A DNA stretch of 64,000 nucleotides from Spirochaetales bacterium (GTDB taxonomy: Bacteria > Spirochaetota > Spirochaetia > Sphaerochaetales > Sphaerochaetaceae), in NCBI GenBank assembly GCA_018433865.1, contig JAHDQJ010000002.1:186001-250000 (forward strand). The letters run 5' to 3'. The translations under genes were made by a program, and so were the position numbers. Under the pieces are notes generated by a model, which did not search any database, was not told the DNA's origin, and saw only the letters and a list, made by a program, of their open reading frames with translations. This document shows positions 1 to 64,000 of the stretch, in pieces. The number at the start of each line of letters is the position of its first letter. The first letter of the stretch is position 1.

Positions 1-136
1 GGAGGGCCGTCTCGGTCGGAAAGACTGAGATGACCGAAGGATCTTCGAGGCTCTGACTGATGATGGTGTGCAACTCTGCGGCCGAATGTACGATCATGTG
101 ACCCAGTATACCATCAACAGTGCTATACTCAAAGGC
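1..136. other. Left edge, possible 3' end of a cut gene
   Basis: No complete gene is visible. The + strand frame starting at base 3 is open and ends at a TGA at 54-56, reading ...GKTEMTEGSSRL. It could be the last residues of a gene lying mostly outside the window, but it is too short to identify. The rest holds the start region of the next gene. Confidence 0.2.
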
Positions 137-1021
137 ATGAGCGCACAGGTCCTTCATCATGACACCATGGGGCAAGACATCACACACAGGCTGAGCCTGT
201 TCCAGTGGATCGTCGGTTTCTTCTTCATCGAACTCATCTGGACGTTCCTCGGTGGAGGAGCGACCTACCTCCTTCTCCGTTCATCCTCGGATCACGGGTG
301 GAACACTGCCCCGTGGGGCGTCTACCTGATCCAACATGCCAATTTCCTCATCCTCTTCGGTGCGATCGCCCTCTTCGTAGCCATGGCGCTGCGTACCGGG
401 ATGGTTCGCTATATCACCGATGCGACGCGATTCCGGTGGCCCCTCTTCCGGTTTGGCTTGTTCGTATGGCTTGGCGGCCTTGTGATCGCGACCACAGCCG
501 GCGTGCTGTGGAATCCACGATCCTTTTCCGTGAATCCTCCCGGATTGCTACGCGACCGGATATTCCTGATGACGCTGGCGATCGTCCTTACGCCGTTGCA
601 GTGCATCGCCGAGGAACTGCTCTTCAGGACCACACTGTGGCGGATGCTTGCCCGCCGCGTGAAACGGCCATGGATCATGAGCCTGGCATCGGCTATCGTC
701 TTCACGATCGCACACCTGGCCAACACCGAAGTGCAAGAGAGCCCGGTAACGGTGCTCGTCCTTGCCTATTATGCGCTCTCGGGATTCCTGTTCATGGAGA
801 TGACATGGCGTCTCGGAGGAACGGAGGCGGCATTCGGAGCGCACATCGCGAACAACATATTCCTCGTGCTCGTCGCCAACTACGTCGGATCATCGCTTCC
901 CGGCGATCCGTGGTTCCTCCAGGAGGGGCCTGTCCTCTGGGTCGATTTCATCGTGCTACTGCTCTGTTCGGCGCTCATCTTGCGCCGTGGCAAAAGATAT
1001 CAGTATACTGCGTTGCCGTGA
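137..1021 (+). CDS. CPBP-family intramembrane metalloprotease
   Basis: Polytopic membrane protein of about 294 residues in the CPBP (CaaX protease/bacteriocin-processing, Abi) family. The family motifs are visible: EELLFR followed about 30 residues later by FTIAH, and a late GAHIANN segment; these carry the Glu and His residues of the active site. The substrate cannot be told from sequence. I chose ATG 137 although the frame is open to a GTG at 68, because an extended -10 box (TGC-TATACT, 121-129) lies just 7 nt upstream and there is no ribosome-binding site, which suggests a leaderless transcript. ATG 167 is an alternative start. The 3' end overlaps the convergent TM2 gene by about 20 nt. 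The family call is firm; start and role are uncertain. Confidence 0.8.
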   Translation: MSAQVLHHDTMGQDITHRLSLFQWIVGFFFIELIWTFLGGGATYLLLRSSSDHGWNTAPWGVYLIQHANFLILFGAIALFVAMALRTGMVRYITDATRFRWPLFRFGLFVWLGGLVIATTAGVLWNPRSFSVNPPGLLRDRIFLMTLAIVLTPLQCIAEELLFRTTLWRMLARRVKRPWIMSLASAIVFTIAHLANTEVQESPVTVLVLAYYALSGFLFMEMTWRLGGTEAAFGAHIANNIFLVLVANYVGSSLPGDPWFLQEGPVLWVDFIVLLLCSALILRRGKRYQYTALP

Positions 1022-1332
1022 CTGTCCGTGAATCGCCCCATGACGATCATGACCAGATCGACGATCACCCAGATGCCCAATCCCCCCAACGTGAGGATCA
1101 TGAGGATCCCGGTCCCGATCTTCCCGACATAGAAGCGATGCAACCCGAGCGGTCCTGCGAAGATGCACAACAGCAGGACAATGAGCCAATCACGATTATC
1201 CACGGGACTCGATCGTACCGGCAACGGATCGAGACGCTGACCGCACAGGGGACAGGTCCTGGCATGCAACGGGATTGCCCTTCCGCATGATTGACAATAC
1301 TTCTCCTGATCGGTCCTTCCGTACCCTTCCAT
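1000..1332 (-). CDS. Zinc-ribbon TM2-domain membrane protein
   Basis: Protein of about 110 residues. An N-terminal zinc ribbon has two CxxC pairs (CQSCG and CPLCG, about 12 residues apart). It is followed by a TM2 domain with two membrane spans and the typical GPLGLHRFYVGK turn. TM2 proteins of this layout are common in bacteria and have no settled function. Start 1332 was chosen because GGAGG sits about 10 nt before it on the minus strand; the frame stays open to 1371. Convergent with the CPBP gene. Confidence 0.8.
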   Translation of the reverse strand: MEGYGRTDQEKYCQSCGRAIPLHARTCPLCGQRLDPLPVRSSPVDNRDWLIVLLLCIFAGPLGLHRFYVGKIGTGILMILTLGGLGIWVIVDLVMIVMGRFTDSHGNAVY

Positions 1333-1426
1333 GGTATTGATTCCTCCTACATGGATCATACCATGTAACATTGCTTCTTTCCCATGGTTTCCTTACTATG
1401 GTGCAACACGAAACGAGGGGGAGCGC

Positions 1427-2461
1427 ATGGGAAAGGAAAAGCAAGATGAGAGGAAAGGAAGCAGGAAGCAGACACGACTCAAGAAGAAACTGAAACGCCT
1501 GCTGATCCTGGCGGCACTCTTGCTGATCGCCTACATCATCCTCTGGATAGCGACCCCGTCGGTCGATGAATACTATGGGGACGGGTCGCAAGACGGGGTG
1601 GTCGCAGGTCTCGAGATTCCGATGCTCGGTGAGGACGATGTCCTGGTCATACATACGGGATTCTCCCTCCTCTACGATGAAGCGCACGAGCAACCACGTT
1701 GGGTGGCATACCGGTTGACCCGGGATGAGGTCTATGGCGTACATGAGAGAAAGGACAACTTCCGCCCCGATCCGTCGATATCCACCGGTTCGGCGGACCT
1801 TGAGGACTATCGGGGATCGGGGTACGATCGGGGACATCTGATCCCCGCGGCAGATCTCTCCTGGTCTGAAGAAGCGATGAGCGACTCGTTCTACATGAGC
1901 AACATGAGTCCCCAGGAACCTGAGTTCAACCGGGGAGTCTGGGCGAGTCTCGAGGCGGTGGTACGCAACTATGCGGTTACCGAAGGAGCTGTCCATGTGG
2001 TTACCGGACCGGTTCTCACCGACGGCCCCTACCAGAAGATCGGCGGGAATGGGGTGTCCGTTCCCAAGCAGTACTACAAGGTGATCCTGGATTATGTAGA
2101 ACCGGAGATGAAAGCGATCGGATTCCTCCTCCCGAACGAGGGAACCCGCGTACGGCTGGAACGCTTTGCCACCAGCGTCGATCATATCGAAAAGATCACG
2201 GGCATCGATTTCTTCCCTCGCCTCCCCGACGATGAAGAGGCGGCACTGGAAAGTTCATTCGATTTCTCACTGTGGGATTCCGATGAATTCACAGCCTCAA
2301 TGGCACAGCGGGAAGCCTACGCTGCGGATGCAACCGCATTCGCTCCGAAGAAATCGGAACCGTTCTCCTTGCGGATGCTCCGGGCTTTCGTCGACAAGGT
2401 CATGGTGATGACGAAGAGAGAGGTCAACTCGTTGCTCAGGATATTCGCCATCTCCCTGTAA
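1427..2461 (+). CDS. Membrane-anchored DNA/RNA non-specific endonuclease (NucA/NUC1 family)
   Basis: Protein of 344 residues. A very basic N-terminus is followed by one membrane span (about residues 25-45), so the nuclease domain should lie outside the cytoplasmic membrane. The family signature DRGHL with catalytic His137 is present, followed by the NMSPQ..FN segment expected to hold the Asn that binds Mg2+. Members cut DNA and RNA without sequence preference and need Mg2+. A role in nutrient or competitor DNA breakdown is inference. Start: GAGGGGGAG at 1415-1423 just before ATG 1427; the frame is open back to 1331. The C-terminal 60 residues beyond the nuclease core are not recognised. Confidence 0.85.
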   Translation: MGKEKQDERKGSRKQTRLKKKLKRLLILAALLLIAYIILWIATPSVDEYYGDGSQDGVVAGLEIPMLGEDDVLVIHTGFSLLYDEAHEQPRWVAYRLTRDEVYGVHERKDNFRPDPSISTGSADLEDYRGSGYDRGHLIPAADLSWSEEAMSDSFYMSNMSPQEPEFNRGVWASLEAVVRNYAVTEGAVHVVTGPVLTDGPYQKIGGNGVSVPKQYYKVILDYVEPEMKAIGFLLPNEGTRVRLERFATSVDHIEKITGIDFFPRLPDDEEAALESSFDFSLWDSDEFTASMAQREAYAADATAFAPKKSEPFSLRMLRAFVDKVMVMTKREVNSLLRIFAISL

Positions 2462-2583
2462 GGATTGCTCTTCACACAATCTTCACCCTGCATGGAGATT
2501 TGTCTGTTGACTATCGGGCTGTATAAGGGGATATTTAGAGAATGTCTGACTTACGAAACACTTTTTCCAAGGAGTATCGATTC

Positions 2584-3681
2584 ATGAAGAAGCTTTCATT
2601 TTTGGCTATCCTCTTGCTTGCCACGGTCCTCATCGTATCCTGCGCAGGGACGAAGGCAGAGACTCCCGTGGTGCAGGACGAGACGCCTGTCGTCGTATCG
2701 GATTCACAGGTGGTCACCATCACCGAACCCGCTGTCCAGGAAGAAGCACCGATCGAGAGTGCGCCTGTGGTGGAAACCTCTCCGATCGTCATAGATACCG
2801 CTCCGGCATTCAGTGCCACTGATGCCGATATCGAACAGAAATTCAGCTATGTCTATGGGCACCTGCTTGCGAGCAACATCATTCAGCAGCAGATTGACCT
2901 CGCAACGACTCCGTTCATCGCCGGATCCGCCGACTTTTTCAACTATGCCGATCCGAAACTGACAGAATCCGAGATCAATGACCTGTTCATGCTCTACCAG
3001 CAGTTCCTTGACGGCACCTTGACGGAGACCGACCTCGAAGCGCAATCGGGAGAGCCGGTCGACACCTTGGTCACCTTCGTGGACAAATTCAGCTACGGTT
3101 ATGGCTATGTGGTGCAGTACAACCTGCAGAGCCAGGGAATCCTGGTAGTGCTCGATGATTATCACTCAGGTGTCGCGGATGCATTCGCACAGATTCCCCT
3201 CCCCTACACCGAAGAACAGATCGATGAGCTGTTCACTGCATACCAGGACAAGCTGATCGCGGAGTATGAGACGATGGTCGGCGAGTATGCCGCTCAGAAC
3301 CTTGCCGATGCGGAGTCTTTCCTCGCTGAGAATGCGACAGCGGAGGGTGTGGTCACCACCGACAGCGGTTTGCAGTACAAGGTCATGTCCCTTGGTGAGG
3401 GAGCCCTTCCCACTTCCGAGGATACGGTGAAAGTCGATTACATGATCACCTTCCTCGACGGATCGACCGGAGACAACTCCTACAGCAGGGGCGAGCCCTC
3501 CACATTCAAGCTGGCCAACCTGATCCCCGGATTCGCCGAGGGTGTCAAGCTGATGCCGGCAGGAAGCCACTACCGTTTCTATGTGCACCCTTCCCTCGCA
3601 TACGGAGAGGCTGGCAATGAAATGATTCCTCCCAACACACTGTTGATCTTCGATGTCGAGTTGCATGAGATCGTGCAGTAA
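2584..3681 (+). CDS. FKBP-type peptidyl-prolyl isomerase lipoprotein
   Basis: Lipoprotein of 365 residues with signal peptide and lipobox IVSC, then a Val/Thr/Pro-rich linker. A helical FkpA/Mip-like N-domain follows (about residues 80-245), with two similar segments each containing KFSYxYGxxxxxN. The C-terminal FKBP domain starts near TDSGLQYKVM and contains FKLANLIPGFAEGVKLM and YGEAGN..IPPNTLLIFDVEL. It should catalyse prolyl isomerisation or act as a chaperone in the periplasm. Start 2584 has AAGGAG at 2569-2574. A possible promoter TTGACT (2507-2512) lies upstream. A strong terminator follows at 3707. Confidence 0.88.
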   Translation: MKKLSFLAILLLATVLIVSCAGTKAETPVVQDETPVVVSDSQVVTITEPAVQEEAPIESAPVVETSPIVIDTAPAFSATDADIEQKFSYVYGHLLASNIIQQQIDLATTPFIAGSADFFNYADPKLTESEINDLFMLYQQFLDGTLTETDLEAQSGEPVDTLVTFVDKFSYGYGYVVQYNLQSQGILVVLDDYHSGVADAFAQIPLPYTEEQIDELFTAYQDKLIAEYETMVGEYAAQNLADAESFLAENATAEGVVTTDSGLQYKVMSLGEGALPTSEDTVKVDYMITFLDGSTGDNSYSRGEPSTFKLANLIPGFAEGVKLMPAGSHYRFYVHPSLAYGEAGNEMIPPNTLLIFDVELHEIVQ

Positions 3682-3706
3682 TCATCGCATCAACACCTGA
3701 ACATGA

Positions 3707-3737
3707 CCGTCGCGGATTACCGCGACGGTTTTTTTTT
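3707..3737 (+). terminator. Rho-independent terminator after the FKBP gene
   Basis: Perfect 9-bp stem CCGTCGCGG/CCGCGACGG (3707-3715 with 3720-3728), ATTA loop, then nine T residues. Confidence 0.93.
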
Positions 3738-3749
3738 CCAATGCGCATC

Positions 3750-3779
3750 TTGACGAACGTAGATTTTCCCTCTTATAAT
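3750..3779 (+). promoter_or_regulatory. Promoter of cysK
   Basis: TTGACG (3750-3755), 18-nt spacer, TATAAT (3774-3779): a near-consensus housekeeping promoter directly after the previous terminator. Confidence 0.85.
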
Positions 3780-3781
3780 AT

Positions 3782-3796
3782 ACATATCATATATGT
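3782..3796. promoter_or_regulatory. Inverted repeat at the cysK transcription start
   Basis: ACATAT-CAT-ATATGT, a perfect 6-bp dyad beginning 3 nt after the -10 box, so it covers about -4 to +11. The position suits a repressor operator. Which regulator binds is unknown. Confidence 0.45.
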
Positions 3797-3818
3797 TTAG
3801 TATGATTTAGGAGATCAC

Positions 3819-4751
3819 ATGGCAGCCATCTACAAGGACATCACCAAACTGATCGGCAATACTCCCTTGGTGGAGATTCCCAATTTCTCCAGGAACCATG
3901 GACTGAAGGCACGGCTCCTGGTGAAGCTCGAATCATGCAATCCCGCAGGAAGTATCAAGGACAGGATAGCAAAGGCGATGGTCGAGGAGGCTGAAAAACA
4001 GGGATTCCTCGGTGAAGGGTCTACCATCATCGAACCTACCAGCGGCAACACCGGAATCGGATTGGCGCTCATGGCTGCCTCAAGAGGGTATCGCATCATT
4101 CTCACCATGCCTGATACGATGAGTGTGGAACGAAGGAACCTCCTGAAAGCCTACGGGGCTGAACTGGTACTTACCGATGGTACCAGAGGCATGAAAGGTG
4201 CGATGGCCACTGCAGAACAGCTTGCTGCCGAAATTCCCGGATCTTTCATCCCGAGTCAGTTCTCCAACAAGGCGAATCCCGCCATCCACAAGGCGACGAC
4301 GGGAGTCGAGATCTGGAACGATACCGACGGAACGGTCGATATCCTGGTCGCAGGGGTAGGAACCGGAGGTACGATCAGTGGAGCCGGGGGGTATCTGAAG
4401 TCGAAGAACAAATCCATCATGGTGATCGCAGTCGAGCCCACCGGCTCTCCGGTCCTCACCACAGGGATTCCCGGACCTCATAAGATACAGGGAATCGGGG
4501 CGGGATTCATTCCCGACACGCTCGATACGAGCGTGTACGATGAAGTCTTGACCGTGGAGAACGAGGATGCGTTCGCGATGGGGCGTGAGCTCGCCCGGAC
4601 CGAGGGCATCCTTGCCGGAATCTCCTCCGGGGCTGCGCTTGCGGCAGCAGTGCGGATCGCACGGATGGAGGAACATGCCGGAAAGACGATCGTGGTCATC
4701 CTCCCGGATAATGGGGACCGCTACCTCTCGACGGCGATGTTCAGCGACTGA
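3819..4751 (+). CDS. cysK: Cysteine synthase A (O-acetylserine sulfhydrylase)
   Basis: Pyridoxal-phosphate enzyme of 310 residues that makes L-cysteine from O-acetylserine and sulfide in the cytoplasm. The PLP lysine is Lys47 in NPAGSIKDR, the substrate loop is TSGNTG, and the phosphate-binding GVGTGGTISG loop is present. Length is normal for CysK. ATG 3819 has AGGAG 5-9 nt upstream. The gene has its own promoter at 3750-3779 and a possible operator. An AlkD-like gene follows after 4 nt and is probably cotranscribed. Confidence 0.95.
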   Translation: MAAIYKDITKLIGNTPLVEIPNFSRNHGLKARLLVKLESCNPAGSIKDRIAKAMVEEAEKQGFLGEGSTIIEPTSGNTGIGLALMAASRGYRIILTMPDTMSVERRNLLKAYGAELVLTDGTRGMKGAMATAEQLAAEIPGSFIPSQFSNKANPAIHKATTGVEIWNDTDGTVDILVAGVGTGGTISGAGGYLKSKNKSIMVIAVEPTGSPVLTTGIPGPHKIQGIGAGFIPDTLDTSVYDEVLTVENEDAFAMGRELARTEGILAGISSGAALAAAVRIARMEEHAGKTIVVILPDNGDRYLSTAMFSD

Positions 4752-4755
4752 GCGT

Positions 4756-5442
4756 ATGGAACCGCGTATCCTCGAGCGTCTATATCCGTTGGCTGAAGAG
4801 TCGTATCGTAAGTTCTCCCAATCCCTCATCCCCGATGGGTTGCCGTTGCTGGGGGTCCGGATGGGCCAATTGAGACGGCTCGCGAAGGAGCTCTCGCGGG
4901 AAGGATGGGATCCGTTCGCACGCATGTCGGAGGACTCGTTCCACGAAGAGACGCTACTCAGGGCATTGGCGATCGCCTATGCACGGGTTTCCGAAGAACG
5001 ACGGATCGCGATGATCACTGCGTTCCTTCCCCGGATCGACAACTGGGCTGTCTGTGACAGCATGTGCACGACGTTCGACCGGGTGGATCGTGAACCAGGA
5101 ATGTACCTCGCACTCATCGAACGGCACCGGAAGGATTCACACCCCTATGCAAGGCGGTTCAGCGTGGTGATGCTGCTCTTCCATTTCCTTGGACCAGGGT
5201 ATCTCGATCAGGTCATGGCCTCTCTCGCCACAACGGAGCAAGACCACTACTATGTCGACATGGCGATCGCGTGGGCTGCAGCCACAGGGTATGCGAAGTT
5301 TCCCGACACTTTCGGACCCTGGTTGGAGACGATTCCTTTTCCCCGCCGGACCATGATGATGACGATCGGGAAGATCAGGGACTCAAGACAGGTTTCTCCC
5401 GAAGCAAAGGCCCGGGCCGCATCATGGAAACACCTTCCCTGA
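4756..5442 (+). CDS. AlkD-like DNA alkylation repair protein (HEAT-like glycosylase)
   Basis: Protein of 228 residues in the DNA alkylation repair (AlkC/AlkD) family, built of HEAT-like helices. These enzymes remove N3- and N7-alkyl purines without flipping the base. The signature IDNWAVCD, holding the conserved Trp and Asp, and the later YARRFSVV with the conserved Arg are present. ATG 4756 follows the cysK stop by 4 nt. I see no good ribosome-binding site, so translation is probably coupled to cysK. Ends before a convergent hairpin at 5448-5482. Confidence 0.82.
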   Translation: MEPRILERLYPLAEESYRKFSQSLIPDGLPLLGVRMGQLRRLAKELSREGWDPFARMSEDSFHEETLLRALAIAYARVSEERRIAMITAFLPRIDNWAVCDSMCTTFDRVDREPGMYLALIERHRKDSHPYARRFSVVMLLFHFLGPGYLDQVMASLATTEQDHYYVDMAIAWAAATGYAKFPDTFGPWLETIPFPRRTMMMTIGKIRDSRQVSPEAKARAASWKHLP

Positions 5443-5447
5443 AATAG

Positions 5448-5482
5448 AAACGTCTTGGACAGGAAACCCATCCAAGACGTTT
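5448..5482. terminator. Bidirectional hairpin between convergent genes
   Basis: 12-bp stem AAACGTCTTGGA/TCCAAGACGTTT with an 11-nt loop. It lies between the converging AlkD-like and FMN-lipoprotein genes. T-tracts are short on both strands. Confidence 0.7.
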
Positions 5483-5502
5483 GTGTCGGAAAACGATGAT
5501 GA

Positions 5503-6810
5503 TCAATACTTCTTGGCACCGGCTGCGAGCGCCTTCTCCACCAAAGCGTAGAAATCATTCACGTGGATCGTTGCACCGGCGATGTCATCGGTGTGGCCAT
5601 TGGCATCCTTGTAGCTGATCTTCTTCGGATCCTGGGTCGCGAGCAAGTGGCTTTCGACCGCAGCGGCCTGTTGGTACCACTCGGCTTGAGCGCCACCGAA
5701 CTTCACCATGTTGTACTTTCCAGCCATGTCGAACGCCTTCTTGTCATCTCCGGCTTCATTGACGGCACTCCAGTAGACGTTCACGATATTCCCGTCCTTG
5801 ACCAAGAGGGAAACGAATCCCTTCCATCCGGAAGAACCGAATGCATCCTCGGAGGCATAGTAACCGCCGTCGGTGTAGGGTCCGAGCTCAACCGGCCCGG
5901 CCGCAAGAGCTTCCTGGGCAAGATTGAACAATACGTCGACGTGGATCGAAGCACCAGCGAAGTCGTCAGTGTGCCCCTGGTCATCCTTGTAGGTGATCTT
6001 CTTGGGATCCTGGATCTTGATCAGATGGGCCTCAGCCTTCTCAGCCTGCTGGTACCACTCGGCCTGCGCACCACCGAACTTGACCATGTTATACTTGCCA
6101 GCCTTGTCATACGGTTTCTTGTCGTCGCCATTCTTGTTCACGGCGCTCCAATTGACCGCAGCGATGCGCCCGTTCATGACGTTGAGAGAAACATACTCTT
6201 TCCAACCCGAGGAGGGATACTCATCAGCCATGGCAAAGTAGGCGCCATCCTTGTAGGGACCGATTCCGACGGGGCCAGCCGCAAGAGCTTTCTCGGCGAG
6301 GCTGAACATCTCGACGACGTGGATGGAGACACCCGCGATGTCATCAGTGTGGCCTGCAGCATCCTTGTAGGTGATCTTGGTCGGATCCTGAGTCTTGATC
6401 AGGTGTGCCTCGGCTTTCTCAGCCTGCTGGTACCACTCGGCCTGAGCGCCACCGAACTTCACCATGTTGTACTTTCCGGCCATGTCGATGGTCTTCTTGT
6501 CGAAGCCTGCATTGACATTCAATCCGTTCCAGTCAACATCGGTGATCTTGCCACCCTTGACCACGATGGTCACGCCATACTTCCAACCCGAGGACCCGAA
6601 TGCCTCGTCCATTGCGAAGTAGACACCATCCGCATAGGTTGAGGAGACGGTTGCCGGAGCAGGTGCGGGTACGGGTGCGGGTGCGGCAGCTGGTGCAGGT
6701 GCCGCTACGGGAGCCTGCGCCACTGGTTCGGCCTTCTTGGCACAGCCGCTCACGACGAACAAGGCCAAGGCAATAGCCAGGACCAAAAATGCTACATTAC
6801 GTTTCTTCAT
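5503..6810 (-). CDS. Triple FMN-binding-domain lipoprotein (PplA-like EET flavoprotein)
   Basis: Lipoprotein of 435 residues. The signal peptide ends in a VVSGC lipobox (Cys23) and is followed by an Ala/Pro linker of about 35 residues. Three tandem FMN-binding domains cover about 59-185, 186-311 and 312-435. Each contains GKYNMVKFGGAQAEWYQQA and HTDD-[IF]-AG-[AV]-[ST]-IHV, as in Listeria PplA, which ApbE/FmnB flavinylates to pass electrons outside the cell. The acceptor motif Dxx[ST/A]GA[ST] reads GVS (Ser162), GAS (Ser288) and GAT (Thr414), so only domain 3 has the canonical Thr. RBS AGGAG precedes ATG 6810. A good promoter lies at 6844-6872 and a TATCGATA palindrome sits in the 5' leader. 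An ApbE gene 3 kb away supports the role. Confidence 0.88.
   Translation of the reverse strand: MKKRNVAFLVLAIALALFVVSGCAKKAEPVAQAPVAAPAPAAAPAPVPAPAPATVSSTYADGVYFAMDEAFGSSGWKYGVTIVVKGGKITDVDWNGLNVNAGFDKKTIDMAGKYNMVKFGGAQAEWYQQAEKAEAHLIKTQDPTKITYKDAAGHTDDIAGVSIHVVEMFSLAEKALAAGPVGIGPYKDGAYFAMADEYPSSGWKEYVSLNVMNGRIAAVNWSAVNKNGDDKKPYDKAGKYNMVKFGGAQAEWYQQAEKAEAHLIKIQDPKKITYKDDQGHTDDFAGASIHVDVLFNLAQEALAAGPVELGPYTDGGYYASEDAFGSSGWKGFVSLLVKDGNIVNVYWSAVNEAGDDKKAFDMAGKYNMVKFGGAQAEWYQQAAAVESHLLATQDPKKISYKDANGHTDDIAGATIHVNDFYALVEKALAAGAKKY
5506..6636 (-). repeat. Three tandem 378-381 bp coding repeats
   Basis: The FMN-domain repeats are also strongly conserved as DNA. The block beginning GGTACCACTC on the + strand recurs at 5673, 6051 and 6429, exactly 378 bp apart. 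Near-identical 60-70 bp stretches surround each copy, consistent with recent duplication or gene conversion. Confidence 0.9.
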
Positions 6811-6825
6811 GAAATCACTCCTGAT

Positions 6826-6835
6826 ATATCGATAT
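6826..6835. promoter_or_regulatory. TATCGATA palindrome upstream of the FMN lipoprotein
   Basis: ATATCGATAT, a 10-nt palindrome between the -10 box and the ribosome-binding site of the FMN lipoprotein gene. The same core recurs before other redox lipoprotein genes here (7921, 15254 and 19628). Confidence 0.5.
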
Positions 6836-6843
6836 CGCTGTAT

Positions 6844-6872
6844 AGTATATTAGTTGGATGCATGTTATGCAA
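6844..6872 (-). promoter_or_regulatory. Promoter of the FMN lipoprotein gene
   Basis: Minus strand TTGCAT (6867-6872), 17-nt spacer, TATACT (6844-6849). Together with 6811-7020 this makes up most of the intergenic stretch; nothing else was recognised there. Confidence 0.8.
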
Positions 6873-7020
6873 TACCAACTGGCACAAAAATGGAATCCAC
6901 ACGGGAATTTTACAGCTATTCATTTCCAGCATGACAGTTACCCAATGAATCCTACGCGCTCTTTGCCATGCCCCCCACCCCCCGTGATCCTTCATGGGAA
7001 CATGTGAGGATGGACATGTT

Positions 7021-7053
7021 GAAGCCCGGCATCCAGGACGAACGCCGGGCTTC
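7021..7053 (-). terminator. Hairpin after the second lipoprotein gene
   Basis: 10-bp stem GAAGCCCGGC/GCCGGGCTTC (7021-7030 with 7044-7053), 13-nt loop, just past the stop codon at 7068. It lacks a strong T-tract, so it may terminate weakly or protect the mRNA end. Confidence 0.6.
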
Positions 7054-7067
7054 GTGATCGATCGCGC

Positions 7068-7868
7068 TTAGCGATGCACTGCGGTCAATGCACCATTGAT
7101 GGTGAGGACATTGTTCTCGAGAGCAGCCTGGAGCGTACCATCGAAGAAGTACTGAGCATCGGCAGCGGCAATGTTCTTCACGATATTGCCAGTCTTCGCT
7201 GTCGATTTCTCATCAACCTGCTTTCCGCCAGCGACGCTGCTGTCCCATACTTTCGACCAGTTGATGGTCGCTGCAGTGCCGTCAGTACTGAAATCCTTGC
7301 TGATGACCTGGGGACCGGCACCTACGATATAGCCGATCGCACGGCTTTCGAATGCACCGTTGGGGAAGAGAAGCTTTCCGCTCTTGTCGGTGGAAATCCT
7401 ATACGCGGTTCCGCGGTGAGCGTACTGGACGGTGATCGTTCCATCGGCAGCCTTGCTTGCGTTCAGGTTGTCCGTGACAAGCTGGGCGTACGGATTGGTT
7501 CCGAAGAGGAACAGTCCGCGCAAACCGCTCGACAATGTCGCCTTCCCTTCCACGTCGTAGAGGTAGGCATTGAACAGATGGGTGGAACCGAGTGCTGATG
7601 CACCGGTGGTCTCATCGGCGTGGTCCTTCTCGGCAGCCATGTAGCGGATGTTACCGGTGAAGGAGAAATAGTTCTCCGCATCCGGAGCGGCCACATTGAG
7701 ACGATAGCTGATCTTCAGATCCTGGGAACCATCGGAAACGGGAGCTGCGGGTGCAGCAGGTGCAGCTGCCGGAGCCTGGGCTGCAGGGGCAGGCTTGGCG
7801 CATCCGATCGCCACGAACGAGACGATTGCGATGATCGCAACCAAAGAAATCCAAGTCATTTTTTTCAT
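7068..7868 (-). CDS. Lipoprotein of unknown function in the EET locus
   Basis: Lipoprotein of 266 residues with signal peptide, lipobox AIGC (Cys23), and an Ala/Pro linker like those of the FMN and rhodanese lipoproteins nearby. I do not recognise the remaining 215 residues. One feature stands out: DETTGAS at residues 85-91 fits the ApbE flavin-acceptor pattern Dxx[ST]GA[ST], with Ser as possible acceptor. That could be chance. Start ATG 7868 has GGGAG upstream, a possible -10 TATACT at 7888-7893, and an inverted TCGATAA/TTATCGA repeat at 7904-7926. Position and linker suggest an exported partner of the FMN lipoprotein; the function is inference. Confidence 0.75.
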   Translation of the reverse strand: MKKMTWISLVAIIAIVSFVAIGCAKPAPAAQAPAAAPAAPAAPVSDGSQDLKISYRLNVAAPDAENYFSFTGNIRYMAAEKDHADETTGASALGSTHLFNAYLYDVEGKATLSSGLRGLFLFGTNPYAQLVTDNLNASKAADGTITVQYAHRGTAYRISTDKSGKLLFPNGAFESRAIGYIVGAGPQVISKDFSTDGTAATINWSKVWDSSVAGGKQVDEKSTAKTGNIVKNIAAADAQYFFDGTLQAALENNVLTINGALTAVHR

Positions 7869-7903
7869 GATTCACTCTCCCTCTGGGGCAGTATATAAGA
7901 ATG

Positions 7904-7929
7904 ATTCGATAATATATTACTTTATCGAT
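7904..7929. promoter_or_regulatory. TCGATAA-N9-TTATCGA inverted repeat, TATCGATA box
   Basis: TCGATAA (7904-7910) is repeated in inverse orientation as TTATCGA (7920-7926) after 9 nt. The right arm continues to give TTATCGATAT with the TATCGATA core at 7921-7928. It lies just upstream of the -10 region of the second lipoprotein gene, a position suited to regulator binding. Confidence 0.5.
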
Positions 7930-7992
7930 ATGATGCAAGAGGAGATCGTCATGATTTTCATCGATTTTTCAGATGGCGAAACCAAGGAAAGG

Positions 7993-8018
7993 AAAACCGA
8001 TCCCTGTGATGGGATCGG
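7993..8018 (-). terminator. Terminator of the small-peptide transcript
   Basis: On the minus strand: CCGATCCC/GGGATCGG 8-bp stem (7997-8018), 6-nt loop, then TTTT. It ends the short transcript that starts near 8195 and carries the 28-residue ORF. Confidence 0.85.
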
Positions 8019-8081
8019 CTCTCTTCGGAAGCGGAAGATGCTGCAAGGGCAGCAGTGGAAGCATAAGTGGCGGCTCTTGGA

Positions 8082-8168
8082 TCAGAGGTACCGTACGGCT
8101 AGTGCAGCAACCGCCACCACGCATGAAACCACACCGAAATAGGTGAGGAACCAGGTGACTTTATCCAT
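8082..8168 (-). CDS. 28-residue single-span membrane peptide
   Basis: A very short ORF starting MDKVTWFLTYFGVV and ending AVRYL; nearly the whole peptide is one hydrophobic span with a basic C-terminus. Support for translation: AAGGAG about 8 nt before the ATG, a strong promoter at 8202-8231 on the same strand, and a terminator at 7993-8018, so it has a transcript of about 200 nt to itself. It lies between the lipoprotein genes and eetA in the EET locus. Small peptides like this often stabilise membrane complexes; which complex is unknown. The 60 nt between its TGA and the terminator contain no clear gene. Confidence 0.6.
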   Translation of the reverse strand: MDKVTWFLTYFGVVSCVVAVAALAVRYL

Positions 8169-8201
8169 GATGCGATCTCCTTGGGATGTATGGTATATCC
8201 T

Positions 8202-8231
8202 ATTAAATAATTTTTTATCGATTCATGTCAA
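8202..8231 (-). promoter_or_regulatory. Promoter of the 28-residue ORF with a TATCGAT box in the spacer
   Basis: Minus strand TTGACA (8226-8231), 18-nt spacer, TTTAAT (8202-8207). The spacer contains TTATCGAT (8215-8222), close to the TATCGATA motif seen upstream of neighbouring redox genes. Confidence 0.75.
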
Positions 8232-8251
8232 GCAGGTGCTTGCCAGAGACT

Positions 8252-8280
8252 TTGACAAGCGATTGGCAACCTGTTACGAT
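8252..8280 (+). promoter_or_regulatory. Promoter of eetA, start site at the ATG
   Basis: TTGACA (8252-8257), 17-nt spacer, TACGAT (8275-8280). Predicted transcription start about 8287, which is the A of the eetA start codon. Confidence 0.75.
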
Positions 8281-8286
8281 GCGCCC

Positions 8287-8661
8287 ATGCGGCGCCTCAA
8301 GCCTGGAGATTTCGTCATTCTCATCATCTCGGTGGCAATCATACTTCTCAGCATGAGATCCTTCGGCGAGTTTTCGGGAAAGCCGGAGGTCCGGGTCCGT
8401 GCGGGCGGCAAGCAGTGGGTCTACGATCTGTCTGTCGACACACGGGCCACCTTCGATGGACCGGTCGGCAGCACGACCATGGAGATTGAAGGGGGAAAAG
8501 TGCATGTGCACGACTCGGATTGCCGCAACAAGGTCTGTATCGCCGCAGGATGGATATCGAGACCCGGACAGTGGATCATCTGTCTCCCCAACGACGTGTT
8601 CATCCTGATCGAAGGCTCGGAAATCCAGGAGGAAGGAGGTGCCGATGACACGGCTTTCTGA
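8287..8661 (+). CDS. eetA: EetA-like NusG domain II protein
   Basis: Protein of 124 residues: one N-terminal membrane span (about residues 7-25), then a NusG domain II fold. The pattern is typical of this family: DSDCRNKVCIAAGWI and GQWIICLPN. The homologue in Listeria (EetA) is needed for flavin-based extracellular electron transfer. The start is ATG 8287, the only one that keeps the membrane span. There is no ribosome-binding site, and the -10 box ends 6 nt upstream, so the mRNA is probably leaderless. The 3' end overlaps eetB by 17 nt. It heads the eetA-eetB-fmnA-like operon. Confidence 0.8.
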   Translation: MRRLKPGDFVILIISVAIILLSMRSFGEFSGKPEVRVRAGGKQWVYDLSVDTRATFDGPVGSTTMEIEGGKVHVHDSDCRNKVCIAAGWISRPGQWIICLPNDVFILIEGSEIQEEGGADDTAF

Positions 8662-9184
8662 TCGCCACATTCCTGCACGGGTCGAATTCGTTGCGTTGCT
8701 TGCTGCGTTCGCACTCTTCCTTTCGACTGTCGAGTACATGATTCCGAAGCCGGTTCCTTTCATGCGGATCGGACTGGCAAACCTTCCGCTCATCATCGGA
8801 CTCGGCATCCTGAGCGACCGGGAATACTTCCTGTTGGCCGTACTCAAGGTCTTCGGACAAGGATTGGTCACCGGAACCATCTTCTCCTACATCATCCTTT
8901 TCTCGTTGGCAGGAACCGCGGCAAGCACGTTGGTCATGTATGTGTTCTATCGATTCGCCAGACGGTTCATCAGCCTCTTGGGCGTGAGCATCGCGGGAGC
9001 CATGGCAAGCAACATCGCGCAACTTCAGTTGAGCCGCTTGATACTCTTCGGGGATGCCGCACGCCTGATAGCCCCGCCCTTCCTCGCCGTCGGCCTGGTG
9101 ACATCCATCCTCTTGGGGCTTTTCGCCGAGAGTTTCGTCGTCAAATCCCAATGGTATGCGAAGCAAAAGGAGAATCGTCCATGA
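8645..9184 (+). CDS. eetB: EetB-like Gx transporter family membrane protein
   Basis: Integral membrane protein of 179 residues in the Gx transporter (heptaprenyl diphosphate synthase component I, Hpre_diP_synt_I) family, related in fold to ECF transporter S components. It starts near LLAAFALFLSTVEYMIPKP and contains MRIGLANLPLIIGL, both characteristic. In Listeria EetB works with EetA in extracellular electron transfer; the transported molecule is not established here. GGAGG at 8635-8639 gives ATG 8645. Overlaps eetA upstream and the next gene by ATGA. Confidence 0.82.
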   Translation: MTRLSDRHIPARVEFVALLAAFALFLSTVEYMIPKPVPFMRIGLANLPLIIGLGILSDREYFLLAVLKVFGQGLVTGTIFSYIILFSLAGTAASTLVMYVFYRFARRFISLLGVSIAGAMASNIAQLQLSRLILFGDAARLIAPPFLAVGLVTSILLGLFAESFVVKSQWYAKQKENRP

Positions 9185-9786
9185 GCGCATCGCAGGCAAC
9201 ATTGCTCATGGGAATCCTCTCCCTGCCCGCACTCCTGCTACAGGACAATCTGCTCGGAATTGCGTGCCAGGTGCTCTATGTCATATTCCTCGCGATTGGT
9301 CGGGGCAGGAAGTTCAGGATCCTTCCGAACCTGATCCTCCTGATCAGCGTATCCAGCGCACACCTGCTGCAACCGAACGGACTGCACTTGGTCTCCCTGG
9401 GAGGATTCTCCGTTACCTTGGGAGCCTTGCTCCTCGGAGCGAGGAAGGCACTTACCTTGATGGGGCTGCTCTACCTCTCCCACTACATGGTCTCGGGACG
9501 TCCCGAGTTCCCAGGAAAGCTGGGCAAGCTCGTGGCCATGCAGTTCTACTATTTCGAGAGGATCACCACAGGTTGGCGTTCGATCCAACCGAAGAGACCC
9601 TTCATCGGGGCGATAGACCGGTTGATGTTGCTTCTCGAAGATTCCGGGAGCGAACCTGCAAGCATTTCCACCAAGGGTTCCCTACGGGCGACCACACGGG
9701 TGCTCATCACGAACGCTATGCATGTGCTCGTACTCTGGTCACTCTTTTTCGCAGGATATCTCGGATTGCTCCCCGCCTTCGGATGA
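9181..9786 (+). CDS. EcfT/FmnA-like membrane protein
   Basis: Membrane protein of 201 residues with 4-5 likely spans. It follows EetB with an ATGA overlap and AAGGAG upstream. The order EetA-EetB-(EcfT-like) followed by an ApbE gene suggests the counterpart of Listeria FmnA, the ECF transmembrane subunit that with RibU supplies FAD outside the cell for flavinylation. The sequence is shorter than usual EcfT, and I do not see the paired Ala-Arg-X coupling motifs clearly, so the assignment rests mainly on context. No ATPase or S component apart from EetB is visible in the window. Confidence 0.55.
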   Translation: MSASQATLLMGILSLPALLLQDNLLGIACQVLYVIFLAIGRGRKFRILPNLILLISVSSAHLLQPNGLHLVSLGGFSVTLGALLLGARKALTLMGLLYLSHYMVSGRPEFPGKLGKLVAMQFYYFERITTGWRSIQPKRPFIGAIDRLMLLLEDSGSEPASISTKGSLRATTRVLITNAMHVLVLWSLFFAGYLGLLPAFG

Positions 9787-9787
9787 C

Positions 9788-10852
9788 TCAGGGTGCCGCA
9801 AGCGTGAACTGCTGATCGCTGATCGTATAACTGAGTGTTCCGTCCTGCAATCCCCGCGAGAGATACAGATGATGTTCCTTGTCGATGATCACCGCCTCGA
9901 CACCCTCCAAGGAATTGATCAGGGCCATCCCCTTTTCAAGTCCCAATGAGTAGACGGAGGTCGAAAGGGCATCGGCGATGAACGAATCCCCGGTGATGAT
10001 GCTCGCACTGGTCAGGTCGGTTTCCACCGGATACCCGGTTCCGGTATCAAGGATGTGGTGATACACGATGCCATCGAGCTCGAGATAACGCTCATAAGGT
10101 CCGCTGGTGACCAACGCCTTGTCCTCCAATCCGATGATCATCACATGTCCGCCCCGCTCGGCCTCAGGATTCTGGACACCGATCCGCCAAGGGCTTCCGT
10201 CGACCCTGGTTCCCATGACCAAGACATTGCCCCCGAGATTGATGATCGCCTTTTCGACGCCGAAGGAGGCGAGCACCTCGGCGACCTCATCCGCTGCATA
10301 TCCCTTTGCGATGCCACCCAGGTCGATGACCATTCCGGCATCGAGAAGCTCCACGGTGGAGTGTTCGGCATCAAGCACCACCCGTTCATACCCGACCAGT
10401 GGCAACAGATTGTCGATCTCCTCTTGGGGAGGACGGCGGGGATTGTCCCCTCCGATGTCCCAGGCCTTGACCAACGGCCCGATCGTGGGATCGAACGCAC
10501 CATGACTCATCCTGGCGGCATCAAGGGCTTTGCCGATCACCAGGAAGGTATCCTCGGAGACCGAAACCGGACCGAGCCCTGCGGATCTGTTGATCGTTGC
10601 GACCTCGCTGGTATCCAGATGGAGACTCATCCGCTGTTCGATTTCCGCGATGCGCGCGAACGCCTTGTCGAACGCAATGTCATCCACCACATCATATATG
10701 GTGATGCGACAGACGGTCCCGAGCATGAGCTCAGAGCGGGAACGCGGTTCCGTGGAGACCCTCTCGGAGCCCCTGGAACACGAAATGGTGAAGATTATCA
10801 GAAAAATGATTCCGATAAAAAAGAACTGAATTGCATTATTGGTACGTTTCAT
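9788..10852 (-). CDS. apbE: ApbE flavin transferase lipoprotein
   Basis: Lipoprotein of 354 residues, lipobox TISC (Cys25), anchored at the outer face of the membrane. ApbE hydrolyses FAD and links FMN covalently to Thr or Ser of exported proteins. Family motifs are complete: GAFDPTIGPLVKAW, DLGGIAKGYAAD, NLGGNV, TSGPYERY and HHILDTGTGYP, then DSFIADALSTSVYSLG. The obvious client is the triple FMN-domain lipoprotein at 5503-6810. It is transcribed away from ndh2. A weak TTCGCA-N17-TACATA promoter ends 8 nt before ATG 10852 with no ribosome-binding site, so it may be leaderless; a 13-nt palindrome overlaps this promoter. Confidence 0.93.
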   Translation of the reverse strand: MKRTNNAIQFFFIGIIFLIIFTISCSRGSERVSTEPRSRSELMLGTVCRITIYDVVDDIAFDKAFARIAEIEQRMSLHLDTSEVATINRSAGLGPVSVSEDTFLVIGKALDAARMSHGAFDPTIGPLVKAWDIGGDNPRRPPQEEIDNLLPLVGYERVVLDAEHSTVELLDAGMVIDLGGIAKGYAADEVAEVLASFGVEKAIINLGGNVLVMGTRVDGSPWRIGVQNPEAERGGHVMIIGLEDKALVTSGPYERYLELDGIVYHHILDTGTGYPVETDLTSASIITGDSFIADALSTSVYSLGLEKGMALINSLEGVEAVIIDKEHHLYLSRGLQDGTLSYTISDQQFTLAAP

Positions 10853-10875
10853 GATACTACTATGTAAGTGATATA

Positions 10876-10888
10876 TCGCATAATGCGA
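10876..10888. promoter_or_regulatory. Palindrome in the apbE-ndh2 divergent region
   Basis: TCGCAT-A-ATGCGA, a perfect 6-bp dyad around a single A, in the 131-bp divergent intergenic region. It overlaps the probable -35 element of apbE and could coordinate both genes. Confidence 0.45.
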
Positions 10889-10983
10889 AAAACAGCAACC
10901 ATCACTGACGGACCTGCATGTCCGTCATCCACTATCAGTACGAAGCATTACGGTTTACGGACCAGAGGATAAGGAGATTCTAC

Positions 10984-13032
10984 ATGGATAAGAAAAGGAT
11001 TGTGATTCTTGGCGGAGGATATGCCGGAGTCCATGCGGCAAAGGTGCTGCACAAGGCCTTCAAGAAATTGAAAGACACTGTGGAAGTCACGCTGATCGAC
11101 CGCCACAACTACCACACCCTCATGACAGAATTGCATGAAGTGGCAGGAAATAGGGTTGACGAATCATCGGTAAAGATTTCCTACAACCGAATCTTCGCCG
11201 GAACGACGGTGAATGTGATTCGCGATGAGATCAAGCACATCGATTTCGAGAAGCAGGTCCTTGAAGGGATCGGCGCAACCTATGCGTATGATCAGCTGCT
11301 CATCGCGACCGGTGCGGAACCGACCGACTTCAACATACCCGGAGTCAAGGAACACGCTTTTTATCTCTGGAGCCTCGAGGATGCGCTTCGCATCAAGCGC
11401 CACATCATCGACATGGTGACTGCAGCCTCCTACGAGAAGGATGCACAGAAGCGAAGGGAGATGCTCACCTTCGCAGTCGCGGGCGGTGGATTCACCGGTG
11501 TCGAGCTCGTAGGCGAGCTGATCGAGTGGTTGCCGATCCTCTGCAAGGAACACGGTGTGGACTTCAATGAGGTGAAGCTCATGAACGTCGAGGCGTTGGG
11601 AAACATCCTCAACATGCTGACCGACAAGCCCCGCCAGAAGGCGATCGAGTACATGCACAAGCATGGGGTCGAGATCAAGACCAACAGCCTGATCATCAAT
11701 GCCGATGAGAACGGATTCACGATCAAGGACGGTACGGTAGTCAAGACCAAGACCCTCGTGTGGACCTGCGGAGTCCGCGGCACCACGTTCTGCCACAATC
11801 TCCCCCTCACCGACGGAAAGGTCCAGAGGAAGAAGGTCGACGAGTTCATGCGCTCCCCCGATTACAAGAACGTCTATCTCGCAGGTGACGGAATCTGGTT
11901 CATGGAGGATGGCAAGCCGGTCGGACAGATCGTCGAGGCCGCCGAGCAGACCGCAGCCACGGCAGCACACGGCATCATCTACAACATCAAGTCGGAGTTG
12001 GGACTGAAAGTACAGGAGCCTGCGCCGTTCAAGTCCAACTTCCACGGGTTCATGGTTTCCATCGGCGGCCGTTACGCGGTATCGAATACCATGGGTGTCG
12101 TCATGTACGGATTCTTCGCACAGGCGATCAAGCACATGGTCAACATGTATTACCAGTTCGGCGTGTGCGGAGTGAACGGTGCGTGGACCTACTTCAAGCA
12201 TGAGATTCTCAATATCAAGCACCGCCGTTCCCTGATCGGCGGCTTGGCTTCCTATCGGGTCCCTCCGTACTGGATCGTATTCCTCCGCATGTATCTCGGT
12301 GTCATGTGGTTGATCGAAGGTGGGAACAAGATCGTCGAAGGCTGGCTTACCGACACCACCGGCAGCAAGGTCTACTGGGGACCGCTCCCGGGCGCCGAAG
12401 GCGGTGATGCAGTCGCAGCTGCCTCGGAAGCGGTGGTGGAAACCGTCGCAGAGGTGGTTGGTGGAGTATCGGTTGCTTCCGCTTCCTACGCTGCCCCCGC
12501 GGCAGTCGAGACGGTGAGTGCCGCGAGCGGCGCGGTCGTCGAGACCGTGACCAGTGCAAGCGGGTACGCGACCGAAGTCGTCGGAGAGGTTGCCACGAAG
12601 GTCAAGCAGTTCGCCCCGCCGTTGCTCGATCAGCCGCTCGGCATCTATACATGGATCAACGAGACCTTCGTTGCCGCTGCTCCCTACCTGTTCCAGCTCA
12701 TGATCGTTCTCGCTGAGGTCGGAATCGGACTGTGCTTCCTTGCAGGTCTGTTCACCTTCCCCGCAGCAATCGTATCGATCGGATTGTCGATCATGTTCCT
12801 TATCGGAGCACTCGCCGGCAAGGAAATCCTCTGGTACATGGCTGTCTCGATCGTCATGCTCGGCGGTGCCGGCCGTGCACTCGGTCTCGACTACTGGGTG
12901 ATGCCCTACCTGAAGAAATTGTGGAACAAGACTCCGATCGCAAAGAAGCTCTACTTCTTCATGGATGAGCCTGAGTTCACCCGCAAGCAGATGGAGAGAC
13001 GTCTGGCAAAGCAGAAGGATGCATCCCTATAA
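10984..13032 (+). CDS. ndh2: Type II NADH dehydrogenase with C-terminal membrane domain (Ndh2)
   Basis: Protein of 682 residues. The N-terminal 400 residues are an NDH-2 flavoenzyme: FAD loop ILGGGYAG, NADH loop VAGGGFTGVELVGE, TCGVRG and LAGDGIWF. It transfers electrons from NADH to quinone. The C-terminal part is unlike respiratory NDH-2: a span near 435-455, an Ala/Val-rich low-complexity stretch (about 470-540), then a DoxX-like group of spans (about 565-640). Listeria Ndh2, dedicated to extracellular electron transfer, has a comparable extra membrane domain. ATG 10984 has AAGGAG upstream. The quinone-side gene follows after 2 nt. Confidence 0.88.
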   Translation: MDKKRIVILGGGYAGVHAAKVLHKAFKKLKDTVEVTLIDRHNYHTLMTELHEVAGNRVDESSVKISYNRIFAGTTVNVIRDEIKHIDFEKQVLEGIGATYAYDQLLIATGAEPTDFNIPGVKEHAFYLWSLEDALRIKRHIIDMVTAASYEKDAQKRREMLTFAVAGGGFTGVELVGELIEWLPILCKEHGVDFNEVKLMNVEALGNILNMLTDKPRQKAIEYMHKHGVEIKTNSLIINADENGFTIKDGTVVKTKTLVWTCGVRGTTFCHNLPLTDGKVQRKKVDEFMRSPDYKNVYLAGDGIWFMEDGKPVGQIVEAAEQTAATAAHGIIYNIKSELGLKVQEPAPFKSNFHGFMVSIGGRYAVSNTMGVVMYGFFAQAIKHMVNMYYQFGVCGVNGAWTYFKHEILNIKHRRSLIGGLASYRVPPYWIVFLRMYLGVMWLIEGGNKIVEGWLTDTTGSKVYWGPLPGAEGGDAVAAASEAVVETVAEVVGGVSVASASYAAPAAVETVSAASGAVVETVTSASGYATEVVGEVATKVKQFAPPLLDQPLGIYTWINETFVAAAPYLFQLMIVLAEVGIGLCFLAGLFTFPAAIVSIGLSIMFLIGALAGKEILWYMAVSIVMLGGAGRALGLDYWVMPYLKKLWNKTPIAKKLYFFMDEPEFTRKQMERRLAKQKDASL

Positions 13033-13034
13033 TC

Positions 13035-14021
13035 ATGAATGAGTTTTGGAAAGACGAACCGACGATTTCCTCCGAACTGGAGGACGTCGGTTCGTTGATA
13101 CATGATGCGATTGATCGCTCACACAGCTTTGTCAGGCAACTGCTGTCCGCCCAGGTAAAGACCAACGGGAAAATGCTCCGCCCTGCCCTGGTCCTCATCG
13201 GATCGAGGTTGGGCGATCCTGCGCGCCGTGACGGGGCAAAGAAGATCGCCAGCGTGCTGGAGATGATCCACATGGCATCGCTGGTGCATGACGATATCAT
13301 CGACGACGCACGTACCCGCAGGGGATTGCCGACGCTCTACGCCCAAGCGGGTGCGAAGCAGGCGGTCCTTGCGGGAGACTATCTGCTCTCGAGGGCGATG
13401 GCCCTGGTCGGAGGAAGAGAAGGAGACCTTGAGGCATCGACGGTCTCGAACGCGTTCAGCCGATTGTGCGAGAGCGAACTTGACCAGGATGCCGGCCAAG
13501 GCGATTTCACCATCTCGGCGAATACCTACATGCGCCGTATCGCGGGAAAGACCGCATCGCTGTTCGCACTGAGCTCCTATGCAGGAGCTGCGGTGGCGAA
13601 GGCTGACGCATGCGCACAGCGAAAGATGCACCGCATCGGGTACCTCATGGGCATGGCATTCCAGATCCAGGATGATATCCTCGATTACGACGGTCATGCA
13701 GAGAAGCTCGGCAAGGAACCGGGAAGGGATATCCTCAACGGTATTCCTACCCTTCCCCTGCTCGCTGCGTTGAAGAAGGAGAAGGTGCTGCCTGTCGAAG
13801 AGCAACTGCTGCACCAGATCACCGCGAAACAAAAGATCTCGAAGCGGGATGCGGCGAAGGCGGTCAAGAGAGTCGTTCAGCTCGGAGGACTGCAGGAGGC
13901 GAAAGGGATCGCTGGCAAGTATGCCGACCGTGCCACGCATGATATCCGAAGCTTGGGACACGATGAGGTCGAACGTATCCTTCTTTGGGTGTTCGACAGA
14001 CTGTCAGGCCGCCGGACCTGA
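13035..14021 (+). CDS. Polyprenyl diphosphate synthase (DmkB-like)
   Basis: trans-Prenyltransferase of 328 residues that elongates isoprenoid diphosphates for a quinone side chain. Both aspartate-rich motifs are intact: VHDDIID with the basic RTRRG after it, and QIQDDILDY. It starts 2 nt after ndh2 and is translated from the same mRNA. In Listeria the EET locus also carries a polyprenyl synthase (DmkB) making the demethylmenaquinone used by Ndh2, which suggests the same job here. Chain length cannot be read from sequence. No DmkA/MenA is in the window. Confidence 0.87.
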   Translation: MNEFWKDEPTISSELEDVGSLIHDAIDRSHSFVRQLLSAQVKTNGKMLRPALVLIGSRLGDPARRDGAKKIASVLEMIHMASLVHDDIIDDARTRRGLPTLYAQAGAKQAVLAGDYLLSRAMALVGGREGDLEASTVSNAFSRLCESELDQDAGQGDFTISANTYMRRIAGKTASLFALSSYAGAAVAKADACAQRKMHRIGYLMGMAFQIQDDILDYDGHAEKLGKEPGRDILNGIPTLPLLAALKKEKVLPVEEQLLHQITAKQKISKRDAAKAVKRVVQLGGLQEAKGIAGKYADRATHDIRSLGHDEVERILLWVFDRLSGRRT

Positions 14022-14033
14022 GAGGAAACAGCC

Positions 14034-14282
14034 ATGTCAATGTCAATTGAAGAGCAGGTCCTCGAATCTGAGTACCAGCTCATGCTCGATCACCTTACCC
14101 TGCGCTCCCGAGGCTCAGGCTTCCTGATCGAAGATATCGAACAGGAATTCGAACACCTGTTGGTCTACCAAGGCCAGGATTGGGTCGGCCGCGGAGAGAT
14201 CAAGAATGCAGAGATACAAGGGCACGTCTACGCGTATCAGATTTTCTTGAAACGATGGAAAGAAGCCCACCTGAACAATTGA
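14034..14282 (+). CDS. Small acidic protein of unknown function
   Basis: Protein of 82 residues, mostly helical and acidic, with no membrane span or signal. I do not recognise a family. GAGG lies about 9 nt before ATG 14034. It is the last gene of the ndh2 operon, 12 nt after the polyprenyl synthase, and is followed at once by a strong terminator. Confidence 0.65.
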   Translation: MSMSIEEQVLESEYQLMLDHLTLRSRGSGFLIEDIEQEFEHLLVYQGQDWVGRGEIKNAEIQGHVYAYQIFLKRWKEAHLNN

Positions 14283-14286
14283 TCGA

Positions 14287-14310
14287 GGACCGCCGGATGG
14301 CGGTCCTTTT
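14287..14310 (+). terminator. Terminator of the ndh2 operon
   Basis: Perfect 8-bp stem GGACCGCC/GGCGGTCC with GGAT loop, followed by TTTT. Confidence 0.9.
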
Positions 14311-14321
14311 CCTCAACACCC

Positions 14322-15149
14322 TCAGAAATCGAAATTGTCCGGATCGGGACCGAACCGCTTGCCCACATGCAAGGCATCGATACGATGCATCTCATCCGCA
14401 GTCAAGGAGAAATCGAAGACCTGTGCGTTCTCCCTGATCCTGTGGTCATGCACGGATTTCGGAATCACCACGATCCCATGCTGGAGGTGCCACCTCAGGA
14501 CTACCTGGGCAGCGGTCTTTCCATGTACTGCGGCAATCTCCTGAAGGACAGGAAGATCAAGATTCCCCTTCATCAATGGACTCCAGGCCTCCACCGTGAT
14601 GTTCTGCAGCTTGCAGAAATCACGCAGCTCCTGCTGGTTCAGAAGCGGGTGCAGCTCTACCTGGTTCACCGCAGGAACGATATCACTTGATCCGAGGATC
14701 TCCTTCAAGTGATGTATCTGGAAATTGCTTACCCCGATCGCCCTGACCCGCTTCTGTCGGTACAGCTCGGTCATCGCACGCCATGTATCGAGGTACTTGC
14801 CCTTCACCGGCCAGTGGATCAGATACAGGTCGAGATAATCGGTCCCCAGCTTCGCAAGGCTCGTCTCGAAGGCTTTGAACGTACTTTCATACCCTTGGTC
14901 GGCGTTCCACACCTTGCTGGTGAGAAACAGCGTCTCCCGGTCGACGCCGCTCTCGCGGATCGCTTGTCCGACTCCCTCTTCGTTTCCATACACCGCAGCG
15001 GTGTCGATACTGCGATATCCTGCACGCAAGGCCGACTTCACGGAGTTGATCACCGGTGTCCCGTCACCAACCTTGAAGACTCCCAACCCGAATCCCGGCA
15101 TCTGCACGCCATTGTTGAGCATGATCGTATCCTGCAAGTTCCCTATCAT
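14322..15149 (-). CDS. Aldo-keto reductase (2,5-diketo-gluconate reductase type)
   Basis: NADPH-dependent reductase of 275 residues. The catalytic tetrad can be placed: Asp and Tyr in SIDTAAVYGNE, Lys in LTSKVWN, His in LIHWP. The cofactor segment IPKSVHDHRIREN is present near the C-terminus. The physiological substrate of this AKR5-like group varies. Start 15149 has AAGGAGG 8 nt upstream, and a promoter lies at 15179-15208. Convergent with the ndh2 operon. Confidence 0.9.
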   Translation of the reverse strand: MIGNLQDTIMLNNGVQMPGFGLGVFKVGDGTPVINSVKSALRAGYRSIDTAAVYGNEEGVGQAIRESGVDRETLFLTSKVWNADQGYESTFKAFETSLAKLGTDYLDLYLIHWPVKGKYLDTWRAMTELYRQKRVRAIGVSNFQIHHLKEILGSSDIVPAVNQVELHPLLNQQELRDFCKLQNITVEAWSPLMKGNLDLPVLQEIAAVHGKTAAQVVLRWHLQHGIVVIPKSVHDHRIRENAQVFDFSLTADEMHRIDALHVGKRFGPDPDNFDF

Positions 15150-15178
15150 GTATCGAACCTCCTTGTTCCCTTGGATAC

Positions 15179-15208
15179 AGTATACTTGAGAATCGGCAGA
15201 AGGGCCAA
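15179..15208 (-). promoter_or_regulatory. Promoter of the aldo-keto reductase gene
   Basis: Minus strand TTGGCC (15203-15208), 18-nt spacer, TATACT (15179-15184). Confidence 0.75.
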
Positions 15209-15252
15209 TCACTGAGAATATGAACGTACAATCATATGATTAAGGAATCATC

Positions 15253-15262
15253 TTATCGATAA
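15253..15262. promoter_or_regulatory. TTATCGATAA palindrome upstream of the rhodanese gene
   Basis: A perfect 10-nt palindrome 70 nt before the rhodanese lipoprotein ATG. It contains the same TATCGATA core found before the FMN, second-lipoprotein and cytochrome genes. Confidence 0.5.
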
Positions 15263-15331
15263 ATAAACATCTATTAATTCTTCGATATATATGTTATCCA
15301 TATACCAGTTACACTTTTTTAAGGAGAATAT

Positions 15332-16300
15332 ATGAAACACAAGATCTCGCTCGTTCTCGTGCTTGTCCTGCTCTCATTGGTCCTGGTGTTCACCGGATGT
15401 GGAAAGAAGGAAGTTGCGGCAACACCCGCTGCGGCACCTGCTGCTCCCGTAGCGGCACCTGCACCCGCCCCTGCTCCGGCACCGGCAGCTCCTGCGATCG
15501 ACAAGAACGCAGTGTTGGTCTCTGCGGCTGAAAACTATTTCACCCAGATTGCAACCAGCAACAACATGATCGCCGCAAAGGATGTCAAGGCCATGATGGA
15601 TGACAATCCGGACGCAATCATGATCATCGACATCCGCGCTGCAGCCGATTTCGAGGCCGGACACATCGCTGGCGCTTACCACAGCGAGTGGAAGGATCTC
15701 GGCAATGTCATGGAGAAGATTCCCACCAACCGCCAAGTCGTGGTCACCTGTTACTCAGGGCAGACTGCAGGTCAGGCGATCGGCGCCCTCAGGCTTGCAG
15801 GATTCACCAACGTGAAGACCCTCACCGGCGGCATGAACGGTTGGAAGGCAGCAGAACTGACCGCGGTTGAGACCGGCGCGAAGCCCCTTGCCTCCCGCTC
15901 GGATACATCCGCACCGAAGAACGATGAGCAGAAGATCCTCTGGGATGCGGCGAAGGCCTACTTCAAGGCTGTCGGAACCGACGGCAACAAGCTGATCAAG
16001 CCCCAGGATCTCTACGATACGCTGCAGACCAATCCGAAAGCCTTCACCGTGATCGACATCCGTGGAAAGGCTGATTACGATGGCGGCCACATCGAGTACT
16101 CCACCCACACCGCGTGGGCACAGATGGGAGGACAGCTCGCCTCCTTGCCCAAGAACGGCAAGATAGTGATCGTATGCTTCTCCGGCCAGACTGCCGGACA
16201 GACCGTCGGCGTCCTCAGGACCCTCGGTTACGATGCCTACTCCCTCCAGGGCGGCATCAACAACGGCTGGAAGCCCGCGAATCTTCCTCTCGTCCAATAA
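15332..16300 (+). CDS. Lipoprotein with two rhodanese domains
   Basis: Lipoprotein of 322 residues: lipobox FTGC (Cys23), Ala/Pro linker to about residue 55, then two tandem rhodanese domains. Each keeps its active-site loop: CYSGQT with Cys140 and CFSGQT with Cys282. Rhodaneses carry sulfane sulfur as a Cys persulfide. Outside the membrane it could handle thiosulfate, polysulfide or possibly selenium species; this is inference. The signal, linker and upstream palindrome match the EET lipoproteins. AAGGAG precedes ATG 15332. tRNA-Sec starts 52 nt downstream. Confidence 0.88.
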   Translation: MKHKISLVLVLVLLSLVLVFTGCGKKEVAATPAAAPAAPVAAPAPAPAPAPAAPAIDKNAVLVSAAENYFTQIATSNNMIAAKDVKAMMDDNPDAIMIIDIRAAADFEAGHIAGAYHSEWKDLGNVMEKIPTNRQVVVTCYSGQTAGQAIGALRLAGFTNVKTLTGGMNGWKAAELTAVETGAKPLASRSDTSAPKNDEQKILWDAAKAYFKAVGTDGNKLIKPQDLYDTLQTNPKAFTVIDIRGKADYDGGHIEYSTHTAWAQMGGQLASLPKNGKIVIVCFSGQTAGQTVGVLRTLGYDAYSLQGGINNGWKPANLPLVQ

Positions 16301-16319
16301 TCCTTGACCTGATCGCACA

Positions 16320-16347
16320 GGATACCGTCGCAGGTGCGACGGTATCC
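16320..16347. terminator. Perfect hairpin between the rhodanese gene and tRNA-Sec
   Basis: 13-bp perfect inverted repeat GGATACCGTCGCA/TGCGACGGTATCC with a 2-nt loop (in practice 4). There is no T-tract after it and it ends 5 nt before tRNA-Sec. It may terminate weakly, or mark an RNA processing point if selC is read through from upstream. Confidence 0.6.
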
Positions 16348-16352
16348 CTATG

Positions 16353-16441
16353 GGAAGCAGAAGGGGTCTGGTGGCTCCCGCGGTCTTCAAAACCGTAGGC
16401 TGTACAAGTCGCAGCGGCAGGTTCGATTCCTGCCTCTTCCG
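16353..16441 (+). tRNA. selC: tRNA-Sec (anticodon TCA)
   Basis: 89-nt tRNA that decodes UGA as selenocysteine. The anticodon loop CTTCAAA (16385-16391) has TCA at 16387-16389 on a CGGT/ACCG stem. A long variable arm (GCTG..CAGC), a T-arm GCAGG-TTCGATT-CCTGC, and a GGAAG/CTTCC acceptor end with G discriminator, as in E. coli selC, all fit. The inner acceptor pairs are imperfect by eye. CCA is not encoded directly (GTACCA). No promoter was found; selA starts 4 nt downstream. Confidence 0.93.
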
Positions 16442-16445
16442 TACC

Positions 16446-17786
16446 ATGAATGAGCATCGTCCGCGCATACCACAAGTAGAAACCCTCTTGCAAGAACCAT
16501 CGGTCTCACGCTGGATACCCTTGATCAGCCGACCGATGGTCACCATGATCGTTCGTGAGGAACTTCAGAAGATACGACAGTCATGGATCGAGGACAAGAA
16601 AGAAATCACGCACGAAGAGTTGCTCGACCGCATTGTCCGAGCCTGTGTCGCACGATACCGGCGCAGCCCGCAACGGGTAGTCAATTGTACGGGAGTGATC
16701 ATACACACGAACCTGGGACGTTCGCCCATTGCTCATGAGACGTGGGATGCCGCAGGGGAATTGAACACCGCTTACAGCTCTCTTGAGCTCGATCTCGACA
16801 CTGGCAAGCGTGGGCAGAGGAACTCCTTGGCAGGCGATTTGCTTTCCCTCCTCGCAGGAGCAGAGTCTGCCATGGTGGTCAACAACAATGCCGCAGCGCT
16901 CTTCTTGATCCTTTCCGTCCTCGCCAAGCGCAAGGAAGTGATTGTCAGCAGGGGTGAGCTGGTGCAGATCGGGGGAGGCTTCAGGATCCCCGATATCCTC
17001 CGGCAATCGGGAGCCAGGTTGGTCGAGGTCGGTACGACTAACATCACCACGTGTGAGGATTACCTTGAGGCGGTCACCGAACGGACCGCTCTGGTACTGA
17101 AGGTTCACCGGAGCAATTTCGCCCTCCGCGGATTCACCGGGGAACCTACCACCGCAGAACTCGCGACCGCACTGGAAGGCCGGGTCCCCTTGCTCGTCGA
17201 CCAAGGTTCAGGAATCGTTCGACGCGGTATGCCCGGAGAGACTCCCATCGAGAATCACATCAGACAAGGAGCTTCCCTGGTCTGCTTCTCTGCTGACAAG
17301 GCTTTGGGGTCCGTCCAGGCAGGGTGTATCGTAGGGACTCGAAAGATGATCACCAAACTGCTGCAATCACCGCTCTACCGGGTTCTCAGACCAGGCAAGA
17401 CGATCCTGACCCTGCTTGAACATTCGGTGGTGGCACACCTGAACGGGGACATGCCTCCGGTACTCACCTGTATCGACCGATCGGTACGGGAGCAGCAGGA
17501 AATGGGCCTTTGTGTCCTGGAAGGCTTGCCGGAAGGAAGGTATTCCTTGGCAGGCGCTCCAATGACCTTGGGAGGCGGAAGTTCCCCCGATGAATACCGC
17601 GAAGGCGTGGCAATCAGGGTTTTGCTTGATCGACCAGCGGAAGAGATCCTCAGGAGGCTTCGTTCCCTGGATCCTCCGATCATCGGGACGATCGACAAGA
17701 AAGTTGTCCTCCTCCACCTGGGAGCCCTCTTCGAAGAGGATGTCCCCCACCTGAGAAACAGCCTTCGGGCCCTAGCGGAGTGGTGA
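16446..17786 (+). CDS. selA: L-seryl-tRNA(Sec) selenium transferase
   Basis: PLP enzyme of 446 residues that converts Ser-tRNA(Sec) to Sec-tRNA(Sec) using selenophosphate. Family landmarks: VNCTGVIIHTNLGRSP, VNNNAAALFLIL, and the PLP lysine Lys285 in SADKALGSVQAG (often SGDKLLGGPQAG elsewhere). ATG 16446 lies 4 nt past the 3' end of tRNA-Sec and there is no ribosome-binding site, because the upstream bases belong to the tRNA. Initiation may depend on tRNA 3' processing. selB follows at once. selD (selenophosphate synthetase) is not in the window. Confidence 0.94.
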   Translation: MNEHRPRIPQVETLLQEPSVSRWIPLISRPMVTMIVREELQKIRQSWIEDKKEITHEELLDRIVRACVARYRRSPQRVVNCTGVIIHTNLGRSPIAHETWDAAGELNTAYSSLELDLDTGKRGQRNSLAGDLLSLLAGAESAMVVNNNAAALFLILSVLAKRKEVIVSRGELVQIGGGFRIPDILRQSGARLVEVGTTNITTCEDYLEAVTERTALVLKVHRSNFALRGFTGEPTTAELATALEGRVPLLVDQGSGIVRRGMPGETPIENHIRQGASLVCFSADKALGSVQAGCIVGTRKMITKLLQSPLYRVLRPGKTILTLLEHSVVAHLNGDMPPVLTCIDRSVREQQEMGLCVLEGLPEGRYSLAGAPMTLGGGSSPDEYREGVAIRVLLDRPAEEILRRLRSLDPPIIGTIDKKVVLLHLGALFEEDVPHLRNSLRALAEW

Positions 17787-17788
17787 GC

Positions 17789-19597
17789 GTGCATATCATC
17801 GGAACGGCAGGTCATGTGGACCACGGGAAATCGACACTCGTCAGGGCTCTTACCGGAACCGATCCGGATCGGTTGCCAGAGGAGAAGCTCAGGGCCCTGA
17901 CGATCGAACTGGGTTTTGCCTCATACCGGAACGACGCTGGCCAGACGATCGGCGTGATCGATGTGCCGGGGCATGAACGGTTCATCAGGAACATGGTTGC
18001 GGGCACGTGGTCCCTCGATTGTGCCATGCTGGTCATCGCAGCTGATGACGGATGGATGGAACAGACAGAGGACCATGCGCAGGTCTTGTGTGGCATGCGT
18101 GTGCCTTCGGTATTTGTCGTGCTTACCAAACGGGACCTCGCCGATGAAAAGAGGTTGTCGGAAGTCACCATCGATATCGAAAAGCGGTTCACGGCCCTGT
18201 TCGGGTATGAGCCGGAGATCGTGGTGGCCAGCGCGTTGCATGATCCCGACCTGCGCGAATTGAAGCGCTGTATCGATCGACATCTCATGCACGAATCGTT
18301 GCACTGCCGCGTTCCCGCCCTCTTCGTAGACCGGACTTTCATCATGGCGGGAACAGGACCTGTCATCACCGGAAGTCTCCGTGGAGGCTTCCTCACGGTG
18401 GGCAGCGAGGTCACGATCCTGCCGAAGATGAAGCGATCGCGCATCCGCTCGCTCCAATGCTTCGGCAAGGCAGTGGAACGAGTGGAGGATGGGACGAGAA
18501 CGGCATTAGGATTGCAGGGGATAGGGATCGAAGAACTCTCGCGAGGCGATTGCCTGACCACGAGGGCCGATCTGTTTTCCGTCACCCAGCAGGCTTATGT
18601 TCTCTTGGTTGCGCCGTATGCCGACGGCAAGCTCGCATTGAAGAACCACGTTCAAGTGGAAATCGCATCGGGAACCTGGCACGATACCTGTTCCGTTCAC
18701 TTCCTGGGACGCCCCGTACAGGGAATGCACCACATGCTCGTACGTATCGTCAGCCATGAAACACAAGCATGGTATTGGCAACAGCCCGTCATTCTCATGC
18801 AACCGGGAGCAAGCACCGTGATCGCCTACGGAACGGTGATAGTCGCTGACAATCTCGCCAAAACCGAGCTCAATCGGCTGCGGGAGCTGCTTTCTTCCGA
18901 CAACGTCCTCCCTGCGGATATCGATTCTCCAGAACTATTGCGATTGTTCCTGAGCGGGTATCGGATGCTCCCCGGCAGGATGGGAAATGAACTCTCTGTA
19001 TGCGACCGACGATTTCTCCGGATCGGCCAATGGTGGATAGCTGCCGAAATAACCGAAGAAATCAAGCAGCGACTCTTCCAGGCGATATCCCGGCAGCAAC
19101 AACCGCTGGCTTTGGAAGAGGCCAAGCAAAGCACCCCCTATCCTGCTTCCGTCGTTGCTGCTGTCATCAGGAGATTGGAAGAGAACAATGAGCTTCGGGT
19201 TCGCAACGGAAAGTTGGAGAAAGGGGGTACACAAGAAGAACCTCTTCCGTCTGGGGCACGGGAACTCTTGATACGCATCGAGCGGAATGGATTCGATGGA
19301 TACGAGAGCAGGAAGCTGACCAGGGAGGAAAAGCCTTTGGTCGGGATACTCCTTCACGCAGACAAGATCGTGATCTTGGAAAGTACGTTCATCTACTCGG
19401 TAAAGACTCTTGGCACCATGATCGGCTTGGTATTGCAGGGGAGAAAAGTGAAAGACCGGTTCACCATCGGCGAGGCCAAGACACACATCCCGCTCAGCCG
19501 GAAATACATGCTTCCGCTGTTGAATCATATGGAGCAGGCAGGCTATGTCAGACGGATCGGAGACATTCGGGAGGTAATTCGGCTTCCTGAACGATAA
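17789..19597 (+). CDS. selB: Selenocysteine-specific elongation factor
   Basis: GTPase of about 602 residues that brings Sec-tRNA(Sec) to UGA codons marked by a SECIS hairpin. The G motifs are intact: GTAGHVDHGKST, DVPGHERFIRNM, and TKRDLAD. EF-Tu-like domains follow, then a C-terminal set of winged helices (from about residue 400) that bind the SECIS RNA. The start is uncertain: GTG 17780, 17783 or 17789. I prefer 17789 because GGAG lies 8 nt before it and the protein then begins VHIIGTAGHVDHG like other SelB. It almost abuts selA. Confidence 0.94.
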   Translation: MHIIGTAGHVDHGKSTLVRALTGTDPDRLPEEKLRALTIELGFASYRNDAGQTIGVIDVPGHERFIRNMVAGTWSLDCAMLVIAADDGWMEQTEDHAQVLCGMRVPSVFVVLTKRDLADEKRLSEVTIDIEKRFTALFGYEPEIVVASALHDPDLRELKRCIDRHLMHESLHCRVPALFVDRTFIMAGTGPVITGSLRGGFLTVGSEVTILPKMKRSRIRSLQCFGKAVERVEDGTRTALGLQGIGIEELSRGDCLTTRADLFSVTQQAYVLLVAPYADGKLALKNHVQVEIASGTWHDTCSVHFLGRPVQGMHHMLVRIVSHETQAWYWQQPVILMQPGASTVIAYGTVIVADNLAKTELNRLRELLSSDNVLPADIDSPELLRLFLSGYRMLPGRMGNELSVCDRRFLRIGQWWIAAEITEEIKQRLFQAISRQQQPLALEEAKQSTPYPASVVAAVIRRLEENNELRVRNGKLEKGGTQEEPLPSGARELLIRIERNGFDGYESRKLTREEKPLVGILLHADKIVILESTFIYSVKTLGTMIGLVLQGRKVKDRFTIGEAKTHIPLSRKYMLPLLNHMEQAGYVRRIGDIREVIRLPER

Positions 19598-19615
19598 AAT
19601 TGAGACTGATTCCAG

Positions 19616-19645
19616 TTGTGCTTTTTTTATCGATACTGGTATAAT
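19616..19645 (+). promoter_or_regulatory. Promoter of the selenocytochrome with TATCGATA in the spacer
   Basis: TTGTGC (19616-19621), 18-nt spacer, TATAAT (19640-19645) preceded by TGG (extended -10). TTATCGATAC at 19627-19636 sits between -35 and -10, where a bound regulator would block or reshape polymerase binding. Confidence 0.8.
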
Positions 19646-19680
19646 GATTGCGAAGGGACAGATTTGCAATGGAGGAATCT

Positions 19681-21063
19681 ATGGGGAATGACAGGAAGGC
19701 ACAGATGTTCCGATTCGGGCTGCTCGCTCTGGCGGTCCTGATGGTGTTCTTCGCATTGGGTTGCAAGAAGAAGGAAGTGGCCGGCACGGCTCCTGCAGTC
19801 GCCGAACCGCAGGTCATCACCGTACGGTTCACCGACCCGGTTGATCTCGAACCGCAGCCGAGTGCCAAGTGCATCGCCTGCCACACGAAGACGAACCCGA
19901 TCAACAAATTGGCCAAACCAGTCTCTGCCGCGGCAGAGACAGGTGGGTGAGGCCCTGCCGCGCCGGAGTTTTCGGCGCTTGAAAAATTCCAAGTATCTTT
20001 GGATTTCCTTGACACTGCCCATGGGAAATTGGGTTGTGTGACCTGTCACGGAGGCAATGGCAACGAGGAGCGGTTCGAATTCGCTCACGTCGGTGTCAAC
20101 ACCTCCCCGTCCGCTGATGTGAATGGCATCTGTGCACAGTGCCACCAGGAAGCGACGGAAACCTATGGCAAGTCGTTGCACTATACCGTACGCGGATTCG
20201 CAAACTCCCTGATAGAGTTCAGCGGAGATCCGAACGCATTGGACAATCCTCACGAAGGATTGGGAGAGGTGTTCAACCTCAACTGCATGAACTGCCACGC
20301 CACATGTGGCGAGTGTCACGTCAGCAGGCCCAGCGGGTACGCGGGCGGTCTGATCGACAAGCACAAGTTCTTCAACTCACCGCCGATGGACCAGACCTGC
20401 TTCGGTTGTCATGGGGCCCGGAATGCCGGCGAGTTCATGGGGACCGTCGGATTCTCCCAGGACGTCCACTACGAGGCGGGGATGACCTGCGTCGATTGCC
20501 ATGATGTGAACAACTTCCACGGAACCGGTGAAGAGTATGCATCCATGTGGGACAAGCCGGTACTCCCCTCTTGTCTGGATTGTCACGAAGAGGTGGCATC
20601 GGGAAGCGCGAAGACACCGATGCACAATATCCACGGGGATACGCTATCTTGTCAGGTCTGTCACGCACAGGCAAACCAGAACTGCTTCGAGTGTCATGCA
20701 GATATCTCGGATGACCGGACGAGCCTTGCAAGCCACTCCGAGATGCGGGTGTTGTTCAGGATCGGCTTGAACCCGGAGCCGACCGAGGAGAGGCCGTACA
20801 AGTATGTGGCGTTGCGCCACATCCCCACGACCGCCGACTCCTTCGTCGAGGCGGGAGATGGGTTGTTGCCGAATTATGACAACATCACGAACTGGAAGTA
20901 CTCGCCGACCCATAACATCCAGAAGTCCACATTCCAGAACGAGAGTTGCGACTCTTGCCACGGGAACCCGCGGATCTTCCTGAATGAAAACGATTTGAGA
21001 GAAACCGACAGCGAAGCGAACAAGCGGCTTATCGCACCGCCGCCGGCATCAGTCGGATACTGA
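19681..21063 (+). CDS. Candidate selenoprotein: 11-haem c-type cytochrome lipoprotein with in-frame TGA
   Basis: One reading frame of 461 codons interrupted only by TGA at 19948-19950 (codon 90). Upstream: GGAGG, ATG 19681, signal peptide, lipobox FALGC (Cys28), haem motif CIACH (64-68), then ..AETGG before the TGA. Downstream the same frame is open at once (GPAAPEFSALEKF..) and holds ten more CxxCH motifs, starting with CVTCH (119-123). A GC-rich hairpin with a G-first loop stands 9-28 nt after the TGA, and tRNA-Sec, selA and selB lie directly upstream. I therefore read the TGA as selenocysteine. No independent start with a ribosome-binding site exists downstream. It should be an exported electron carrier or reductase, matured by ResB/CcsA encoded next. 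The alternative is a nonsense-mutated gene. I recognise no named family. Confidence 0.82.
19948..19978 (+). promoter_or_regulatory. Bacterial SECIS-like element after UGA codon 90
   Basis: UGA at 19948-19950, then a 6-bp perfect stem GCGCCG/CGGCGC (19960-19965 with 19973-19978) closing a 7-nt loop GAGUUUU. The loop starts 16 nt after the UGA and its first base is G. Both match the general model of bacterial SECIS elements recognised by SelB. Confidence 0.75.
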
Positions 21064-21140
21064 TCACGGCTGATCCGTTCGCTGCGGCAGAGGGCCGGAG
21101 GTATTGACTTCCGACCCTCTCGCCATATATAGGGAGGAAC

Positions 21141-22406
21141 ATGAAACGAACATCAATGAAGGTACTGCATGCGATCGCCTCCCTGAAGGTTGCCATCGTG
21201 CTGCTCTCCCTGATCGCCATTTACATCGTGATCGGCACACTGCTGCCACAGCATAGCGCACCAGAATGGTATCTCGAACGCTATCCCGCCCTCGGATCCC
21301 TGATCATCTCGCTCAGCTTGGACAGTGCCTATGGTTCTCCGATCTTCATCGTCCTGATCGCACTGTTCGCAATCAACCTCACCACCTGCACGGTACTCTC
21401 GCTAAAGGGCCAATGGCGCCAGATGGACAGCAACTATTACCCCTCGTTCAAGGAAGATGAGTTCACCATCGACATAGAGGACCAGGATACCGTGCATACG
21501 TTCCTGAAGAGGAAACGGTTCCGGGTGGAAAGGGGCGGGGATGCACTGAGAGCGGGCAAGTTCCGGTGGGGAGTCCTCGGTGCCACGATCACCCATATTG
21601 GGCTCTTGGTGCTTTTCGTAGGGGGAACTATAGGGAACATGACCGCGTCCGAAGATGTGGTGAACCTGCTCCCCGGCAATGAGAAGCGGTTCGAGGAGGA
21701 GGGATTCCTCATCCGCCTCGAGGACTTCGACATGACTTTCGATGACAAGGGTGCCGTGAAACAATACATCAGCACGGTAACGGTAATCGACGACGACGGA
21801 ACGGAAACGACGCGTGAGCTGTGGGTGAACAATCCCCTGCACCACAAAGGGATCGGCATGTATCAAGCGAGTTTCGGGTGGACGGGGAACCTCCGTGTCA
21901 CCGACACCGCAAGCGGCGAGATCCAGGCAGAGGGGTTGCTCCGTTCCGGAAGGACTTACTTTCATCAATCGTCCCACCTGACCATCTATCTCTACGGATA
22001 TTATCCTGAGATGGCGATCGGGCATGACCAACAGCCGGTGTCCCTGAGCAATCGTGAAATCGATCCTCACTACGCGGTGGTGCTGTATGAGTTCGGCAAT
22101 CCGGTCGGCTCCTATATCATCGCCCCCGGAGAAGCCATTCCCTACAAGGACCTGGAGATCACGTTTACCCATGCGGTGGCCTATACAGGTCTCTTGGTCC
22201 GTTCCGACCCTTCCTACCCGGTCGTGCTCGCAGGATTCTTGATCATCCTGTTGGGCATGTTCGTCAGTTTCTATTGTTACCCCCGTTTCATCCACTTCTC
22301 ATCGGGCACCTTGCGTACCGCGAGCAGAAGGAACGGGTGGGTATTCCACCATAGCGTCCGTTCGGCTTTGGAACGCACGCAGACTCGCAAGAACAAAGAG
22401 GACTAG
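21141..22406 (+). CDS. resB: ResB/Ccs1 cytochrome c maturation protein
   Basis: Membrane protein of 421 residues, one half of the system II (Ccs) haem handling and attachment complex. Two spans lie near the N-terminus (LKVAIVLLSLIAIYIVIGTL..), a third near residue 150, then a large periplasmic domain and a last span near 360. The motif LPQHS after the first span is typical. GGAGG precedes ATG 21141. It follows the multihaem cytochrome by 77 nt, which contain an imperfect hairpin around 21085-21119. It attaches haem to CxxCH motifs after export. Confidence 0.9.
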   Translation: MKRTSMKVLHAIASLKVAIVLLSLIAIYIVIGTLLPQHSAPEWYLERYPALGSLIISLSLDSAYGSPIFIVLIALFAINLTTCTVLSLKGQWRQMDSNYYPSFKEDEFTIDIEDQDTVHTFLKRKRFRVERGGDALRAGKFRWGVLGATITHIGLLVLFVGGTIGNMTASEDVVNLLPGNEKRFEEEGFLIRLEDFDMTFDDKGAVKQYISTVTVIDDDGTETTRELWVNNPLHHKGIGMYQASFGWTGNLRVTDTASGEIQAEGLLRSGRTYFHQSSHLTIYLYGYYPEMAIGHDQQPVSLSNREIDPHYAVVLYEFGNPVGSYIIAPGEAIPYKDLEITFTHAVAYTGLLVRSDPSYPVVLAGFLIILLGMFVSFYCYPRFIHFSSGTLRTASRRNGWVFHHSVRSALERTQTRKNKED

Positions 22407-22408
22407 TC

Positions 22409-23227
22409 ATGGACAAATTCCAGAATATCGAGAACATCACCTTCACGATCGCATTCATCCTCTACATGGTATCAGCGATCACCCACCTCTTCTTGGTGAC
22501 GAAACTGGCAAAGAAGGTGGAGCCTATCGCAATCCTGACTGCACTGGCAGGCTTGGTGCTCCATACGGCAGCCATGGTCGCCCGGACCGCAGGAGCGAAT
22601 CGCCTGCCGTTCAGCAACCAATACGAATTCGCCTTGAGTTTTGCGTGGGGCATCGTATTGAGTTTCCTGATCCTCTACCGCATCTACCGGTTCGGAGCAA
22701 TCGGAGCGTTCGTCATGCCGCTTGCAATCCTCGTGATGGGATATGCATCGTTGCAGAGCAAGGCGGTGCGTCCCCTGATGCCCGCATTGCAAAGTCATTG
22801 GCTGACCTTCCACGTCGGAACGGCAATCCTCTCCTATGGAGCGTTTGCCCTTGCCTGCGGAATCTCGATCATCTATCTCATCGATGCCAAACGCACAGGG
22901 GATCACAGGATCCTCAAGGACCCGGAGGTCAGCGACATGCTCACCTACCGTGTCATCGTGTTCGGCCTCCTCATGTTGACGGTAGTGATCATCAGCGGGG
23001 CCATCTGGGCACAGAAAGCGTGGTCCAGGTATTGGGCTTGGGACCCCAAGGAGACCTGGTCGCTGATCACCTGGATCATCTATGCCATCTACCTCCATCT
23101 CAGGTTGCGCAGGAACTGGCGGGGAAAGAGTGCCGCGTGGTTCTCCATCATCGGGTTCATCTCCGTGCTGTTCACGTTCGTGGGTGTCAACATCCTGTTG
23201 CCGAGCATCCATAGCTACGCCACATGA
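22409..23227 (+). CDS. ccsA: CcsA/ResC cytochrome c maturation protein
   Basis: Polytopic protein of 272 residues and the haem-channel partner of ResB. The periplasmic haem-binding WWD-type motif is visible as WSRYWAWDPKETWSLITW, with flanking His residues in THLF, SHWLTFHVG and the final NILLPSIHSYA. It starts 2 nt after resB. Together the two are sufficient for system II cytochrome c assembly, and the only c-type cytochrome in the window is the one upstream. Confidence 0.92.
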   Translation: MDKFQNIENITFTIAFILYMVSAITHLFLVTKLAKKVEPIAILTALAGLVLHTAAMVARTAGANRLPFSNQYEFALSFAWGIVLSFLILYRIYRFGAIGAFVMPLAILVMGYASLQSKAVRPLMPALQSHWLTFHVGTAILSYGAFALACGISIIYLIDAKRTGDHRILKDPEVSDMLTYRVIVFGLLMLTVVIISGAIWAQKAWSRYWAWDPKETWSLITWIIYAIYLHLRLRRNWRGKSAAWFSIIGFISVLFTFVGVNILLPSIHSYAT

Positions 23228-23299
23228 GGGTGGACAAGATACGTTCTCTTCCGTAGCATGGGAACATGCCGATGCATACCACGTACATGAGGAGCGACA

Positions 23300-25072
23300 G
23301 TGAGAAGAAAAAGGACTGAAGATAGCCAATTGCATGCGTATGACCAGGTGATGCTGGCAAATCAGAGCCAAGTGGCTCGGACCATGTATGTCAGCCTCCT
23401 GTGCATACTCGTCGGCATCATCGCAGGTCTCGGAGCCGTCGGATTCAAGTACCTGATAGAATTCTTCCACAACCTGCTGTTCGAAGGGACACTCTCCTTC
23501 GCCTCGAGCCGTGTACGCGGCCCCTCTCCATGGGGAGCACTCGTCATCATCGTCCCGGCGATCGGCATCACCGTGGCAAACCTGATCACCACCAAGTGGG
23601 CACCAGAGGCCAAAGGACACGGAGTCCCCGAGGTCATGGTCGCGGTCTCCGAGAACAAGGGAAAGATCCGGCCGGTGGTCGCGCTGATCAAGGCGGTCGC
23701 ATCCGCGATCACGATCGGCTCGGGAGGATCGGTCGGCAAAGAGGGTCCGATCGTCCAGATCGGCGCCAGTTTCGGATCGACCTTGGGCCAGGTGGCACGT
23801 CTCTCGTCCCGTGAAACGATCATTCTCGTGGGTGCGGGAGTCGCAGGAGGAATCAGCGCGACATTCAACGCTCCCATCGGCGGGATCATGTTCGCACTCG
23901 AACTTATCCTTCCGGAGTACAGCATCATGACCATCATGCCCTTGGTCGTGGCATCCATCATCGCCACGGCCGTTGCGGCTTTCTTCACGGGAACCCACCC
24001 TGCATTCATCATCCCCGAGTATACGATGGTATCTGCGTATGAGTTGATCTTCTATGTCGCACTCGGCTTGGCAGCCGGAGCAGTCTCCGTCCTGTTCATC
24101 AAGCTCGTGTACGGGATGGAGGACCTCTTCGATTCCATCCGTATCCCCAGCGTGGTCAAATCGGTTGCAGGGGGCTTGGTCGTAGGACTTCTCGGGTACC
24201 TGTGCATGCAACTGTTCGGGTCCTATCATGTGTTCGGTGTCGGCTATGATTTCATCGACGCGATGCTCGAGAACCGCATCACGTTCCTCTGGGCAGCGAT
24301 CCTGCTGTTGGTGCTGAAGCTGCTTGCGAACACCATCACGCTCGCCGCAGGAGGTTCGGGGGGCATCTTCGCCCCCTCACTGTTCTTGGGAGCAGCACTC
24401 GGCGGAGCGATCGGCATCATGGTCAACCTGCTCTTCCCCGAGACCACCGGACCGATCTCAGCCTATGCGATAGTGGGCATGGCAGCGATTGTCTCCGGAG
24501 TCACCGGAGGCGTCCTGACCGCCATCATCATGGTATTCGAGATGACCAGGGATTATGCGATCATGCTCCCGCTGATGCTCAGTGCCGTGCTCAGCTATTT
24601 CACTGCAAAGATCCTCTATCGTGAGACCATGTACACGGAAAAGTTGACACGACGTGGCATCAGCATCCAGTTTGACAAGCGGATCCCGACGCTGAAAACC
24701 CTTTCGGTCGGAGAGATCATGAAACGGGAGATCATCAGTTGCACGACCGCGCAAACCGTTGCCCGTGCAGTGCAAACCATGCATGACCACAAGATAGGAC
24801 TCCTGCCTGTCATAGATGACGGGACAGTCATCGGAACCATCGGATACGCTGAGATCCATGAGACGAAGCCAGAGGAGCATGAGCCTATCATGCGTCTGGT
24901 ACGCCACAACCCGATCACGATTCCGAAGAATGCAAATCTCTATGAGGCACTGCAGGTCATGCGAAGCCTGGAGTCGAACATCCTGATCGTCACCGAAGAG
25001 GACAAGGCGGTCGGTTTCGTGACCGCGAACAGGATACTGAGGCATTACTTGGCAAAGAAACAGCTCTCCTAA
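23300..25072 (+). CDS. ClC-family chloride channel/antiporter with two CBS domains
   Basis: Protein of 590 residues. A ClC membrane domain has the selectivity segments GSGGSVGKEGPIVQIG (gating Glu present; Lys where Arg is usual) and GGSGGIFAPSLFLGAALGG. A cytoplasmic CBS pair follows from about residue 470 (VGEIMKREIISC.. and ..RHNPITIPKNANL). Whether it is a channel or an H+/Cl- exchanger cannot be said. GTG 23300 has GAGGAG upstream. It overlaps the convergent livF stop by 4 nt. Confidence 0.92.
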   Translation: MRRKRTEDSQLHAYDQVMLANQSQVARTMYVSLLCILVGIIAGLGAVGFKYLIEFFHNLLFEGTLSFASSRVRGPSPWGALVIIVPAIGITVANLITTKWAPEAKGHGVPEVMVAVSENKGKIRPVVALIKAVASAITIGSGGSVGKEGPIVQIGASFGSTLGQVARLSSRETIILVGAGVAGGISATFNAPIGGIMFALELILPEYSIMTIMPLVVASIIATAVAAFFTGTHPAFIIPEYTMVSAYELIFYVALGLAAGAVSVLFIKLVYGMEDLFDSIRIPSVVKSVAGGLVVGLLGYLCMQLFGSYHVFGVGYDFIDAMLENRITFLWAAILLLVLKLLANTITLAAGGSGGIFAPSLFLGAALGGAIGIMVNLLFPETTGPISAYAIVGMAAIVSGVTGGVLTAIIMVFEMTRDYAIMLPLMLSAVLSYFTAKILYRETMYTEKLTRRGISIQFDKRIPTLKTLSVGEIMKREIISCTTAQTVARAVQTMHDHKIGLLPVIDDGTVIGTIGYAEIHETKPEEHEPIMRLVRHNPITIPKNANLYEALQVMRSLESNILIVTEEDKAVGFVTANRILRHYLAKKQLS

Positions 25073-25785
25073 CGACTCTTCCCGAGATAGGCCACCTTGA
25101 TCCGCTCATCTGAGAGCAACTGTTGCCCGGAACCGGTCATCGTGATGCGCCCGGTCTCGAGTACATACCCCCTGTTTGCCGTCTTCAATGCCACATTTGC
25201 ATTCTGTTCGATCAAGAGTACCGTGACCCCCGCCTCATTGATGCGGCGGATGATGGAGAATATTTCCTTGACCACCAGCGGGGCAAGTCCCAATGAAGGC
25301 TCATCCATCATGATCAGCTTCGGAGCGGCCATCAGTGCCCGGCCCACGGCCAACATCTGTTGCTCTCCTCCGGACAAGGTTCCTGCCATCTGCCAATGAC
25401 GCTCCTTGAGGCGAGGAAACAGCTCATACACCCTGTTGAGATTGGACTCGATCTCTTCCTTGTCACTTTGGAGATAGGCTCCGAGCTTGAGATTCTCCAA
25501 TGTGGTGAGGTTTGCGAAGACCCTCCTCCCCTCAGGGACCAGGACGATGCCTTTCCCTACGATCTTCTGGGTATCGAGTCCGTTGATCTTGTCCCCGTGG
25601 TAACTGATGGACCCACTCTCCATGGGCACCAAGCCCATGATCGCACGCAAAGTCGTGGACTTGCCCGCCCCGTTCGCTCCGATCAACGTGACGATCTCAT
25701 GCTCGGCCACTTCGAACGAAATGCCATCCAATGCGACGATTCCACCGTAGCAGACCCGCAGGTCCTGTATGTGCAATAAGCTCAT
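25069..25785 (-). CDS. livF: Branched-chain amino acid ABC transporter ATPase
   Basis: ATPase of 238 residues, last gene of the liv operon. Walker A GANGAGKST, signature LSGGEQQ, Walker B LIMMDEPS. It follows livG with an ATGA overlap. Energises import through LivH/LivM. Confidence 0.93.
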   Translation of the reverse strand: MSLLHIQDLRVCYGGIVALDGISFEVAEHEIVTLIGANGAGKSTTLRAIMGLVPMESGSISYHGDKINGLDTQKIVGKGIVLVPEGRRVFANLTTLENLKLGAYLQSDKEEIESNLNRVYELFPRLKERHWQMAGTLSGGEQQMLAVGRALMAAPKLIMMDEPSLGLAPLVVKEIFSIIRRINEAGVTVLLIEQNANVALKTANRGYVLETGRITMTGSGQQLLSDERIKVAYLGKSR

Positions 25786-26621
25786 GCTTCCTCAACCCCC
25801 AGATATGCTTGGATCACGGCCGGATTGTTCTGGACTTCCTTTGCAGTTCCCACCGCGATGGTCTCACCATAGTCGAGCACATAAATCTTGTCCGAGATAT
25901 CCATGACCAGATTCATGTGATGTTCGATCAGAAAGACCGTGAGCGAGAAGGACTCCTTGATCGACTGTATGAACGAGGCAAGCTCCTCGGTCTCCTTCGG
26001 ATTCATCCCTGCTGCCGGTTCATCAAGCAGCAGGAGCGAGGGTTCGGTTGCCAACGCACGTGCGATCTCAAGCCTTCTCTGCTTTCCGTAGGGGAGCGAA
26101 GAGGCCTTCTCATCAAGATGTTCCTCGAGTCCGACGGTCCTGAGCAATTCACGGGATTTGTCGCGCATCGAGCGCTCCTCCGCCCTGTTCAGGCGGAAAG
26201 TCGCACGCAGAAGCCCCGCGTTGATCCTGCAGTGTTTCGCGATCAAGACATTCTCAAACACCGTGAGATCCTTGAACAGCCGGATGTTCTGGAATGTCCG
26301 TGCCATCCCGAGTCGTGTGATCTTGTCAGGAGTGTTGACGACCTGGCGGGTGAAGTGGGAACGATCCTTGCCTCCGTAGATCTTCTTCATCTTCGCCCGG
26401 GGATGGTTCTCCCCGATGATCTCGCCTTGGAAGATGACCCGGCCGTTCGTCGGGACATACCCTCCGGTGATCACGTTGAATGCGGTGGTCTTTCCCGCTC
26501 CGTTCGGTCCGATGAGCGCCGTGATATGTCCTTTCGGGATCTCGATGTTCAGGTCATCGACGGCCACCACTCCGCCGAACTGCATGGTAAGGTGCTCGGT
26601 CTTCAGTACGATCTCGTCCAT
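25782..26621 (-). CDS. livG: Branched-chain amino acid ABC transporter ATPase
   Basis: ATPase of 279 residues. Walker A GPNGAGKTT; the signature is altered to LPYGKQRR, which is usual for LivG; Walker B LLLLDEPAAGMN. Two adjacent ATG codons (26624 and 26621) follow GGGAGG; 26621 has the better spacing. The start overlaps the livM stop, so translation is coupled. Confidence 0.93.
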   Translation of the reverse strand: MDEIVLKTEHLTMQFGGVVAVDDLNIEIPKGHITALIGPNGAGKTTAFNVITGGYVPTNGRVIFQGEIIGENHPRAKMKKIYGGKDRSHFTRQVVNTPDKITRLGMARTFQNIRLFKDLTVFENVLIAKHCRINAGLLRATFRLNRAEERSMRDKSRELLRTVGLEEHLDEKASSLPYGKQRRLEIARALATEPSLLLLDEPAAGMNPKETEELASFIQSIKESFSLTVFLIEHHMNLVMDISDKIYVLDYGETIAVGTAKEVQNNPAVIQAYLGVEEA

Positions 26622-27751
26622 CATGCACCTCCCTTTGCGTTTTTTCGCCGCTTGAATCGACCGAGTATCCTGTCCCAACTGAACTCATTGGTGCCCATCA
26701 GGCCTCTCCGGTAAATCAACACCACCACCATGAGAAGGATGGAGAAGATGACCATCCGGAACCCTGTCTTGAAGAGCGGGACTTGCCATCCGAACAGATC
26801 CAATGGCTGGTCGAAGAAACGCAACCACCACTCCTTCGACGCGGTGACAAGGAAGGAAGCAAGGACGCTGCCGGTGACGCTGCCGATTCCTCCGATCACG
26901 ACGATGAGGAGAATATCGTAAGTCAGTGCGATCGAGAAAGTTTTCGCCTCTATGGACCGCATGTACATCGCCAGCAAGCCTCCGGCCAAGGCGGAGAAGA
27001 AGGAACTGATGATGAAACTCACCGATTTGTGCTTGAAGAGGCTGATACCCATCGCTTCTGCGGCGATCTCATCCTCCCGAATGGCCAGGAAAGCCCTTCC
27101 GTAGGACGACCTGATGAGCATCACGATGAGCATGATGCAAATCGCCGAGATGACGAACGGAGTAACCAAGGAGGGAACGAGACCTCCGAACATCTTGGGG
27201 AATCCGGGAATCTTGTTCAGCCCGTAGGAACCATTGGTGACACCGTCAAGCTGAGGGGAAGAGAAGATCGCCCTGATGATCTCGGAAAGCCCGAGCGTCG
27301 CGATGGCAAGGTAGTCACTCTTCAATCGCAACACAGCCACACCTACGATCGCTGCGATGATCGCCGCGATCGAAGCTCCGAGTATGAGAGCGAAGAATGG
27401 GTAGAGGCTCTGGAACCATGGGGGCAAACTACCGAGGAAAACCTTGAAAACCCGTATCGAAGGGTGGACGCCGCTCATGTAGTAGACGCCCTCAAGGCTG
27501 CTGACGGGAATCAGGAGGATTGCCGTCACATAAGCTCCGATTGACATGAAGCCTGCCTGCCCGAGGCTGAACAGCCCGGTGAAACCGTTGAGCAGGTTCA
27601 TCGAGACTGCGACCAATGCAAGGATGGCACTCTTCTGCAGGATCGAGATCAACATGCCGTTTCCGGTGCGGTTGAAGTGGAGCCAATAGAGCAGCCCGAC
27701 AAGCAATGCCGCAGAGATGATGGTCAGGATGGTATTTCTTCTTGTATGCAT
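26621..27751 (-). CDS. livM: Branched-chain amino acid ABC transporter permease
   Basis: Permease of 376 residues with about nine spans. It contains GFTGLFSLGQAGFMSIGAY near the N-terminus and the EAA-like loop AIREDEIAAEAMGIS characteristic of LivM. It starts a few nt after livH. The basic C-terminal tail is longer than usual. Confidence 0.92.
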   Translation of the reverse strand: MHTRRNTILTIISAALLVGLLYWLHFNRTGNGMLISILQKSAILALVAVSMNLLNGFTGLFSLGQAGFMSIGAYVTAILLIPVSSLEGVYYMSGVHPSIRVFKVFLGSLPPWFQSLYPFFALILGASIAAIIAAIVGVAVLRLKSDYLAIATLGLSEIIRAIFSSPQLDGVTNGSYGLNKIPGFPKMFGGLVPSLVTPFVISAICIMLIVMLIRSSYGRAFLAIREDEIAAEAMGISLFKHKSVSFIISSFFSALAGGLLAMYMRSIEAKTFSIALTYDILLIVVIGGIGSVTGSVLASFLVTASKEWWLRFFDQPLDLFGWQVPLFKTGFRMVIFSILLMVVVLIYRRGLMGTNEFSWDRILGRFKRRKNAKGGA

Positions 27752-27754
27752 GGA

Positions 27755-28636
27755 TTATACTTTCTCCACGGTTTTTTCGCCGAACAATCCGGTTGGCTTG
27801 ACCAGAAGCATGACGATCAGCAGGAGGAATGTGAAGGCATCGGAGAAGGTCGAATACCCGAGCGCGACCAACAGTGTCTCCACGATTCCGATGAAGAAAC
27901 CTCCGATGACCGCACCGGGAATATTGCCGATGCCACCGAACACAGCCGCGACGAAACACTTCAGCCCCGGCAATGTTCCCGAGAATGGGGTGACCGACAT
28001 GCGGTCCGTGAAATAGAGGATGGAACCTATTCCCGCAAGCAGCGATCCGATTGCGAAGGTGACCGTGATGACCCGGTTGATGTTGATTCCCATCAGCTTT
28101 GCGGTCTCGAAATCCTTGCTCGCGGCACGCATCGCCATCCCGGTCTTCGTCTTGTTCACCAAGAGGATCAGCAAGGCGACGAGAATGATGGTCAGCACGG
28201 GAGTCATGAGTGTCACCAACGATGCACTCAATTCTCCGATACGGAAGATCCTCTTGAGCAGGGGAATCTCCGGATATCCCCTGGGAATGGCCGTGAACAG
28301 GTAGGTTGCGAGGTTCTGCAGCAGGTAGGAGACACCGATGGCACTGATCATGATCGACATCCTCGGAGAGGACCTGAGCGGCTTGTACGCCAGTCGTTCG
28401 ATGACCACACCCATGACCGTGGTGATCACCAGTGTGATGACGATCGCGATCGGCCAGGGAAAACTGGCAAGCGCGAAGATCATGAAATAGCCGGCCATCA
28501 TGAAAATATCGCCATGGGCAAAGTTGATCAGGCGCAAGATACCGTAGACCAACGTGTAGCCGATGGCAATCAGACCATACGCCCCTCCAAGGGAGATACC
28601 GGTCAGACAATGCTGCAGGAACGTCGTGATACTCAT
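27755..28636 (-). CDS. livH: Branched-chain amino acid ABC transporter permease
   Basis: Permease of 293 residues. The N-terminus LTGISLGGAYGLIAIGYTLVYG and INFAHGDIFM are diagnostic for LivH, and RAASKDFETAKLMGIN is the ATPase-contact loop. Its ribosome-binding site is weak. An inverted repeat at 28672-28698 separates it from livK. Confidence 0.92.
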   Translation of the reverse strand: MSITTFLQHCLTGISLGGAYGLIAIGYTLVYGILRLINFAHGDIFMMAGYFMIFALASFPWPIAIVITLVITTVMGVVIERLAYKPLRSSPRMSIMISAIGVSYLLQNLATYLFTAIPRGYPEIPLLKRIFRIGELSASLVTLMTPVLTIILVALLILLVNKTKTGMAMRAASKDFETAKLMGININRVITVTFAIGSLLAGIGSILYFTDRMSVTPFSGTLPGLKCFVAAVFGGIGNIPGAVIGGFFIGIVETLLVALGYSTFSDAFTFLLLIVMLLVKPTGLFGEKTVEKV

Positions 28637-28671
28637 GCGAACCCCTTATGTGACGTGGAATAGGGATTGTC

Positions 28672-28698
28672 GCCGGGACGGAACTGTCATCCCGGCGA
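28672..28698 (-). terminator. Intercistronic hairpin between livK and livH
   Basis: 8-bp stem CGCCGGGA/TCCCGGCG with an 11-nt loop and no T-tract. Such stems after a binding-protein gene usually protect its mRNA and lower downstream expression rather than ending transcription. Confidence 0.6.
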
Positions 28699-28716
28699 GG
28701 TATGGGATGAGGGCTG

Positions 28717-29880
28717 TCAGAGGACGCTGACAGTCTTCAGGAACTTGAATTGTCCGTCCTTGATAACCTTGATGAAGGCGAGATCCTTGTCAGCATCGCC
28801 GTTCTCATCGAACACGATCTTTCCGGTCACCCCTTCCACCGAGACATCGACCAGCGCGTCCCTGATGGCAGGACCCTTGGTGGAGTTCGCTGCCTTGATG
28901 GCCTCGAGCGCTACCAGATACGCATCATAGCCAAGTGCGGATACGGCGGGGATGATGTCGGGCTGCTTGTTCTCGACCAGATAGGACTTGAACCCGGTGA
29001 TGAACTTCGCGGCTTCTTCGGTAGCCGGGTCGGCATCGTCGAAGAATGTGGAGAGGACCACGCCCTCTGCACTTGCTCCGGCATTCTCGATGATCGAAGA
29101 GTTCTCCCACGTATCGCCAGCCATGATCTTCGCGGTGATTCCAAGTTCGCGGGCCTGCTTGATGATCAGCGGTGCCGTGGCTATGGACGAAGGAGCGAAG
29201 ATTACATCAGGGTTGGCAGCCTTGATATTCGTCAGGATCGATTTGAAATCTGTGGTGTTGGTCTGGAATTGTTGTTCGCTGACCACATTTCCCCCAAGCT
29301 GGAGGAACGCACGCTTGAAGAAGTTGCCCAGTCCGCTCGAGTAGTCATCGCCAAGCTGTGTGATGACCGCAGCCTTCTTCGCGCCCTCCTGCCAGGCATA
29401 GTTTGCCATGACGGTTCCTTGGAACGGATCGAGGAAGCATACACGGAAGTAGTAGTCGTTTCCGAAGGTGACCTGCGGGTTCGTGCAAGATGCACCGATT
29501 GCGGGAACCTGGTTGTCGAGGAAGATATCGCCAGCTGCGATCGAGACGCCGGAACCGTAGGATCCGATGATCACCGAAGCTCCGCTGCTGATCAGGCTTT
29601 GCGCTGCGGTCACCGCCTCAGTCTTGTCAGACTTGTTGTCAGCTTCCACCAACCGGACCTTGTAGGTCTCCCCGCCTACCGTCACGGTAGGATAGACCTT
29701 GTTGGCATAACGGATGCCCAATACCTCCTGGAACCCTCCGCCGCCATTCTCACCCGTCTGCGGCTCGAATACTCCGATGACGATTTCCTTCTCCCCGCCC
29801 GCACTTTCGGCTTTTCCACCGGCGAACAGGAATTGGCATGCAAGCAAAGCGATCAATACGAACACAACGATCCTTTTCAT
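28717..29880 (-). CDS. livK: Branched-chain amino acid ABC transporter substrate-binding protein
   Basis: Periplasmic binding protein of 387 residues, Leu/Ile/Val-binding (type 1 periplasmic fold) family. The signal peptide ends ..LFAGGKAES, a form common in spirochaetal binding proteins. IVIGVFEPQTGENG and the GSYGSGVSIAAGDI segment fit the family. Start 29880 has GGAGG 7 nt upstream. First gene of livKHMGF. The exact amino acid bound is not readable. Confidence 0.92.
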   Translation of the reverse strand: MKRIVVFVLIALLACQFLFAGGKAESAGGEKEIVIGVFEPQTGENGGGGFQEVLGIRYANKVYPTVTVGGETYKVRLVEADNKSDKTEAVTAAQSLISSGASVIIGSYGSGVSIAAGDIFLDNQVPAIGASCTNPQVTFGNDYYFRVCFLDPFQGTVMANYAWQEGAKKAAVITQLGDDYSSGLGNFFKRAFLQLGGNVVSEQQFQTNTTDFKSILTNIKAANPDVIFAPSSIATAPLIIKQARELGITAKIMAGDTWENSSIIENAGASAEGVVLSTFFDDADPATEEAAKFITGFKSYLVENKQPDIIPAVSALGYDAYLVALEAIKAANSTKGPAIRDALVDVSVEGVTGKIVFDENGDADKDLAFIKVIKDGQFKFLKTVSVL

Positions 29881-30018
29881 ACATATTCCTCCGGAATGTG
29901 ATTGAGATGTCATAATTATTATCCCGTACTAGAAAAGACACAAGGGAAATTTTCAGCTCCGCGTAAAATGAACGGGGACCGGCTGGTCGTTCCTTGAAAT
30001 ATTTGCGATACTTAGGGC

Positions 30019-30867
30019 ATGGCAGACATAAAAAAGACACTCCACGTCGCGGGGAAGGTGAACCTGCATACCCACTCATGGTATTGCGGTCATGGAACCG
30101 GCACGTTGTCTGAGTATGTACAGGCAGCCCAGTCCCTTGGATTCACGGCCCTCGGACTCAGTGAACACTGTCCGGTCCCGGATGATCGGTGGCGGGAATC
30201 CCGCATGCCCTACAGCAGCATCGACACATACATGACCGAGTGCAGGCAATTGCAGTCCCGGGAACGGGGATTGCAGATCCTCTGCGGATTCGAATGCGAT
30301 CACGATCCGCGGTATGTTGCATGGTACCGTGAACGATTGCTGGAAAATCGATTCACCGACTATATCGCCTTCGGTGTCCACCATGTGGACGGACCCGACG
30401 GCAAGGAAACCTATGCACCGAAACTCCCTCCTACGAAACAATCGCTGCACACTTACACCAACCGGTACGTCGATGCTCTGCAATCGGGAAATTATCTGTT
30501 CGGTGTACACCCCGATCTGTTCGGAGTGTTCTATACCAGGTGGGATGATGAAGCCGCCAGCTGTTCACGAGAGATCCTGCGCTGTGCGAAGGACATGGGC
30601 ATCCCGCTTGAGATAAACGGATATGGTCTGCGCAAGACTCCGATACACACGGAGACCGGACCGAGGCAACCGTATCCTTTGCGCGAATTCTGGGAACTTG
30701 CAGCTGAGGAGGAGGTCATCACGATCGTGAACAGCGATGCGCATGACCCTCGGGATCTCGACTTGCGGGGCGTGGGAGCATTCGAGCTGGCAGCAGAGAT
30801 GGGCATCACCGTTTCCGGGTGGTCAGTCGTACAAGAGGGCAAGAACCTGACGATAACACCGGCCTGA
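30019..30867 (+). CDS. PHP-family histidinol-phosphatase
   Basis: Protein of 282 residues with the trinuclear metal site of the PHP superfamily: NLHTHSWYCGHG, LSEHCP, GFECDHDP, FGVHH and NSDAHDP. It is closest to HisJ-type histidinol-phosphatases (step 8 of histidine synthesis), but related phosphoesterases cannot be excluded. No ribosome-binding site is seen. An extended -10 (TGC-GATACT, 30004-30012) ends 6 nt before ATG 30019, so the mRNA is likely leaderless. Convergent with the SDR gene. Confidence 0.82.
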   Translation: MADIKKTLHVAGKVNLHTHSWYCGHGTGTLSEYVQAAQSLGFTALGLSEHCPVPDDRWRESRMPYSSIDTYMTECRQLQSRERGLQILCGFECDHDPRYVAWYRERLLENRFTDYIAFGVHHVDGPDGKETYAPKLPPTKQSLHTYTNRYVDALQSGNYLFGVHPDLFGVFYTRWDDEAASCSREILRCAKDMGIPLEINGYGLRKTPIHTETGPRQPYPLREFWELAAEEEVITIVNSDAHDPRDLDLRGVGAFELAAEMGITVSGWSVVQEGKNLTITPA

Positions 30868-30871
30868 ACAT

Positions 30872-31678
30872 TCAGTTCCCGTTCTCCGCATACTGCCGAC
30901 TCTTCGCCGCGAACGTGCAGATCATCCAGTCGGCCAGGCGTGGGAAGCCGCGGTACGCGAATGCGGCGAGTTTCCCTGATGGGGTAAGGACCACTACGTT
31001 CTTCCGTCTATCGACCGAACGGATGATCGCTTTGGCAGTCTCCTGTTGTGTCTGGCTGTTCCTGCGTCCTGCCAGCGGAACCAATGAGCCGTTCGCAGCA
31101 TAGACCACTTTGTCAGGGTCGTTCTCGGTGAAACCGACATGCACGATCCCGACATGGACACCTGCAGGAGCGACCTCAGCCCGCAGGGATTGGCTGAACG
31201 CGGTAAGTGCGCCCTTGCTTGCTGCGTAGAGTGCAATGCGTGGCAGGCCATGAAGTGCGGCCAAGCTGGAAACGAATATCACGCTGCCTCTCGATGCAAT
31301 CAGGAGGGGGAGCGCAGAACGGGTCATGTAGGCCGATCCGAGCATGTTGATCCGCACCATGGCATCCATCACCTCGAAAGAGGTCTCGAGCACGGTACCG
31401 CGCATCGCCATGCCTGCATTGTTGATCAGGATATCGAGCCGGCCCTGCGCATTCGCAATCTCAGCAACCACCCGTTCACATGAAGGGGCATCGGAGATAT
31501 CGGCCTGGATGCCGAACAGCCGGGTACCCTCAGGATCGATGGCATGCACGGCATGTTCGAGGGACTCCCGGTTCCTCCCGCAGATAAACACGATGTCGCC
31601 ACGCTGGACATACATCCGGGCGATTTCCCTTCCGATCCCTTTGCTTCCACCAGTAACGAGGACTACCTTCCTTTCCAC
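30872..31678 (-). CDS. Short-chain dehydrogenase/reductase
   Basis: SDR of 268 residues. Cofactor loop TGGSKGIG, NNAGMAM, catalytic Ser in FVSSLAALHG and the YAASK pair are present. The C-terminal AYRGFPRLADWMI resembles 3-ketodihydrosphingosine-reductase-like SDRs of lipid metabolism, but this is only a hint. Starts at GTG 31678, 3 nt after the CPBP gene, and is probably cotranscribed with it and the epimerase gene. Confidence 0.85.
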   Translation of the reverse strand: MERKVVLVTGGSKGIGREIARMYVQRGDIVFICGRNRESLEHAVHAIDPEGTRLFGIQADISDAPSCERVVAEIANAQGRLDILINNAGMAMRGTVLETSFEVMDAMVRINMLGSAYMTRSALPLLIASRGSVIFVSSLAALHGLPRIALYAASKGALTAFSQSLRAEVAPAGVHVGIVHVGFTENDPDKVVYAANGSLVPLAGRRNSQTQQETAKAIIRSVDRRKNVVVLTPSGKLAAFAYRGFPRLADWMICTFAAKSRQYAENGN

Positions 31679-31681
31679 GGC

Positions 31682-32407
31682 CTACCCCTTTCTCCCGACC
31701 AGATGCATGTCGGATCGATAATGGAACGCTGACAACCCGTTCACGATAGCCAATGCACAGTGGATGAGCCACGCGAAGCATACCGAGCCGGATGCTTGGG
31801 TCAAGATGCAGAGGACATACCCGAGCACCACAGCCCCTACGGCTTCCTGTACGCCTTTCGGAACATGAGCCAGCCCATAGATGGCGACATTGATGCCGAC
31901 AGCGAGGGGGAACCCCATGGTCTCGGTACAAACGGTCAACAACACGCCACGGAACATGAACTCATACGCAAGAAGATAGAGCGACCACAAGCTGACGTGC
32001 AGCACGATGGTCCTTACTTTCCATTCGGAAAGACGAATCTCCGGATACCGGCCGAAATCTCCGTGCGAACGGGCAATCTTCCTGTTCTTGTTCCAACTGG
32101 CGAAAGCGAGCAGGACGGTCAGGGAGATCGCGAGCGGCCAGTGTCCGCTCGGCCGGCGCAATCCCATCATGGCCAGGTTGAGCGAAGGATACAGGATCAA
32201 TGAGAGCATGGGAACGGCGACACCGAACAGGATCGTCCCGAGAAGCTTGTTCCCGATGAACCAGGCAGCAGCTCCGAAACGTCGGTCGAGCCAAGAGCGC
32301 AACGGCACATGCTCGACGGTGAACCAGTAGAGCATGAAACTGAGCGTCGCACCGATGAGCAACCATGCAGCACGCGCGTGGGAACCACCTTGCATATACC
32401 AATCCAC
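31682..32407 (-). CDS. CPBP-family membrane protein, altered active-site motif
   Basis: Membrane protein of 241 residues. Motif 1 reads YEFMFRG, where most CPBP proteases have EExxxR, so the first Glu is replaced by Tyr. Motif 2 is YGLAHVP and a late LIHCALAIVN follows. Loss of one acidic residue raises doubt about protease activity. Starts at GTG 32407 with AGGAG upstream. It lies between an SDR and an NAD epimerase gene. Confidence 0.75.
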   Translation of the reverse strand: MDWYMQGGSHARAAWLLIGATLSFMLYWFTVEHVPLRSWLDRRFGAAAWFIGNKLLGTILFGVAVPMLSLILYPSLNLAMMGLRRPSGHWPLAISLTVLLAFASWNKNRKIARSHGDFGRYPEIRLSEWKVRTIVLHVSLWSLYLLAYEFMFRGVLLTVCTETMGFPLAVGINVAIYGLAHVPKGVQEAVGAVVLGYVLCILTQASGSVCFAWLIHCALAIVNGLSAFHYRSDMHLVGRKG

Positions 32408-32417
32408 GATCTCTCTC

Positions 32418-33407
32418 CTATGCGGGAAATTTCCCCTGTGCCATCAGCCAGTCCATGCATTCCCGCACCGCAACATCCATCGGGGTACGGGGCATGTCCA
32501 GCTCACGGTGAGCCTTCGAAGAATCATAGTAATGTCCGTCCACGCCGACTTTGGCCATGTGATAGCTCAAGAGCGGCGGTTTATGGGTAACGGCAGCAAT
32601 GGAGGAGGCGATCAGGCCTCCGACCAACGTCACCGGTTTGGGTATGTGGAGGGAAGGAGCCTTCACCTGCAACTCTTGGGCAGCAAGTTCGAAAAACTCC
32701 TTGTACGAAAGATTCCAGTTTCCTGCGATATAGGATTCCCCCACTCTTCCGGCAGTGAGGCTGTTCACTATGGCAGTCGCCACATCACCGACATGGGTCC
32801 AACTCTTGCCTCCCGAGGTATACCCGGGTATGCGTCCCTGCTTGAGTCGGATCAGCATCATCCCGGAACTCGGTGTCGAATCAAAGGGACCGATCATGAA
32901 CGTCGGATGGATGACCAAGGCGGGCAGGTTGTGCGTTGCCACTCGTTGTCGGATCAACTTGAGCGCTTCGTACTTGCTGTCGATATAGTCCAATCCATAG
33001 GAAGCACACCCGAATCCGGTGGTTTCATCGCCGGGGTGTTCCTTGGTCCCCGGGGTGAACGAGTTGGCGGTACCGACACAGACAAGCCGGTCGGCTTGCA
33101 CCCGCTCAACTGCATCGAGGACATGTTCCGTTCCCGTCATGTTCACTGCCCATGAAATCTTGGAACGAGAGGGCCACACACTGGTGTTGGCAGCGGCATG
33201 GATCACCGCATGATACCCATCGAAAGCCCGTACCAGTGATTCGGGTTCCAGAAGGTCTCCCTCCCGTTTCTCAATCGGCAGGTCATCCAAGGTCGGTGTG
33301 GGCTTCCCCCGTTGCACAAATGATCCGACCTGATGTCCGCACGCAAGAAGTTTCCTGACGACATTGCTTCCCAACAGTCCATCGGCACCGGTTACCATTA
33401 CTTTCAT
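32418..33407 (-). CDS. NAD-dependent epimerase/dehydratase family protein
   Basis: Extended SDR of 329 residues: VTGADGLLGSNV cofactor loop, VIHAAANTSVW, SFTPGTKE, catalytic YIDSK, and TGGKSWTHVGDVA. It resembles dihydroflavonol-4-reductase-like enzymes; the substrate is unknown. The frame is open to 33515, but ATG 33407 has a -10 TATACT (33415-33420) only 7 nt upstream and no ribosome-binding site: probably leaderless. First gene of a three-gene operon. Confidence 0.85.
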   Translation of the reverse strand: MKVMVTGADGLLGSNVVRKLLACGHQVGSFVQRGKPTPTLDDLPIEKREGDLLEPESLVRAFDGYHAVIHAAANTSVWPSRSKISWAVNMTGTEHVLDAVERVQADRLVCVGTANSFTPGTKEHPGDETTGFGCASYGLDYIDSKYEALKLIRQRVATHNLPALVIHPTFMIGPFDSTPSSGMMLIRLKQGRIPGYTSGGKSWTHVGDVATAIVNSLTAGRVGESYIAGNWNLSYKEFFELAAQELQVKAPSLHIPKPVTLVGGLIASSIAAVTHKPPLLSYHMAKVGVDGHYYDSSKAHRELDMPRTPMDVAVRECMDWLMAQGKFPA

Positions 33408-33543
33408 GACATCCAGTATAGGATGAACATCCGGGAGAATCCATGGAATATCCAGGAAATCTTCCGGCAGTCGGCATGAGACCAAGAAAGCCGGTCTCCT
33501 CATCACGAGGAACAACCGGCTTCCCGTATTCGTCCATCAGAAT

Positions 33544-33627
33544 TGCCCAGAAAAAGACTCGAACTTTCACGACCTTGCGGCCACTAGGACCTGAACCTAG
33601 CGCGTCTACCAATTCCGCCATCTGGGC
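33544..33627 (-). tRNA. tRNA-Leu (anticodon CAG)
   Basis: 84-nt class II tRNA. The acceptor GCCCAGA pairs with TCTGGGC, followed by A. D-arm, an anticodon loop TTCAGGT on a CTAGG/CCTAG stem (CAG read at 33593-33591), a variable arm TGGCCGCAAGGTCGT and a T-loop TTCGAGT are all identifiable. Confidence 0.93.
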
Positions 33628-33637
33628 GCACTGAGAG

Positions 33638-33667
33638 ACTATAGCCCACAGATGTGTTTTTTGTCAA
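33638..33667 (-). promoter_or_regulatory. Promoter of tRNA-Leu
   Basis: Minus strand TTGACA (33662-33667), 18-nt spacer, TATAGT (33638-33643); predicted start a few nt before the tRNA. Confidence 0.85.
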
Positions 33668-33733
33668 CGTGTTGCCGTTCGCCGATTCCGTTTGTATCTT
33701 CTGGTATATCACATAAGAAAAGGAAGGCAAGCT

Positions 33734-34222
33734 ATGAAAGTGACGTTTGGAGGTTCTCCCGTCGAACTGGCCGGAACAGAGATACATGTAGGGGATACCA
33801 TCGCCGATTTTACTGCGGTGAAGAATGATTTGAGCCAATTCAAGCTCAGCTCGATAAAAGGAAGGAAACTGATCGTCGCGGTTCCCTCCTTGGATACCTC
33901 TGTCTGTGACGCGGAGGTAAGGAAATTCAATGTAGAGGCGACAAAAATGCCCGATGTGACGGTGATTGTCGTCTCCATGGACCTGCCGTTCGCGCAAGCA
34001 CGTTGGTGCGGGGCCGCCGGTGTGGACCGTGTGCTCACCGTGAGCGACTACAAGGACCGCAATTTCGCCCACACGTTCGGTGCATACTTGCCGAATGTGG
34101 GTCTGATCGCACGGTCCGTTTTCCTCCTCGACTCCAACAATACGGTCAAGTATGTGGAGTATGTCCCCGAGGTTACACACCACCCCAACTATGAGGCGGC
34201 CTTGGCGGCAGTACGAGCCTGA
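33734..34222 (+). CDS. tpx: Thiol peroxidase (Tpx peroxiredoxin)
   Basis: Peroxiredoxin of 162 residues reducing peroxides with thioredoxin. The peroxidatic Cys lies in SLDTSVCDAE and the resolving Cys in ARWCGAAG, the typical Tpx pair. The N-terminus VTFGGSPVELAG also fits. Start 33734 has AGGAAGG upstream; a possible extended -10 (TGGTATATC) lies near 33700. A GAATCCCGGA/TCCGGGATTC hairpin follows. Confidence 0.93.
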   Translation: MKVTFGGSPVELAGTEIHVGDTIADFTAVKNDLSQFKLSSIKGRKLIVAVPSLDTSVCDAEVRKFNVEATKMPDVTVIVVSMDLPFAQARWCGAAGVDRVLTVSDYKDRNFAHTFGAYLPNVGLIARSVFLLDSNNTVKYVEYVPEVTHHPNYEAALAAVRA

Positions 34223-34243
34223 CACAGATCATCATGTTCCTGT

Positions 34244-34279
34244 GAATCCCGGATCATCTCCTCCTTTGGTCCGGGATTC
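34244..34279. terminator. Hairpin between tpx and the GH3 gene
   Basis: 10-bp stem (34244-34253 with 34270-34279), 16-nt loop. The right arm lies inside the last GH3 codons. It may serve tpx. Confidence 0.5.
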
Positions 34280-36389
34280 CTATATCCAGCCTGTCGCACA
34301 ACCGGATGTCCCTGGAAGAGGATCCGATCGTAATGGTGTAGACACCACGGACCATGATCCACCGTCCTTCCGTTACAGAATATTCCGAGAAATCCTCATC
34401 GGAAAGCTCCATGTCCACCTCTGACGATTCCCCTGGCTGCAAGAAGACCTTGTCGAAGCCCCTGAGCTGTTGCATCGGGTGGTCGGCATCGGGGAACTCC
34501 GGCCGTACATAGAGCTGGCATACTTCTGCTCCGGCGACCGCTCCTTCATTGGTCAGCTTCCAAGAAATCTGCCATGCATGTGCCTTCTTGGCTATCGTGA
34601 GATCTGAATAACTGAATGTCGTATAGGAGAGCCCATGACCGAAAGGATAGAGTGGCTCGGGTCCGATCGTATCGAACTGCCGGTATCCGACCATGAGCGC
34701 CTCACGATAGTCGAGAGCCTTTACGGAGCGTTTTTTCGGATTCCCTTGTCCCACGGTGATCCGTTTGATCGAGAACCGACTGAAGTCCGTCGGATAGTTG
34801 CTCATCGACACATGATCTTCGAGTTTCTTGGCAATGGTGATGGGGAGTTTTCCTGAGGGATTGGTTTTTCCGAGCAGCAGATCGGTCAGCCCTTGGGCTC
34901 CCTCACTTCCCAGATACCAGGCAAGGAGTACTTCCTGGGGTCTGTCGATCCAGCTTTGCATCTCGAACGCACCGCCTGCGTGTACGATCACCGTGACGTT
35001 GTCATTCAGCGCACAGGATTCGACGATGTTCCGGATCTCCCGATCAGGCAATCGCCACGGACGGTCGTATGCCTCGCTTTCCAGGATATGGCCGAATCCA
35101 GTCGTGATGATCACCGCATCGGCCTTTGCGACCTCCCTTCGTTTCTTCGTTGACATCCACCATCGTCCTTCATGGACCGAAATCTCCGTCTGTGGGAGGA
35201 GTTTCCCTAGCACAGGCAAAAGTGCTTGTGCCGGCTGTGCTTGCTTGATGAAGCTAGACCCCCCTCCTCCGATCGGTTCTCCCGAAGCAAAAGCTCCGAG
35301 AATCACAAGCTTGCGTACCCGATTCTTGTCGAGAGGGAGCATTCCTCCGTGTTTGAGCAACACCACCGACTCAGCGGCCAATCGCGAGGCAGCTCTCCGA
35401 TGCTCCTCGCTTCCCACTTCATATGCAAGATCGACAGCGGGCCGTTGCAGCGCTCCCAAACGGGAAGCCGTGGTGAGGATCGTACGGACCTTGTTGTCCA
35501 GAATCTTGGCAAGCTCCGGTTTTCGCGTGAGAAGGTCCGCAACGGTTCCCGGAACGAACCACTTCGCTTTCGGCATTTCGATGTCGACACCATGGCGAAA
35601 CGCACCTTCGGTCGAATACAGGGAATTCCAATCACTTACCACCAGGCCGTCGAACTTCCACTCCCCCCGGAGTATCTTTCCGATGAGGTGGGGATGTTCG
35701 CTCGCGTACGTCCCGTTGATCTGGTTGTATGCAGTCATCACTCCCGTGGCTCCGCTACGGACAACTGCATGGAAAGCGGGCAAGTATAGTTCCCGGAGGG
35801 TCCTTTCATCGACCACGGAGTTCGACTTGTGCCGGTCATATTCGCCATTGTTGCATGCGAAATGCTTCACCGTTACCCCGACACCCAAGGATTGCACGCC
35901 CTTCACATAAGCTGAGGCAATCTCTCCCGCGAGGAACGGATCCTCTCCCATGTACTCGAAGTTCCTTCCGCACACGGGGACCCGTGCGATATTGATTCCC
36001 GGGGCAAGGAGGATCGCCACACCGGTAGCCCGGCACTCCTCTGCGATCATGCGTGCACATGCATGTACGGCAGCCTTGTTCCAACTCGCCGCCAATGCGA
36101 CAGGAGAAGGAAACGCCGTCACCGGTGCATCTGCCCCCCGTACGCCACATGAGGCATCCGCCATCAGGATCGGAGGAAGGTTCAATCGTGGGATTCCACG
36201 GATCGAGAAACCGGCAGTACCCCCGATGTAGGCACACTTCTCTTCAGTCGTCATCCGTGCAACCAACTCATCGACACCCGGGATCCCACCCATCGCAGGT
36301 TCCTCTGTGGCAGGGGAAAGCGGTCGCAACGGGAAGAACCATCTGTTCATCACATATTGGAGCAGTCGCTTCTTGGTATATTCCCACAT
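34254..36389 (-). CDS. Glycoside hydrolase family 3 (beta-glucosidase-like)
   Basis: Enzyme of 711 residues with the three usual GH3 parts: a TIM-barrel domain, an alpha/beta sandwich, and a C-terminal fibronectin III-like domain (from about residue 600). The nucleophile Asp is in FDGLVVSDWNS, and substrate-site segments KHFACNN and NFEYMGEDP are present. There is no signal peptide, so it acts inside the cell, probably on short beta-linked oligosaccharides; the sugar is not readable. AAGGAG lies 8 nt before ATG 36389. Confidence 0.9.
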   Translation of the reverse strand: MWEYTKKRLLQYVMNRWFFPLRPLSPATEEPAMGGIPGVDELVARMTTEEKCAYIGGTAGFSIRGIPRLNLPPILMADASCGVRGADAPVTAFPSPVALAASWNKAAVHACARMIAEECRATGVAILLAPGINIARVPVCGRNFEYMGEDPFLAGEIASAYVKGVQSLGVGVTVKHFACNNGEYDRHKSNSVVDERTLRELYLPAFHAVVRSGATGVMTAYNQINGTYASEHPHLIGKILRGEWKFDGLVVSDWNSLYSTEGAFRHGVDIEMPKAKWFVPGTVADLLTRKPELAKILDNKVRTILTTASRLGALQRPAVDLAYEVGSEEHRRAASRLAAESVVLLKHGGMLPLDKNRVRKLVILGAFASGEPIGGGGSSFIKQAQPAQALLPVLGKLLPQTEISVHEGRWWMSTKKRREVAKADAVIITTGFGHILESEAYDRPWRLPDREIRNIVESCALNDNVTVIVHAGGAFEMQSWIDRPQEVLLAWYLGSEGAQGLTDLLLGKTNPSGKLPITIAKKLEDHVSMSNYPTDFSRFSIKRITVGQGNPKKRSVKALDYREALMVGYRQFDTIGPEPLYPFGHGLSYTTFSYSDLTIAKKAHAWQISWKLTNEGAVAGAEVCQLYVRPEFPDADHPMQQLRGFDKVFLQPGESSEVDMELSDEDFSEYSVTEGRWIMVRGVYTITIGSSSRDIRLCDRLDIGIPDQRRR

Positions 36390-36445
36390 TCATCATACTC
36401 CTTACCCGCCATTCTATGACCGATCGACATGGACGGCAAGGAAAC

Positions 36446-36474
36446 TTGAAAAAGGTTTGAAAGACATCTACAGT
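36446..36474 (+). promoter_or_regulatory. Promoter of the ymdB-rseC-lpt-rpoN operon
   Basis: TTGAAA (36446-36451), 17-nt spacer, TACAGT (36469-36474); predicted start at 36481, the A of the first ATG. Confidence 0.75.
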
Positions 36475-36480
36475 AGAGGC

Positions 36481-37293
36481 ATGAGCATTCGAATCCTGTT
36501 CTTGGGAGAAATAGTGGGTCGTCCCGGCATCCAGGCATTGAAGGACGGACTGAAGAAACTGAAGGAGCAACGCAAGGTCGACTTCGTAGTAGCCAATGGC
36601 GAAGGTGTGACCAGCGGTTTCGGTATCGGAAAGAATCATGCGTTGCAGATATTGAAACTTGGCGTGGATTTGATCACGACAGGTGAGAAGACCTATTTCA
36701 AGAAGGAGATGGTCGAACACATCGTGACGAACAACAGGATAGTCCGACCGGCGAACTATCCCGCCGGCAACCCTGGCAGAGGATTCAGGATCTGTGAGAT
36801 CGGCGGAATGAAAGTAGGATTCATCACACTGCTGGGCACCTCCGATTTCCCGAGGACTCATCTTGCAAACCCCTATCTCGCAGCGCAGGCGCTCATCGAG
36901 AAGATGGGAACGGAAACCGATGCCATCTGCGTGCAATTCCACGCTTCCACGTCTGCCGAAGAACAGACCATGGCCCACCATGTGGCGGGCAAGGTTGCCG
37001 CGATGATCGGTACCCATACGAAGGTCTTGACCGCGGATGGGAGGATATTGAACGGAAACACAGCGATGATCACCGACAATGGTCGGTGTGGAAGCGCAGT
37101 TTCGGTCGGTGGATTCGAAGCGAAATCGGAGATAGAGCGGTTCCTGACACAGATTCCCTCACGATCGTCGGAGTCCTGGGGAATGCTTGAACTGCAAGGG
37201 GTGATCGTGGAGATTGACGGATCGGGCAAGGCTGCAGATATTGAAACCATCCGATACGTCGCCGCGACCACTTCGGAGAAACCAGCTTCCTGA
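36481..37293 (+). CDS. YmdB-like metallophosphoesterase, altered metal site
   Basis: Protein of 270 residues of the TIGR00282/YmdB calcineurin-like family, whose members hydrolyse 2',3'-cyclic nucleotides. The fold markers are clear (ILFLGEIVGRPG, VVANGEG, GTHTKV). Several residues expected to bind the two metals are changed: GD to GE in the first motif, NGEN to NGEG, GNH to GEK, and the final HTH to HTK. So it may be inactive or act differently. No ribosome-binding site; the -10 ends 6 nt before ATG 36481. Head of the operon leading to lptCAB and rpoN. Confidence 0.8.
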   Translation: MSIRILFLGEIVGRPGIQALKDGLKKLKEQRKVDFVVANGEGVTSGFGIGKNHALQILKLGVDLITTGEKTYFKKEMVEHIVTNNRIVRPANYPAGNPGRGFRICEIGGMKVGFITLLGTSDFPRTHLANPYLAAQALIEKMGTETDAICVQFHASTSAEEQTMAHHVAGKVAAMIGTHTKVLTADGRILNGNTAMITDNGRCGSAVSVGGFEAKSEIERFLTQIPSRSSESWGMLELQGVIVEIDGSGKAADIETIRYVAATTSEKPAS

Positions 37294-37306
37294 GGAGGAG
37301 CATACC

Positions 37307-37726
37307 ATGTACGAACACGCATCAGTCGTTTCCATACAACCGGATGGCAAGATAACGGTCGCTTGCCAGACCTCCGGCTGCGAAAGCTGCAAGGCCGGCG
37401 CATTCTGCGGCACCAAGGGCAAAACCTTTGTTGCACGCAACAGCGCAAAGACCGAACTCTCCATCGGTGATACGGTCGAACTCTACCTTCCGCCCGGACG
37501 CACGATTCTCGCAGGCTTCATCGCCCTCCTGGTACCGATCCTTCTGTTCCCGGTCGGCTATTATATTCCCGCGCTCGTTGTCCCTGAGACGAGTGAACTG
37601 TTCCGTGTACTCACGGGTATCGGAGGGATCGCCGTCGGTTTTTTGATCAGCCGACTGTTCTCCCGGCTGAAAGCCGACGAGTATACACCCCAGATCACAC
37701 GGATCATCGGCAGGGAGGAATCCTGA
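37307..37726 (+). CDS. RseC/MucC-type membrane protein
   Basis: Protein of 139 residues: an N-terminal Cys cluster CQTSGCESCKAGAFCG, then two spans (about residues 65-85 and 95-115). RseC family members modulate sigma-E or take part in SoxR reduction and link to Rnf complexes in other bacteria; the role here is unknown. ATG 37307 with GAGGAGG, 13 nt after the YmdB gene. The Cys spacing fits a metal or Fe-S site. Confidence 0.82.
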   Translation: MYEHASVVSIQPDGKITVACQTSGCESCKAGAFCGTKGKTFVARNSAKTELSIGDTVELYLPPGRTILAGFIALLVPILLFPVGYYIPALVVPETSELFRVLTGIGGIAVGFLISRLFSRLKADEYTPQITRIIGREES

Positions 37727-37737
37727 GGAGGAATCGC

Positions 37738-38283
37738 TTGAGGAACACAGTGGTGATCCTTGTGCTGCTCTCGGTTCTCGTATGCACATCCTGCTCGTTC
37801 GCACCGCAGGATGCGGTTGCGTCGGGACGTCCTGCCCGGTTCCCCGACATGCATTTGTTCGAAACGCGCTATGTACTGGGCTTGGAAGGTTCCGACCCGA
37901 TCAAGATAGAGGCGAAGGAGATCGAACTGTACCGGGAAGCGCAGCAGGCGTACATCACCGATGCGACATTCCACCAGGAAAGTACTGCGGGCGAGACACT
38001 GTTTTCAGGTTCTTTCGGCTCGGCTGTCGTCGATACCGAGAACAACGACATGACACTCTCTGACGGCGTGACAATCCGAAACCATCGGGAACGATTCAAC
38101 ATTACCGCCGACGAACTGACTTGGAACCACGCACAGCAGACGGTACGTGCCGAGGCAGACAGTTTGGTCACCATCATGTGGAAAGAGCATGATATACTGA
38201 GGGGAACCGGTTTCCATGGCGACTTTGCCTCGGCAACATTCGAATTCACGACAATGGAGGAGGGAATCCTTTCCCATGAATAG
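37738..38283 (+). CDS. lptC: LptC-like LPS export lipoprotein
   Basis: Protein of 181 residues, starting at TTG 37738 after GAGGAGG. Signal with lipobox CTSC, then a beta-jellyroll repeat region. Its position before lptA and lptB, and beta-strand segments such as ITADELTWNHAQQTVRAE typical of the Lpt bridge, support LptC. It would connect the inner-membrane LptBFG to LptA. Sequence similarity alone is weak. Stop overlaps the lptA start by 8 nt. Confidence 0.72.
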   Translation: MRNTVVILVLLSVLVCTSCSFAPQDAVASGRPARFPDMHLFETRYVLGLEGSDPIKIEAKEIELYREAQQAYITDATFHQESTAGETLFSGSFGSAVVDTENNDMTLSDGVTIRNHRERFNITADELTWNHAQQTVRAEADSLVTIMWKEHDILRGTGFHGDFASATFEFTTMEEGILSHE

Positions 38284-38917
38284 CATCCGGACCCGCTTGA
38301 TCCTTACACTCCTCTTGTGCATGGGCACGACATTCGCGCCACTGCTCGCCGTTGAGCCCATCTCCTTCAAGGGAGGATATACCCGCGCGGTCATGCGAGA
38401 AGGGAGGGAGACGATCATGCTCACCCAAGGAGCTGTCGTCGAGACGGGAAGCATCCGTTTCGAGGCACAGAGCATCGAGCTGGTCGGTCCGAACTCCCGC
38501 TACCTCGTGGGAACCGGTTCGGTGCGTCTCACAGACAGCAGCAACCGCATCACGATCACCTGCAACAGCATCTCCTATGATCGGGAGACGGAACTGTTGC
38601 TCGTGGACGGTTGGGTAGAGATACAGGACCTCGAACATGAGGTGATCGCAACCGGGGCATATCTCTCATACAGCCGTCCAGACGGTATCATGAAACTCCA
38701 GATCGCTGCGAAGCTCTTGCGCCACACCGACTCGGGTCCGATGGTCTGCAGGGCAGATTCCATCGAGTATGACCGGACGAGCATGCGTCTCAGCCTCGTC
38801 GGGAACTCCTCGATACAATGGAAGGGAGATACCTACCAAGCTTCCGCGACAACCGTGGACCTGGAGACCGATGAGATCGTGATGGAAGGTTCGATCAAAG
38901 GTGTCGTGCATGGGTGA
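38276..38917 (+). CDS. lptA: LptA-like periplasmic LPS/lipid transport protein (OstA fold)
   Basis: Protein of 213 residues with a cleavable signal peptide ending near LLAVEP and OstA-type beta repeats: GYTRAVMREGRETIMLTQGA, FEAQSIELVG, ITCNSISYDRETELLLVDGWVEIQD. LptA forms the periplasmic bridge for lipopolysaccharide or an equivalent outer-membrane lipid. Overlaps lptC and lptB. Confidence 0.82.
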   Translation: MNSIRTRLILTLLLCMGTTFAPLLAVEPISFKGGYTRAVMREGRETIMLTQGAVVETGSIRFEAQSIELVGPNSRYLVGTGSVRLTDSSNRITITCNSISYDRETELLLVDGWVEIQDLEHEVIATGAYLSYSRPDGIMKLQIAAKLLRHTDSGPMVCRADSIEYDRTSMRLSLVGNSSIQWKGDTYQASATTVDLETDEIVMEGSIKGVVHG

Positions 38918-39665
38918 GCAGACGGTGAAGGCCACACTTGAAGTCACACACCTTGCGAAACAATATGGCCGGAAGCTGGTAGTGAAAGATGTCTCGCTTT
39001 CGATGGAGTCGGGACAGATCATCGGTCTTCTCGGGCCGAACGGCGCGGGAAAGACCACCATGTTCTACATGATCGTCGGGTTCATCAAGGCCGATGCCGG
39101 TTCCATTCTCCTGAACAACAGGGACGTCACGGAGTTGCCGATGTACCGGCGAAGCCGGCTCGGGCTTTCGTACCTCCCCCAAGAGCCTTCGATCTTCAGG
39201 AAACTCACCGTAGAGGACAACATCAGGTTGGTAGTCGAGACCAGGAGCGACCTGGACAAGGATGAGAAGCGGGATGTTGTCGAGAACCTGCTCGAGGAGT
39301 TCGGGATCGCATCGATACGAAAGCAGTTCGGTTACACGCTGAGCGGGGGAGAACGGAGGCGTACCGAAATCGCACGGAGCCTCGCGAGCAATCCCTGGTT
39401 CCTCCTTCTTGACGAACCATTCGCGGGCATCGATCCCAAAGCCGTGTATGAGATCAAACGCTTGGTGAGGAAGTTGGCTGAGAAGGGAATAGGGGTATTG
39501 CTCACCGATCACAATGTACGGGACACACTCTCCATCACCCATCTTTCGCACATCATCCACGAAGGCGAGATCCTCGCAAGCGGAAGACGTGAAGAACTGT
39601 TGCAGAACGATGAAGCCCGGAGAATATACTTCGGTGATGATTTTACTGAAGGTGAGTTGAAATGA
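38910..39665 (+). CDS. lptB: LPS export ABC transporter ATP-binding protein
   Basis: ATPase of 251 residues. Walker A GPNGAGKTT, signature LSGGERRR, Walker B FLLLDEPFAGIDP, and the LptB-typical YLPQEPSIFRKLTVEDN. It powers LptB2FG. Starts inside lptA and overlaps rpoN by ATGA; the lptB-rpoN linkage is widespread. Confidence 0.95.
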   Translation: MGEQTVKATLEVTHLAKQYGRKLVVKDVSLSMESGQIIGLLGPNGAGKTTMFYMIVGFIKADAGSILLNNRDVTELPMYRRSRLGLSYLPQEPSIFRKLTVEDNIRLVVETRSDLDKDEKRDVVENLLEEFGIASIRKQFGYTLSGGERRRTEIARSLASNPWFLLLDEPFAGIDPKAVYEIKRLVRKLAEKGIGVLLTDHNVRDTLSITHLSHIIHEGEILASGRREELLQNDEARRIYFGDDFTEGELK

Positions 39666-41083
39666 GCCCATCGTTAGGATTGCAACAAACAGTAAAACAA
39701 CAGCTCACCCTCTCTCCCCAGCTTATCCAGACATTCGAGATACTGGCGATGTCGAGCCTTGAGCTCCAACAACGGGTGAAGGCGGAGATCGAACAGAACC
39801 CCGCATTGGAAATCCCTCCCGAGCGTTCCGTTTCGATTGAGCGGATCAGTGCCGCGGAATCGAAGTCACGGCCCGAGGACGATTTCGGTGACAGCTCGGG
39901 CTACGATCCCGAGCGTTTCCGTTCCGACGTGAGACTCTCCTCGTATTACGACCAGGAGGCTGCCGACCGGAACCAACAGTATATCGAAGGAGCCTTGGCG
40001 AACTCCGAGACATTGCAAGAGTATCTGCTCAGGCAGTTGGGGTGCTTGCACCTGAGCCCGATCGAGATTGAGATGGGAACACTCATCATCAGCAACCTGG
40101 ATGCCAATGGGTTCCACAGGAATCCTCCGGAGAGCTTGGTCAAGCCGAACAGGAGAAAGCATCTTCTTTCGATGCTCCCAATCGTACAGAATCTCGATCC
40201 TCCGGGCATAGCGGCTGCCGATTTCCGTGAATCGTTGATCCTCCAGGCAAAAGCGGACAACCTGGCACCGGATGATCTGAGCTCCTTCACCACCATGGTC
40301 CATGAACACTTGGAACAGTTGCGCCTGAACAAGACCAAAGAGGTCGCCAAGGCACTCGACATCTCCGAGGAGCATGTGCTGACACTCTATCGGTATCTCA
40401 AGACGCTCAACCCCTTCCCCGGGTTGCAGTACGACAACAGGGAGACCCAGTATGTGATTCCCGATCTCATCGTCCGGAAGATCGACGGAAGGCTCCAGTT
40501 GCGGCTCAACAACGAGAACATTCCCACGCTTACCATCGATACCACGTTCACCTCCTTGGAGACCGATGTACGGGATCACAATCACAAAGAGGTGGTTTCT
40601 TATATCCAGAATGCCGTCAAGTCGGCCACACAGTTGATCTCACAGATCAACATGCGTAGCGAAACGATGAAGAAGATCGGCTTGGAACTGCTCAAGTTCC
40701 AGCATGAGTTCTTCCTCCAGGGGCCCCGGCTGCTGCGGCCACTCACCTACCGACAGATCGCAGAAGACCTGTCACTGCACGAGACGACCATCAGCCGGGC
40801 TGTCCAAGGCAAGTACATCGATACCGATTGGGGCATCATCCCGATCAAGGATCTGTTCAGTTCCGCACTGCAGACAACTACTCCCGGCGAGGAGGATGTG
40901 TCACAAAAAGCAGTCATGGACATGATCAAGGAGATCATCGCGGAACATGCGGGGACGAAGCCGCTCTCGGACCAGAAGATTTCCGACATGCTTGGGAACA
41001 AGGGAATCAAGATCGCGCGACGGACCGTCTCCAAGTACCGCAAGATCCTGAACATCGATTCTTCCTACGAGCGCACTACCTGA
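39662..41083 (+). CDS. rpoN: RNA polymerase sigma-54 factor
   Basis: Protein of 473 residues. A Gln-rich region I (LQQTVKQQLTLSPQLIQTFEIL) is followed by an acidic region II, the core-binding domain, the HTH (RQIAEDLSLHETTISRAVQGKY) and the RpoN box ARRTVSKYRKIL that contacts the -24 element. It needs an AAA+ activator, none of which is in the window. I saw no convincing -24/-12 promoter here. Confidence 0.96.
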   Translation: MSPSLGLQQTVKQQLTLSPQLIQTFEILAMSSLELQQRVKAEIEQNPALEIPPERSVSIERISAAESKSRPEDDFGDSSGYDPERFRSDVRLSSYYDQEAADRNQQYIEGALANSETLQEYLLRQLGCLHLSPIEIEMGTLIISNLDANGFHRNPPESLVKPNRRKHLLSMLPIVQNLDPPGIAAADFRESLILQAKADNLAPDDLSSFTTMVHEHLEQLRLNKTKEVAKALDISEEHVLTLYRYLKTLNPFPGLQYDNRETQYVIPDLIVRKIDGRLQLRLNNENIPTLTIDTTFTSLETDVRDHNHKEVVSYIQNAVKSATQLISQINMRSETMKKIGLELLKFQHEFFLQGPRLLRPLTYRQIAEDLSLHETTISRAVQGKYIDTDWGIIPIKDLFSSALQTTTPGEEDVSQKAVMDMIKEIIAEHAGTKPLSDQKISDMLGNKGIKIARRTVSKYRKILNIDSSYERTT

Positions 41084-42746
41084 CCGAACCGTTCTTCATG
41101 CCCAGTTTGTGTTGGTACATGCGGGCATCCGCCAGCTTGAACAGCTCATCGATCGTCATGGAATCCGTTTTGGGGGAGAGTTTCGCCGCACCGAAGGCCA
41201 CGCCGATCCGACATCCGCTTGAAGTTTCCAGCTCCGAACCGACATAGGCGGAGAAGGAATCGAAGAAGTCATGGGTACACGGTTCGCAAATCATCGCAAA
41301 CTCATCGCCACCGATGCGGTAGACCTGCCCTATTCCCTTGAACTGCATCGCCAGACCGTCGGCGACCTCCTTGAGCAGTGCATCGCCCGCTGAGTGGCCT
41401 TGCTCATCATTCAACTTCTTCAGGTCATTCACATCGAAGATCACCAACCCTACTGAGTGATCAAGTTCCTCAGCACTGCGCAGTGTCTCCATGCGCTCGT
41501 CGAACGCCCTTCTGTTCGCAAGTCCGGTCAATCCATCCATATGGACCAAGGTCTCAAGATATTCATCCCGGCCTTTCTTCTCGACGAACTGCATGACCAA
41601 AAGTACCATTTGCCTGAGAAGCACGGTTCCGAATGCGATGATCCCCAGATTGAGCACCAACGCATTCAGCAATGTCATGAATGGCAGGAACAAGAGGATC
41701 AGCTCACCCAAGACCGAGGCAAAGAGACATCCGATAGCCACCAGGAAATCCTTGATCGCACGGTTACCCCCCCAAAGAGCCTTGAACGAGCAGCTGATGA
41801 GGACCAGCAGATACACGAACAATGCGATCGCGCCAGGGGTGAGGATGGAATAATAGGTGGTCATCCCGAGCAACTGCATCACGGAAACGATGATGAATGC
41901 GAGGGGAAAGATCAATACGATCCTTCCCAATACACGTGATTGCGGAAGATGATACATCGAGGAGACGAACCATGTGAGGAATACCGGTAGGAGAAACATG
42001 GCGACCACTCCGGCGACGAGGAGGATCAACTGGTTGTGCAGGAACAGCTGGGTGGACATGCTCCCCCCGATTATCCAGAGGGCGGCACAGAACTCTATGC
42101 CTGCGAAAGCCAAGGCGCTTTGGAAAACCTCCAACCTCCTGAACAGCATCAAGGCAAGAAACGCAACCACGAATGCGGTCATGAGGATCAGGATACCCAC
42201 CACCAGGGAGAATCCGTCGTAGCGGAAAAGCGCACCGAGTTGAGAAACCCTGGAGCCGAGGAACACCTCATGGAACACCCCGCTGGTACGGCTGCTATGG
42301 GAGATGCTGGAAATCGTGAGCATCTTGCCTGCTGCATCGTCGGGCAACCATGCGAAGTGATTGATGTATCCTGGAATCTTGATCCGCCTCCCTTCAAGGT
42401 TCCCATCATAAGTGTATACGGTCTTCCCATCGACCGCTATCCTTGCTGTCCTCTGGGAAAGCCGTACCAACAGGCTGTTCATATGGGGAACCTCTTCGGG
42501 GATCAGGCGCGAGAGGGTCACGACCTTTCCTTCGGTATCCCGGTTCCTGAGTACCGTCGGCAATGTGAAATCCGTGTCGATCTCCTCGCCATCAATGCTC
42601 AAGGTCCATCCGTCACGGAGTGAAAACGAATCGGGATCCCACACGCGCTCCAACGAGATGGCTGAAAAATCGGCCAAGGTCGCCATGAGTACGAGAAGGA
42701 ACAACACTGCCAAGAGGATGCGAGTGGTCCGTCGGGAAAAGATCAT
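41076..42746 (-). CDS. 7TM-DISM-like membrane diguanylate cyclase
   Basis: Protein of 556 residues: an N-terminal signal/anchor, an extracytoplasmic beta-rich domain of about 150 residues, seven or eight spans (about 180-390), then a GGDEF domain. The catalytic motif RIGGDEF is intact, with DGLTGLANRRAF upstream, so it should make c-di-GMP in response to an external signal. No full inhibitory RxxD was noted. No ribosome-binding site; -10 TACAAT (42753-42758) ends 6 nt before ATG 42746. Overlaps the rpoN end by 8 nt. Confidence 0.85.
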   Translation of the reverse strand: MIFSRRTTRILLAVLFLLVLMATLADFSAISLERVWDPDSFSLRDGWTLSIDGEEIDTDFTLPTVLRNRDTEGKVVTLSRLIPEEVPHMNSLLVRLSQRTARIAVDGKTVYTYDGNLEGRRIKIPGYINHFAWLPDDAAGKMLTISSISHSSRTSGVFHEVFLGSRVSQLGALFRYDGFSLVVGILILMTAFVVAFLALMLFRRLEVFQSALAFAGIEFCAALWIIGGSMSTQLFLHNQLILLVAGVVAMFLLPVFLTWFVSSMYHLPQSRVLGRIVLIFPLAFIIVSVMQLLGMTTYYSILTPGAIALFVYLLVLISCSFKALWGGNRAIKDFLVAIGCLFASVLGELILLFLPFMTLLNALVLNLGIIAFGTVLLRQMVLLVMQFVEKKGRDEYLETLVHMDGLTGLANRRAFDERMETLRSAEELDHSVGLVIFDVNDLKKLNDEQGHSAGDALLKEVADGLAMQFKGIGQVYRIGGDEFAMICEPCTHDFFDSFSAYVGSELETSSGCRIGVAFGAAKLSPKTDSMTIDELFKLADARMYQHKLGMKNGSVR

Positions 42747-42817
42747 GTTCCCATTGTATCACAGGATTACAGGGGAAATGTTGCATTTTGCTTGCTTCCT
42801 GCCTTCCGGCTTTCCAT

Positions 42818-42846
42818 TTGACTTTTCGATGGTGCAGCCGTATCCT
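42818..42846 (+). promoter_or_regulatory. Promoter of hpf
   Basis: TTGACT (42818-42823), 17-nt spacer, TATCCT (42841-42846), about 28 nt before the ATG. Confidence 0.75.
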
Positions 42847-42874
42847 TTTCATACGACCTTTTCAAGGAGGACCT

Positions 42875-43171
42875 ATGAATCTGGAAATCAGAGGAATCCA
42901 CTACAATGTGAGCGATGCAACCCGTGAGTTTTTCGAAAAGAAGCTCCAGAAGCTCTCATTCGCAGAAAGTTTCATCCACGATCTCTCCATCACGATCACC
43001 AGGGAGACGGTCGGACAGGGCTTTCACCTTGATGGCAAAGTCCACTTCTCATGGGGACCGGTCAAGTTGGTGAGCACTGATTGCTATGAATTGTATGAAG
43101 GCATCGAGCTGCTGGTCGACAAGCTGGAGGCTGTCGCCCGGAAGGAGAAAGGAAAGATACAGGATCATTGA
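42875..43171 (+). CDS. hpf: Short ribosome hibernation promoting factor
   Basis: Protein of 98 residues, HPF/YfiA family (short form). LEIRGIHYNVSDATREFFEKKLQKL and the central HLDGKVHFSWG strand fit. It binds the 30S decoding centre and stores or silences ribosomes in slow growth. AAGGAGG 5 nt before ATG 42875. Own promoter, and a hairpin follows. Confidence 0.9.
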   Translation: MNLEIRGIHYNVSDATREFFEKKLQKLSFAESFIHDLSITITRETVGQGFHLDGKVHFSWGPVKLVSTDCYELYEGIELLVDKLEAVARKEKGKIQDH

Positions 43172-43204
43172 CCGAAACTACTGTCATTGAATCATGATAC
43201 TGCC

Positions 43205-43231
43205 GATGCCCCGGGAATACCGGGGCATCTT
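43205..43231 (+). terminator. Terminator-like hairpin after hpf
   Basis: 10-bp perfect stem GATGCCCCGG/CCGGGGCATC with GAATA loop; only two T residues follow. Confidence 0.7.
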
Positions 43232-43310
43232 GCACACTTGAGAGGATAAAACCACTTAACAAACGCTCACATATGCGCGTAAGATGTGGTATAGTGCGAA
43301 CGGAGGACAT

Positions 43311-44291
43311 ATGGCCGAGTTTTCGATCCTTGATCTGCTTGATCTCGATCTGAAGGAGCACAACCACCTGCAACTCACCTGCATCGCAGGACGGAGCGGA
43401 CTGTCCCGCAAGGTGACGAACTCCAAGATCAGCAGGCCCGGACTTCCCTTGAGCGGATTCTTCGAGGAGTTCAGCCATGAGAGCATCCAGGTCTTCGGTC
43501 GCGGAGAACAACAGTACCTGAAGAAACTGGAGACGGAGGACCATCTCGAATCGCTCGAACGACTGTTCTCTTACCCCATTCCTACCTGCATATTCTGCGA
43601 TGGAGGAAAACCGAGCCTCCGTTTCATCGAGATCGCCGAACGCTCCGGTTGCTCAATACTCCAAACCGCATTGGGTTCGGCCGATTTCACGCGTGGTCTC
43701 ATCCAGATGCTGGACGAGATCTTCGCCGAGACGATCACGATCCACGGAGTATTGGTCGAAGTCTATGGCATCGGAGTGCTCATCACCGGTGAAAGCGGAG
43801 TCGGCAAGAGCGAGACGGCGTTGGAGCTCATCGAACGCGGCCACCGACTGATCAGCGACGATACGGTCAAGCTTCGGAAGATCAGCGATACCTACCTGAT
43901 CGGAAGCGGAGAGAATCCTCTGCTTGCCCACCACATGGAGATCCGGGGAATAGGCATCCTGAACCTCGCGAACCTGTTCGGCGTCGGCTCCATCAGGGAC
44001 AAGAAACAGGTCCAGCTCTTGGTTCACCTCGAGGAGTGGGATCCGAACAAGAATTACGACAGGATCGGTGAGGAACTTACGGAAACCCTGCTCGGCATCG
44101 CAGTCCCGAAGCTTGAGATTCCGGTCAAGCCGGGAAGGAACGTCCCCATCATCATCGAGACTGCCGCTAGAAACGAACGATTGAAGAAACTGGGTTATTA
44201 TTCGGCGAAGGAATTCGACCAAAGCGTACTGAAGTGGCTTGAAAGCGAGTCGGCACGCAACTTGTATTACAGCAACGAGGAGACATTCTGA
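43311..44291 (+). CDS. hprK: HPr kinase/phosphorylase
   Basis: Protein of 326 residues. N-terminal MurF-like domain, then the kinase with P-loop GESGVGKSE and the signature EIRGIGILNLANLFG. It phosphorylates HPr on Ser46 and reverses this. GGAGG at 43302-43306; extended -10 TGG-TATAGT at 43287-43295. It heads hprK-HPr-lexA-holA. In spirochaetes HprK and HPr often regulate rather than drive sugar uptake; no EI or EII gene is in the window. Confidence 0.94.
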   Translation: MAEFSILDLLDLDLKEHNHLQLTCIAGRSGLSRKVTNSKISRPGLPLSGFFEEFSHESIQVFGRGEQQYLKKLETEDHLESLERLFSYPIPTCIFCDGGKPSLRFIEIAERSGCSILQTALGSADFTRGLIQMLDEIFAETITIHGVLVEVYGIGVLITGESGVGKSETALELIERGHRLISDDTVKLRKISDTYLIGSGENPLLAHHMEIRGIGILNLANLFGVGSIRDKKQVQLLVHLEEWDPNKNYDRIGEELTETLLGIAVPKLEIPVKPGRNVPIIIETAARNERLKKLGYYSAKEFDQSVLKWLESESARNLYYSNEETF

Positions 44292-44293
44292 TC

Positions 44294-44557
44294 ATGATCG
44301 AACGTGAAGTCGAGGTGCTGAACCGAGCCGGCATCCATGCCAGGCCCGCTGCATTGATCGTGAAGGTGGCCAACCAGTTCGCGTCCAATCTCTACATGGA
44401 GAAGGACAAGATGAAGATAAATGGGAAATCGATCATGGGCATCATCACGCTGGGGGCGGCTTACAAGTCCCGATTGATGATCTCGACCGAAGGACCTGAT
44501 GAGCAGGAGGCTGCCGATGCGATCGAGCAACTCTTCCTCAACAGGTTCGAAGAATAG
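44294..44557 (+). CDS. ptsH: HPr phosphocarrier protein
   Basis: Protein of 87 residues. Both phosphorylation sites are present: His15 in NRAGIHARPA (PEP/EI route) and Ser46 in KSIMGI (HprK site). It starts 2 nt after hprK. Confidence 0.94.
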   Translation: MIEREVEVLNRAGIHARPAALIVKVANQFASNLYMEKDKMKINGKSIMGIITLGAAYKSRLMISTEGPDEQEAADAIEQLFLNRFEE

Positions 44558-44566
44558 GAGTACGAT

Positions 44567-45184
44567 GTGAAAGGTCTGACCGGAAGACAACAGGAAGTTC
44601 TCGATTTCATCAAGAGCTATATCGAGAGCAATTCGTATGCACCTGCTGTCCGGGATATCGCGAAAGCGTTCGGTATCACCGTGAAAGCGGCACACGACCA
44701 TCTCAAGGCCCTGGAGAGGAAAGGAGCGATCCACTCCTCGGAGGGAATCTCACGTTCCACCGGAGTAGTGGGATTCACGGCCTCCGCCAAAGTGGAGACC
44801 ATCTCGATTCCTGTCCTCGGTTCGACAGCCGCAGGCATGCCGATCCTCGCGGAGGAGAACAAGGAGTACGACCTGCAGGTCCCCGCCTCCCTGATTCCCG
44901 GAAAAGGGCCCTACTTCGCACTCCATATCGAAGGAGACAGCATGATCGAGGCGGGAATCCTCGACGGAGATCTTGCGATCATCAGGCAAGCCAACAACGC
45001 ACACAACGGTGAAATCGTCGTTGCTCGTGTCGGAGAGGAGAATCGTGTGACGCTCAAGCGATTCTATGTCAATGCAAACTCGATCGAGCTGCGTCCCGAG
45101 AATCCCAAGTACGGTTCACTGTTCTCCAAGGATGTCACCGTCCTGGGCAAACTCCAGATGATCATTCGCGACTATGAACACTGA
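44567..45184 (+). CDS. lexA: LexA repressor
   Basis: Protein of 205 residues. Winged-helix N-domain (LTGRQQEVLDFIKSYIESN.. and HDHLKALERKGAI), Ala-Gly cleavage bond in GSTAAGMPI, catalytic Ser in GDSMIEAG and Lys in VTLKRF. It is cleaved when RecA is activated by DNA damage. GTG 44567 with AGGAG. I did not identify a LexA box with confidence in the window. Confidence 0.95.
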   Translation: MKGLTGRQQEVLDFIKSYIESNSYAPAVRDIAKAFGITVKAAHDHLKALERKGAIHSSEGISRSTGVVGFTASAKVETISIPVLGSTAAGMPILAEENKEYDLQVPASLIPGKGPYFALHIEGDSMIEAGILDGDLAIIRQANNAHNGEIVVARVGEENRVTLKRFYVNANSIELRPENPKYGSLFSKDVTVLGKLQMIIRDYEH

Positions 45185-46226
45185 GAACATACGTGCTTTC
45201 ATGCTCCTCGGACCTGAATCGGGAGAAAAAGGGATCCGATTGAAGGAGATCCGCACGGCACTGCGCAACGAATTCGGTTCCGATCCTGAAATCCATCGAT
45301 TCTATCCCTTCGAGACCCCCAACGGGGAGATCGTCACCGTCCTGTCCAACAATTCTTTGTTCTCAGAACATCGTCTTGTCATCCTCAGCCAGGCTGAAGA
45401 CTTGTCGGCGCAGCAAACGGCCATGCTGGCCGAGTATCTGGAACATCCGTCCGACTCGGCGACATTGGTCATCATCAGCACACAGATATCTTTGCCCGCG
45501 AAGCTGACAAAACTGATTCCCAAAAGTCATGTGCAAACCTTCTGGGAGATGTTTGACAATAGGAAGGCCGACTGGGTCCGCGCCCTGTTCTCCGGCAACT
45601 CCTTCGCCATCACCAACGATGCAGTCGAGCTGCTGTTGGAACTGGTGGAGAACAACACCCAAGAGTTGCGGGCCACGGGAATGCAGTTGATGCAGTTCAT
45701 CGGCTCCGAAGGAATCGATACGGTCACCGAAGAGACAGTGGAGCGCTACATCCGCCATACCCGGCAGGAGAGTGTCTTCTCTCTCTTCGAGCAGATCTGC
45801 AACGGATCATACGGTAGGGCCCTCGATATCCTCCAGACCCTCACCCGCTCTGGCGAAGGCGAGGCCATCGGCCTGATCGCGGGACTGTTGTGGCAGTTCC
45901 GGCGCTTGGTCTCGCTCGAGGAGTTGTTGGCGACGGGAATGGCTTGGGATGAGGCAGTGCAGAAAGCACAAGTGATGGGAAAACCTTCGCCGATACGACG
46001 CAAGAAGGATCAGGTGACCTATGAGAAAGCTACCCAACGGTACCCGCTGAACGCCTCCAGATCGATCATCGCGCGGCTCGGCGATCACGACCTCAGGATA
46101 CGGGAAACCGGCACTGACATGCAGCTGCTGCTGATGGAGCACCTGATCGGCATCATCATGATCGATCGGGGAAGGACTCCCGCCTCTTTGGAGAGCGCCT
46201 CGTTTTTTACAGATGCAAGGTTTTAA
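45174..46226 (+). CDS. holA: DNA polymerase III delta subunit
   Basis: Protein of 350 residues, the clamp-loader delta chain. Segments such as VVILSQAEDLSAQQ, YLEHPSDSATLVIIS and ELVENNTQELRATGMQL match the family. It starts within the last codons of lexA. The 3' end overlaps the convergent uvrC stop by 20 nt. Confidence 0.88.
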   Translation: MNTENIRAFMLLGPESGEKGIRLKEIRTALRNEFGSDPEIHRFYPFETPNGEIVTVLSNNSLFSEHRLVILSQAEDLSAQQTAMLAEYLEHPSDSATLVIISTQISLPAKLTKLIPKSHVQTFWEMFDNRKADWVRALFSGNSFAITNDAVELLLELVENNTQELRATGMQLMQFIGSEGIDTVTEETVERYIRHTRQESVFSLFEQICNGSYGRALDILQTLTRSGEGEAIGLIAGLLWQFRRLVSLEELLATGMAWDEAVQKAQVMGKPSPIRRKKDQVTYEKATQRYPLNASRSIIARLGDHDLRIRETGTDMQLLLMEHLIGIIMIDRGRTPASLESASFFTDARF

Positions 46227-47985
46227 GGATTCGCTCGGCAACCGTCACCGGAACATCCGCCTGTTTCGCGATCTCCTCGGCAGAGGAAGAGAGCAGAGCC
46301 TCCAAGGTGCCGAATGTCTGCATGAGACGCTTGCTGCGGGCAGGTCCGACTCCGTTGATGGATTCAAGCAGGGAGAATGTGGCCTCCTTCGATCTCTGCT
46401 GTTGGTTCAACGATGTGGCGAACCGGTGGGCTTCGTCGCGCACTGATTGCAATACCTTCAACGCCTCGGAAGACTCGCTGAGTCGCAATGGCGGTCGTTC
46501 GTCGGAGAAGTGTATCTCTTCGTATTCCTTTGCCAGCCCTATCACCGGAACATCATCGAGGCCGAGGGCGAGGAGAGCCTCCTTTGCCGCATTGACTTGC
46601 CCCTTTCCCCCGTCGATCATGATCAGATCGGGCAATGGTTGTTTCTCCTTCACCTGACGTGCATAGCGTCTTCCCACCGCTTCGCGCACCGCACCGAAGT
46701 CGTCGACACTCCCCCCAAGGCTCCGTATGTTGAACCTGCGATAGTTCTTGGGATCGGGATTACCGTCAAGGAAGGCGATGAGTGAGGCCACCGTATGCTT
46801 GCCAGCCAACTGCGCGATATCGAACCCTTCGATCCTCTTGGGAGGATTCTCAAGGGAGAGGACCTCCATCAGCTCCTCCAGGGCTTCCGGATTCTCCTTG
46901 CTCTTCAACCGCTTCTCCACATCCCTTGAGGCGTTTTCCGCAGCCATCCTGAGAATCCTGTAGTGTTTGCCTTCCCGGGGTACGGAGACTTCCATGGCAA
47001 GCTTGAGCTGTCCGGAGAAATAGGTGCCGATCAGGTTGCTGTCGATATCATGGGAGACATACAGCTGCTGTGGGCGGTTTCCGCCGTCGGTATAGTACTG
47101 GATGAGGAAGTTGAGCAACGTTTCCGTCTCATCACCGAACGTCTCCGCCCGATACAGCGCCCTCCCCATGAGCTTGCCGTCGCGGATCTGCATGATCGAT
47201 ACGGTCGCGAGGTGCATGCGCATCTCGCACGCTGCATAGTCGCGGCTTTCCTCAGAGAAATCCTGGACTTGCTGGGCTTTGGTCACTGACTCCAAGGCAA
47301 TCAAGAGGTCTCGCTTTTCCGCGGCCAGTTCGAACTTCCGTTCCTTTGCAGCCTCCATCATCTCCTCGCGGACCTGCCGGATGAGCTCATCGTCCTTCCC
47401 CTGCAGGAAGGCACGAACCTTGCGGATATGCACCGAGTATTCCTCTTCGGTGACGAGGTTCGCACATGGCCCGCAGCAACGACCGATATGATAATAGAGA
47501 CAGGGACTATACCGCTTGCGCAATGGAATGCCGCACTTTCTCAGGGGAAACATCCTGTCGATCAGGTCGAGGTATTGGATCAGGCTCTTTCCATCGGGAT
47601 AGGGGCCGAAATACTCCGACCCGTCATGGATGATCCGTCTGGTCTTGAAGACCTTGGGAAACGGTTCGTTCGTGATGCGGATCAGGGGATAGCTCTTCCC
47701 ATCCTTCAGGGAGATGTTGTAGTGGGGATTGTGCTTCTTGATCAGATTGTTCTCAAGTACCAACGCTTCGTACTCGTTGCCGGTGATGATGTACTCGATC
47801 GTCGCGATCTTGCTCACCAGGAAGGTCGTCTTGATGTCCTTCCCACTCAGGAAATAGGAGGTGACACGGTTGCGCAGGTCCTTGGCCTTCCCCACATAGA
47901 TGATCTTTCCCGAGGCATCCTTCATCAGGTAGACGCCCGGTAGGTGGGGAAACGACTTGGCCAGTTCCTTGGGAGTACTTTCCAT
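46207..47985 (-). CDS. uvrC: Excinuclease ABC subunit C
   Basis: Protein of 592 residues. GIY-YIG nuclease domain (GVYLMKDASGKIIYVGKAKDLRNRV), a Cys cluster CGIPLRKRYSPCLYYHIGRCCGPC, UVR motif, RNase H-like nuclease domain (LPDLIMIDGGKGQV) and terminal helix-hairpin-helix (INGVGPARSKRLM). It cuts on both sides of a lesion. The frame is open to 48051, but ATG 47985 has a complete promoter whose -10 ends 8 nt upstream and no ribosome-binding site. Confidence 0.95.
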   Translation of the reverse strand: MESTPKELAKSFPHLPGVYLMKDASGKIIYVGKAKDLRNRVTSYFLSGKDIKTTFLVSKIATIEYIITGNEYEALVLENNLIKKHNPHYNISLKDGKSYPLIRITNEPFPKVFKTRRIIHDGSEYFGPYPDGKSLIQYLDLIDRMFPLRKCGIPLRKRYSPCLYYHIGRCCGPCANLVTEEEYSVHIRKVRAFLQGKDDELIRQVREEMMEAAKERKFELAAEKRDLLIALESVTKAQQVQDFSEESRDYAACEMRMHLATVSIMQIRDGKLMGRALYRAETFGDETETLLNFLIQYYTDGGNRPQQLYVSHDIDSNLIGTYFSGQLKLAMEVSVPREGKHYRILRMAAENASRDVEKRLKSKENPEALEELMEVLSLENPPKRIEGFDIAQLAGKHTVASLIAFLDGNPDPKNYRRFNIRSLGGSVDDFGAVREAVGRRYARQVKEKQPLPDLIMIDGGKGQVNAAKEALLALGLDDVPVIGLAKEYEEIHFSDERPPLRLSESSEALKVLQSVRDEAHRFATSLNQQQRSKEATFSLLESINGVGPARSKRLMQTFGTLEALLSSSAEEIAKQADVPVTVAERILKTLHL

Positions 47986-47993
47986 AGGTGACC

Positions 47994-48022
47994 AGCATAG
48001 CTTCCGATTGATGAAATTGCAA
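47994..48022 (-). promoter_or_regulatory. Promoter of uvrC
   Basis: Minus strand TTGCAA (48017-48022), 17-nt spacer, TATGCT (47994-47999). It overlaps the divergent promoter at 48008-48037. Confidence 0.75.
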
Positions 48023-48037
48023 GAATGCGGATAGAAT
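48008..48037 (+). promoter_or_regulatory. Promoter of the SPL-like gene
   Basis: TTGATG (48008-48013), 18-nt spacer, TAGAAT (48032-48037); predicted start at ATG 48044. Confidence 0.7.
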
Positions 48038-48043
48038 GCCGGC

Positions 48044-49345
48044 ATGGACACGTCTGCCCATCAGCTCGACATCCACCCGCTCGCAGCCTCCTTGTCCGCA
48101 GAGGACCGCAGTTTCATCCTTTCGATCCAGGAGCGGCACCCTCTCTCATTCCAACAGATGCGTGCCGTGATAGAGCATGCGGTTGACCTTTCGCTCTGGC
48201 GATCGGGTCCGCTCAATCGGTATTGGCGCGAGGATATCGCACCGAACCTGAATGGCAAGAAACGTACCAAGGCACTTCTGGACCACTTGAACGAAGCTGT
48301 CGGTCTGTTGCGGAAGGCACCGACCGACTATTCGGATTTCCCGGTCGTCGCACATGAGGTTGCCAAAGTGTCCCAGGTGGTGAGATCCGGGGACATCCGC
48401 CTGCTCGGACGTTGTCCCTGCCCCGCCTCGGGCGAGCAGACCCGATGTTGCAATCTCCTGACACTCGACATGGTGCAGCAGTGCGCCTTCGCGTGTTCCT
48501 ATTGCTCGATCCAATCCTTCTACCATGCGCAGGAAATCCATTTCGCGAGTGACATCCGACAACGTCTCGAGGACCTTGAGCTTCCCGACGATGCATGGCA
48601 TATCGGGACAGGACAATCCTCCGACTCGCTCATGTGGGGGAATGCTCACGGCATCCTGGATGCATTGGCCATGTTCGCAAGAACACACCCGACGACAGTG
48701 GTGGAACTGAAGACCAAATCGGCGAGAACCGATTGGATCGGCAACCCCCGATTCAGTGGCAACGTGGTAGCCACCTGGTCGGTCAATGCTCCGACGATCA
48801 CGGAAAAGGAGGAGCATGGCACCGCTCCGGTCTTCAAGCGGCTGGAAGCGGCTGCCCGGGCGGCGCAAGCCGGCATCCCGGTCGGGTTCCACTTCCATCC
48901 GATGGTGTGGTTCGCGGGGTGGGAAGATGAGTATCGGATGGTTGCCGAACGGATTTCATCGCTGTTCGATCCCGACCAAGTGGTCATGATCTCCCTCGGC
49001 ACGCTCACCTTCACGAAGGAAGTACTGCGTCAGTTGCGGTCCTCCGGCCGACAGAGCAGGATATTGCAGATGGAATTGACCGAATGTGCAGGAAAATACT
49101 CCTATCCCGTCGAGGTGAAGGAAAAGCTTTTCTCACATGTCTACCGAAGCTTCCCCCTTTCCTGGAGAGACGATGAGGGACCGTTCTTCTATCTGTGCAT
49201 GGAGCTTCCGCAGCTTTGGGAACCGACGCTCGGCAGATCCTATGCCGACAACAACGCGTTTGAGGCCGATATGCGCAACCATTATTACCGCACCCTCCAC
49301 ATCGATCCGAAGGTTGACAAGAGGGCTCCTTCCCGCGATAATTGA
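48044..49345 (+). CDS. Radical SAM protein, spore-photoproduct-lyase-like
   Basis: Protein of 433 residues. The radical SAM Fe-S motif is CAFACSYC (CxxxCxxC); an additional Cys cluster RCPCPASGEQTRCC lies before it. The layout and motifs such as VVELKTKSARTDW and VGFHFHPMVWFAGWEDEY fit the SplB/DNA repair photolyase group. Its divergent pairing with uvrC agrees with a DNA repair role, but the lesion is not known. Apparently leaderless: the -10 ends 6 nt before the ATG. Confidence 0.82.
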   Translation: MDTSAHQLDIHPLAASLSAEDRSFILSIQERHPLSFQQMRAVIEHAVDLSLWRSGPLNRYWREDIAPNLNGKKRTKALLDHLNEAVGLLRKAPTDYSDFPVVAHEVAKVSQVVRSGDIRLLGRCPCPASGEQTRCCNLLTLDMVQQCAFACSYCSIQSFYHAQEIHFASDIRQRLEDLELPDDAWHIGTGQSSDSLMWGNAHGILDALAMFARTHPTTVVELKTKSARTDWIGNPRFSGNVVATWSVNAPTITEKEEHGTAPVFKRLEAAARAAQAGIPVGFHFHPMVWFAGWEDEYRMVAERISSLFDPDQVVMISLGTLTFTKEVLRQLRSSGRQSRILQMELTECAGKYSYPVEVKEKLFSHVYRSFPLSWRDDEGPFFYLCMELPQLWEPTLGRSYADNNAFEADMRNHYYRTLHIDPKVDKRAPSRDN

Positions 49346-49375
49346 CAAAACGAGGAAGTTTGTAAGGATCCAAGG

Positions 49376-50320
49376 ATGAAACGAAGAAATGATGCGACCT
49401 ATGTGGGAGACCTGATCCCATTCAAGCGAATATTTCCGTACATCATGCCGAAAAGGGCCGACTCGGTCGTCTATCATCAGTTCACTGTCGACCTGACCCA
49501 AGGTATCCGGTTCATCAAGGAGTTGAACAGGAATGAACCAGGGGATCACCAGTATCGCGTATTCGAGCTTTTCCTCGCGGCTCTGCTCAGGACGATCGCG
49601 ATGCGACCGCATCTCAACCGTTTTCTGATGGACTACAGGTGCTGGCAGAGAAACGAACTCTCATTGAACTTCGTGGTGAAGGAAGAGTATTCCGATGAAG
49701 CTCCCGAACATACGGCGATCCTCTATTTCGAACCGGACATGACGTTCGTGGAAATCGCCAGCATCATCAACAGGACGATCGAGAATTCGCGCAATGGAGG
49801 AGTAGGCAACCGTACAGATGCTGCAATCGAATTCTTCCTGAAATTCCCCAAGGGGCTCCTCAGGCTTATCGTCAGCATCATCCGGTATCTCGACAGGAAG
49901 GGAATTGCACCGAAAGCGTTGCGGGATGCCGACGGATTGCATGCCTCGGCATTCGTGGCGAACCTCGGCAGCATCAACCTCATGGGCAGCCCGCACCACC
50001 ACCTCTATGAATGGGGCACGACATCCCTGTTCCTCACCATGGGAGCTCTCCGTCGGAAACGGATCACCGATGAGCAGGGTGAACGGTCGTTCATCGACAC
50101 GATGGAAATCGGCGTCACGATAGATGAGCGTATCTCCGACGGATTCTATTTCATCAAATCCATCAACGTCCTGCAGGACTACCTGCATCACCCAGAGAAA
50201 CTGATGGAACGACCCGAACTCCCCTCTGCGAACCCCACGGTCAAGGAACTGAAGTTGCGACGGAAGGAGATCCGCAAGGCACGCAGGAGGAAGAAAAAGG
50301 AACTGCGAAAGAGCGCCTAG
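49376..50320 (+). CDS. Stand-alone 2-oxoacid dehydrogenase E2-core-like protein
   Basis: Protein of 314 residues resembling the catalytic core of dihydrolipoamide acyltransferases (PF00198) without lipoyl or E1/E3-binding domains. The C-terminal active-site segment reads TIDERISDGFYF, where true E2 proteins have HRxxDG, so the catalytic His is Glu. It may be a binding or structural relative. The C-terminus is a long Lys/Arg-rich tail. AAGGA lies close before ATG 49376; TTGACA at 49342-49347 may be its -35. Overlaps the convergent thyX end by 4 nt. Confidence 0.7.
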   Translation: MKRRNDATYVGDLIPFKRIFPYIMPKRADSVVYHQFTVDLTQGIRFIKELNRNEPGDHQYRVFELFLAALLRTIAMRPHLNRFLMDYRCWQRNELSLNFVVKEEYSDEAPEHTAILYFEPDMTFVEIASIINRTIENSRNGGVGNRTDAAIEFFLKFPKGLLRLIVSIIRYLDRKGIAPKALRDADGLHASAFVANLGSINLMGSPHHHLYEWGTTSLFLTMGALRRKRITDEQGERSFIDTMEIGVTIDERISDGFYFIKSINVLQDYLHHPEKLMERPELPSANPTVKELKLRRKEIRKARRRKKKELRKSA

Positions 50321-51138
50321 AGGAACTTCTCGTCGAATATCTGTCGCTCACGTCCCTTCAACGGACAATCCTCTCCATCGAGCATCTTCTTGATCGCATC
50401 CATCTCAGAGGCAGAGAAACGCACTCCATGCAACACGAGCGACTCGAAGGCCTCGCATGCCATCGGGCAGACCGTCCGTATGATGGAGAGGATGACCTCT
50501 GCGTATGCACGTATCTCATACTGTGCATGACTGTCCAGTCGCAGCTTCAAGAAATGGAACAGGTTGTGCAAGTCCATCTGCCAATACCACTGTGTGTAGA
50601 GACTCAAAGGAAGATCGATCCGGGCAAGCTCCCTTGCGATCCCGAGATCCAATAGCTCGTGGTAGGTGTCGAATGCACGCTTCTGGTCTTGTGCGAGCAA
50701 CCTTGCAACCTTCTCCTGGGTTTCCCGGTCGAGCGGCTCCTCGGAGCGACCTTGCTTGTTGTCATCGCTCTGCTTGTTGATATAGGCAAGTTCGGGGATA
50801 TAGGCCTCGTCGGCCAAGACGCTATAGCGGCCCGATATCTCATTCACCCGTGCGGTCCGGTGCCGGATCCATTGCCTTGCAACGAAGATCGGCATCTTTA
50901 TGTGAAAGGTGAAATTCACCTGTTCGAACGGAGATGTATGGTCGTTTCGCATGAGATAGGCGATCAAACCCTTGTCCTGGCGGAACGTCTTGGTACCCTC
51001 ACCGTAGGAAACACGGGCAGCCTGCACGATCCTCGCATCCGATCCGAGATAATCGACCAAGCGGACGAATCCTTTGTCCAGGACCGGAAATTCCTTGTCC
51101 AGGATGGCCTCTGCCTCCGGAACCACACAATGCGCCAT
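50317..51138 (-). CDS. thyX: Flavin-dependent thymidylate synthase
   Basis: Enzyme of 273 residues making dTMP from dUMP with FAD, NADPH and methylene-folate. The ThyX signature RHRTARVNEISGRYS is intact. The frame opens at 51195, but ATG 51138 has GGGGAGGAG 5 nt upstream. It follows rsmE on the same strand. Confidence 0.95.
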   Translation of the reverse strand: MAHCVVPEAEAILDKEFPVLDKGFVRLVDYLGSDARIVQAARVSYGEGTKTFRQDKGLIAYLMRNDHTSPFEQVNFTFHIKMPIFVARQWIRHRTARVNEISGRYSVLADEAYIPELAYINKQSDDNKQGRSEEPLDRETQEKVARLLAQDQKRAFDTYHELLDLGIARELARIDLPLSLYTQWYWQMDLHNLFHFLKLRLDSHAQYEIRAYAEVILSIIRTVCPMACEAFESLVLHGVRFSASEMDAIKKMLDGEDCPLKGRERQIFDEKFL

Positions 51139-51198
51139 ATGCACTCCTCCCCGTTCGTTTCCGTCCATATTGCCATAAATGGGCAACAGGGGCAATCG

Positions 51199-51915
51199 TC
51201 AGATCAGTTCCATCCTTCCGAGCAGGATCGCCAAGGCGGCACTGCACGCGGTCTCCGTCCTGAGGATACGGTTTCCCATCGTCTTGCTGACGAACGCGTG
51301 ACTGGCGAAGAGCAACCGTTCCCGGTCCGACCATCCCCGCTCGGGTCCGACAGCCACCAACACCGGGGCATCCACCTTACCGAGTCGTGAAAGCGGTGAG
51401 GATTGCACCTGGTTGTCCAAGAGCAACCGTGTCGGCCACCGTTCCGTTTCTCCGATGAACTCGTCGACACTCTTCACCAGGCGCAGTGGGGGGAAACCGG
51501 TACAGCCCGATTGCATCGCACCGTCGAGCAGATATTTGCGGTACTCACCAGTGGACCAAAGCTTCGCCTCTGCGTATGAACGTTCGCCGGTATCCGTGCC
51601 GACGACGATGAGCTCCTCCACGCCGAAGCTGACCGCCTCCCTGAGGATCCGCTTCATGCAGATCGGCCTGACTTGGGCAACCAGGAGGGTTATCGGGTGC
51701 AAGGCGTCCGGATGCTCCTCAGGCTGCCAGGAATAATGGATCCCCGCCTCATCCATGGCAAGGATGGTGGCGGTTCCCGACTGTCCGTTGAGCACACCGA
51801 GCCTGAGCGTATCGCCGACCTCAAGATGAAGTACTTTCCTGATGTGTTCCGCCCGAAAATCGGAGGCCTCGATCATGTTGTCCCGTGGCATCCTGTCGAA
51901 GAGAATGATGTTCAT
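51199..51915 (-). CDS. rsmE: 16S rRNA m3U1498 methyltransferase
   Basis: SPOUT methyltransferase of 238 residues. PUA-like N-domain (HIRKVLHLEVGDTLRLG), then RPICMKRILREAVSFGVEEL, VAVGPERGWSDRE and GNRILRTETACSAAL of the SAM-binding knot. ATG 51915 was chosen because a complete promoter ends 7 nt upstream and no ribosome-binding site exists: probably leaderless. Confidence 0.93.
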   Translation of the reverse strand: MNIILFDRMPRDNMIEASDFRAEHIRKVLHLEVGDTLRLGVLNGQSGTATILAMDEAGIHYSWQPEEHPDALHPITLLVAQVRPICMKRILREAVSFGVEELIVVGTDTGERSYAEAKLWSTGEYRKYLLDGAMQSGCTGFPPLRLVKSVDEFIGETERWPTRLLLDNQVQSSPLSRLGKVDAPVLVAVGPERGWSDRERLLFASHAFVSKTMGNRILRTETACSAALAILLGRMELI

Positions 51916-51922
51916 GCCCCGG

Positions 51923-51951
51923 AGTATAGGATGTTGCATGCCCTCTGTAAA
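51923..51951 (-). promoter_or_regulatory. Promoter of rsmE
   Basis: Minus strand TTTACA (51946-51951), 17-nt spacer, TATACT (51923-51928), start predicted at the ATG. It overlaps the lplA promoter on the other strand. Confidence 0.8.
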
Positions 51952-51962
51952 CACAGTATCAT
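51934..51962 (+). promoter_or_regulatory. Promoter of lplA
   Basis: TTGCAT (51934-51939), 17-nt spacer, TATCAT (51957-51962), leaving a leader of about 31 nt with AGGAG. Confidence 0.65.
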
Positions 51963-51999
51963 GGGTAAAGCTTTCATCGGTGTCCGAGAGGAGATTTGC

Positions 52000-53007
52000 A
52001 TGGCGCGCATCAAGATTTTCACTGCAGAACATCATGACCCCTGGTTCAACCTCGCGACCGAGGACTGGTTGTTCAAGTCCTTCGAGGAGGACACCCATGT
52101 GTTGTTCCTGTGGCGAAACAAGCCGTGCATCGTCATCGGTCGGTTCCAGAATCCATGGAACGAGTGCGACCTCCAGGCGATGGAACGAGACGGTGTGGTC
52201 CTCGCTCGCAGACAGAGCGGAGGCGGTGCCGTCTATCATGATCTTGGCAACACCAATTTCACCTTCATGTCACCTCGAGAGTCCTACGACAAGGATCGCA
52301 ATTTCGCCATCATCATCAAAGCCCTCTCCCGCTTCGGCGTCACCGCCGAACAATCGGGGAGGAATGATGTACTCGTGGAGGGAAGGAAAATTTCAGGAAG
52401 CGCGTTCCGCATGGCTACCAAGAAAGCTTTCCACCACGGGACACTGCTGATCAGCGCGGACATGGGAAAGCTCCCCGGCTACCTGACGCCCGACAAGCAG
52501 AAACTGCAATCAAAGGGAGTCCGCTCAGTCGCATCCCGTGTGGCGAACCTCACCGAATTCAACCCTTCCATCACCCATGACAATCTCTGCAGCGCGATCA
52601 TCGAAACATTCTTCGAGACCTATGGCGACCGATGCGAGGTGGAGGACCTTACCATCGAGCGGCTTTCGAAGGAACAGTCTCTCTATGAGACCTACAGGAC
52701 CTACTCCGATTGGAAGTGGAGGTTCGGTTCCACCCCACAATTCGCGCATCCGGTCTCCAGACGATTCCCTTGGGGCAAGATCACGATGGATTTCGATGTC
52801 AAGGACGCACATATTGCCTCCGTCACCATATTCAGCGACTCGCTCTCTGTCGAGTTGATCGAGTTCCTCCAAGCCCAGTTGCCATCGATCCCCTATGAAC
52901 CGACTCAGATCGGCAGGAAGCTTCTCGACAGCTCACAGGACCAGCCGGAGGATTTCAGGGACATGGTACGCGATGTTGTCGACCTGATCAGAGAGGAATT
53001 CGTATGA
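52000..53007 (+). CDS. lplA: Lipoate-protein ligase A
   Basis: Enzyme of 335 residues that activates free lipoate with ATP and attaches it to lipoyl domains. ARRQSGGGAVYHDLGNTNF holds the lipoate-binding RRxxGGGxVxHD motif; KISGSAFR contains the catalytic Lys region. The C-terminal LplA domain follows. AGGAG at 51989-51993. Stop overlaps the next gene by ATGA. The proteins it lipoylates are not in the window; the E2-like protein at 49376 has no lipoyl domain. Confidence 0.94.
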   Translation: MARIKIFTAEHHDPWFNLATEDWLFKSFEEDTHVLFLWRNKPCIVIGRFQNPWNECDLQAMERDGVVLARRQSGGGAVYHDLGNTNFTFMSPRESYDKDRNFAIIIKALSRFGVTAEQSGRNDVLVEGRKISGSAFRMATKKAFHHGTLLISADMGKLPGYLTPDKQKLQSKGVRSVASRVANLTEFNPSITHDNLCSAIIETFFETYGDRCEVEDLTIERLSKEQSLYETYRTYSDWKWRFGSTPQFAHPVSRRFPWGKITMDFDVKDAHIASVTIFSDSLSVELIEFLQAQLPSIPYEPTQIGRKLLDSSQDQPEDFRDMVRDVVDLIREEFV

Positions 53008-54605
53008 GAAAATGGCTGTTGCTCTTCATCCTCCTCCTTCCCCTCTCAACCTTGGGCGCGAAGGGTTCGAGGGAGGCCGAGCCTCAGCCGATCAGGGAAC
53101 CTCTGGAAAGTGCCGACACGTTCGTGGTCGCTTTGCTCAAGTCGGAAGACCCGCCCTACCTCAATCCCGTCGAGGCTACCGATGCAACTTCCATCCTTGT
53201 CCTCGACGGCATGTTCGAAGGACTGTACGCATTCGATCCGAAGACGGCACAGCCTGTCGCTGCGATTGCCCAGGCAGTGGAGATATCGGAGGACGGGTTG
53301 CAATGGACATTCACCCTGGACAAGCGGGCGAGATTCTCAAACGGAGAACCGATCGATGCGATGACATTCCTCGACTCCTGGCTCTGGTTGTTGGATTCCG
53401 CCTCGCAGGAGAGTGGCAACACCTCATTGGCTTCCATGTTCGATTGTGTCGTGGGGGTGAAGGAGTATCGTGAGGGCAGCGGATCACGATCCTCCGTGGG
53501 GATCCGGGCAAAGTCGTCCCATCAGCTCCAGATCAGCTTGCGAACGGCTGCCCCCTATCTTCCCGCGCTTCTGGCAACACTGCCCTTCAGCGCCATACAT
53601 GAGTCGATGCGCGATCACCGGACAGCCATGGAACCAAGCGGGATCATCGGGTCGGGCCCCTATGTCGTCCGTTCGGCGGATACCGAAGGGGTTTTGCTTG
53701 CGAAGCACCCTTGGTACCGCGATTATGGTGCTGTTCCGAGCGATTTCATCCAATTTCGGTTCCTCGACCAGATGGGGATCATCCAAGCATATCTCGAGCG
53801 GTCGATCCATTGGTCACTCGCATTCGTACCTCCCACGCTGTTGCGTGACAAGTCCGACCTGCATATCTCTCCCGAGTATTCGACCGGCTTCTATTATTTC
53901 AGTGCAAAAAGTGGTGCCTATGCGAATCCTCAGGTGAAAAAGGCCTTGGCCATGCTGATCCCATGGAATGAGTTGCGTCGCGATAGCGGACAGATATTCC
54001 CTACCGACCGTTTGATTCCGGGCATGACTGGGATTCCCGATGACCTGCCGCAGCAATCGAGCGAGCCCGAAGGGGAAGCCCTCGCCCTGTTGGCAGCAGA
54101 GGGATTCCCTTATGGAGCTGGGTTGCCGACACTCAACATGGCGGTGCATCGAGGTTCCCAGGTCCTCGGATCGGCAAGGAGAATCGCGGACATCTGGAGC
54201 CAGGAGCTTGGCATCACCGTCATCCTCGATGTGGTACCGTTGGGCATGTACTCCCGGTTCCCCTCCCTCTCTCCCTACGATTTTGCCTTCATCACCTGGA
54301 TCGGGGACATTCATGATCCGTTCGCATTCCTCCACCTGTGGACCAGCGAGAGCGGCTATAACCTGGGCAATCACTCGGATCCCGCGTTCGATGCCTTGGT
54401 CGCTGCTGCCAGCGAGGCGACTGATGAACGGCAGCGGCAGGATCTCGCACGGATCGCCGAGGAGCACTTGCTCGACTCGGCTACCGTATTCCCCCTGTAC
54501 CACGGAATCACGACGAACATCATCGATGCCTCGACAGTGACCGGGTGGCATGACAACATCCTGAACATCCATCCGGTGAGACACCTCGGCACCAAGCAGT
54601 TCTGA
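53004..54605 (+). CDS. Peptide-type ABC transporter substrate-binding protein (SBP_bac_5)
   Basis: Exported protein of 533 residues. The signal peptide ends near LSTLGAKGSREA. Family segments: LVLDGMFEGLYAFDP, WTFTLDKRARFSNGEPIDAMTFLDSW, IGSGPYVV, NPQVKKALAMLIPW. It binds oligopeptides or similar ligands in the periplasm. No permease or ATPase gene is adjacent, so it must use a transporter encoded elsewhere. Translationally coupled to lplA (ATGA). Confidence 0.88.
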   Translation: MRKWLLLFILLLPLSTLGAKGSREAEPQPIREPLESADTFVVALLKSEDPPYLNPVEATDATSILVLDGMFEGLYAFDPKTAQPVAAIAQAVEISEDGLQWTFTLDKRARFSNGEPIDAMTFLDSWLWLLDSASQESGNTSLASMFDCVVGVKEYREGSGSRSSVGIRAKSSHQLQISLRTAAPYLPALLATLPFSAIHESMRDHRTAMEPSGIIGSGPYVVRSADTEGVLLAKHPWYRDYGAVPSDFIQFRFLDQMGIIQAYLERSIHWSLAFVPPTLLRDKSDLHISPEYSTGFYYFSAKSGAYANPQVKKALAMLIPWNELRRDSGQIFPTDRLIPGMTGIPDDLPQQSSEPEGEALALLAAEGFPYGAGLPTLNMAVHRGSQVLGSARRIADIWSQELGITVILDVVPLGMYSRFPSLSPYDFAFITWIGDIHDPFAFLHLWTSESGYNLGNHSDPAFDALVAAASEATDERQRQDLARIAEEHLLDSATVFPLYHGITTNIIDASTVTGWHDNILNIHPVRHLGTKQF

Positions 54606-54606
54606 A

Positions 54607-56154
54607 TCACGTGCCCAATGCAAGGTCCTTGAGCGTCGCCGTCCTTCCGAACGGAAGCACGAGAGCTCGCAAGGAGGCAATGCTCTTTTCCCCCACATCA
54701 GCGTCCTTCATGCGCCAACACCAGTTCGGTTCCCCGCAGGTTCCCGGGAGATTCATGCGCGCCAAGTGGCCGAGCTGGAGCACATCCTGCATCGGTACTA
54801 TGGCATATTGTGCACAGGAGGCCATGATCGAGCGCATCAGATGCCAGGTGACCCCATCGTCCGAGCAACTGAGATATCTTCTCACGATATCCTGCTTCGT
54901 ACCGTCCAAGTGATCGTACCAGCCCCTGGTCGTATCGTTGTCGTGGGTCCCCGTATAAGCAACACACAGTTCCGGATAGTTGTGCGGAAGATACATATTG
55001 TTCGGATCCAATTGTCCCGGACCGATCACATCGAACGCGAAGTGAGCGATCTTCATCCCCGGGAAACCGTTGGAATCGCGCAACTGCTCCACTTCCGGCG
55101 TGATTACACCAAGGTCCTCCGCAATCACGGGGAGCGAACCGAACCGATTGCGCAAGGTCTCGAACAGGCGCTTGCCAGGTGCTTCGACCCAGATGCCGTG
55201 TTCAGCCGTCGCATGTCCTGCAGGGACTTCCCAGTAGGCATCGAAACCACGGAAATGATCGATCCTTACCAGGTCTGTCTGTGCGAACTGATGCTCGAGC
55301 CTCCTGATCCACCACGAGAACCCATCGGCTTCCAATGCCTCCCAGTCATACACCGGATTGCCCCACAACTGCCCAGTGGCGCTATAGGCATCAGGCGGTA
55401 CCCCCGACGATGCTTCCGACAATCCGTTTTCGTCTATCTTCAGATACTTTCGGTTGCTCCAGGCATCCGAGCTGTCATGGGCAACAAAGATGGGAATGTC
55501 CCCGACGATTCCGATCCCCTTTTCATTGGCATAGTGCTTCAGTGCCTGCCACTGTTGGTGGAAGAAGAACTGCAAAGCTTTCCAACGTCCGATTTCCATG
55601 CGCTTCGCTTCGCGCCAGTATGCCATCGCAGCATCGGTCCTACGGGTCAGTTCCTTGTCCCATGCACAGAACCACCGGGAATCGTGATAGTGATCAACCA
55701 TTGCACGATACAGGGCATAGTCATCGAGCCATGAGGATTGTGTTTCACAGTATTCAGCAAACTCCTCACGTACCTGGTCGGTCGCGTGTGCGAGGAAATT
55801 GTCGGCAGCCTTGATCAGGAGGGGAAGCTTGAACGATTCGACGATTGCAAAATCGACCGACCCATCCTTGAACGGAGGATGGATCACCACATCGTCCAGG
55901 GAGAGATACCCCTCGTCAGACAGGAGATCGAGGTTGATGAGCATCTCATTGCCCGCGAACGCAGACCTGACTGCATAGGGAGAGTTGCCGAAACCAACGG
56001 GACCGAGAGGAAGAATTTGCCAGAGTCCCACAGAGGAATCGGCGAGCATGTCAACAAAACGGAAAGCCTCTTCTCCCATGTCACCTATCCCGTGGCCACC
56101 GGGCAAACAGGTGGGATGCAGCAGGACTCCTGAGTATCGTATCTTTTTGTTCAT
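54607..56154 (-). CDS. malQ: 4-alpha-glucanotransferase (amylomaltase)
   Basis: GH77 enzyme of 515 residues that rearranges maltodextrins. Motifs: GGHGIGDMG, LPLGPVGFGNSPY, GDIPIFVAHDSSD, DLVRIDHFRGF with the nucleophile Asp, VIAEDLGVIT with the acid/base Glu, and TGTHDNDTTRGW. Length is normal. A TATATT ends 6 nt before ATG 56154 and a TATAAA lies slightly further up; there is no clear ribosome-binding site. Confidence 0.95.
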   Translation of the reverse strand: MNKKIRYSGVLLHPTCLPGGHGIGDMGEEAFRFVDMLADSSVGLWQILPLGPVGFGNSPYAVRSAFAGNEMLINLDLLSDEGYLSLDDVVIHPPFKDGSVDFAIVESFKLPLLIKAADNFLAHATDQVREEFAEYCETQSSWLDDYALYRAMVDHYHDSRWFCAWDKELTRRTDAAMAYWREAKRMEIGRWKALQFFFHQQWQALKHYANEKGIGIVGDIPIFVAHDSSDAWSNRKYLKIDENGLSEASSGVPPDAYSATGQLWGNPVYDWEALEADGFSWWIRRLEHQFAQTDLVRIDHFRGFDAYWEVPAGHATAEHGIWVEAPGKRLFETLRNRFGSLPVIAEDLGVITPEVEQLRDSNGFPGMKIAHFAFDVIGPGQLDPNNMYLPHNYPELCVAYTGTHDNDTTRGWYDHLDGTKQDIVRRYLSCSDDGVTWHLMRSIMASCAQYAIVPMQDVLQLGHLARMNLPGTCGEPNWCWRMKDADVGEKSIASLRALVLPFGRTATLKDLALGT

Positions 56155-56192
56155 CGTGAAAATATAGCGTATTGCCCGATTTTATACCATAC

Positions 56193-56221
56193 TTGTTCAT
56201 TACCTGTTTTTCGGGTATAAT
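56193..56221 (+). promoter_or_regulatory. Promoter of carD-ispD-ispF
   Basis: TTGTTC (56193-56198), 17-nt spacer, TATAAT (56216-56221); ATG 56229 begins 8 nt after the -10. Confidence 0.85.
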
Positions 56222-56228
56222 CCTAAGC

Positions 56229-56753
56229 ATGTCATCTTCAGAAAGCATCGGAAAATTCTCGTTGGGAGACCATGTGGTCTATCCGCTCCAGGGCGTCGGA
56301 GTCATCAATAAAGTTGAGAAAAAAACCCTCAGGGGCAATACTTCGCTCTACTATGAGATATTTCTGGAGATATCCGACATGACCGTCATGGTCCCCGTGG
56401 ACAAGACGGACGAGCTGGGAATCAGGGGCATCGTGGAGCCTGCCGAAGCCCTGGCTGCGATCAACGGCATATCCAACAAGCTGGAACAGGTTCCGGTCGA
56501 CTGGAAAGCCCGTTACCAGATGAATGTCGACCTGTTGAAGCAGGGAACCATTGCATCCATCGCAAAGGTTGTCCAGATCCTCTACCACAGGAGCAAGATC
56601 AAGGAGTTGCCCGTCCAGGAGCGCAAGTTGTATGACAATGCCTTGCGCATCCTGATCGATGAATCGGCTCTCTCCCTCGGACGTTCCCGTGAAGAAATCG
56701 AGGCGCTCGTATTCGGCAAACTGGAGAAAGATCCCAAGGAGAAAGAATCCTAG
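56229..56753 (+). CDS. carD: CarD-family transcription regulator
   Basis: Protein of 174 residues. N-terminal RNA polymerase-interacting (Tudor-like) domain beginning FSLGDHVVYPLQGVGVI, then a helical DNA-binding C-domain. CarD stabilises open complexes, notably at rRNA promoters, in actinobacteria and others. No ribosome-binding site; probably leaderless. Overlaps ispD by one base. Confidence 0.92.
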   Translation: MSSSESIGKFSLGDHVVYPLQGVGVINKVEKKTLRGNTSLYYEIFLEISDMTVMVPVDKTDELGIRGIVEPAEALAAINGISNKLEQVPVDWKARYQMNVDLLKQGTIASIAKVVQILYHRSKIKELPVQERKLYDNALRILIDESALSLGRSREEIEALVFGKLEKDPKEKES

Positions 56754-57460
56754 TGTCATTCCCAGCATTCGGCGTCATCATCACCGCTGCGGGAACCAGC
56801 AGCAGGTTCCGCTCCTCCGATGATTCCCTCAACAAGAAAGAGTTCATGATGCTCGATGACCGTACGGTACTCTACCATGCGGCCCAACCGTTCTTCTCCC
56901 TGCCGGGACTCAGGGTCGTCGTGGTGACCTATGGCGATGGAATGCGCGAGGAGACCGAATCGGCTCTCGACAACCTGTTCTTCGCCTCTCTCGTCCCGGT
57001 ACTGTTGGTACAGGGGGGACAAAGCCGCCAGGAGTCGGTCCTGCGTGCGCTGGAAGCTCTCCAGGAGCATGGTGACGCTATCGAATATGTGATGATCCAT
57101 GATGGAGCACGTCCATGGATAAGCGAACGATGCATCATCTCGACCCTCGCGATCGCCACCGTATTCGGTGGTGCCGCACCAGCGGTTCCGATCCACGATG
57201 CCGTGAAGCGGGTCGATGACAAGGGCCGTCTCATCGATCACCTCGACAGGACCGGCATGGTGGGAATACAGACTCCACAGGCCTTTCGCTTCCAAGCGAT
57301 CCTCGCGGCACACAGGCAGGTTGCATCCTCCGGGAAGGTGTATCGGGATGACACGGAGATCTTCACCGATTATGGTGGAATCGTCGGTACCAGCGAGGGT
57401 GAGGTGAAGAACCGGAAGATCACCCTCATGCAGGACCTGACCGAAAGCGGGGTACGGTGA
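56753..57460 (+). CDS. ispD: 2-C-methyl-D-erythritol 4-phosphate cytidylyltransferase
   Basis: Protein of 235 residues, third step of the MEP isoprenoid pathway (CTP + MEP). IITAAGTSSRF..KKEF nucleotide loop, IHDGARPW, AVPIHDAVKRVD, and RDDTEIF are present. Starts at GTG 56753 overlapping the carD stop. Isoprenoids made here could feed the polyprenyl synthase of the EET locus. Confidence 0.93.
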   Translation: MSFPAFGVIITAAGTSSRFRSSDDSLNKKEFMMLDDRTVLYHAAQPFFSLPGLRVVVVTYGDGMREETESALDNLFFASLVPVLLVQGGQSRQESVLRALEALQEHGDAIEYVMIHDGARPWISERCIISTLAIATVFGGAAPAVPIHDAVKRVDDKGRLIDHLDRTGMVGIQTPQAFRFQAILAAHRQVASSGKVYRDDTEIFTDYGGIVGTSEGEVKNRKITLMQDLTESGVR

Positions 57461-57966
57461 TGAGAATCGGAACGGGTTGGGACATCCATCCGTTGGTCCC
57501 GGGCAGGAAGCTGTTGCTCGGCGGTGTCGAAATCCCACATGACCGTGGCGAGAGCGGACATTCCGATGGGGATGTCCTGTTGCATGCGATCATCGATGCC
57601 CTGTTCGGTGCTCTCGCAATCGGAGATATCGGGACACACTTTCCACCCTCGGACGACCGCTGGAAGGATATCTCCAGCATCGAGCTGTTACGCAGCGCAC
57701 TCGATCTCCTCGATGGACATACCATCGGGAACATCGATTGTACCGTCATCCTCCAGAGACCGAAACTGATGCCTCACATCGATGCCATCAGGAACTCGAT
57801 CGCTTCCGTCTGCGATATCCCCTATGCATCCGTGTCGGTGAAGGCAAAGACCGCCGAAGGTTTGCTTGGCGAGCTGGGAACCGGAAATGCAGTGATCGCA
57901 CAGGTCGTCGTCCTGCTTCACGAAGGAGCGACCGATACCATCGGCAACTTGGACGACTGGGTCTGA
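57460..57966 (+). CDS. ispF: 2-C-methyl-D-erythritol 2,4-cyclodiphosphate synthase
   Basis: Protein of 168 residues, fifth step of the MEP pathway. GTGWDIHPL and HSDGDVLLHAIIDALFGA hold the zinc Asp/His ligands; KAKTAEGLLG is the CMP-side motif (usually KATTxExLG). ATG 57460 overlaps the ispD stop. Confidence 0.95.
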   Translation: MRIGTGWDIHPLVPGRKLLLGGVEIPHDRGESGHSDGDVLLHAIIDALFGALAIGDIGTHFPPSDDRWKDISSIELLRSALDLLDGHTIGNIDCTVILQRPKLMPHIDAIRNSIASVCDIPYASVSVKAKTAEGLLGELGTGNAVIAQVVVLLHEGATDTIGNLDDWV

Positions 57967-57977
57967 GAAACATGACA

Positions 57978-57995
57978 GCCGGGCTTTCGCCCGGC
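57978..57995. terminator. Hairpin between ispF and the P-loop gene
   Basis: 7-bp stem GCCGGGC/GCCCGGC with TTTC loop between two converging genes; T-tract weak. Confidence 0.6.
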
Positions 57996-58005
57996 CGTTC
58001 ATGCA

Positions 58006-58713
58006 TCATTCGGAGATCAGCATGGTCTTGGGATCCAGTGTCACCCGCATGGGTTTCGGATCGATCGATTCCTTGTCCTTCACCAATGTCATGATGACCT
58101 TGTCCATCGCCTCGTTGTATTTCAGGCCGATCAGGACATCGATGAGATTCGCATACTTCATGATCGTGTTGGGCACGCCGTTCTCATCGAAGATGACATC
58201 CGGACGAACCGGGGAAACGGAGAACCAGACTTCCAGGCGCAGATCCATCGCGAACTGCTTGATCTTCCTGACATCATCCTCGCTGGCTACGGTGAGCTTG
58301 TATCCATCGAACATGACCGCATCCGCATTGAAGGAACCTTGCCTGATCAGCGTCTCGAGGCTTGAGAGAACTTTGTCGACCGAGATGTTCTCCTGGCTGA
58401 AATTCATGACCACACGGTTCGCAAGGATCTCGTTGTAGATTGCTGCAGCATCCTCGAGCGAACGGTTTTCCGAAATCTGGCGGAAGACTTCCTTGTACCA
58501 GTTGATGACATGTTCCACATTACCGGAGAAAGAGACGTGGATGATATGCTCGTTCCTGAAAAGCTTATCGGTTGCAAGGTGGACCAGACATGCGGTCTTG
58601 CCGATTCCATGCCGGGAAACGAGCACTCCCAGATTGCCTTTGCCCAATCCGCCGTTCAGGGATTCATCGAATGCCCTCAACGGGCTCAAAGCATTTAACT
58701 CTTGAATTTCCAT
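58006..58713 (-). CDS. P-loop ATPase-like protein of unknown function
   Basis: Protein of 235 residues. It starts ELNALSPLRAFDESLNGGLGKGNLGVL, like the opening of RecA/KaiC-type ATPases, and has a P-loop VSRHGIGKTA that lacks the usual first Gly. A likely Walker B is ADAVMFDGYKL. No membrane span. I do not recognise a named family. GGAGG lies 9 nt before ATG 58713, with an extended -10 TGG-TATACT upstream. A role as signalling or DNA-linked ATPase is only a guess. Confidence 0.72.
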   Translation of the reverse strand: MEIQELNALSPLRAFDESLNGGLGKGNLGVLVSRHGIGKTACLVHLATDKLFRNEHIIHVSFSGNVEHVINWYKEVFRQISENRSLEDAAAIYNEILANRVVMNFSQENISVDKVLSSLETLIRQGSFNADAVMFDGYKLTVASEDDVRKIKQFAMDLRLEVWFSVSPVRPDVIFDENGVPNTIMKYANLIDVLIGLKYNEAMDKVIMTLVKDKESIDPKPMRVTLDPKTMLISE

Positions 58714-58802
58714 ACTACGCATCCTCCGAGATGTTGATGTCCCTAAAGTATACCACGGTTTACGAAAGGGCAAAACAATCTTCGATTTTTGTTGCATTCA
58801 TC

Positions 58803-58826
58803 AAAAACCGGTCCCTGAGGGACCGG
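58803..58826 (-). terminator. Terminator of fusA
   Basis: On the minus strand: CCGGTCCC/GGGACCGG 8-bp stem with a 3-nt loop, followed by TTTTT. Confidence 0.9.
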
Positions 58827-58845
58827 CTTTCCTTTCGCAAAAAGG

Positions 58846-60942
58846 CTATTTCTGTTCTTTCTTCTTCTTTTCGATGTAGGCTGTCTTCAATTCCTCACCG
58901 ACACTCTGGGGAACCCTGCTGTACTTTGCAAGCTCCATGGTGAACTCCGCCTTCCCTTGGGTAAGGGACCTGAGGACGGTTGAGTACCCGAACATCTCGG
59001 AGAGCGGGACCTCTGATTCGACGGTACAGGACGCACCATCCTCGGTGGAACTGATGATGACTCCGCGTCTTTGGTTGATGCTGCCGAAGATATTTCCCTG
59101 GAATTCCGTAGGACCTTCGACAACAACTTTCATGACAGGTTCGAGGATCACCGGCTTGGCCCGCTCGAAAGCTTCGCGGAACGCACCGAGAGCAGCGGTC
59201 TGGAACGCTTGGTCGGAGGAGTCGACCGGGTGGAAAGCTCCGTCATTGATGACGGCGCGTACTCCGACCACGGGGAACCCGAGCTGCGTACCTTTCTTGA
59301 TCGCAGTCTGGAATCCCTTGTCACAGGAGGGGATGTACTCGCTCGGGATGGTCCCGCCCTTGATCATGTCCACGAACTCGTAGTCCTTGACCTCATCGCT
59401 CTCTTCGATCGGTTCCAGATACCCTGCGACGCGGGCATACTGTCCCGATCCGCCGGTCTGCTTCTTGTGGGTGTAGTTGAACTCGGCCTTCAGGCTGATG
59501 GCTTCGCGGTAGGCGACTTCCGGCTTGTCCGTCGAAACGTCGGCCTTGTACTCACGGCGCATCCGCTCGACATAGACTTCGAGGTGAAGCTCTCCCATTC
59601 CCTGTATGATGGTCTGGTTCGATTCGGGATCGACATAGGTATTGAAGGTCGGGTCTTCCTTGGTGAAGCGGTTCAAGGCCTTCGCCATGTTATCCGCCGA
59701 CTTCTTGTCCACGGGGTTGATCGCCAGGCTGATTACCGGTTTCGGAACATACATGCTCGTCAGCGAGTAGTTCAACGAGGGGTGGCAGAAGGTATCGCCG
59801 GAGGCACACTCGATACCGAAGAGTGCCGCGATATCACCACAACCGGCTTCGACAATGTCTTCCATCGAACTTGCGTGCATCCTGACAAGACGACCCACCT
59901 TGAACTTCTTGCGGCTGCGGGTATTCACCAGTTCGTCGCCTTTCTTCAGCTTGCCTTGGTAAATCCTGATATAGGTGAGCTGTCCGTACTGACCGTCCTC
60001 GAGCTTGAAGCCGAGGATGACTGCAGGCATGTTCTCGTCCGACTTGAGTACCACGGCCTGTTCGGCGTTGTCCAGATCGAGCGCAGTGTTGGTGACTTCG
60101 GTAGGATTGGGCAGATATGATACCACTGCGTCGAGCAAAGGCTGGATTCCCTTGTTCTTGTACGCTGAGCCCATGAATACGGGAACCAGCTCCAGTGCGA
60201 TGGTACCCTTGCGGACCGCACGATAGATCATCTCTTCGGTAACGTTTTCCTCGAGCATGGCCTCCATGAGCTCATCAGAGCAGAGAGAGACTGCATCGAG
60301 CATCTCCTCACGCTTCTCGGCAGCCAGATCTTTCAGTTCCTCCGGGATTTCCTCATACCTGAGATCATCGCCGTTCGGACCGTCGAAGTAGATGGCCCGC
60401 ATGGCGACCAAGTCCACCACTCCCTGCAAGCGATCCTCGAGCCCGATGGGAATCTGCATGAGAACTGCGTTGAGGCCAAGCTTGTCAATCAACTGCTGCT
60501 TTACCCTAAAGGGGTTCGCACCGGTTCGGTCACACTTGTTCACGAAGGCAATGCGAGGGACCCGGTAGCGCTTCATCTGACGGTCGACCGTGATGGACTG
60601 CGATTGCACGCCTGCTACCGAACAGAGCACAAGGATGGCTCCGTCAAGCACGCGGAGCGACCGCTCGACCTCTATGGTGAAGTCCACGTGTCCCGGGGTA
60701 TCGATCACGTTGATCGGATGACCTTTCCAGGTGACGTTCGTTGCTGCGGAGGCAATGGTGATTCCTCGCTCCCGCTCAAGCTCCATCGAATCCATGGTGG
60801 CGCCGACGCCATCCTTGCCACGTACTTCGTGAATCGCATGGATTCTGTTGGAGTAGTAGAGAATACGTTCGGAAAGGGTGGTCTTCCCAGAATCGATGTG
60901 GGCACTGATTCCGATGTTTCTCATCTTTGAAATTTCAGGCAT
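58846..60942 (-). CDS. fusA: Elongation factor G (spirochaete/mitochondrial type)
   Basis: GTPase of 698 residues. P-loop [11 protein letters not shown] (most bacterial EF-G have AHIDAGKTT), [33 protein letters not shown] and NKCD. Domains II-V follow, with the [11 protein letters not shown] and YRAxIxxxxEF-type segments. The HIDSGKTT form is shared with spirochaetal EFG1 and mitochondrial EFG1. It catalyses translocation. Whether a second EF-G handles ribosome recycling cannot be seen here. GAGGAA precedes ATG 60942. Confidence 0.94.
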
Positions 60943-61253
60943 AGATGCTTCCTCTTTCTTTATCGCCGTTGTCCGTGACTTTCAACAAAGCCGACGCATC
61001 ATCGGTCGTAGATATCTTGGGGTTCCTACATATCCCATGGCTAACACGAGAATTTGCAACAACTTGGATATAGGTCTGAGCACACTTTTCCCCAGCGTAC
61101 CGAACGGGATTCTAGTATATTATGGATATTTGTTCAATCCTTTCCATCCTATGAAATTGTGAGATTTTTGCAATCTGCAACGAAGTGTCCGTGTACGTTC
61201 ACTGTGGCGGGAATCACCGAAAACTGGTAGACTTGCTCCTGACGGAGGATCCC
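60943..61253. other. Intergenic stretch between fusA and the HIT gene
   Basis: 311 bp with no ORF of substance. It contains AT-rich segments that could hold divergent promoters (for example TATACT on the minus strand near 61115), but I could not fix -35 partners. No hairpin or RNA gene recognised. Confidence 0.4.
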
Positions 61254-61658
61254 ATGGAAACAGTGTTTACCAAGATCATGCACAACCAGATCCCATCGGT
61301 GCGGCTTCATGAGGATGAGCTGTGCATCGCCATACTCGACATCTCCCCGGTGAACAAGGGCCACGTACTGGTCATCTCACGTGAACCCTACCCGACGATA
61401 GCGGACTGCCCGGTCGAAACCTTGGGACACCTGATGAGTGTAGTCAAGCGCATCGATGCGGTGCTTCGCGAGAAATTGCATGCGGATGCCACCAACATCG
61501 TCATCAACAACGGTCCTGCCGCCGGTCAGGAGGTTCCGCACCTGCACATACATGTCATCCCCCGCCATGATCACGATGGGAAACGTTTCATTCCCCCGAA
61601 GGAGAAGTATGGCGAGGGAGAACTGGAGCGGATGGGGAAACTTCTCAGGCTGGACTGA
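61254..61658 (+). CDS. HIT-family nucleotide-binding protein
   Basis: Protein of 134 residues, histidine-triad family: HLHIHVIPR triad, VFTKIMHNQIPS start and NNGPAAGQEVPHLH. HIT enzymes (Hint type) hydrolyse aminoacyl- or amino-adenylates. ATG 61254 has GGAGG 5 nt upstream; upstream codons in frame lack support. Confidence 0.93.
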   Translation: METVFTKIMHNQIPSVRLHEDELCIAILDISPVNKGHVLVISREPYPTIADCPVETLGHLMSVVKRIDAVLREKLHADATNIVINNGPAAGQEVPHLHIHVIPRHDHDGKRFIPPKEKYGEGELERMGKLLRLD

Positions 61659-61676
61659 CCGTACGGCCGATTTCGC

Positions 61677-61705
61677 TTGCCCTCATGACGACTCGTTGGT
61701 ACACT
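61677..61705 (+). promoter_or_regulatory. Promoter of the zinc-ribbon gene
   Basis: TTGCCC (61677-61682), 17-nt spacer, TGG-TACACT (-10 at 61700-61705), 7 nt before ATG 61713. Confidence 0.75.
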
Positions 61706-61712
61706 TGGGAAC

Positions 61713-62000
61713 ATGAGCAGTTGTCATTTTTGTGGTACGGAAGTCTCATCGACTGTCACCATAGGACACGCTTCCACATGCGTATTCTGCGGCAGGCCGC
61801 TCAAGGTGTGCCTCAATTGCCGTTTCTACGATCCGAATGCCTACCACGAGTGCCGGGAAGACATCGATGAGCCGGTAACGTATAAGGATCTGGCCAATTT
61901 CTGTGATTATTTCGTCATGAAGGAAAGTTCCGACAAGGAACAGATCAAGAGCCAGGAGGAGGCACGGTCCCGTTTCTTCTCCCTCTTCAATGATGAGTGA
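61713..62000 (+). CDS. Small Cys-rich zinc-binding protein
   Basis: Protein of 95 residues. CHFCG, CVFCG and CLNC make three CxxC pairs, with two further Cys later (HEC and FCDY). This should bind one or two zinc ions. The C-terminus is charged and helical. I do not recognise a named family. No ribosome-binding site; a full promoter ends 7 nt upstream, so the mRNA is probably leaderless. bcp follows by 16 nt. Confidence 0.72.
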   Translation: MSSCHFCGTEVSSTVTIGHASTCVFCGRPLKVCLNCRFYDPNAYHECREDIDEPVTYKDLANFCDYFVMKESSDKEQIKSQEEARSRFFSLFNDE

Positions 62001-62016
62001 CAGCAAGGAGGTTTCC

Positions 62017-62478
62017 ATGCTTGAGATCGGTTCTCCCGCCCCTTCGATCAGTCTGCTTGATGACCAAGGCAACCGGGTATCGCTCTCCGACTACAAGGGA
62101 AAATATATCGTGCTCTACGCCTATCCTAGGGATGATACCCCCGGTTGTACCGCCGAAGCATGTTCCTTCCGTGACCAATCGGAGGCAATCGGGAATTTGC
62201 ATGCGGTGGTTCTCGGCATCAGTGCTGACTCGGTGGCTTCGCACAAGAAATTCAAGGAAAAGTATCAGCTGGGCTTCCCGCTCCTCTCGGATCCCGACCA
62301 TGAGCTTCTTGAAGCTCTCGGCGCCTGGGGTGAGAAGGTGAGCTACGGGAAGAAGAGCATCGGCATCATCCGCAGCACATACGTCTTCGACCAGGAAGGA
62401 AAGCTATTGAAGGTGTGGCCGAAGGTCTCGCCGCAAACCCATGGAGAGGAGATTGCAGCCTATCTCAAGGGACTCTGA
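62017..62478 (+). CDS. bcp: Thioredoxin-dependent peroxiredoxin (Bcp/PrxQ)
   Basis: Peroxiredoxin of 153 residues. The peroxidatic and resolving Cys pair sits in TPGCTAEACSF, typical of the alpha2 Bcp type. Reduces hydrogen and organic peroxides. AAGGAGG before ATG 62017. Cys is encoded, not Sec. Confidence 0.94.
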   Translation: MLEIGSPAPSISLLDDQGNRVSLSDYKGKYIVLYAYPRDDTPGCTAEACSFRDQSEAIGNLHAVVLGISADSVASHKKFKEKYQLGFPLLSDPDHELLEALGAWGEKVSYGKKSIGIIRSTYVFDQEGKLLKVWPKVSPQTHGEEIAAYLKGL

Positions 62479-62481
62479 TCC

Positions 62482-63462
62482 ATGAATCGCAAGATACCGT
62501 TGATGCTCATCCCGTTCATCCTCCTCTTGCCTGTGCTTGTCTCGTGCATGACCTACACGTACGCAGAGGCAAGCAAAGCAATCCCGGTCGGTCCGAGCGG
62601 CGAAGGAAGTTCCCTGCCCGAGACACGCTACGCCGTATTGCAGCAGGTGGAACCGACCAGCTTTGCGGAAAAAGCAATCCCCGTCGGGGAAGAAGCTTCT
62701 GCAGTCTCGCTCCTCCGGGCGGCGTTGATTCCGCTCCCCTGCGATGCGGAACCCGTAATGCTTGATGCGATCCTCAACGTGGCCATGGCATCAGAGCTGG
62801 ATGTGTGGGCATTCACGGGGGATGTGCGATCGATAGCCTACGTGGCCGACAACTCTCCGGTGCAAGGCATCATGTTCGGTACCGACCGGCTTGTCGTGAC
62901 CACAAGGGAGATCCTTGCGGTCTCGGACAATTCGGTGCGCATCGCTGCCGATGGCAACAGGACGGTTGGGATCGCTGTGGTGAACCTCCAGGAATCGACT
63001 GCCTTCGATATCCTTCGTCGCACCGAAGACGTTTCGTTGTGGAAGCCGCTGATCGATGCGGTGCATGAGACACGCATCAAGGCGGTACAACCGCTTCTCG
63101 GAGCGCATGACATGCCCCTTCTGGTCCTTGCCTCACTCGGCGAGCCATCGGCTGAAGATTGGTTCGATACCGCCTCGGATCATCCCTACCGCACACCGAT
63201 CGCATGGCCCCTTCTCGACGCATTGCAGGAATCGGACTTCCTGGACAGTTGGCGGATGACCCACTTCAACGCAGTTTCCGATCCGGGAATCACTTGGGAA
63301 TTGCACGATGAATCGGCACTATTTTCCGAACGGGTGGACTTCCTGCTCGCCAAGGGATTGCTTCCCATGGAAACCTCGACGGTCCTTGTCGGTCCGGTGA
63401 AACAGGAAAGGCTCCCGCATGAACAGCGCTGGGCCGTGACGGGAACCTTCCTGATACCGTGA
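62482..63462 (+). CDS. Lipoprotein of unknown function, weak EEP-nuclease-like C-terminus
   Basis: Protein of 326 residues with signal and lipobox LVSC, starting 3 nt after bcp. I do not recognise the family firmly. The C-terminal part (DPGITWELHDESALFSERVDFLLAKGL.. then a final RWAVTGTF) has the spacing of endonuclease/exonuclease/phosphatase proteins, but their catalytic Asp-His ending (SDH) is not present. If related it is probably inactive. Confidence 0.6.
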   Translation: MNRKIPLMLIPFILLLPVLVSCMTYTYAEASKAIPVGPSGEGSSLPETRYAVLQQVEPTSFAEKAIPVGEEASAVSLLRAALIPLPCDAEPVMLDAILNVAMASELDVWAFTGDVRSIAYVADNSPVQGIMFGTDRLVVTTREILAVSDNSVRIAADGNRTVGIAVVNLQESTAFDILRRTEDVSLWKPLIDAVHETRIKAVQPLLGAHDMPLLVLASLGEPSAEDWFDTASDHPYRTPIAWPLLDALQESDFLDSWRMTHFNAVSDPGITWELHDESALFSERVDFLLAKGLLPMETSTVLVGPVKQERLPHEQRWAVTGTFLIP

Positions 63463-63473
63463 AGAGAGGGAAA

Positions 63474-64000
63474 CTACTGCAACAGATCCAGATCAATCTC
63501 GCATGCTACGGTCGGCATCGTGATGCCCCAGCTCTCCAGGACCGACGGATGGACCTCACCGAAGAGACCGACACACTTTCCGCCTGAGACCAACTTTCCG
63601 CAGCGACCTTCGATGAATCGCGGATCGACCATCTCCTCCATCACATACTCACGGTTGAGGAAATAGAAGAGTGTCGATACCTGGCTGCTCAGCTGGTTGA
63701 ACCCCATGTCGCTGCTCGCACCGAGAAATCCGAGGTAATTGCGCGTCGTGGTCCCCGAGTTGTCCGAATCGTCGAGGAACGCAACCTTTCCGACCTCGAA
63801 GATCTGGTGGGGATACACTGCGTGAGCACTGACGCTCTCAGACTCCAGCAACGAGGGAATGACCGAGGGGCGCACATACTCATAGTTCTCACTCATCGGA
63901 TTCGCGATCTGGATGTATTGAGAGCCATCCACATGCATGTTGTCGATGTACTCGCGCTTCGAACCGAGGTAGTTGTACATCATCTCCTGGAATCCGAGGC
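63474..64000 (-). CDS. pheT: Phenylalanyl-tRNA synthetase beta chain (C-terminal part, cut by window)
   Basis: Partial gene; the frame runs past base 64000. The visible 175 residues match the C-terminal catalytic-core-like domain of PheT: IANPMSENYEYVRPSVIPSLLESES, YPHQIFEVGKVAFLD, NYLGFLGASSDMGFNQLSSQV and GLFGEVHPSVLESWGI. The short form without the bacterial anticodon-binding-like tail and the wording of these motifs fit the archaeal type that spirochaetes use. It pairs with the alpha chain to charge tRNA-Phe. Confidence 0.88.
   Translation of the reverse strand, partial: LGFQEMMYNYLGSKREYIDNMHVDGSQYIQIANPMSENYEYVRPSVIPSLLESESVSAHAVYPHQIFEVGKVAFLDDSDNSGTTTRNYLGFLGASSDMGFNQLSSQVSTLFYFLNREYVMEEMVDPRFIEGRCGKLVSGGKCVGLFGEVHPSVLESWGITMPTVACEIDLDLLQ

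Follow-up and report, generated by a model that had tools for sequence, protein, structure and literature searches.

A predicted selenocysteine-containing eleven-haem cytochrome family encoded with rhodaneses

The gene run around the cytochrome

The window, that is the whole stretch of 64,000 nucleotides of DNA that was analysed, belongs to a genome that groups with Sphaerochaetaceae, its closest named relatives in a quick tree being Sphaerochaeta and Sphaerochaetaceae MAGs; a search of a plasmid collection with this sequence gave no match. On the forward strand it carries a gene for a double-rhodanese lipoprotein (15332..16300; two stretches matching Pfam PF00581) with the active-site loops CYSGQT and CFSGQT, and after it a gene for tRNA-Sec with anticodon TCA (16352..16442; ARAGORN, and Rfam RF01852 at 64.5 bits), selA for selenocysteine synthase (16446..17786; Pfam, and NCBIfam TIGR00474 at 442 bits) and selB for the selenocysteine elongation factor (17780..19597; Pfam GTP_EFTU and SelB-wing_3). 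Against TIGR00475 the last of these scores 237.9 bits, narrowly below the curated cut-off of 242.25. The longest selA open reading frame, with a listed start at 16350, overlaps the tRNA gene, and the TIGR00474 match begins only at residue 39 of that longer frame; the likely start is ATG 16446, 3 nt past tRNA-Sec, which then sits in the selA leader.

Also on the forward strand, a ribosome-binding site, GGAGG (19671..19675), stands 5 nt before the ATG at 19681 of the gene on which this work centres, that for a 460-residue, 11-haem cytochrome (19681..21063) recognised from its translated frame and its CxxCH motifs. An earlier note on this DNA had placed tRNA-Sec, selA and selB directly upstream of it, as is indeed the case, selB ending at 19597, 83 nt away rather than the 84 then given. 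Downstream on the same strand are two genes of cytochrome c maturation system II, one ResB-like (21141..22406; Pfam PF05140) and the other for CcsB (22409..23227; NCBIfam TIGR03144, 253.6 bits). Just upstream of this whole region, at 5506-14018, lie genes that resemble a flavin-based extracellular electron transfer set, none of them reaching its NCBIfam curated cut-off: those for a PplA-like FMN lipoprotein (5506-6810, reverse strand), ApbE (9791-10852, reverse), an Ndh2-like protein (10918-13029, forward) and a heptaprenyl diphosphate synthase-like protein (13035-14018, forward).

Placement of the Sec genes between rhodanese and cytochrome is a feature of the Sphaerochaetaceae-type loci. Two genomes of the same genus as the window lack both the cytochrome and selA, and their double absence suggests that the whole block has been gained or lost between close relatives.

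The in-frame UGA and the hairpin that follows it

The forward-strand frame from ATG 19681 to 21063 contains, as the earlier note had it and as translation bears out, a single interruption, TGA at 19948-19950 (codon 90), and its terminator is also TGA. Is the internal one decoded, and as what? When the window's own genome was searched together with those of 60 relatives (61 in all), three homologues came to light; every one has a single internal TGA, and the most distant is 38% identical. Scanning 84,980 species genomes then provided 80 loci, and a search of the class 15 matches. With duplicates removed, 89 distinct relatives extend across the site, and in 88 of them TGA occupies exactly the same column, in the context G-x-G-U-[GA] (G-G-U-G in the window, with U as residue 90). 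These relatives come from Spirochaetota, Chloroflexota, Desulfobacterota, Actinomycetota, Planctomycetota and Bacillota; their identity is mostly 33-47%, and the TGA column is kept down to 33%. Malonomonas rubra DSM 5091 and Dethiosulfatarculus sandiegensis SPR (L046, L066) are carriers that are in culture. The lone exception (L075) has TTG, for Leu, at that column. Among the 297 genomes of a Desulfobacterota sample, 40 of the 41 matches at E <= 1e-93 have one TGA, the remaining match being a contig-edge fragment that stops short of the site, and TGA-bearing matches were also found in samples of Chloroflexota (10), Actinomycetota (2) and Planctomycetota (1), some of which overlap the first set.

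Relatives aligning through the TGA with either Sec or Cys were what the earlier note had proposed to look for, and besides the 88 with TGA there is a fragment (L143, reverse strand, oriented position 1657) with TGT, for Cys, at the Sec column, its motif there being AGGCGG. That fragment, assigned to an Actinomycetota genome, is at a contig edge and is possibly a contaminating contig of the genome bin. A class search around this Cys form revealed no further one.

Compared with one relative (L010), the 371 codons after the TGA differ at 61, 48 and 244 first, second and third positions respectively, and the concentration of differences at third positions implies that the downstream frame is under protein-level selection. 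A sequencing error or a pseudogene is ruled out as the source of the TGA by the presence of the same TGA in 88 of the 89 relatives. Chance is ruled out by retention of TGA at the same column to 33% identity together with the third-position divergence.

A hairpin with an 8-bp stem, GCGCCGGA/UUCGGCGC (19960..19978, forward strand), begins twelve nucleotides after the start of the UGA and is identified from its fold, from covariation and from a covariance model, R1. Its apical loop has GUU at 19968-19970, and GUU is found at nucleotides 21-23 in 71 of 88 sequences. This is the SECIS-type arrangement, a hairpin directly after the UGA with G-U in the apical loop. Across 79 aligned relatives, compensatory changes are present in all eight stem pairs, and 85% of stem cells are paired versus 42-49% when the stem is slid. 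The covariation score is 0.451 for those 79 sequences against 0.152 +/- 0.014 when shuffled, and 0.314 against 0.124 for the 68 relatives left when Spirochaetia and two Bacillota sequences are excluded, the shuffles ignoring relatedness and the scores not being probabilities. In Spirochaetia different residues are encoded at the hairpin, yet the 8-bp stem and the same loop are kept. The best match of R1 in the window is the hairpin at 19960..19978, the training set of that model including the window sequence; model R2, trained on neither Spirochaetia nor the two Bacillota sequences, misses it. Folded by itself, the window hairpin is only modestly better than shuffles (z -1.5), and an Rfam search gave no bacterial SECIS match at the TGA site.

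The distribution of selA is also informative. It was detected in 46 of 50 genomes of further hosts; for the class, the figures are 13 of 15 carriers of the cytochrome versus 37 of 380 non-carriers (Fisher p = 4e-11, with relatedness ignored). Incomplete assemblies are the likely reason why it is missing from four of those hosts and two of the class carriers. Conservation of the TGA, the Cys variant, the covarying hairpin and co-occurrence with selA thus uphold the selenocysteine of the earlier note. The same evidence, with near-universal TGA across phyla and protein-type selection downstream of it, makes it extremely improbable that translation really ends at the TGA, or that some residue other than Sec is specified there, with the conservation of the codon reflecting something else. 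On these comparative grounds we are close to certain that Sec is what would be inserted at 19948.

The haem core and its genetic partners

CxxCH motifs start at residues 64, 119, 151, 202, 209, 240, 270, 298, 324, 335 and 423, and so the count of eleven, of which only the first precedes the TGA, agrees with the earlier one. The product of 19681..21063 matches Pfam cytochrome c families, and no NCBIfam model scored above its cut-off for the family. The claim that it is a lipoprotein also stands at the level of motif, a hydrophobic N-terminal segment being followed by a lipobox-like ALGC at residues 25-28 (19753..19764, forward strand), where close relatives have LIGC, FSGC or VVGC, and a lipid anchor is accordingly predicted. 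Family profile searches of the PDB gave the OTR structure 1sp3 as best match (E 1.3e-7), and hhalign against eight OTRs gave a probability of 98.6 and E 1.3e-15, with family haems 3-9 falling on OTR haems 1-7. An AlphaFold2 model (pLDDT 81.8, pTM 0.76; haems absent, and low confidence around residues 83-90) has its best structural alignment with 1sp3 over 267 residues, within residues 111-460, at Z 7.4, a level (Z < 8) that can be coincidental; Foldseek against the PDB gave no match at E <= 0.001. The alignments argue for homology between this core and that of OTR. The OTR-like core would comprise haems 3-9 and probably haem 11, and what precedes it would be an N-terminal extension, absent from OTR, that holds haem 1, the Sec loop and haem 2. 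Sec itself is flanked by glycines, 29-33 residues ahead of haem 2. There are nine invariant candidate distal histidines (H114, H136, H167, H228, H263, H280, H315, H318 and H411), while H380 is conserved at 84%; with 11 CxxCH motifs, at least one haem must therefore be without an invariant histidine partner.

The family has outliers in both directions. Longer versions, with 18 and 20 CxxCH and the same Sec motif, are present at L030:506-2758 and L082:2315-4813, both on the forward strand. Two distant relatives (L139 and L158) lack the Sec loop altogether, and the second of these, a ten-haem protein (L158:5271-6776, forward), is encoded beside a rhodanese-like ORF, with genes for a YedE-like transporter, TusA and a desulfurase-like aminotransferase-V protein as further neighbours.

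In 41 of the 49 loci that have both flanks, a rhodanese gene is at most four genes from that of the cytochrome. The linked homologous rhodaneses share the strand of the cytochrome in 56 cases out of 56, and Pfam confirms representatives of them. Rhodanese types vary between lineages, which leaves room for more than one origin of the pairing. None of the linked rhodaneses listed has Sec; all have Cys loops. In Dehalococcoidia the order is rhodanese, cytochrome, FeS protein and cytochrome b561, with a CsoR-family repressor nearby, and at other loci the neighbours are FeS and NrfD proteins. A Desulfobacterales subgroup (L035, L039, L057, L059 and L065) lacks the usual rhodanese and has a divergent upstream radical SAM-like gene. 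In Dethiobacter a rhodanese-linked multihaem cytochrome, SirA/OTR-like, is up on thiosulfate (PMC10376724); it is likened to the present proteins only, and membership of the family is not claimed for it.

Possible function and relation to known selenocytochromes

What might such a protein do? In the scheme proposed here, Sec would be inserted at the UGA via the adjacent hairpin and the tRNA-Sec, SelA and SelB of the same gene run, to give a c-type cytochrome with 11 haems, exported and anchored by lipid, in which an N-terminal Sec extension precedes an OTR-like core. The cytochrome would act on inorganic sulfur compounds together with the exported rhodanese encoded nearby, a type of chemistry suggested by the recurrence of the rhodanese and by the OTR-type core. 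Thiosulfate, polysulfide or a persulfide would supply sulfane sulfur to the rhodanese, which would hand it to the Sec selenol on the flexible Gly-rich loop, after which the Se-S adduct would be carried to the haem core and there reduced to sulfide; the quinol pool would provide the electrons, passed on via FeS and NrfD or cytochrome b subunits where genes for them are present. Since the loop is Gly-flanked and a rhodanese is encoded nearby, we favour, as far as sequence can indicate, a catalytic or carrier role for Sec rather than that of haem ligand. A selenol carrier arm in particular is proposed because, in addition to Sec being glycine-flanked, the Cys form contains the GGCGG of SoxY.

The components of the scheme do not all deserve the same confidence. 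We judge it probable, though by no means assured, that the protein is a quinol-linked sulfur-compound oxidoreductase acting with the rhodanese, and that it works as a reductase, not as an oxidase, is about an even call. That Sec is a covalent sulfur carrier arm is a tentative suggestion. The fullest version, in which the family is a large respiratory one, dependent on Sec almost without exception, whose swinging-loop selenol ferries sulfane sulfur from rhodanese to haem core, a seleno-SoxY built into an OTR-like reductase and an unrecognised route for respiration of thiosulfate, polysulfide or sulfur in several phyla, is offered more speculatively still. Relatedness of the core to OTR fits other substrates too.

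Multihaem cytochromes and SoxY-type carriers are able to run oxidatively, and the gene neighbourhoods leave the direction unfixed. Sec might instead serve an oxidation, of sulfide or polysulfide, in which electrons are sent inward and the rhodanese removes the bound sulfur, but many hosts of the cytochrome live anaerobically in reduced sediments, and enzymes of the OTR type bear the name of reductases; neither point is decisive, and we think oxidation by such a complex unlikely. It seems similarly improbable that Sec is an axial or redox-tuning haem ligand, with the cytochrome engaged in pure or extracellular electron transfer and no substrate chemistry. The nine invariant candidate distal histidines for eleven CxxCH and the PplA/ApbE/Ndh2-like genes upstream in the window point that way; however, flavin-type electron-transfer genes were seen in this window only, the Gly-flanked loop, modelled with low confidence, suggests mobility, and the recurring rhodanese partner would be left unexplained.

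Selenium or tellurium oxyanions are other candidate substrates, with selenite being reduced, or selenium assimilation fed, and the rhodanese handling perselenide. In Geobacter the rhodanese ExtH and ExtKL are clustered and loss of ExtI impairs reduction of selenite and tellurite (PMC5877670); some of the linked rhodaneses are weakly similar to ExtH, there is weak haem-stretch similarity to ExtM/ExtN, and in the window the Sec machinery is in the same gene run as the cytochrome. Nevertheless the ExtKL model is unmatched and Sec is placed differently, while the nearest recognisable core is that of OTR, a sulfur-compound family, and we regard an oxyanion reductase as a doubtful but reasonable prospect. 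The reading preferred remains sulfur-compound chemistry with the rhodanese.

Probably these proteins make up a large family of selenium-dependent enzymes of sulfur chemistry that has been overlooked, and they would link Sec to multihaem redox chemistry and to rhodanese partners. Gene callers that take TGA as stop split or truncate its gene. By its own account a published predictor may miss selenoproteins without Cys homologues (PMC12013277), and the present family, with almost none, is just such a case. The Sec cytochrome occurs in roughly one in eight of the 297 sampled Desulfobacterota genomes, and consequently a possible enzyme of sulfur respiration may be absent from metabolic maps of sediments.

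The earlier note knew of no described multihaem c-type cytochrome with Sec. That does not hold, as ExtKL (by prediction), MccSep (in the PDB) and some OTRs also carry Sec. A paper of 2007 (PMC1914089) drew attention to ExtKL of Geobacter (GSU2937-2936), one of 2018 (PMC5877670) considers it as a selenoprotein, and a 2026 review lists it together with a tetrathionate-reductase-family octaheme cytochrome (PMC13188914); the present family is not identifiable in the list of that review. ExtKL (NF040886), like the cytochrome described here, is a c-type cytochrome with several haems and a predicted Sec, and the rhodanese ExtH belongs to its cluster (PMC5877670, PMC1914089), but it has five haems, described as all N-terminal (PMC1914089), and its Sec is placed differently. 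Membership of the ExtKL family is ruled out, neither the proteins nor the window's own genome giving a match to NF040886 (cut-off 250 bits).

PDB entries 9wt8 and 9wt9 are of MccSep, 'multiheme cytochrome c selenoprotein', with a U325A mutant. The family profile matches it weakly (E 1.6e-3) and over chain residues 55-176 only, so that, from the position of the mutant, the Sec residues do not correspond. A literature search revealed no paper on MccSep or on a seleno-undecahaem cytochrome; our guess is that MccSep and ExtKL are identical. OTRs have eight haems, in contrast to the eleven CxxCH here, and a family member (L100) scores about 28 bits with TIGR04315, for which the cut-off is 375, hmmscan giving no match; score and haem count rule out OTR membership, with homology of the core retained. 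Sec-containing OTRs have their Sec between OTR haems 1 and 2, at the position of the conserved NNFC Cys, whereas in the present family it is elsewhere. Two true OTRs with an in-frame TGA before haem 2 (L152:1435-2970 and L153:1408-2805, both forward) have NNYU and NDYU, and the ordinary OTRs found alongside them have Cys in NNFC.

SoxY too has a glycine-flanked reactive residue, GGCGG, to be compared with AGGCGG in the Cys form of the family (PMC6067878, PMC5336275), but there it is C-terminal, while here the motif is internal (residues 88-92), has Sec and is in a multihaem cytochrome. The resemblance is of mechanism only, between proteins of different kinds that share a short motif, and no homology is claimed. 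Judged by where the Sec is placed, multihaem cytochromes with Sec seem to fall into at least three types, and the present type appears to be unlisted. Selenocysteine in multihaem cytochromes is therefore known in kind, and what is new is the number of haems, the position of Sec, the rhodanese module and the near absence of Cys forms.
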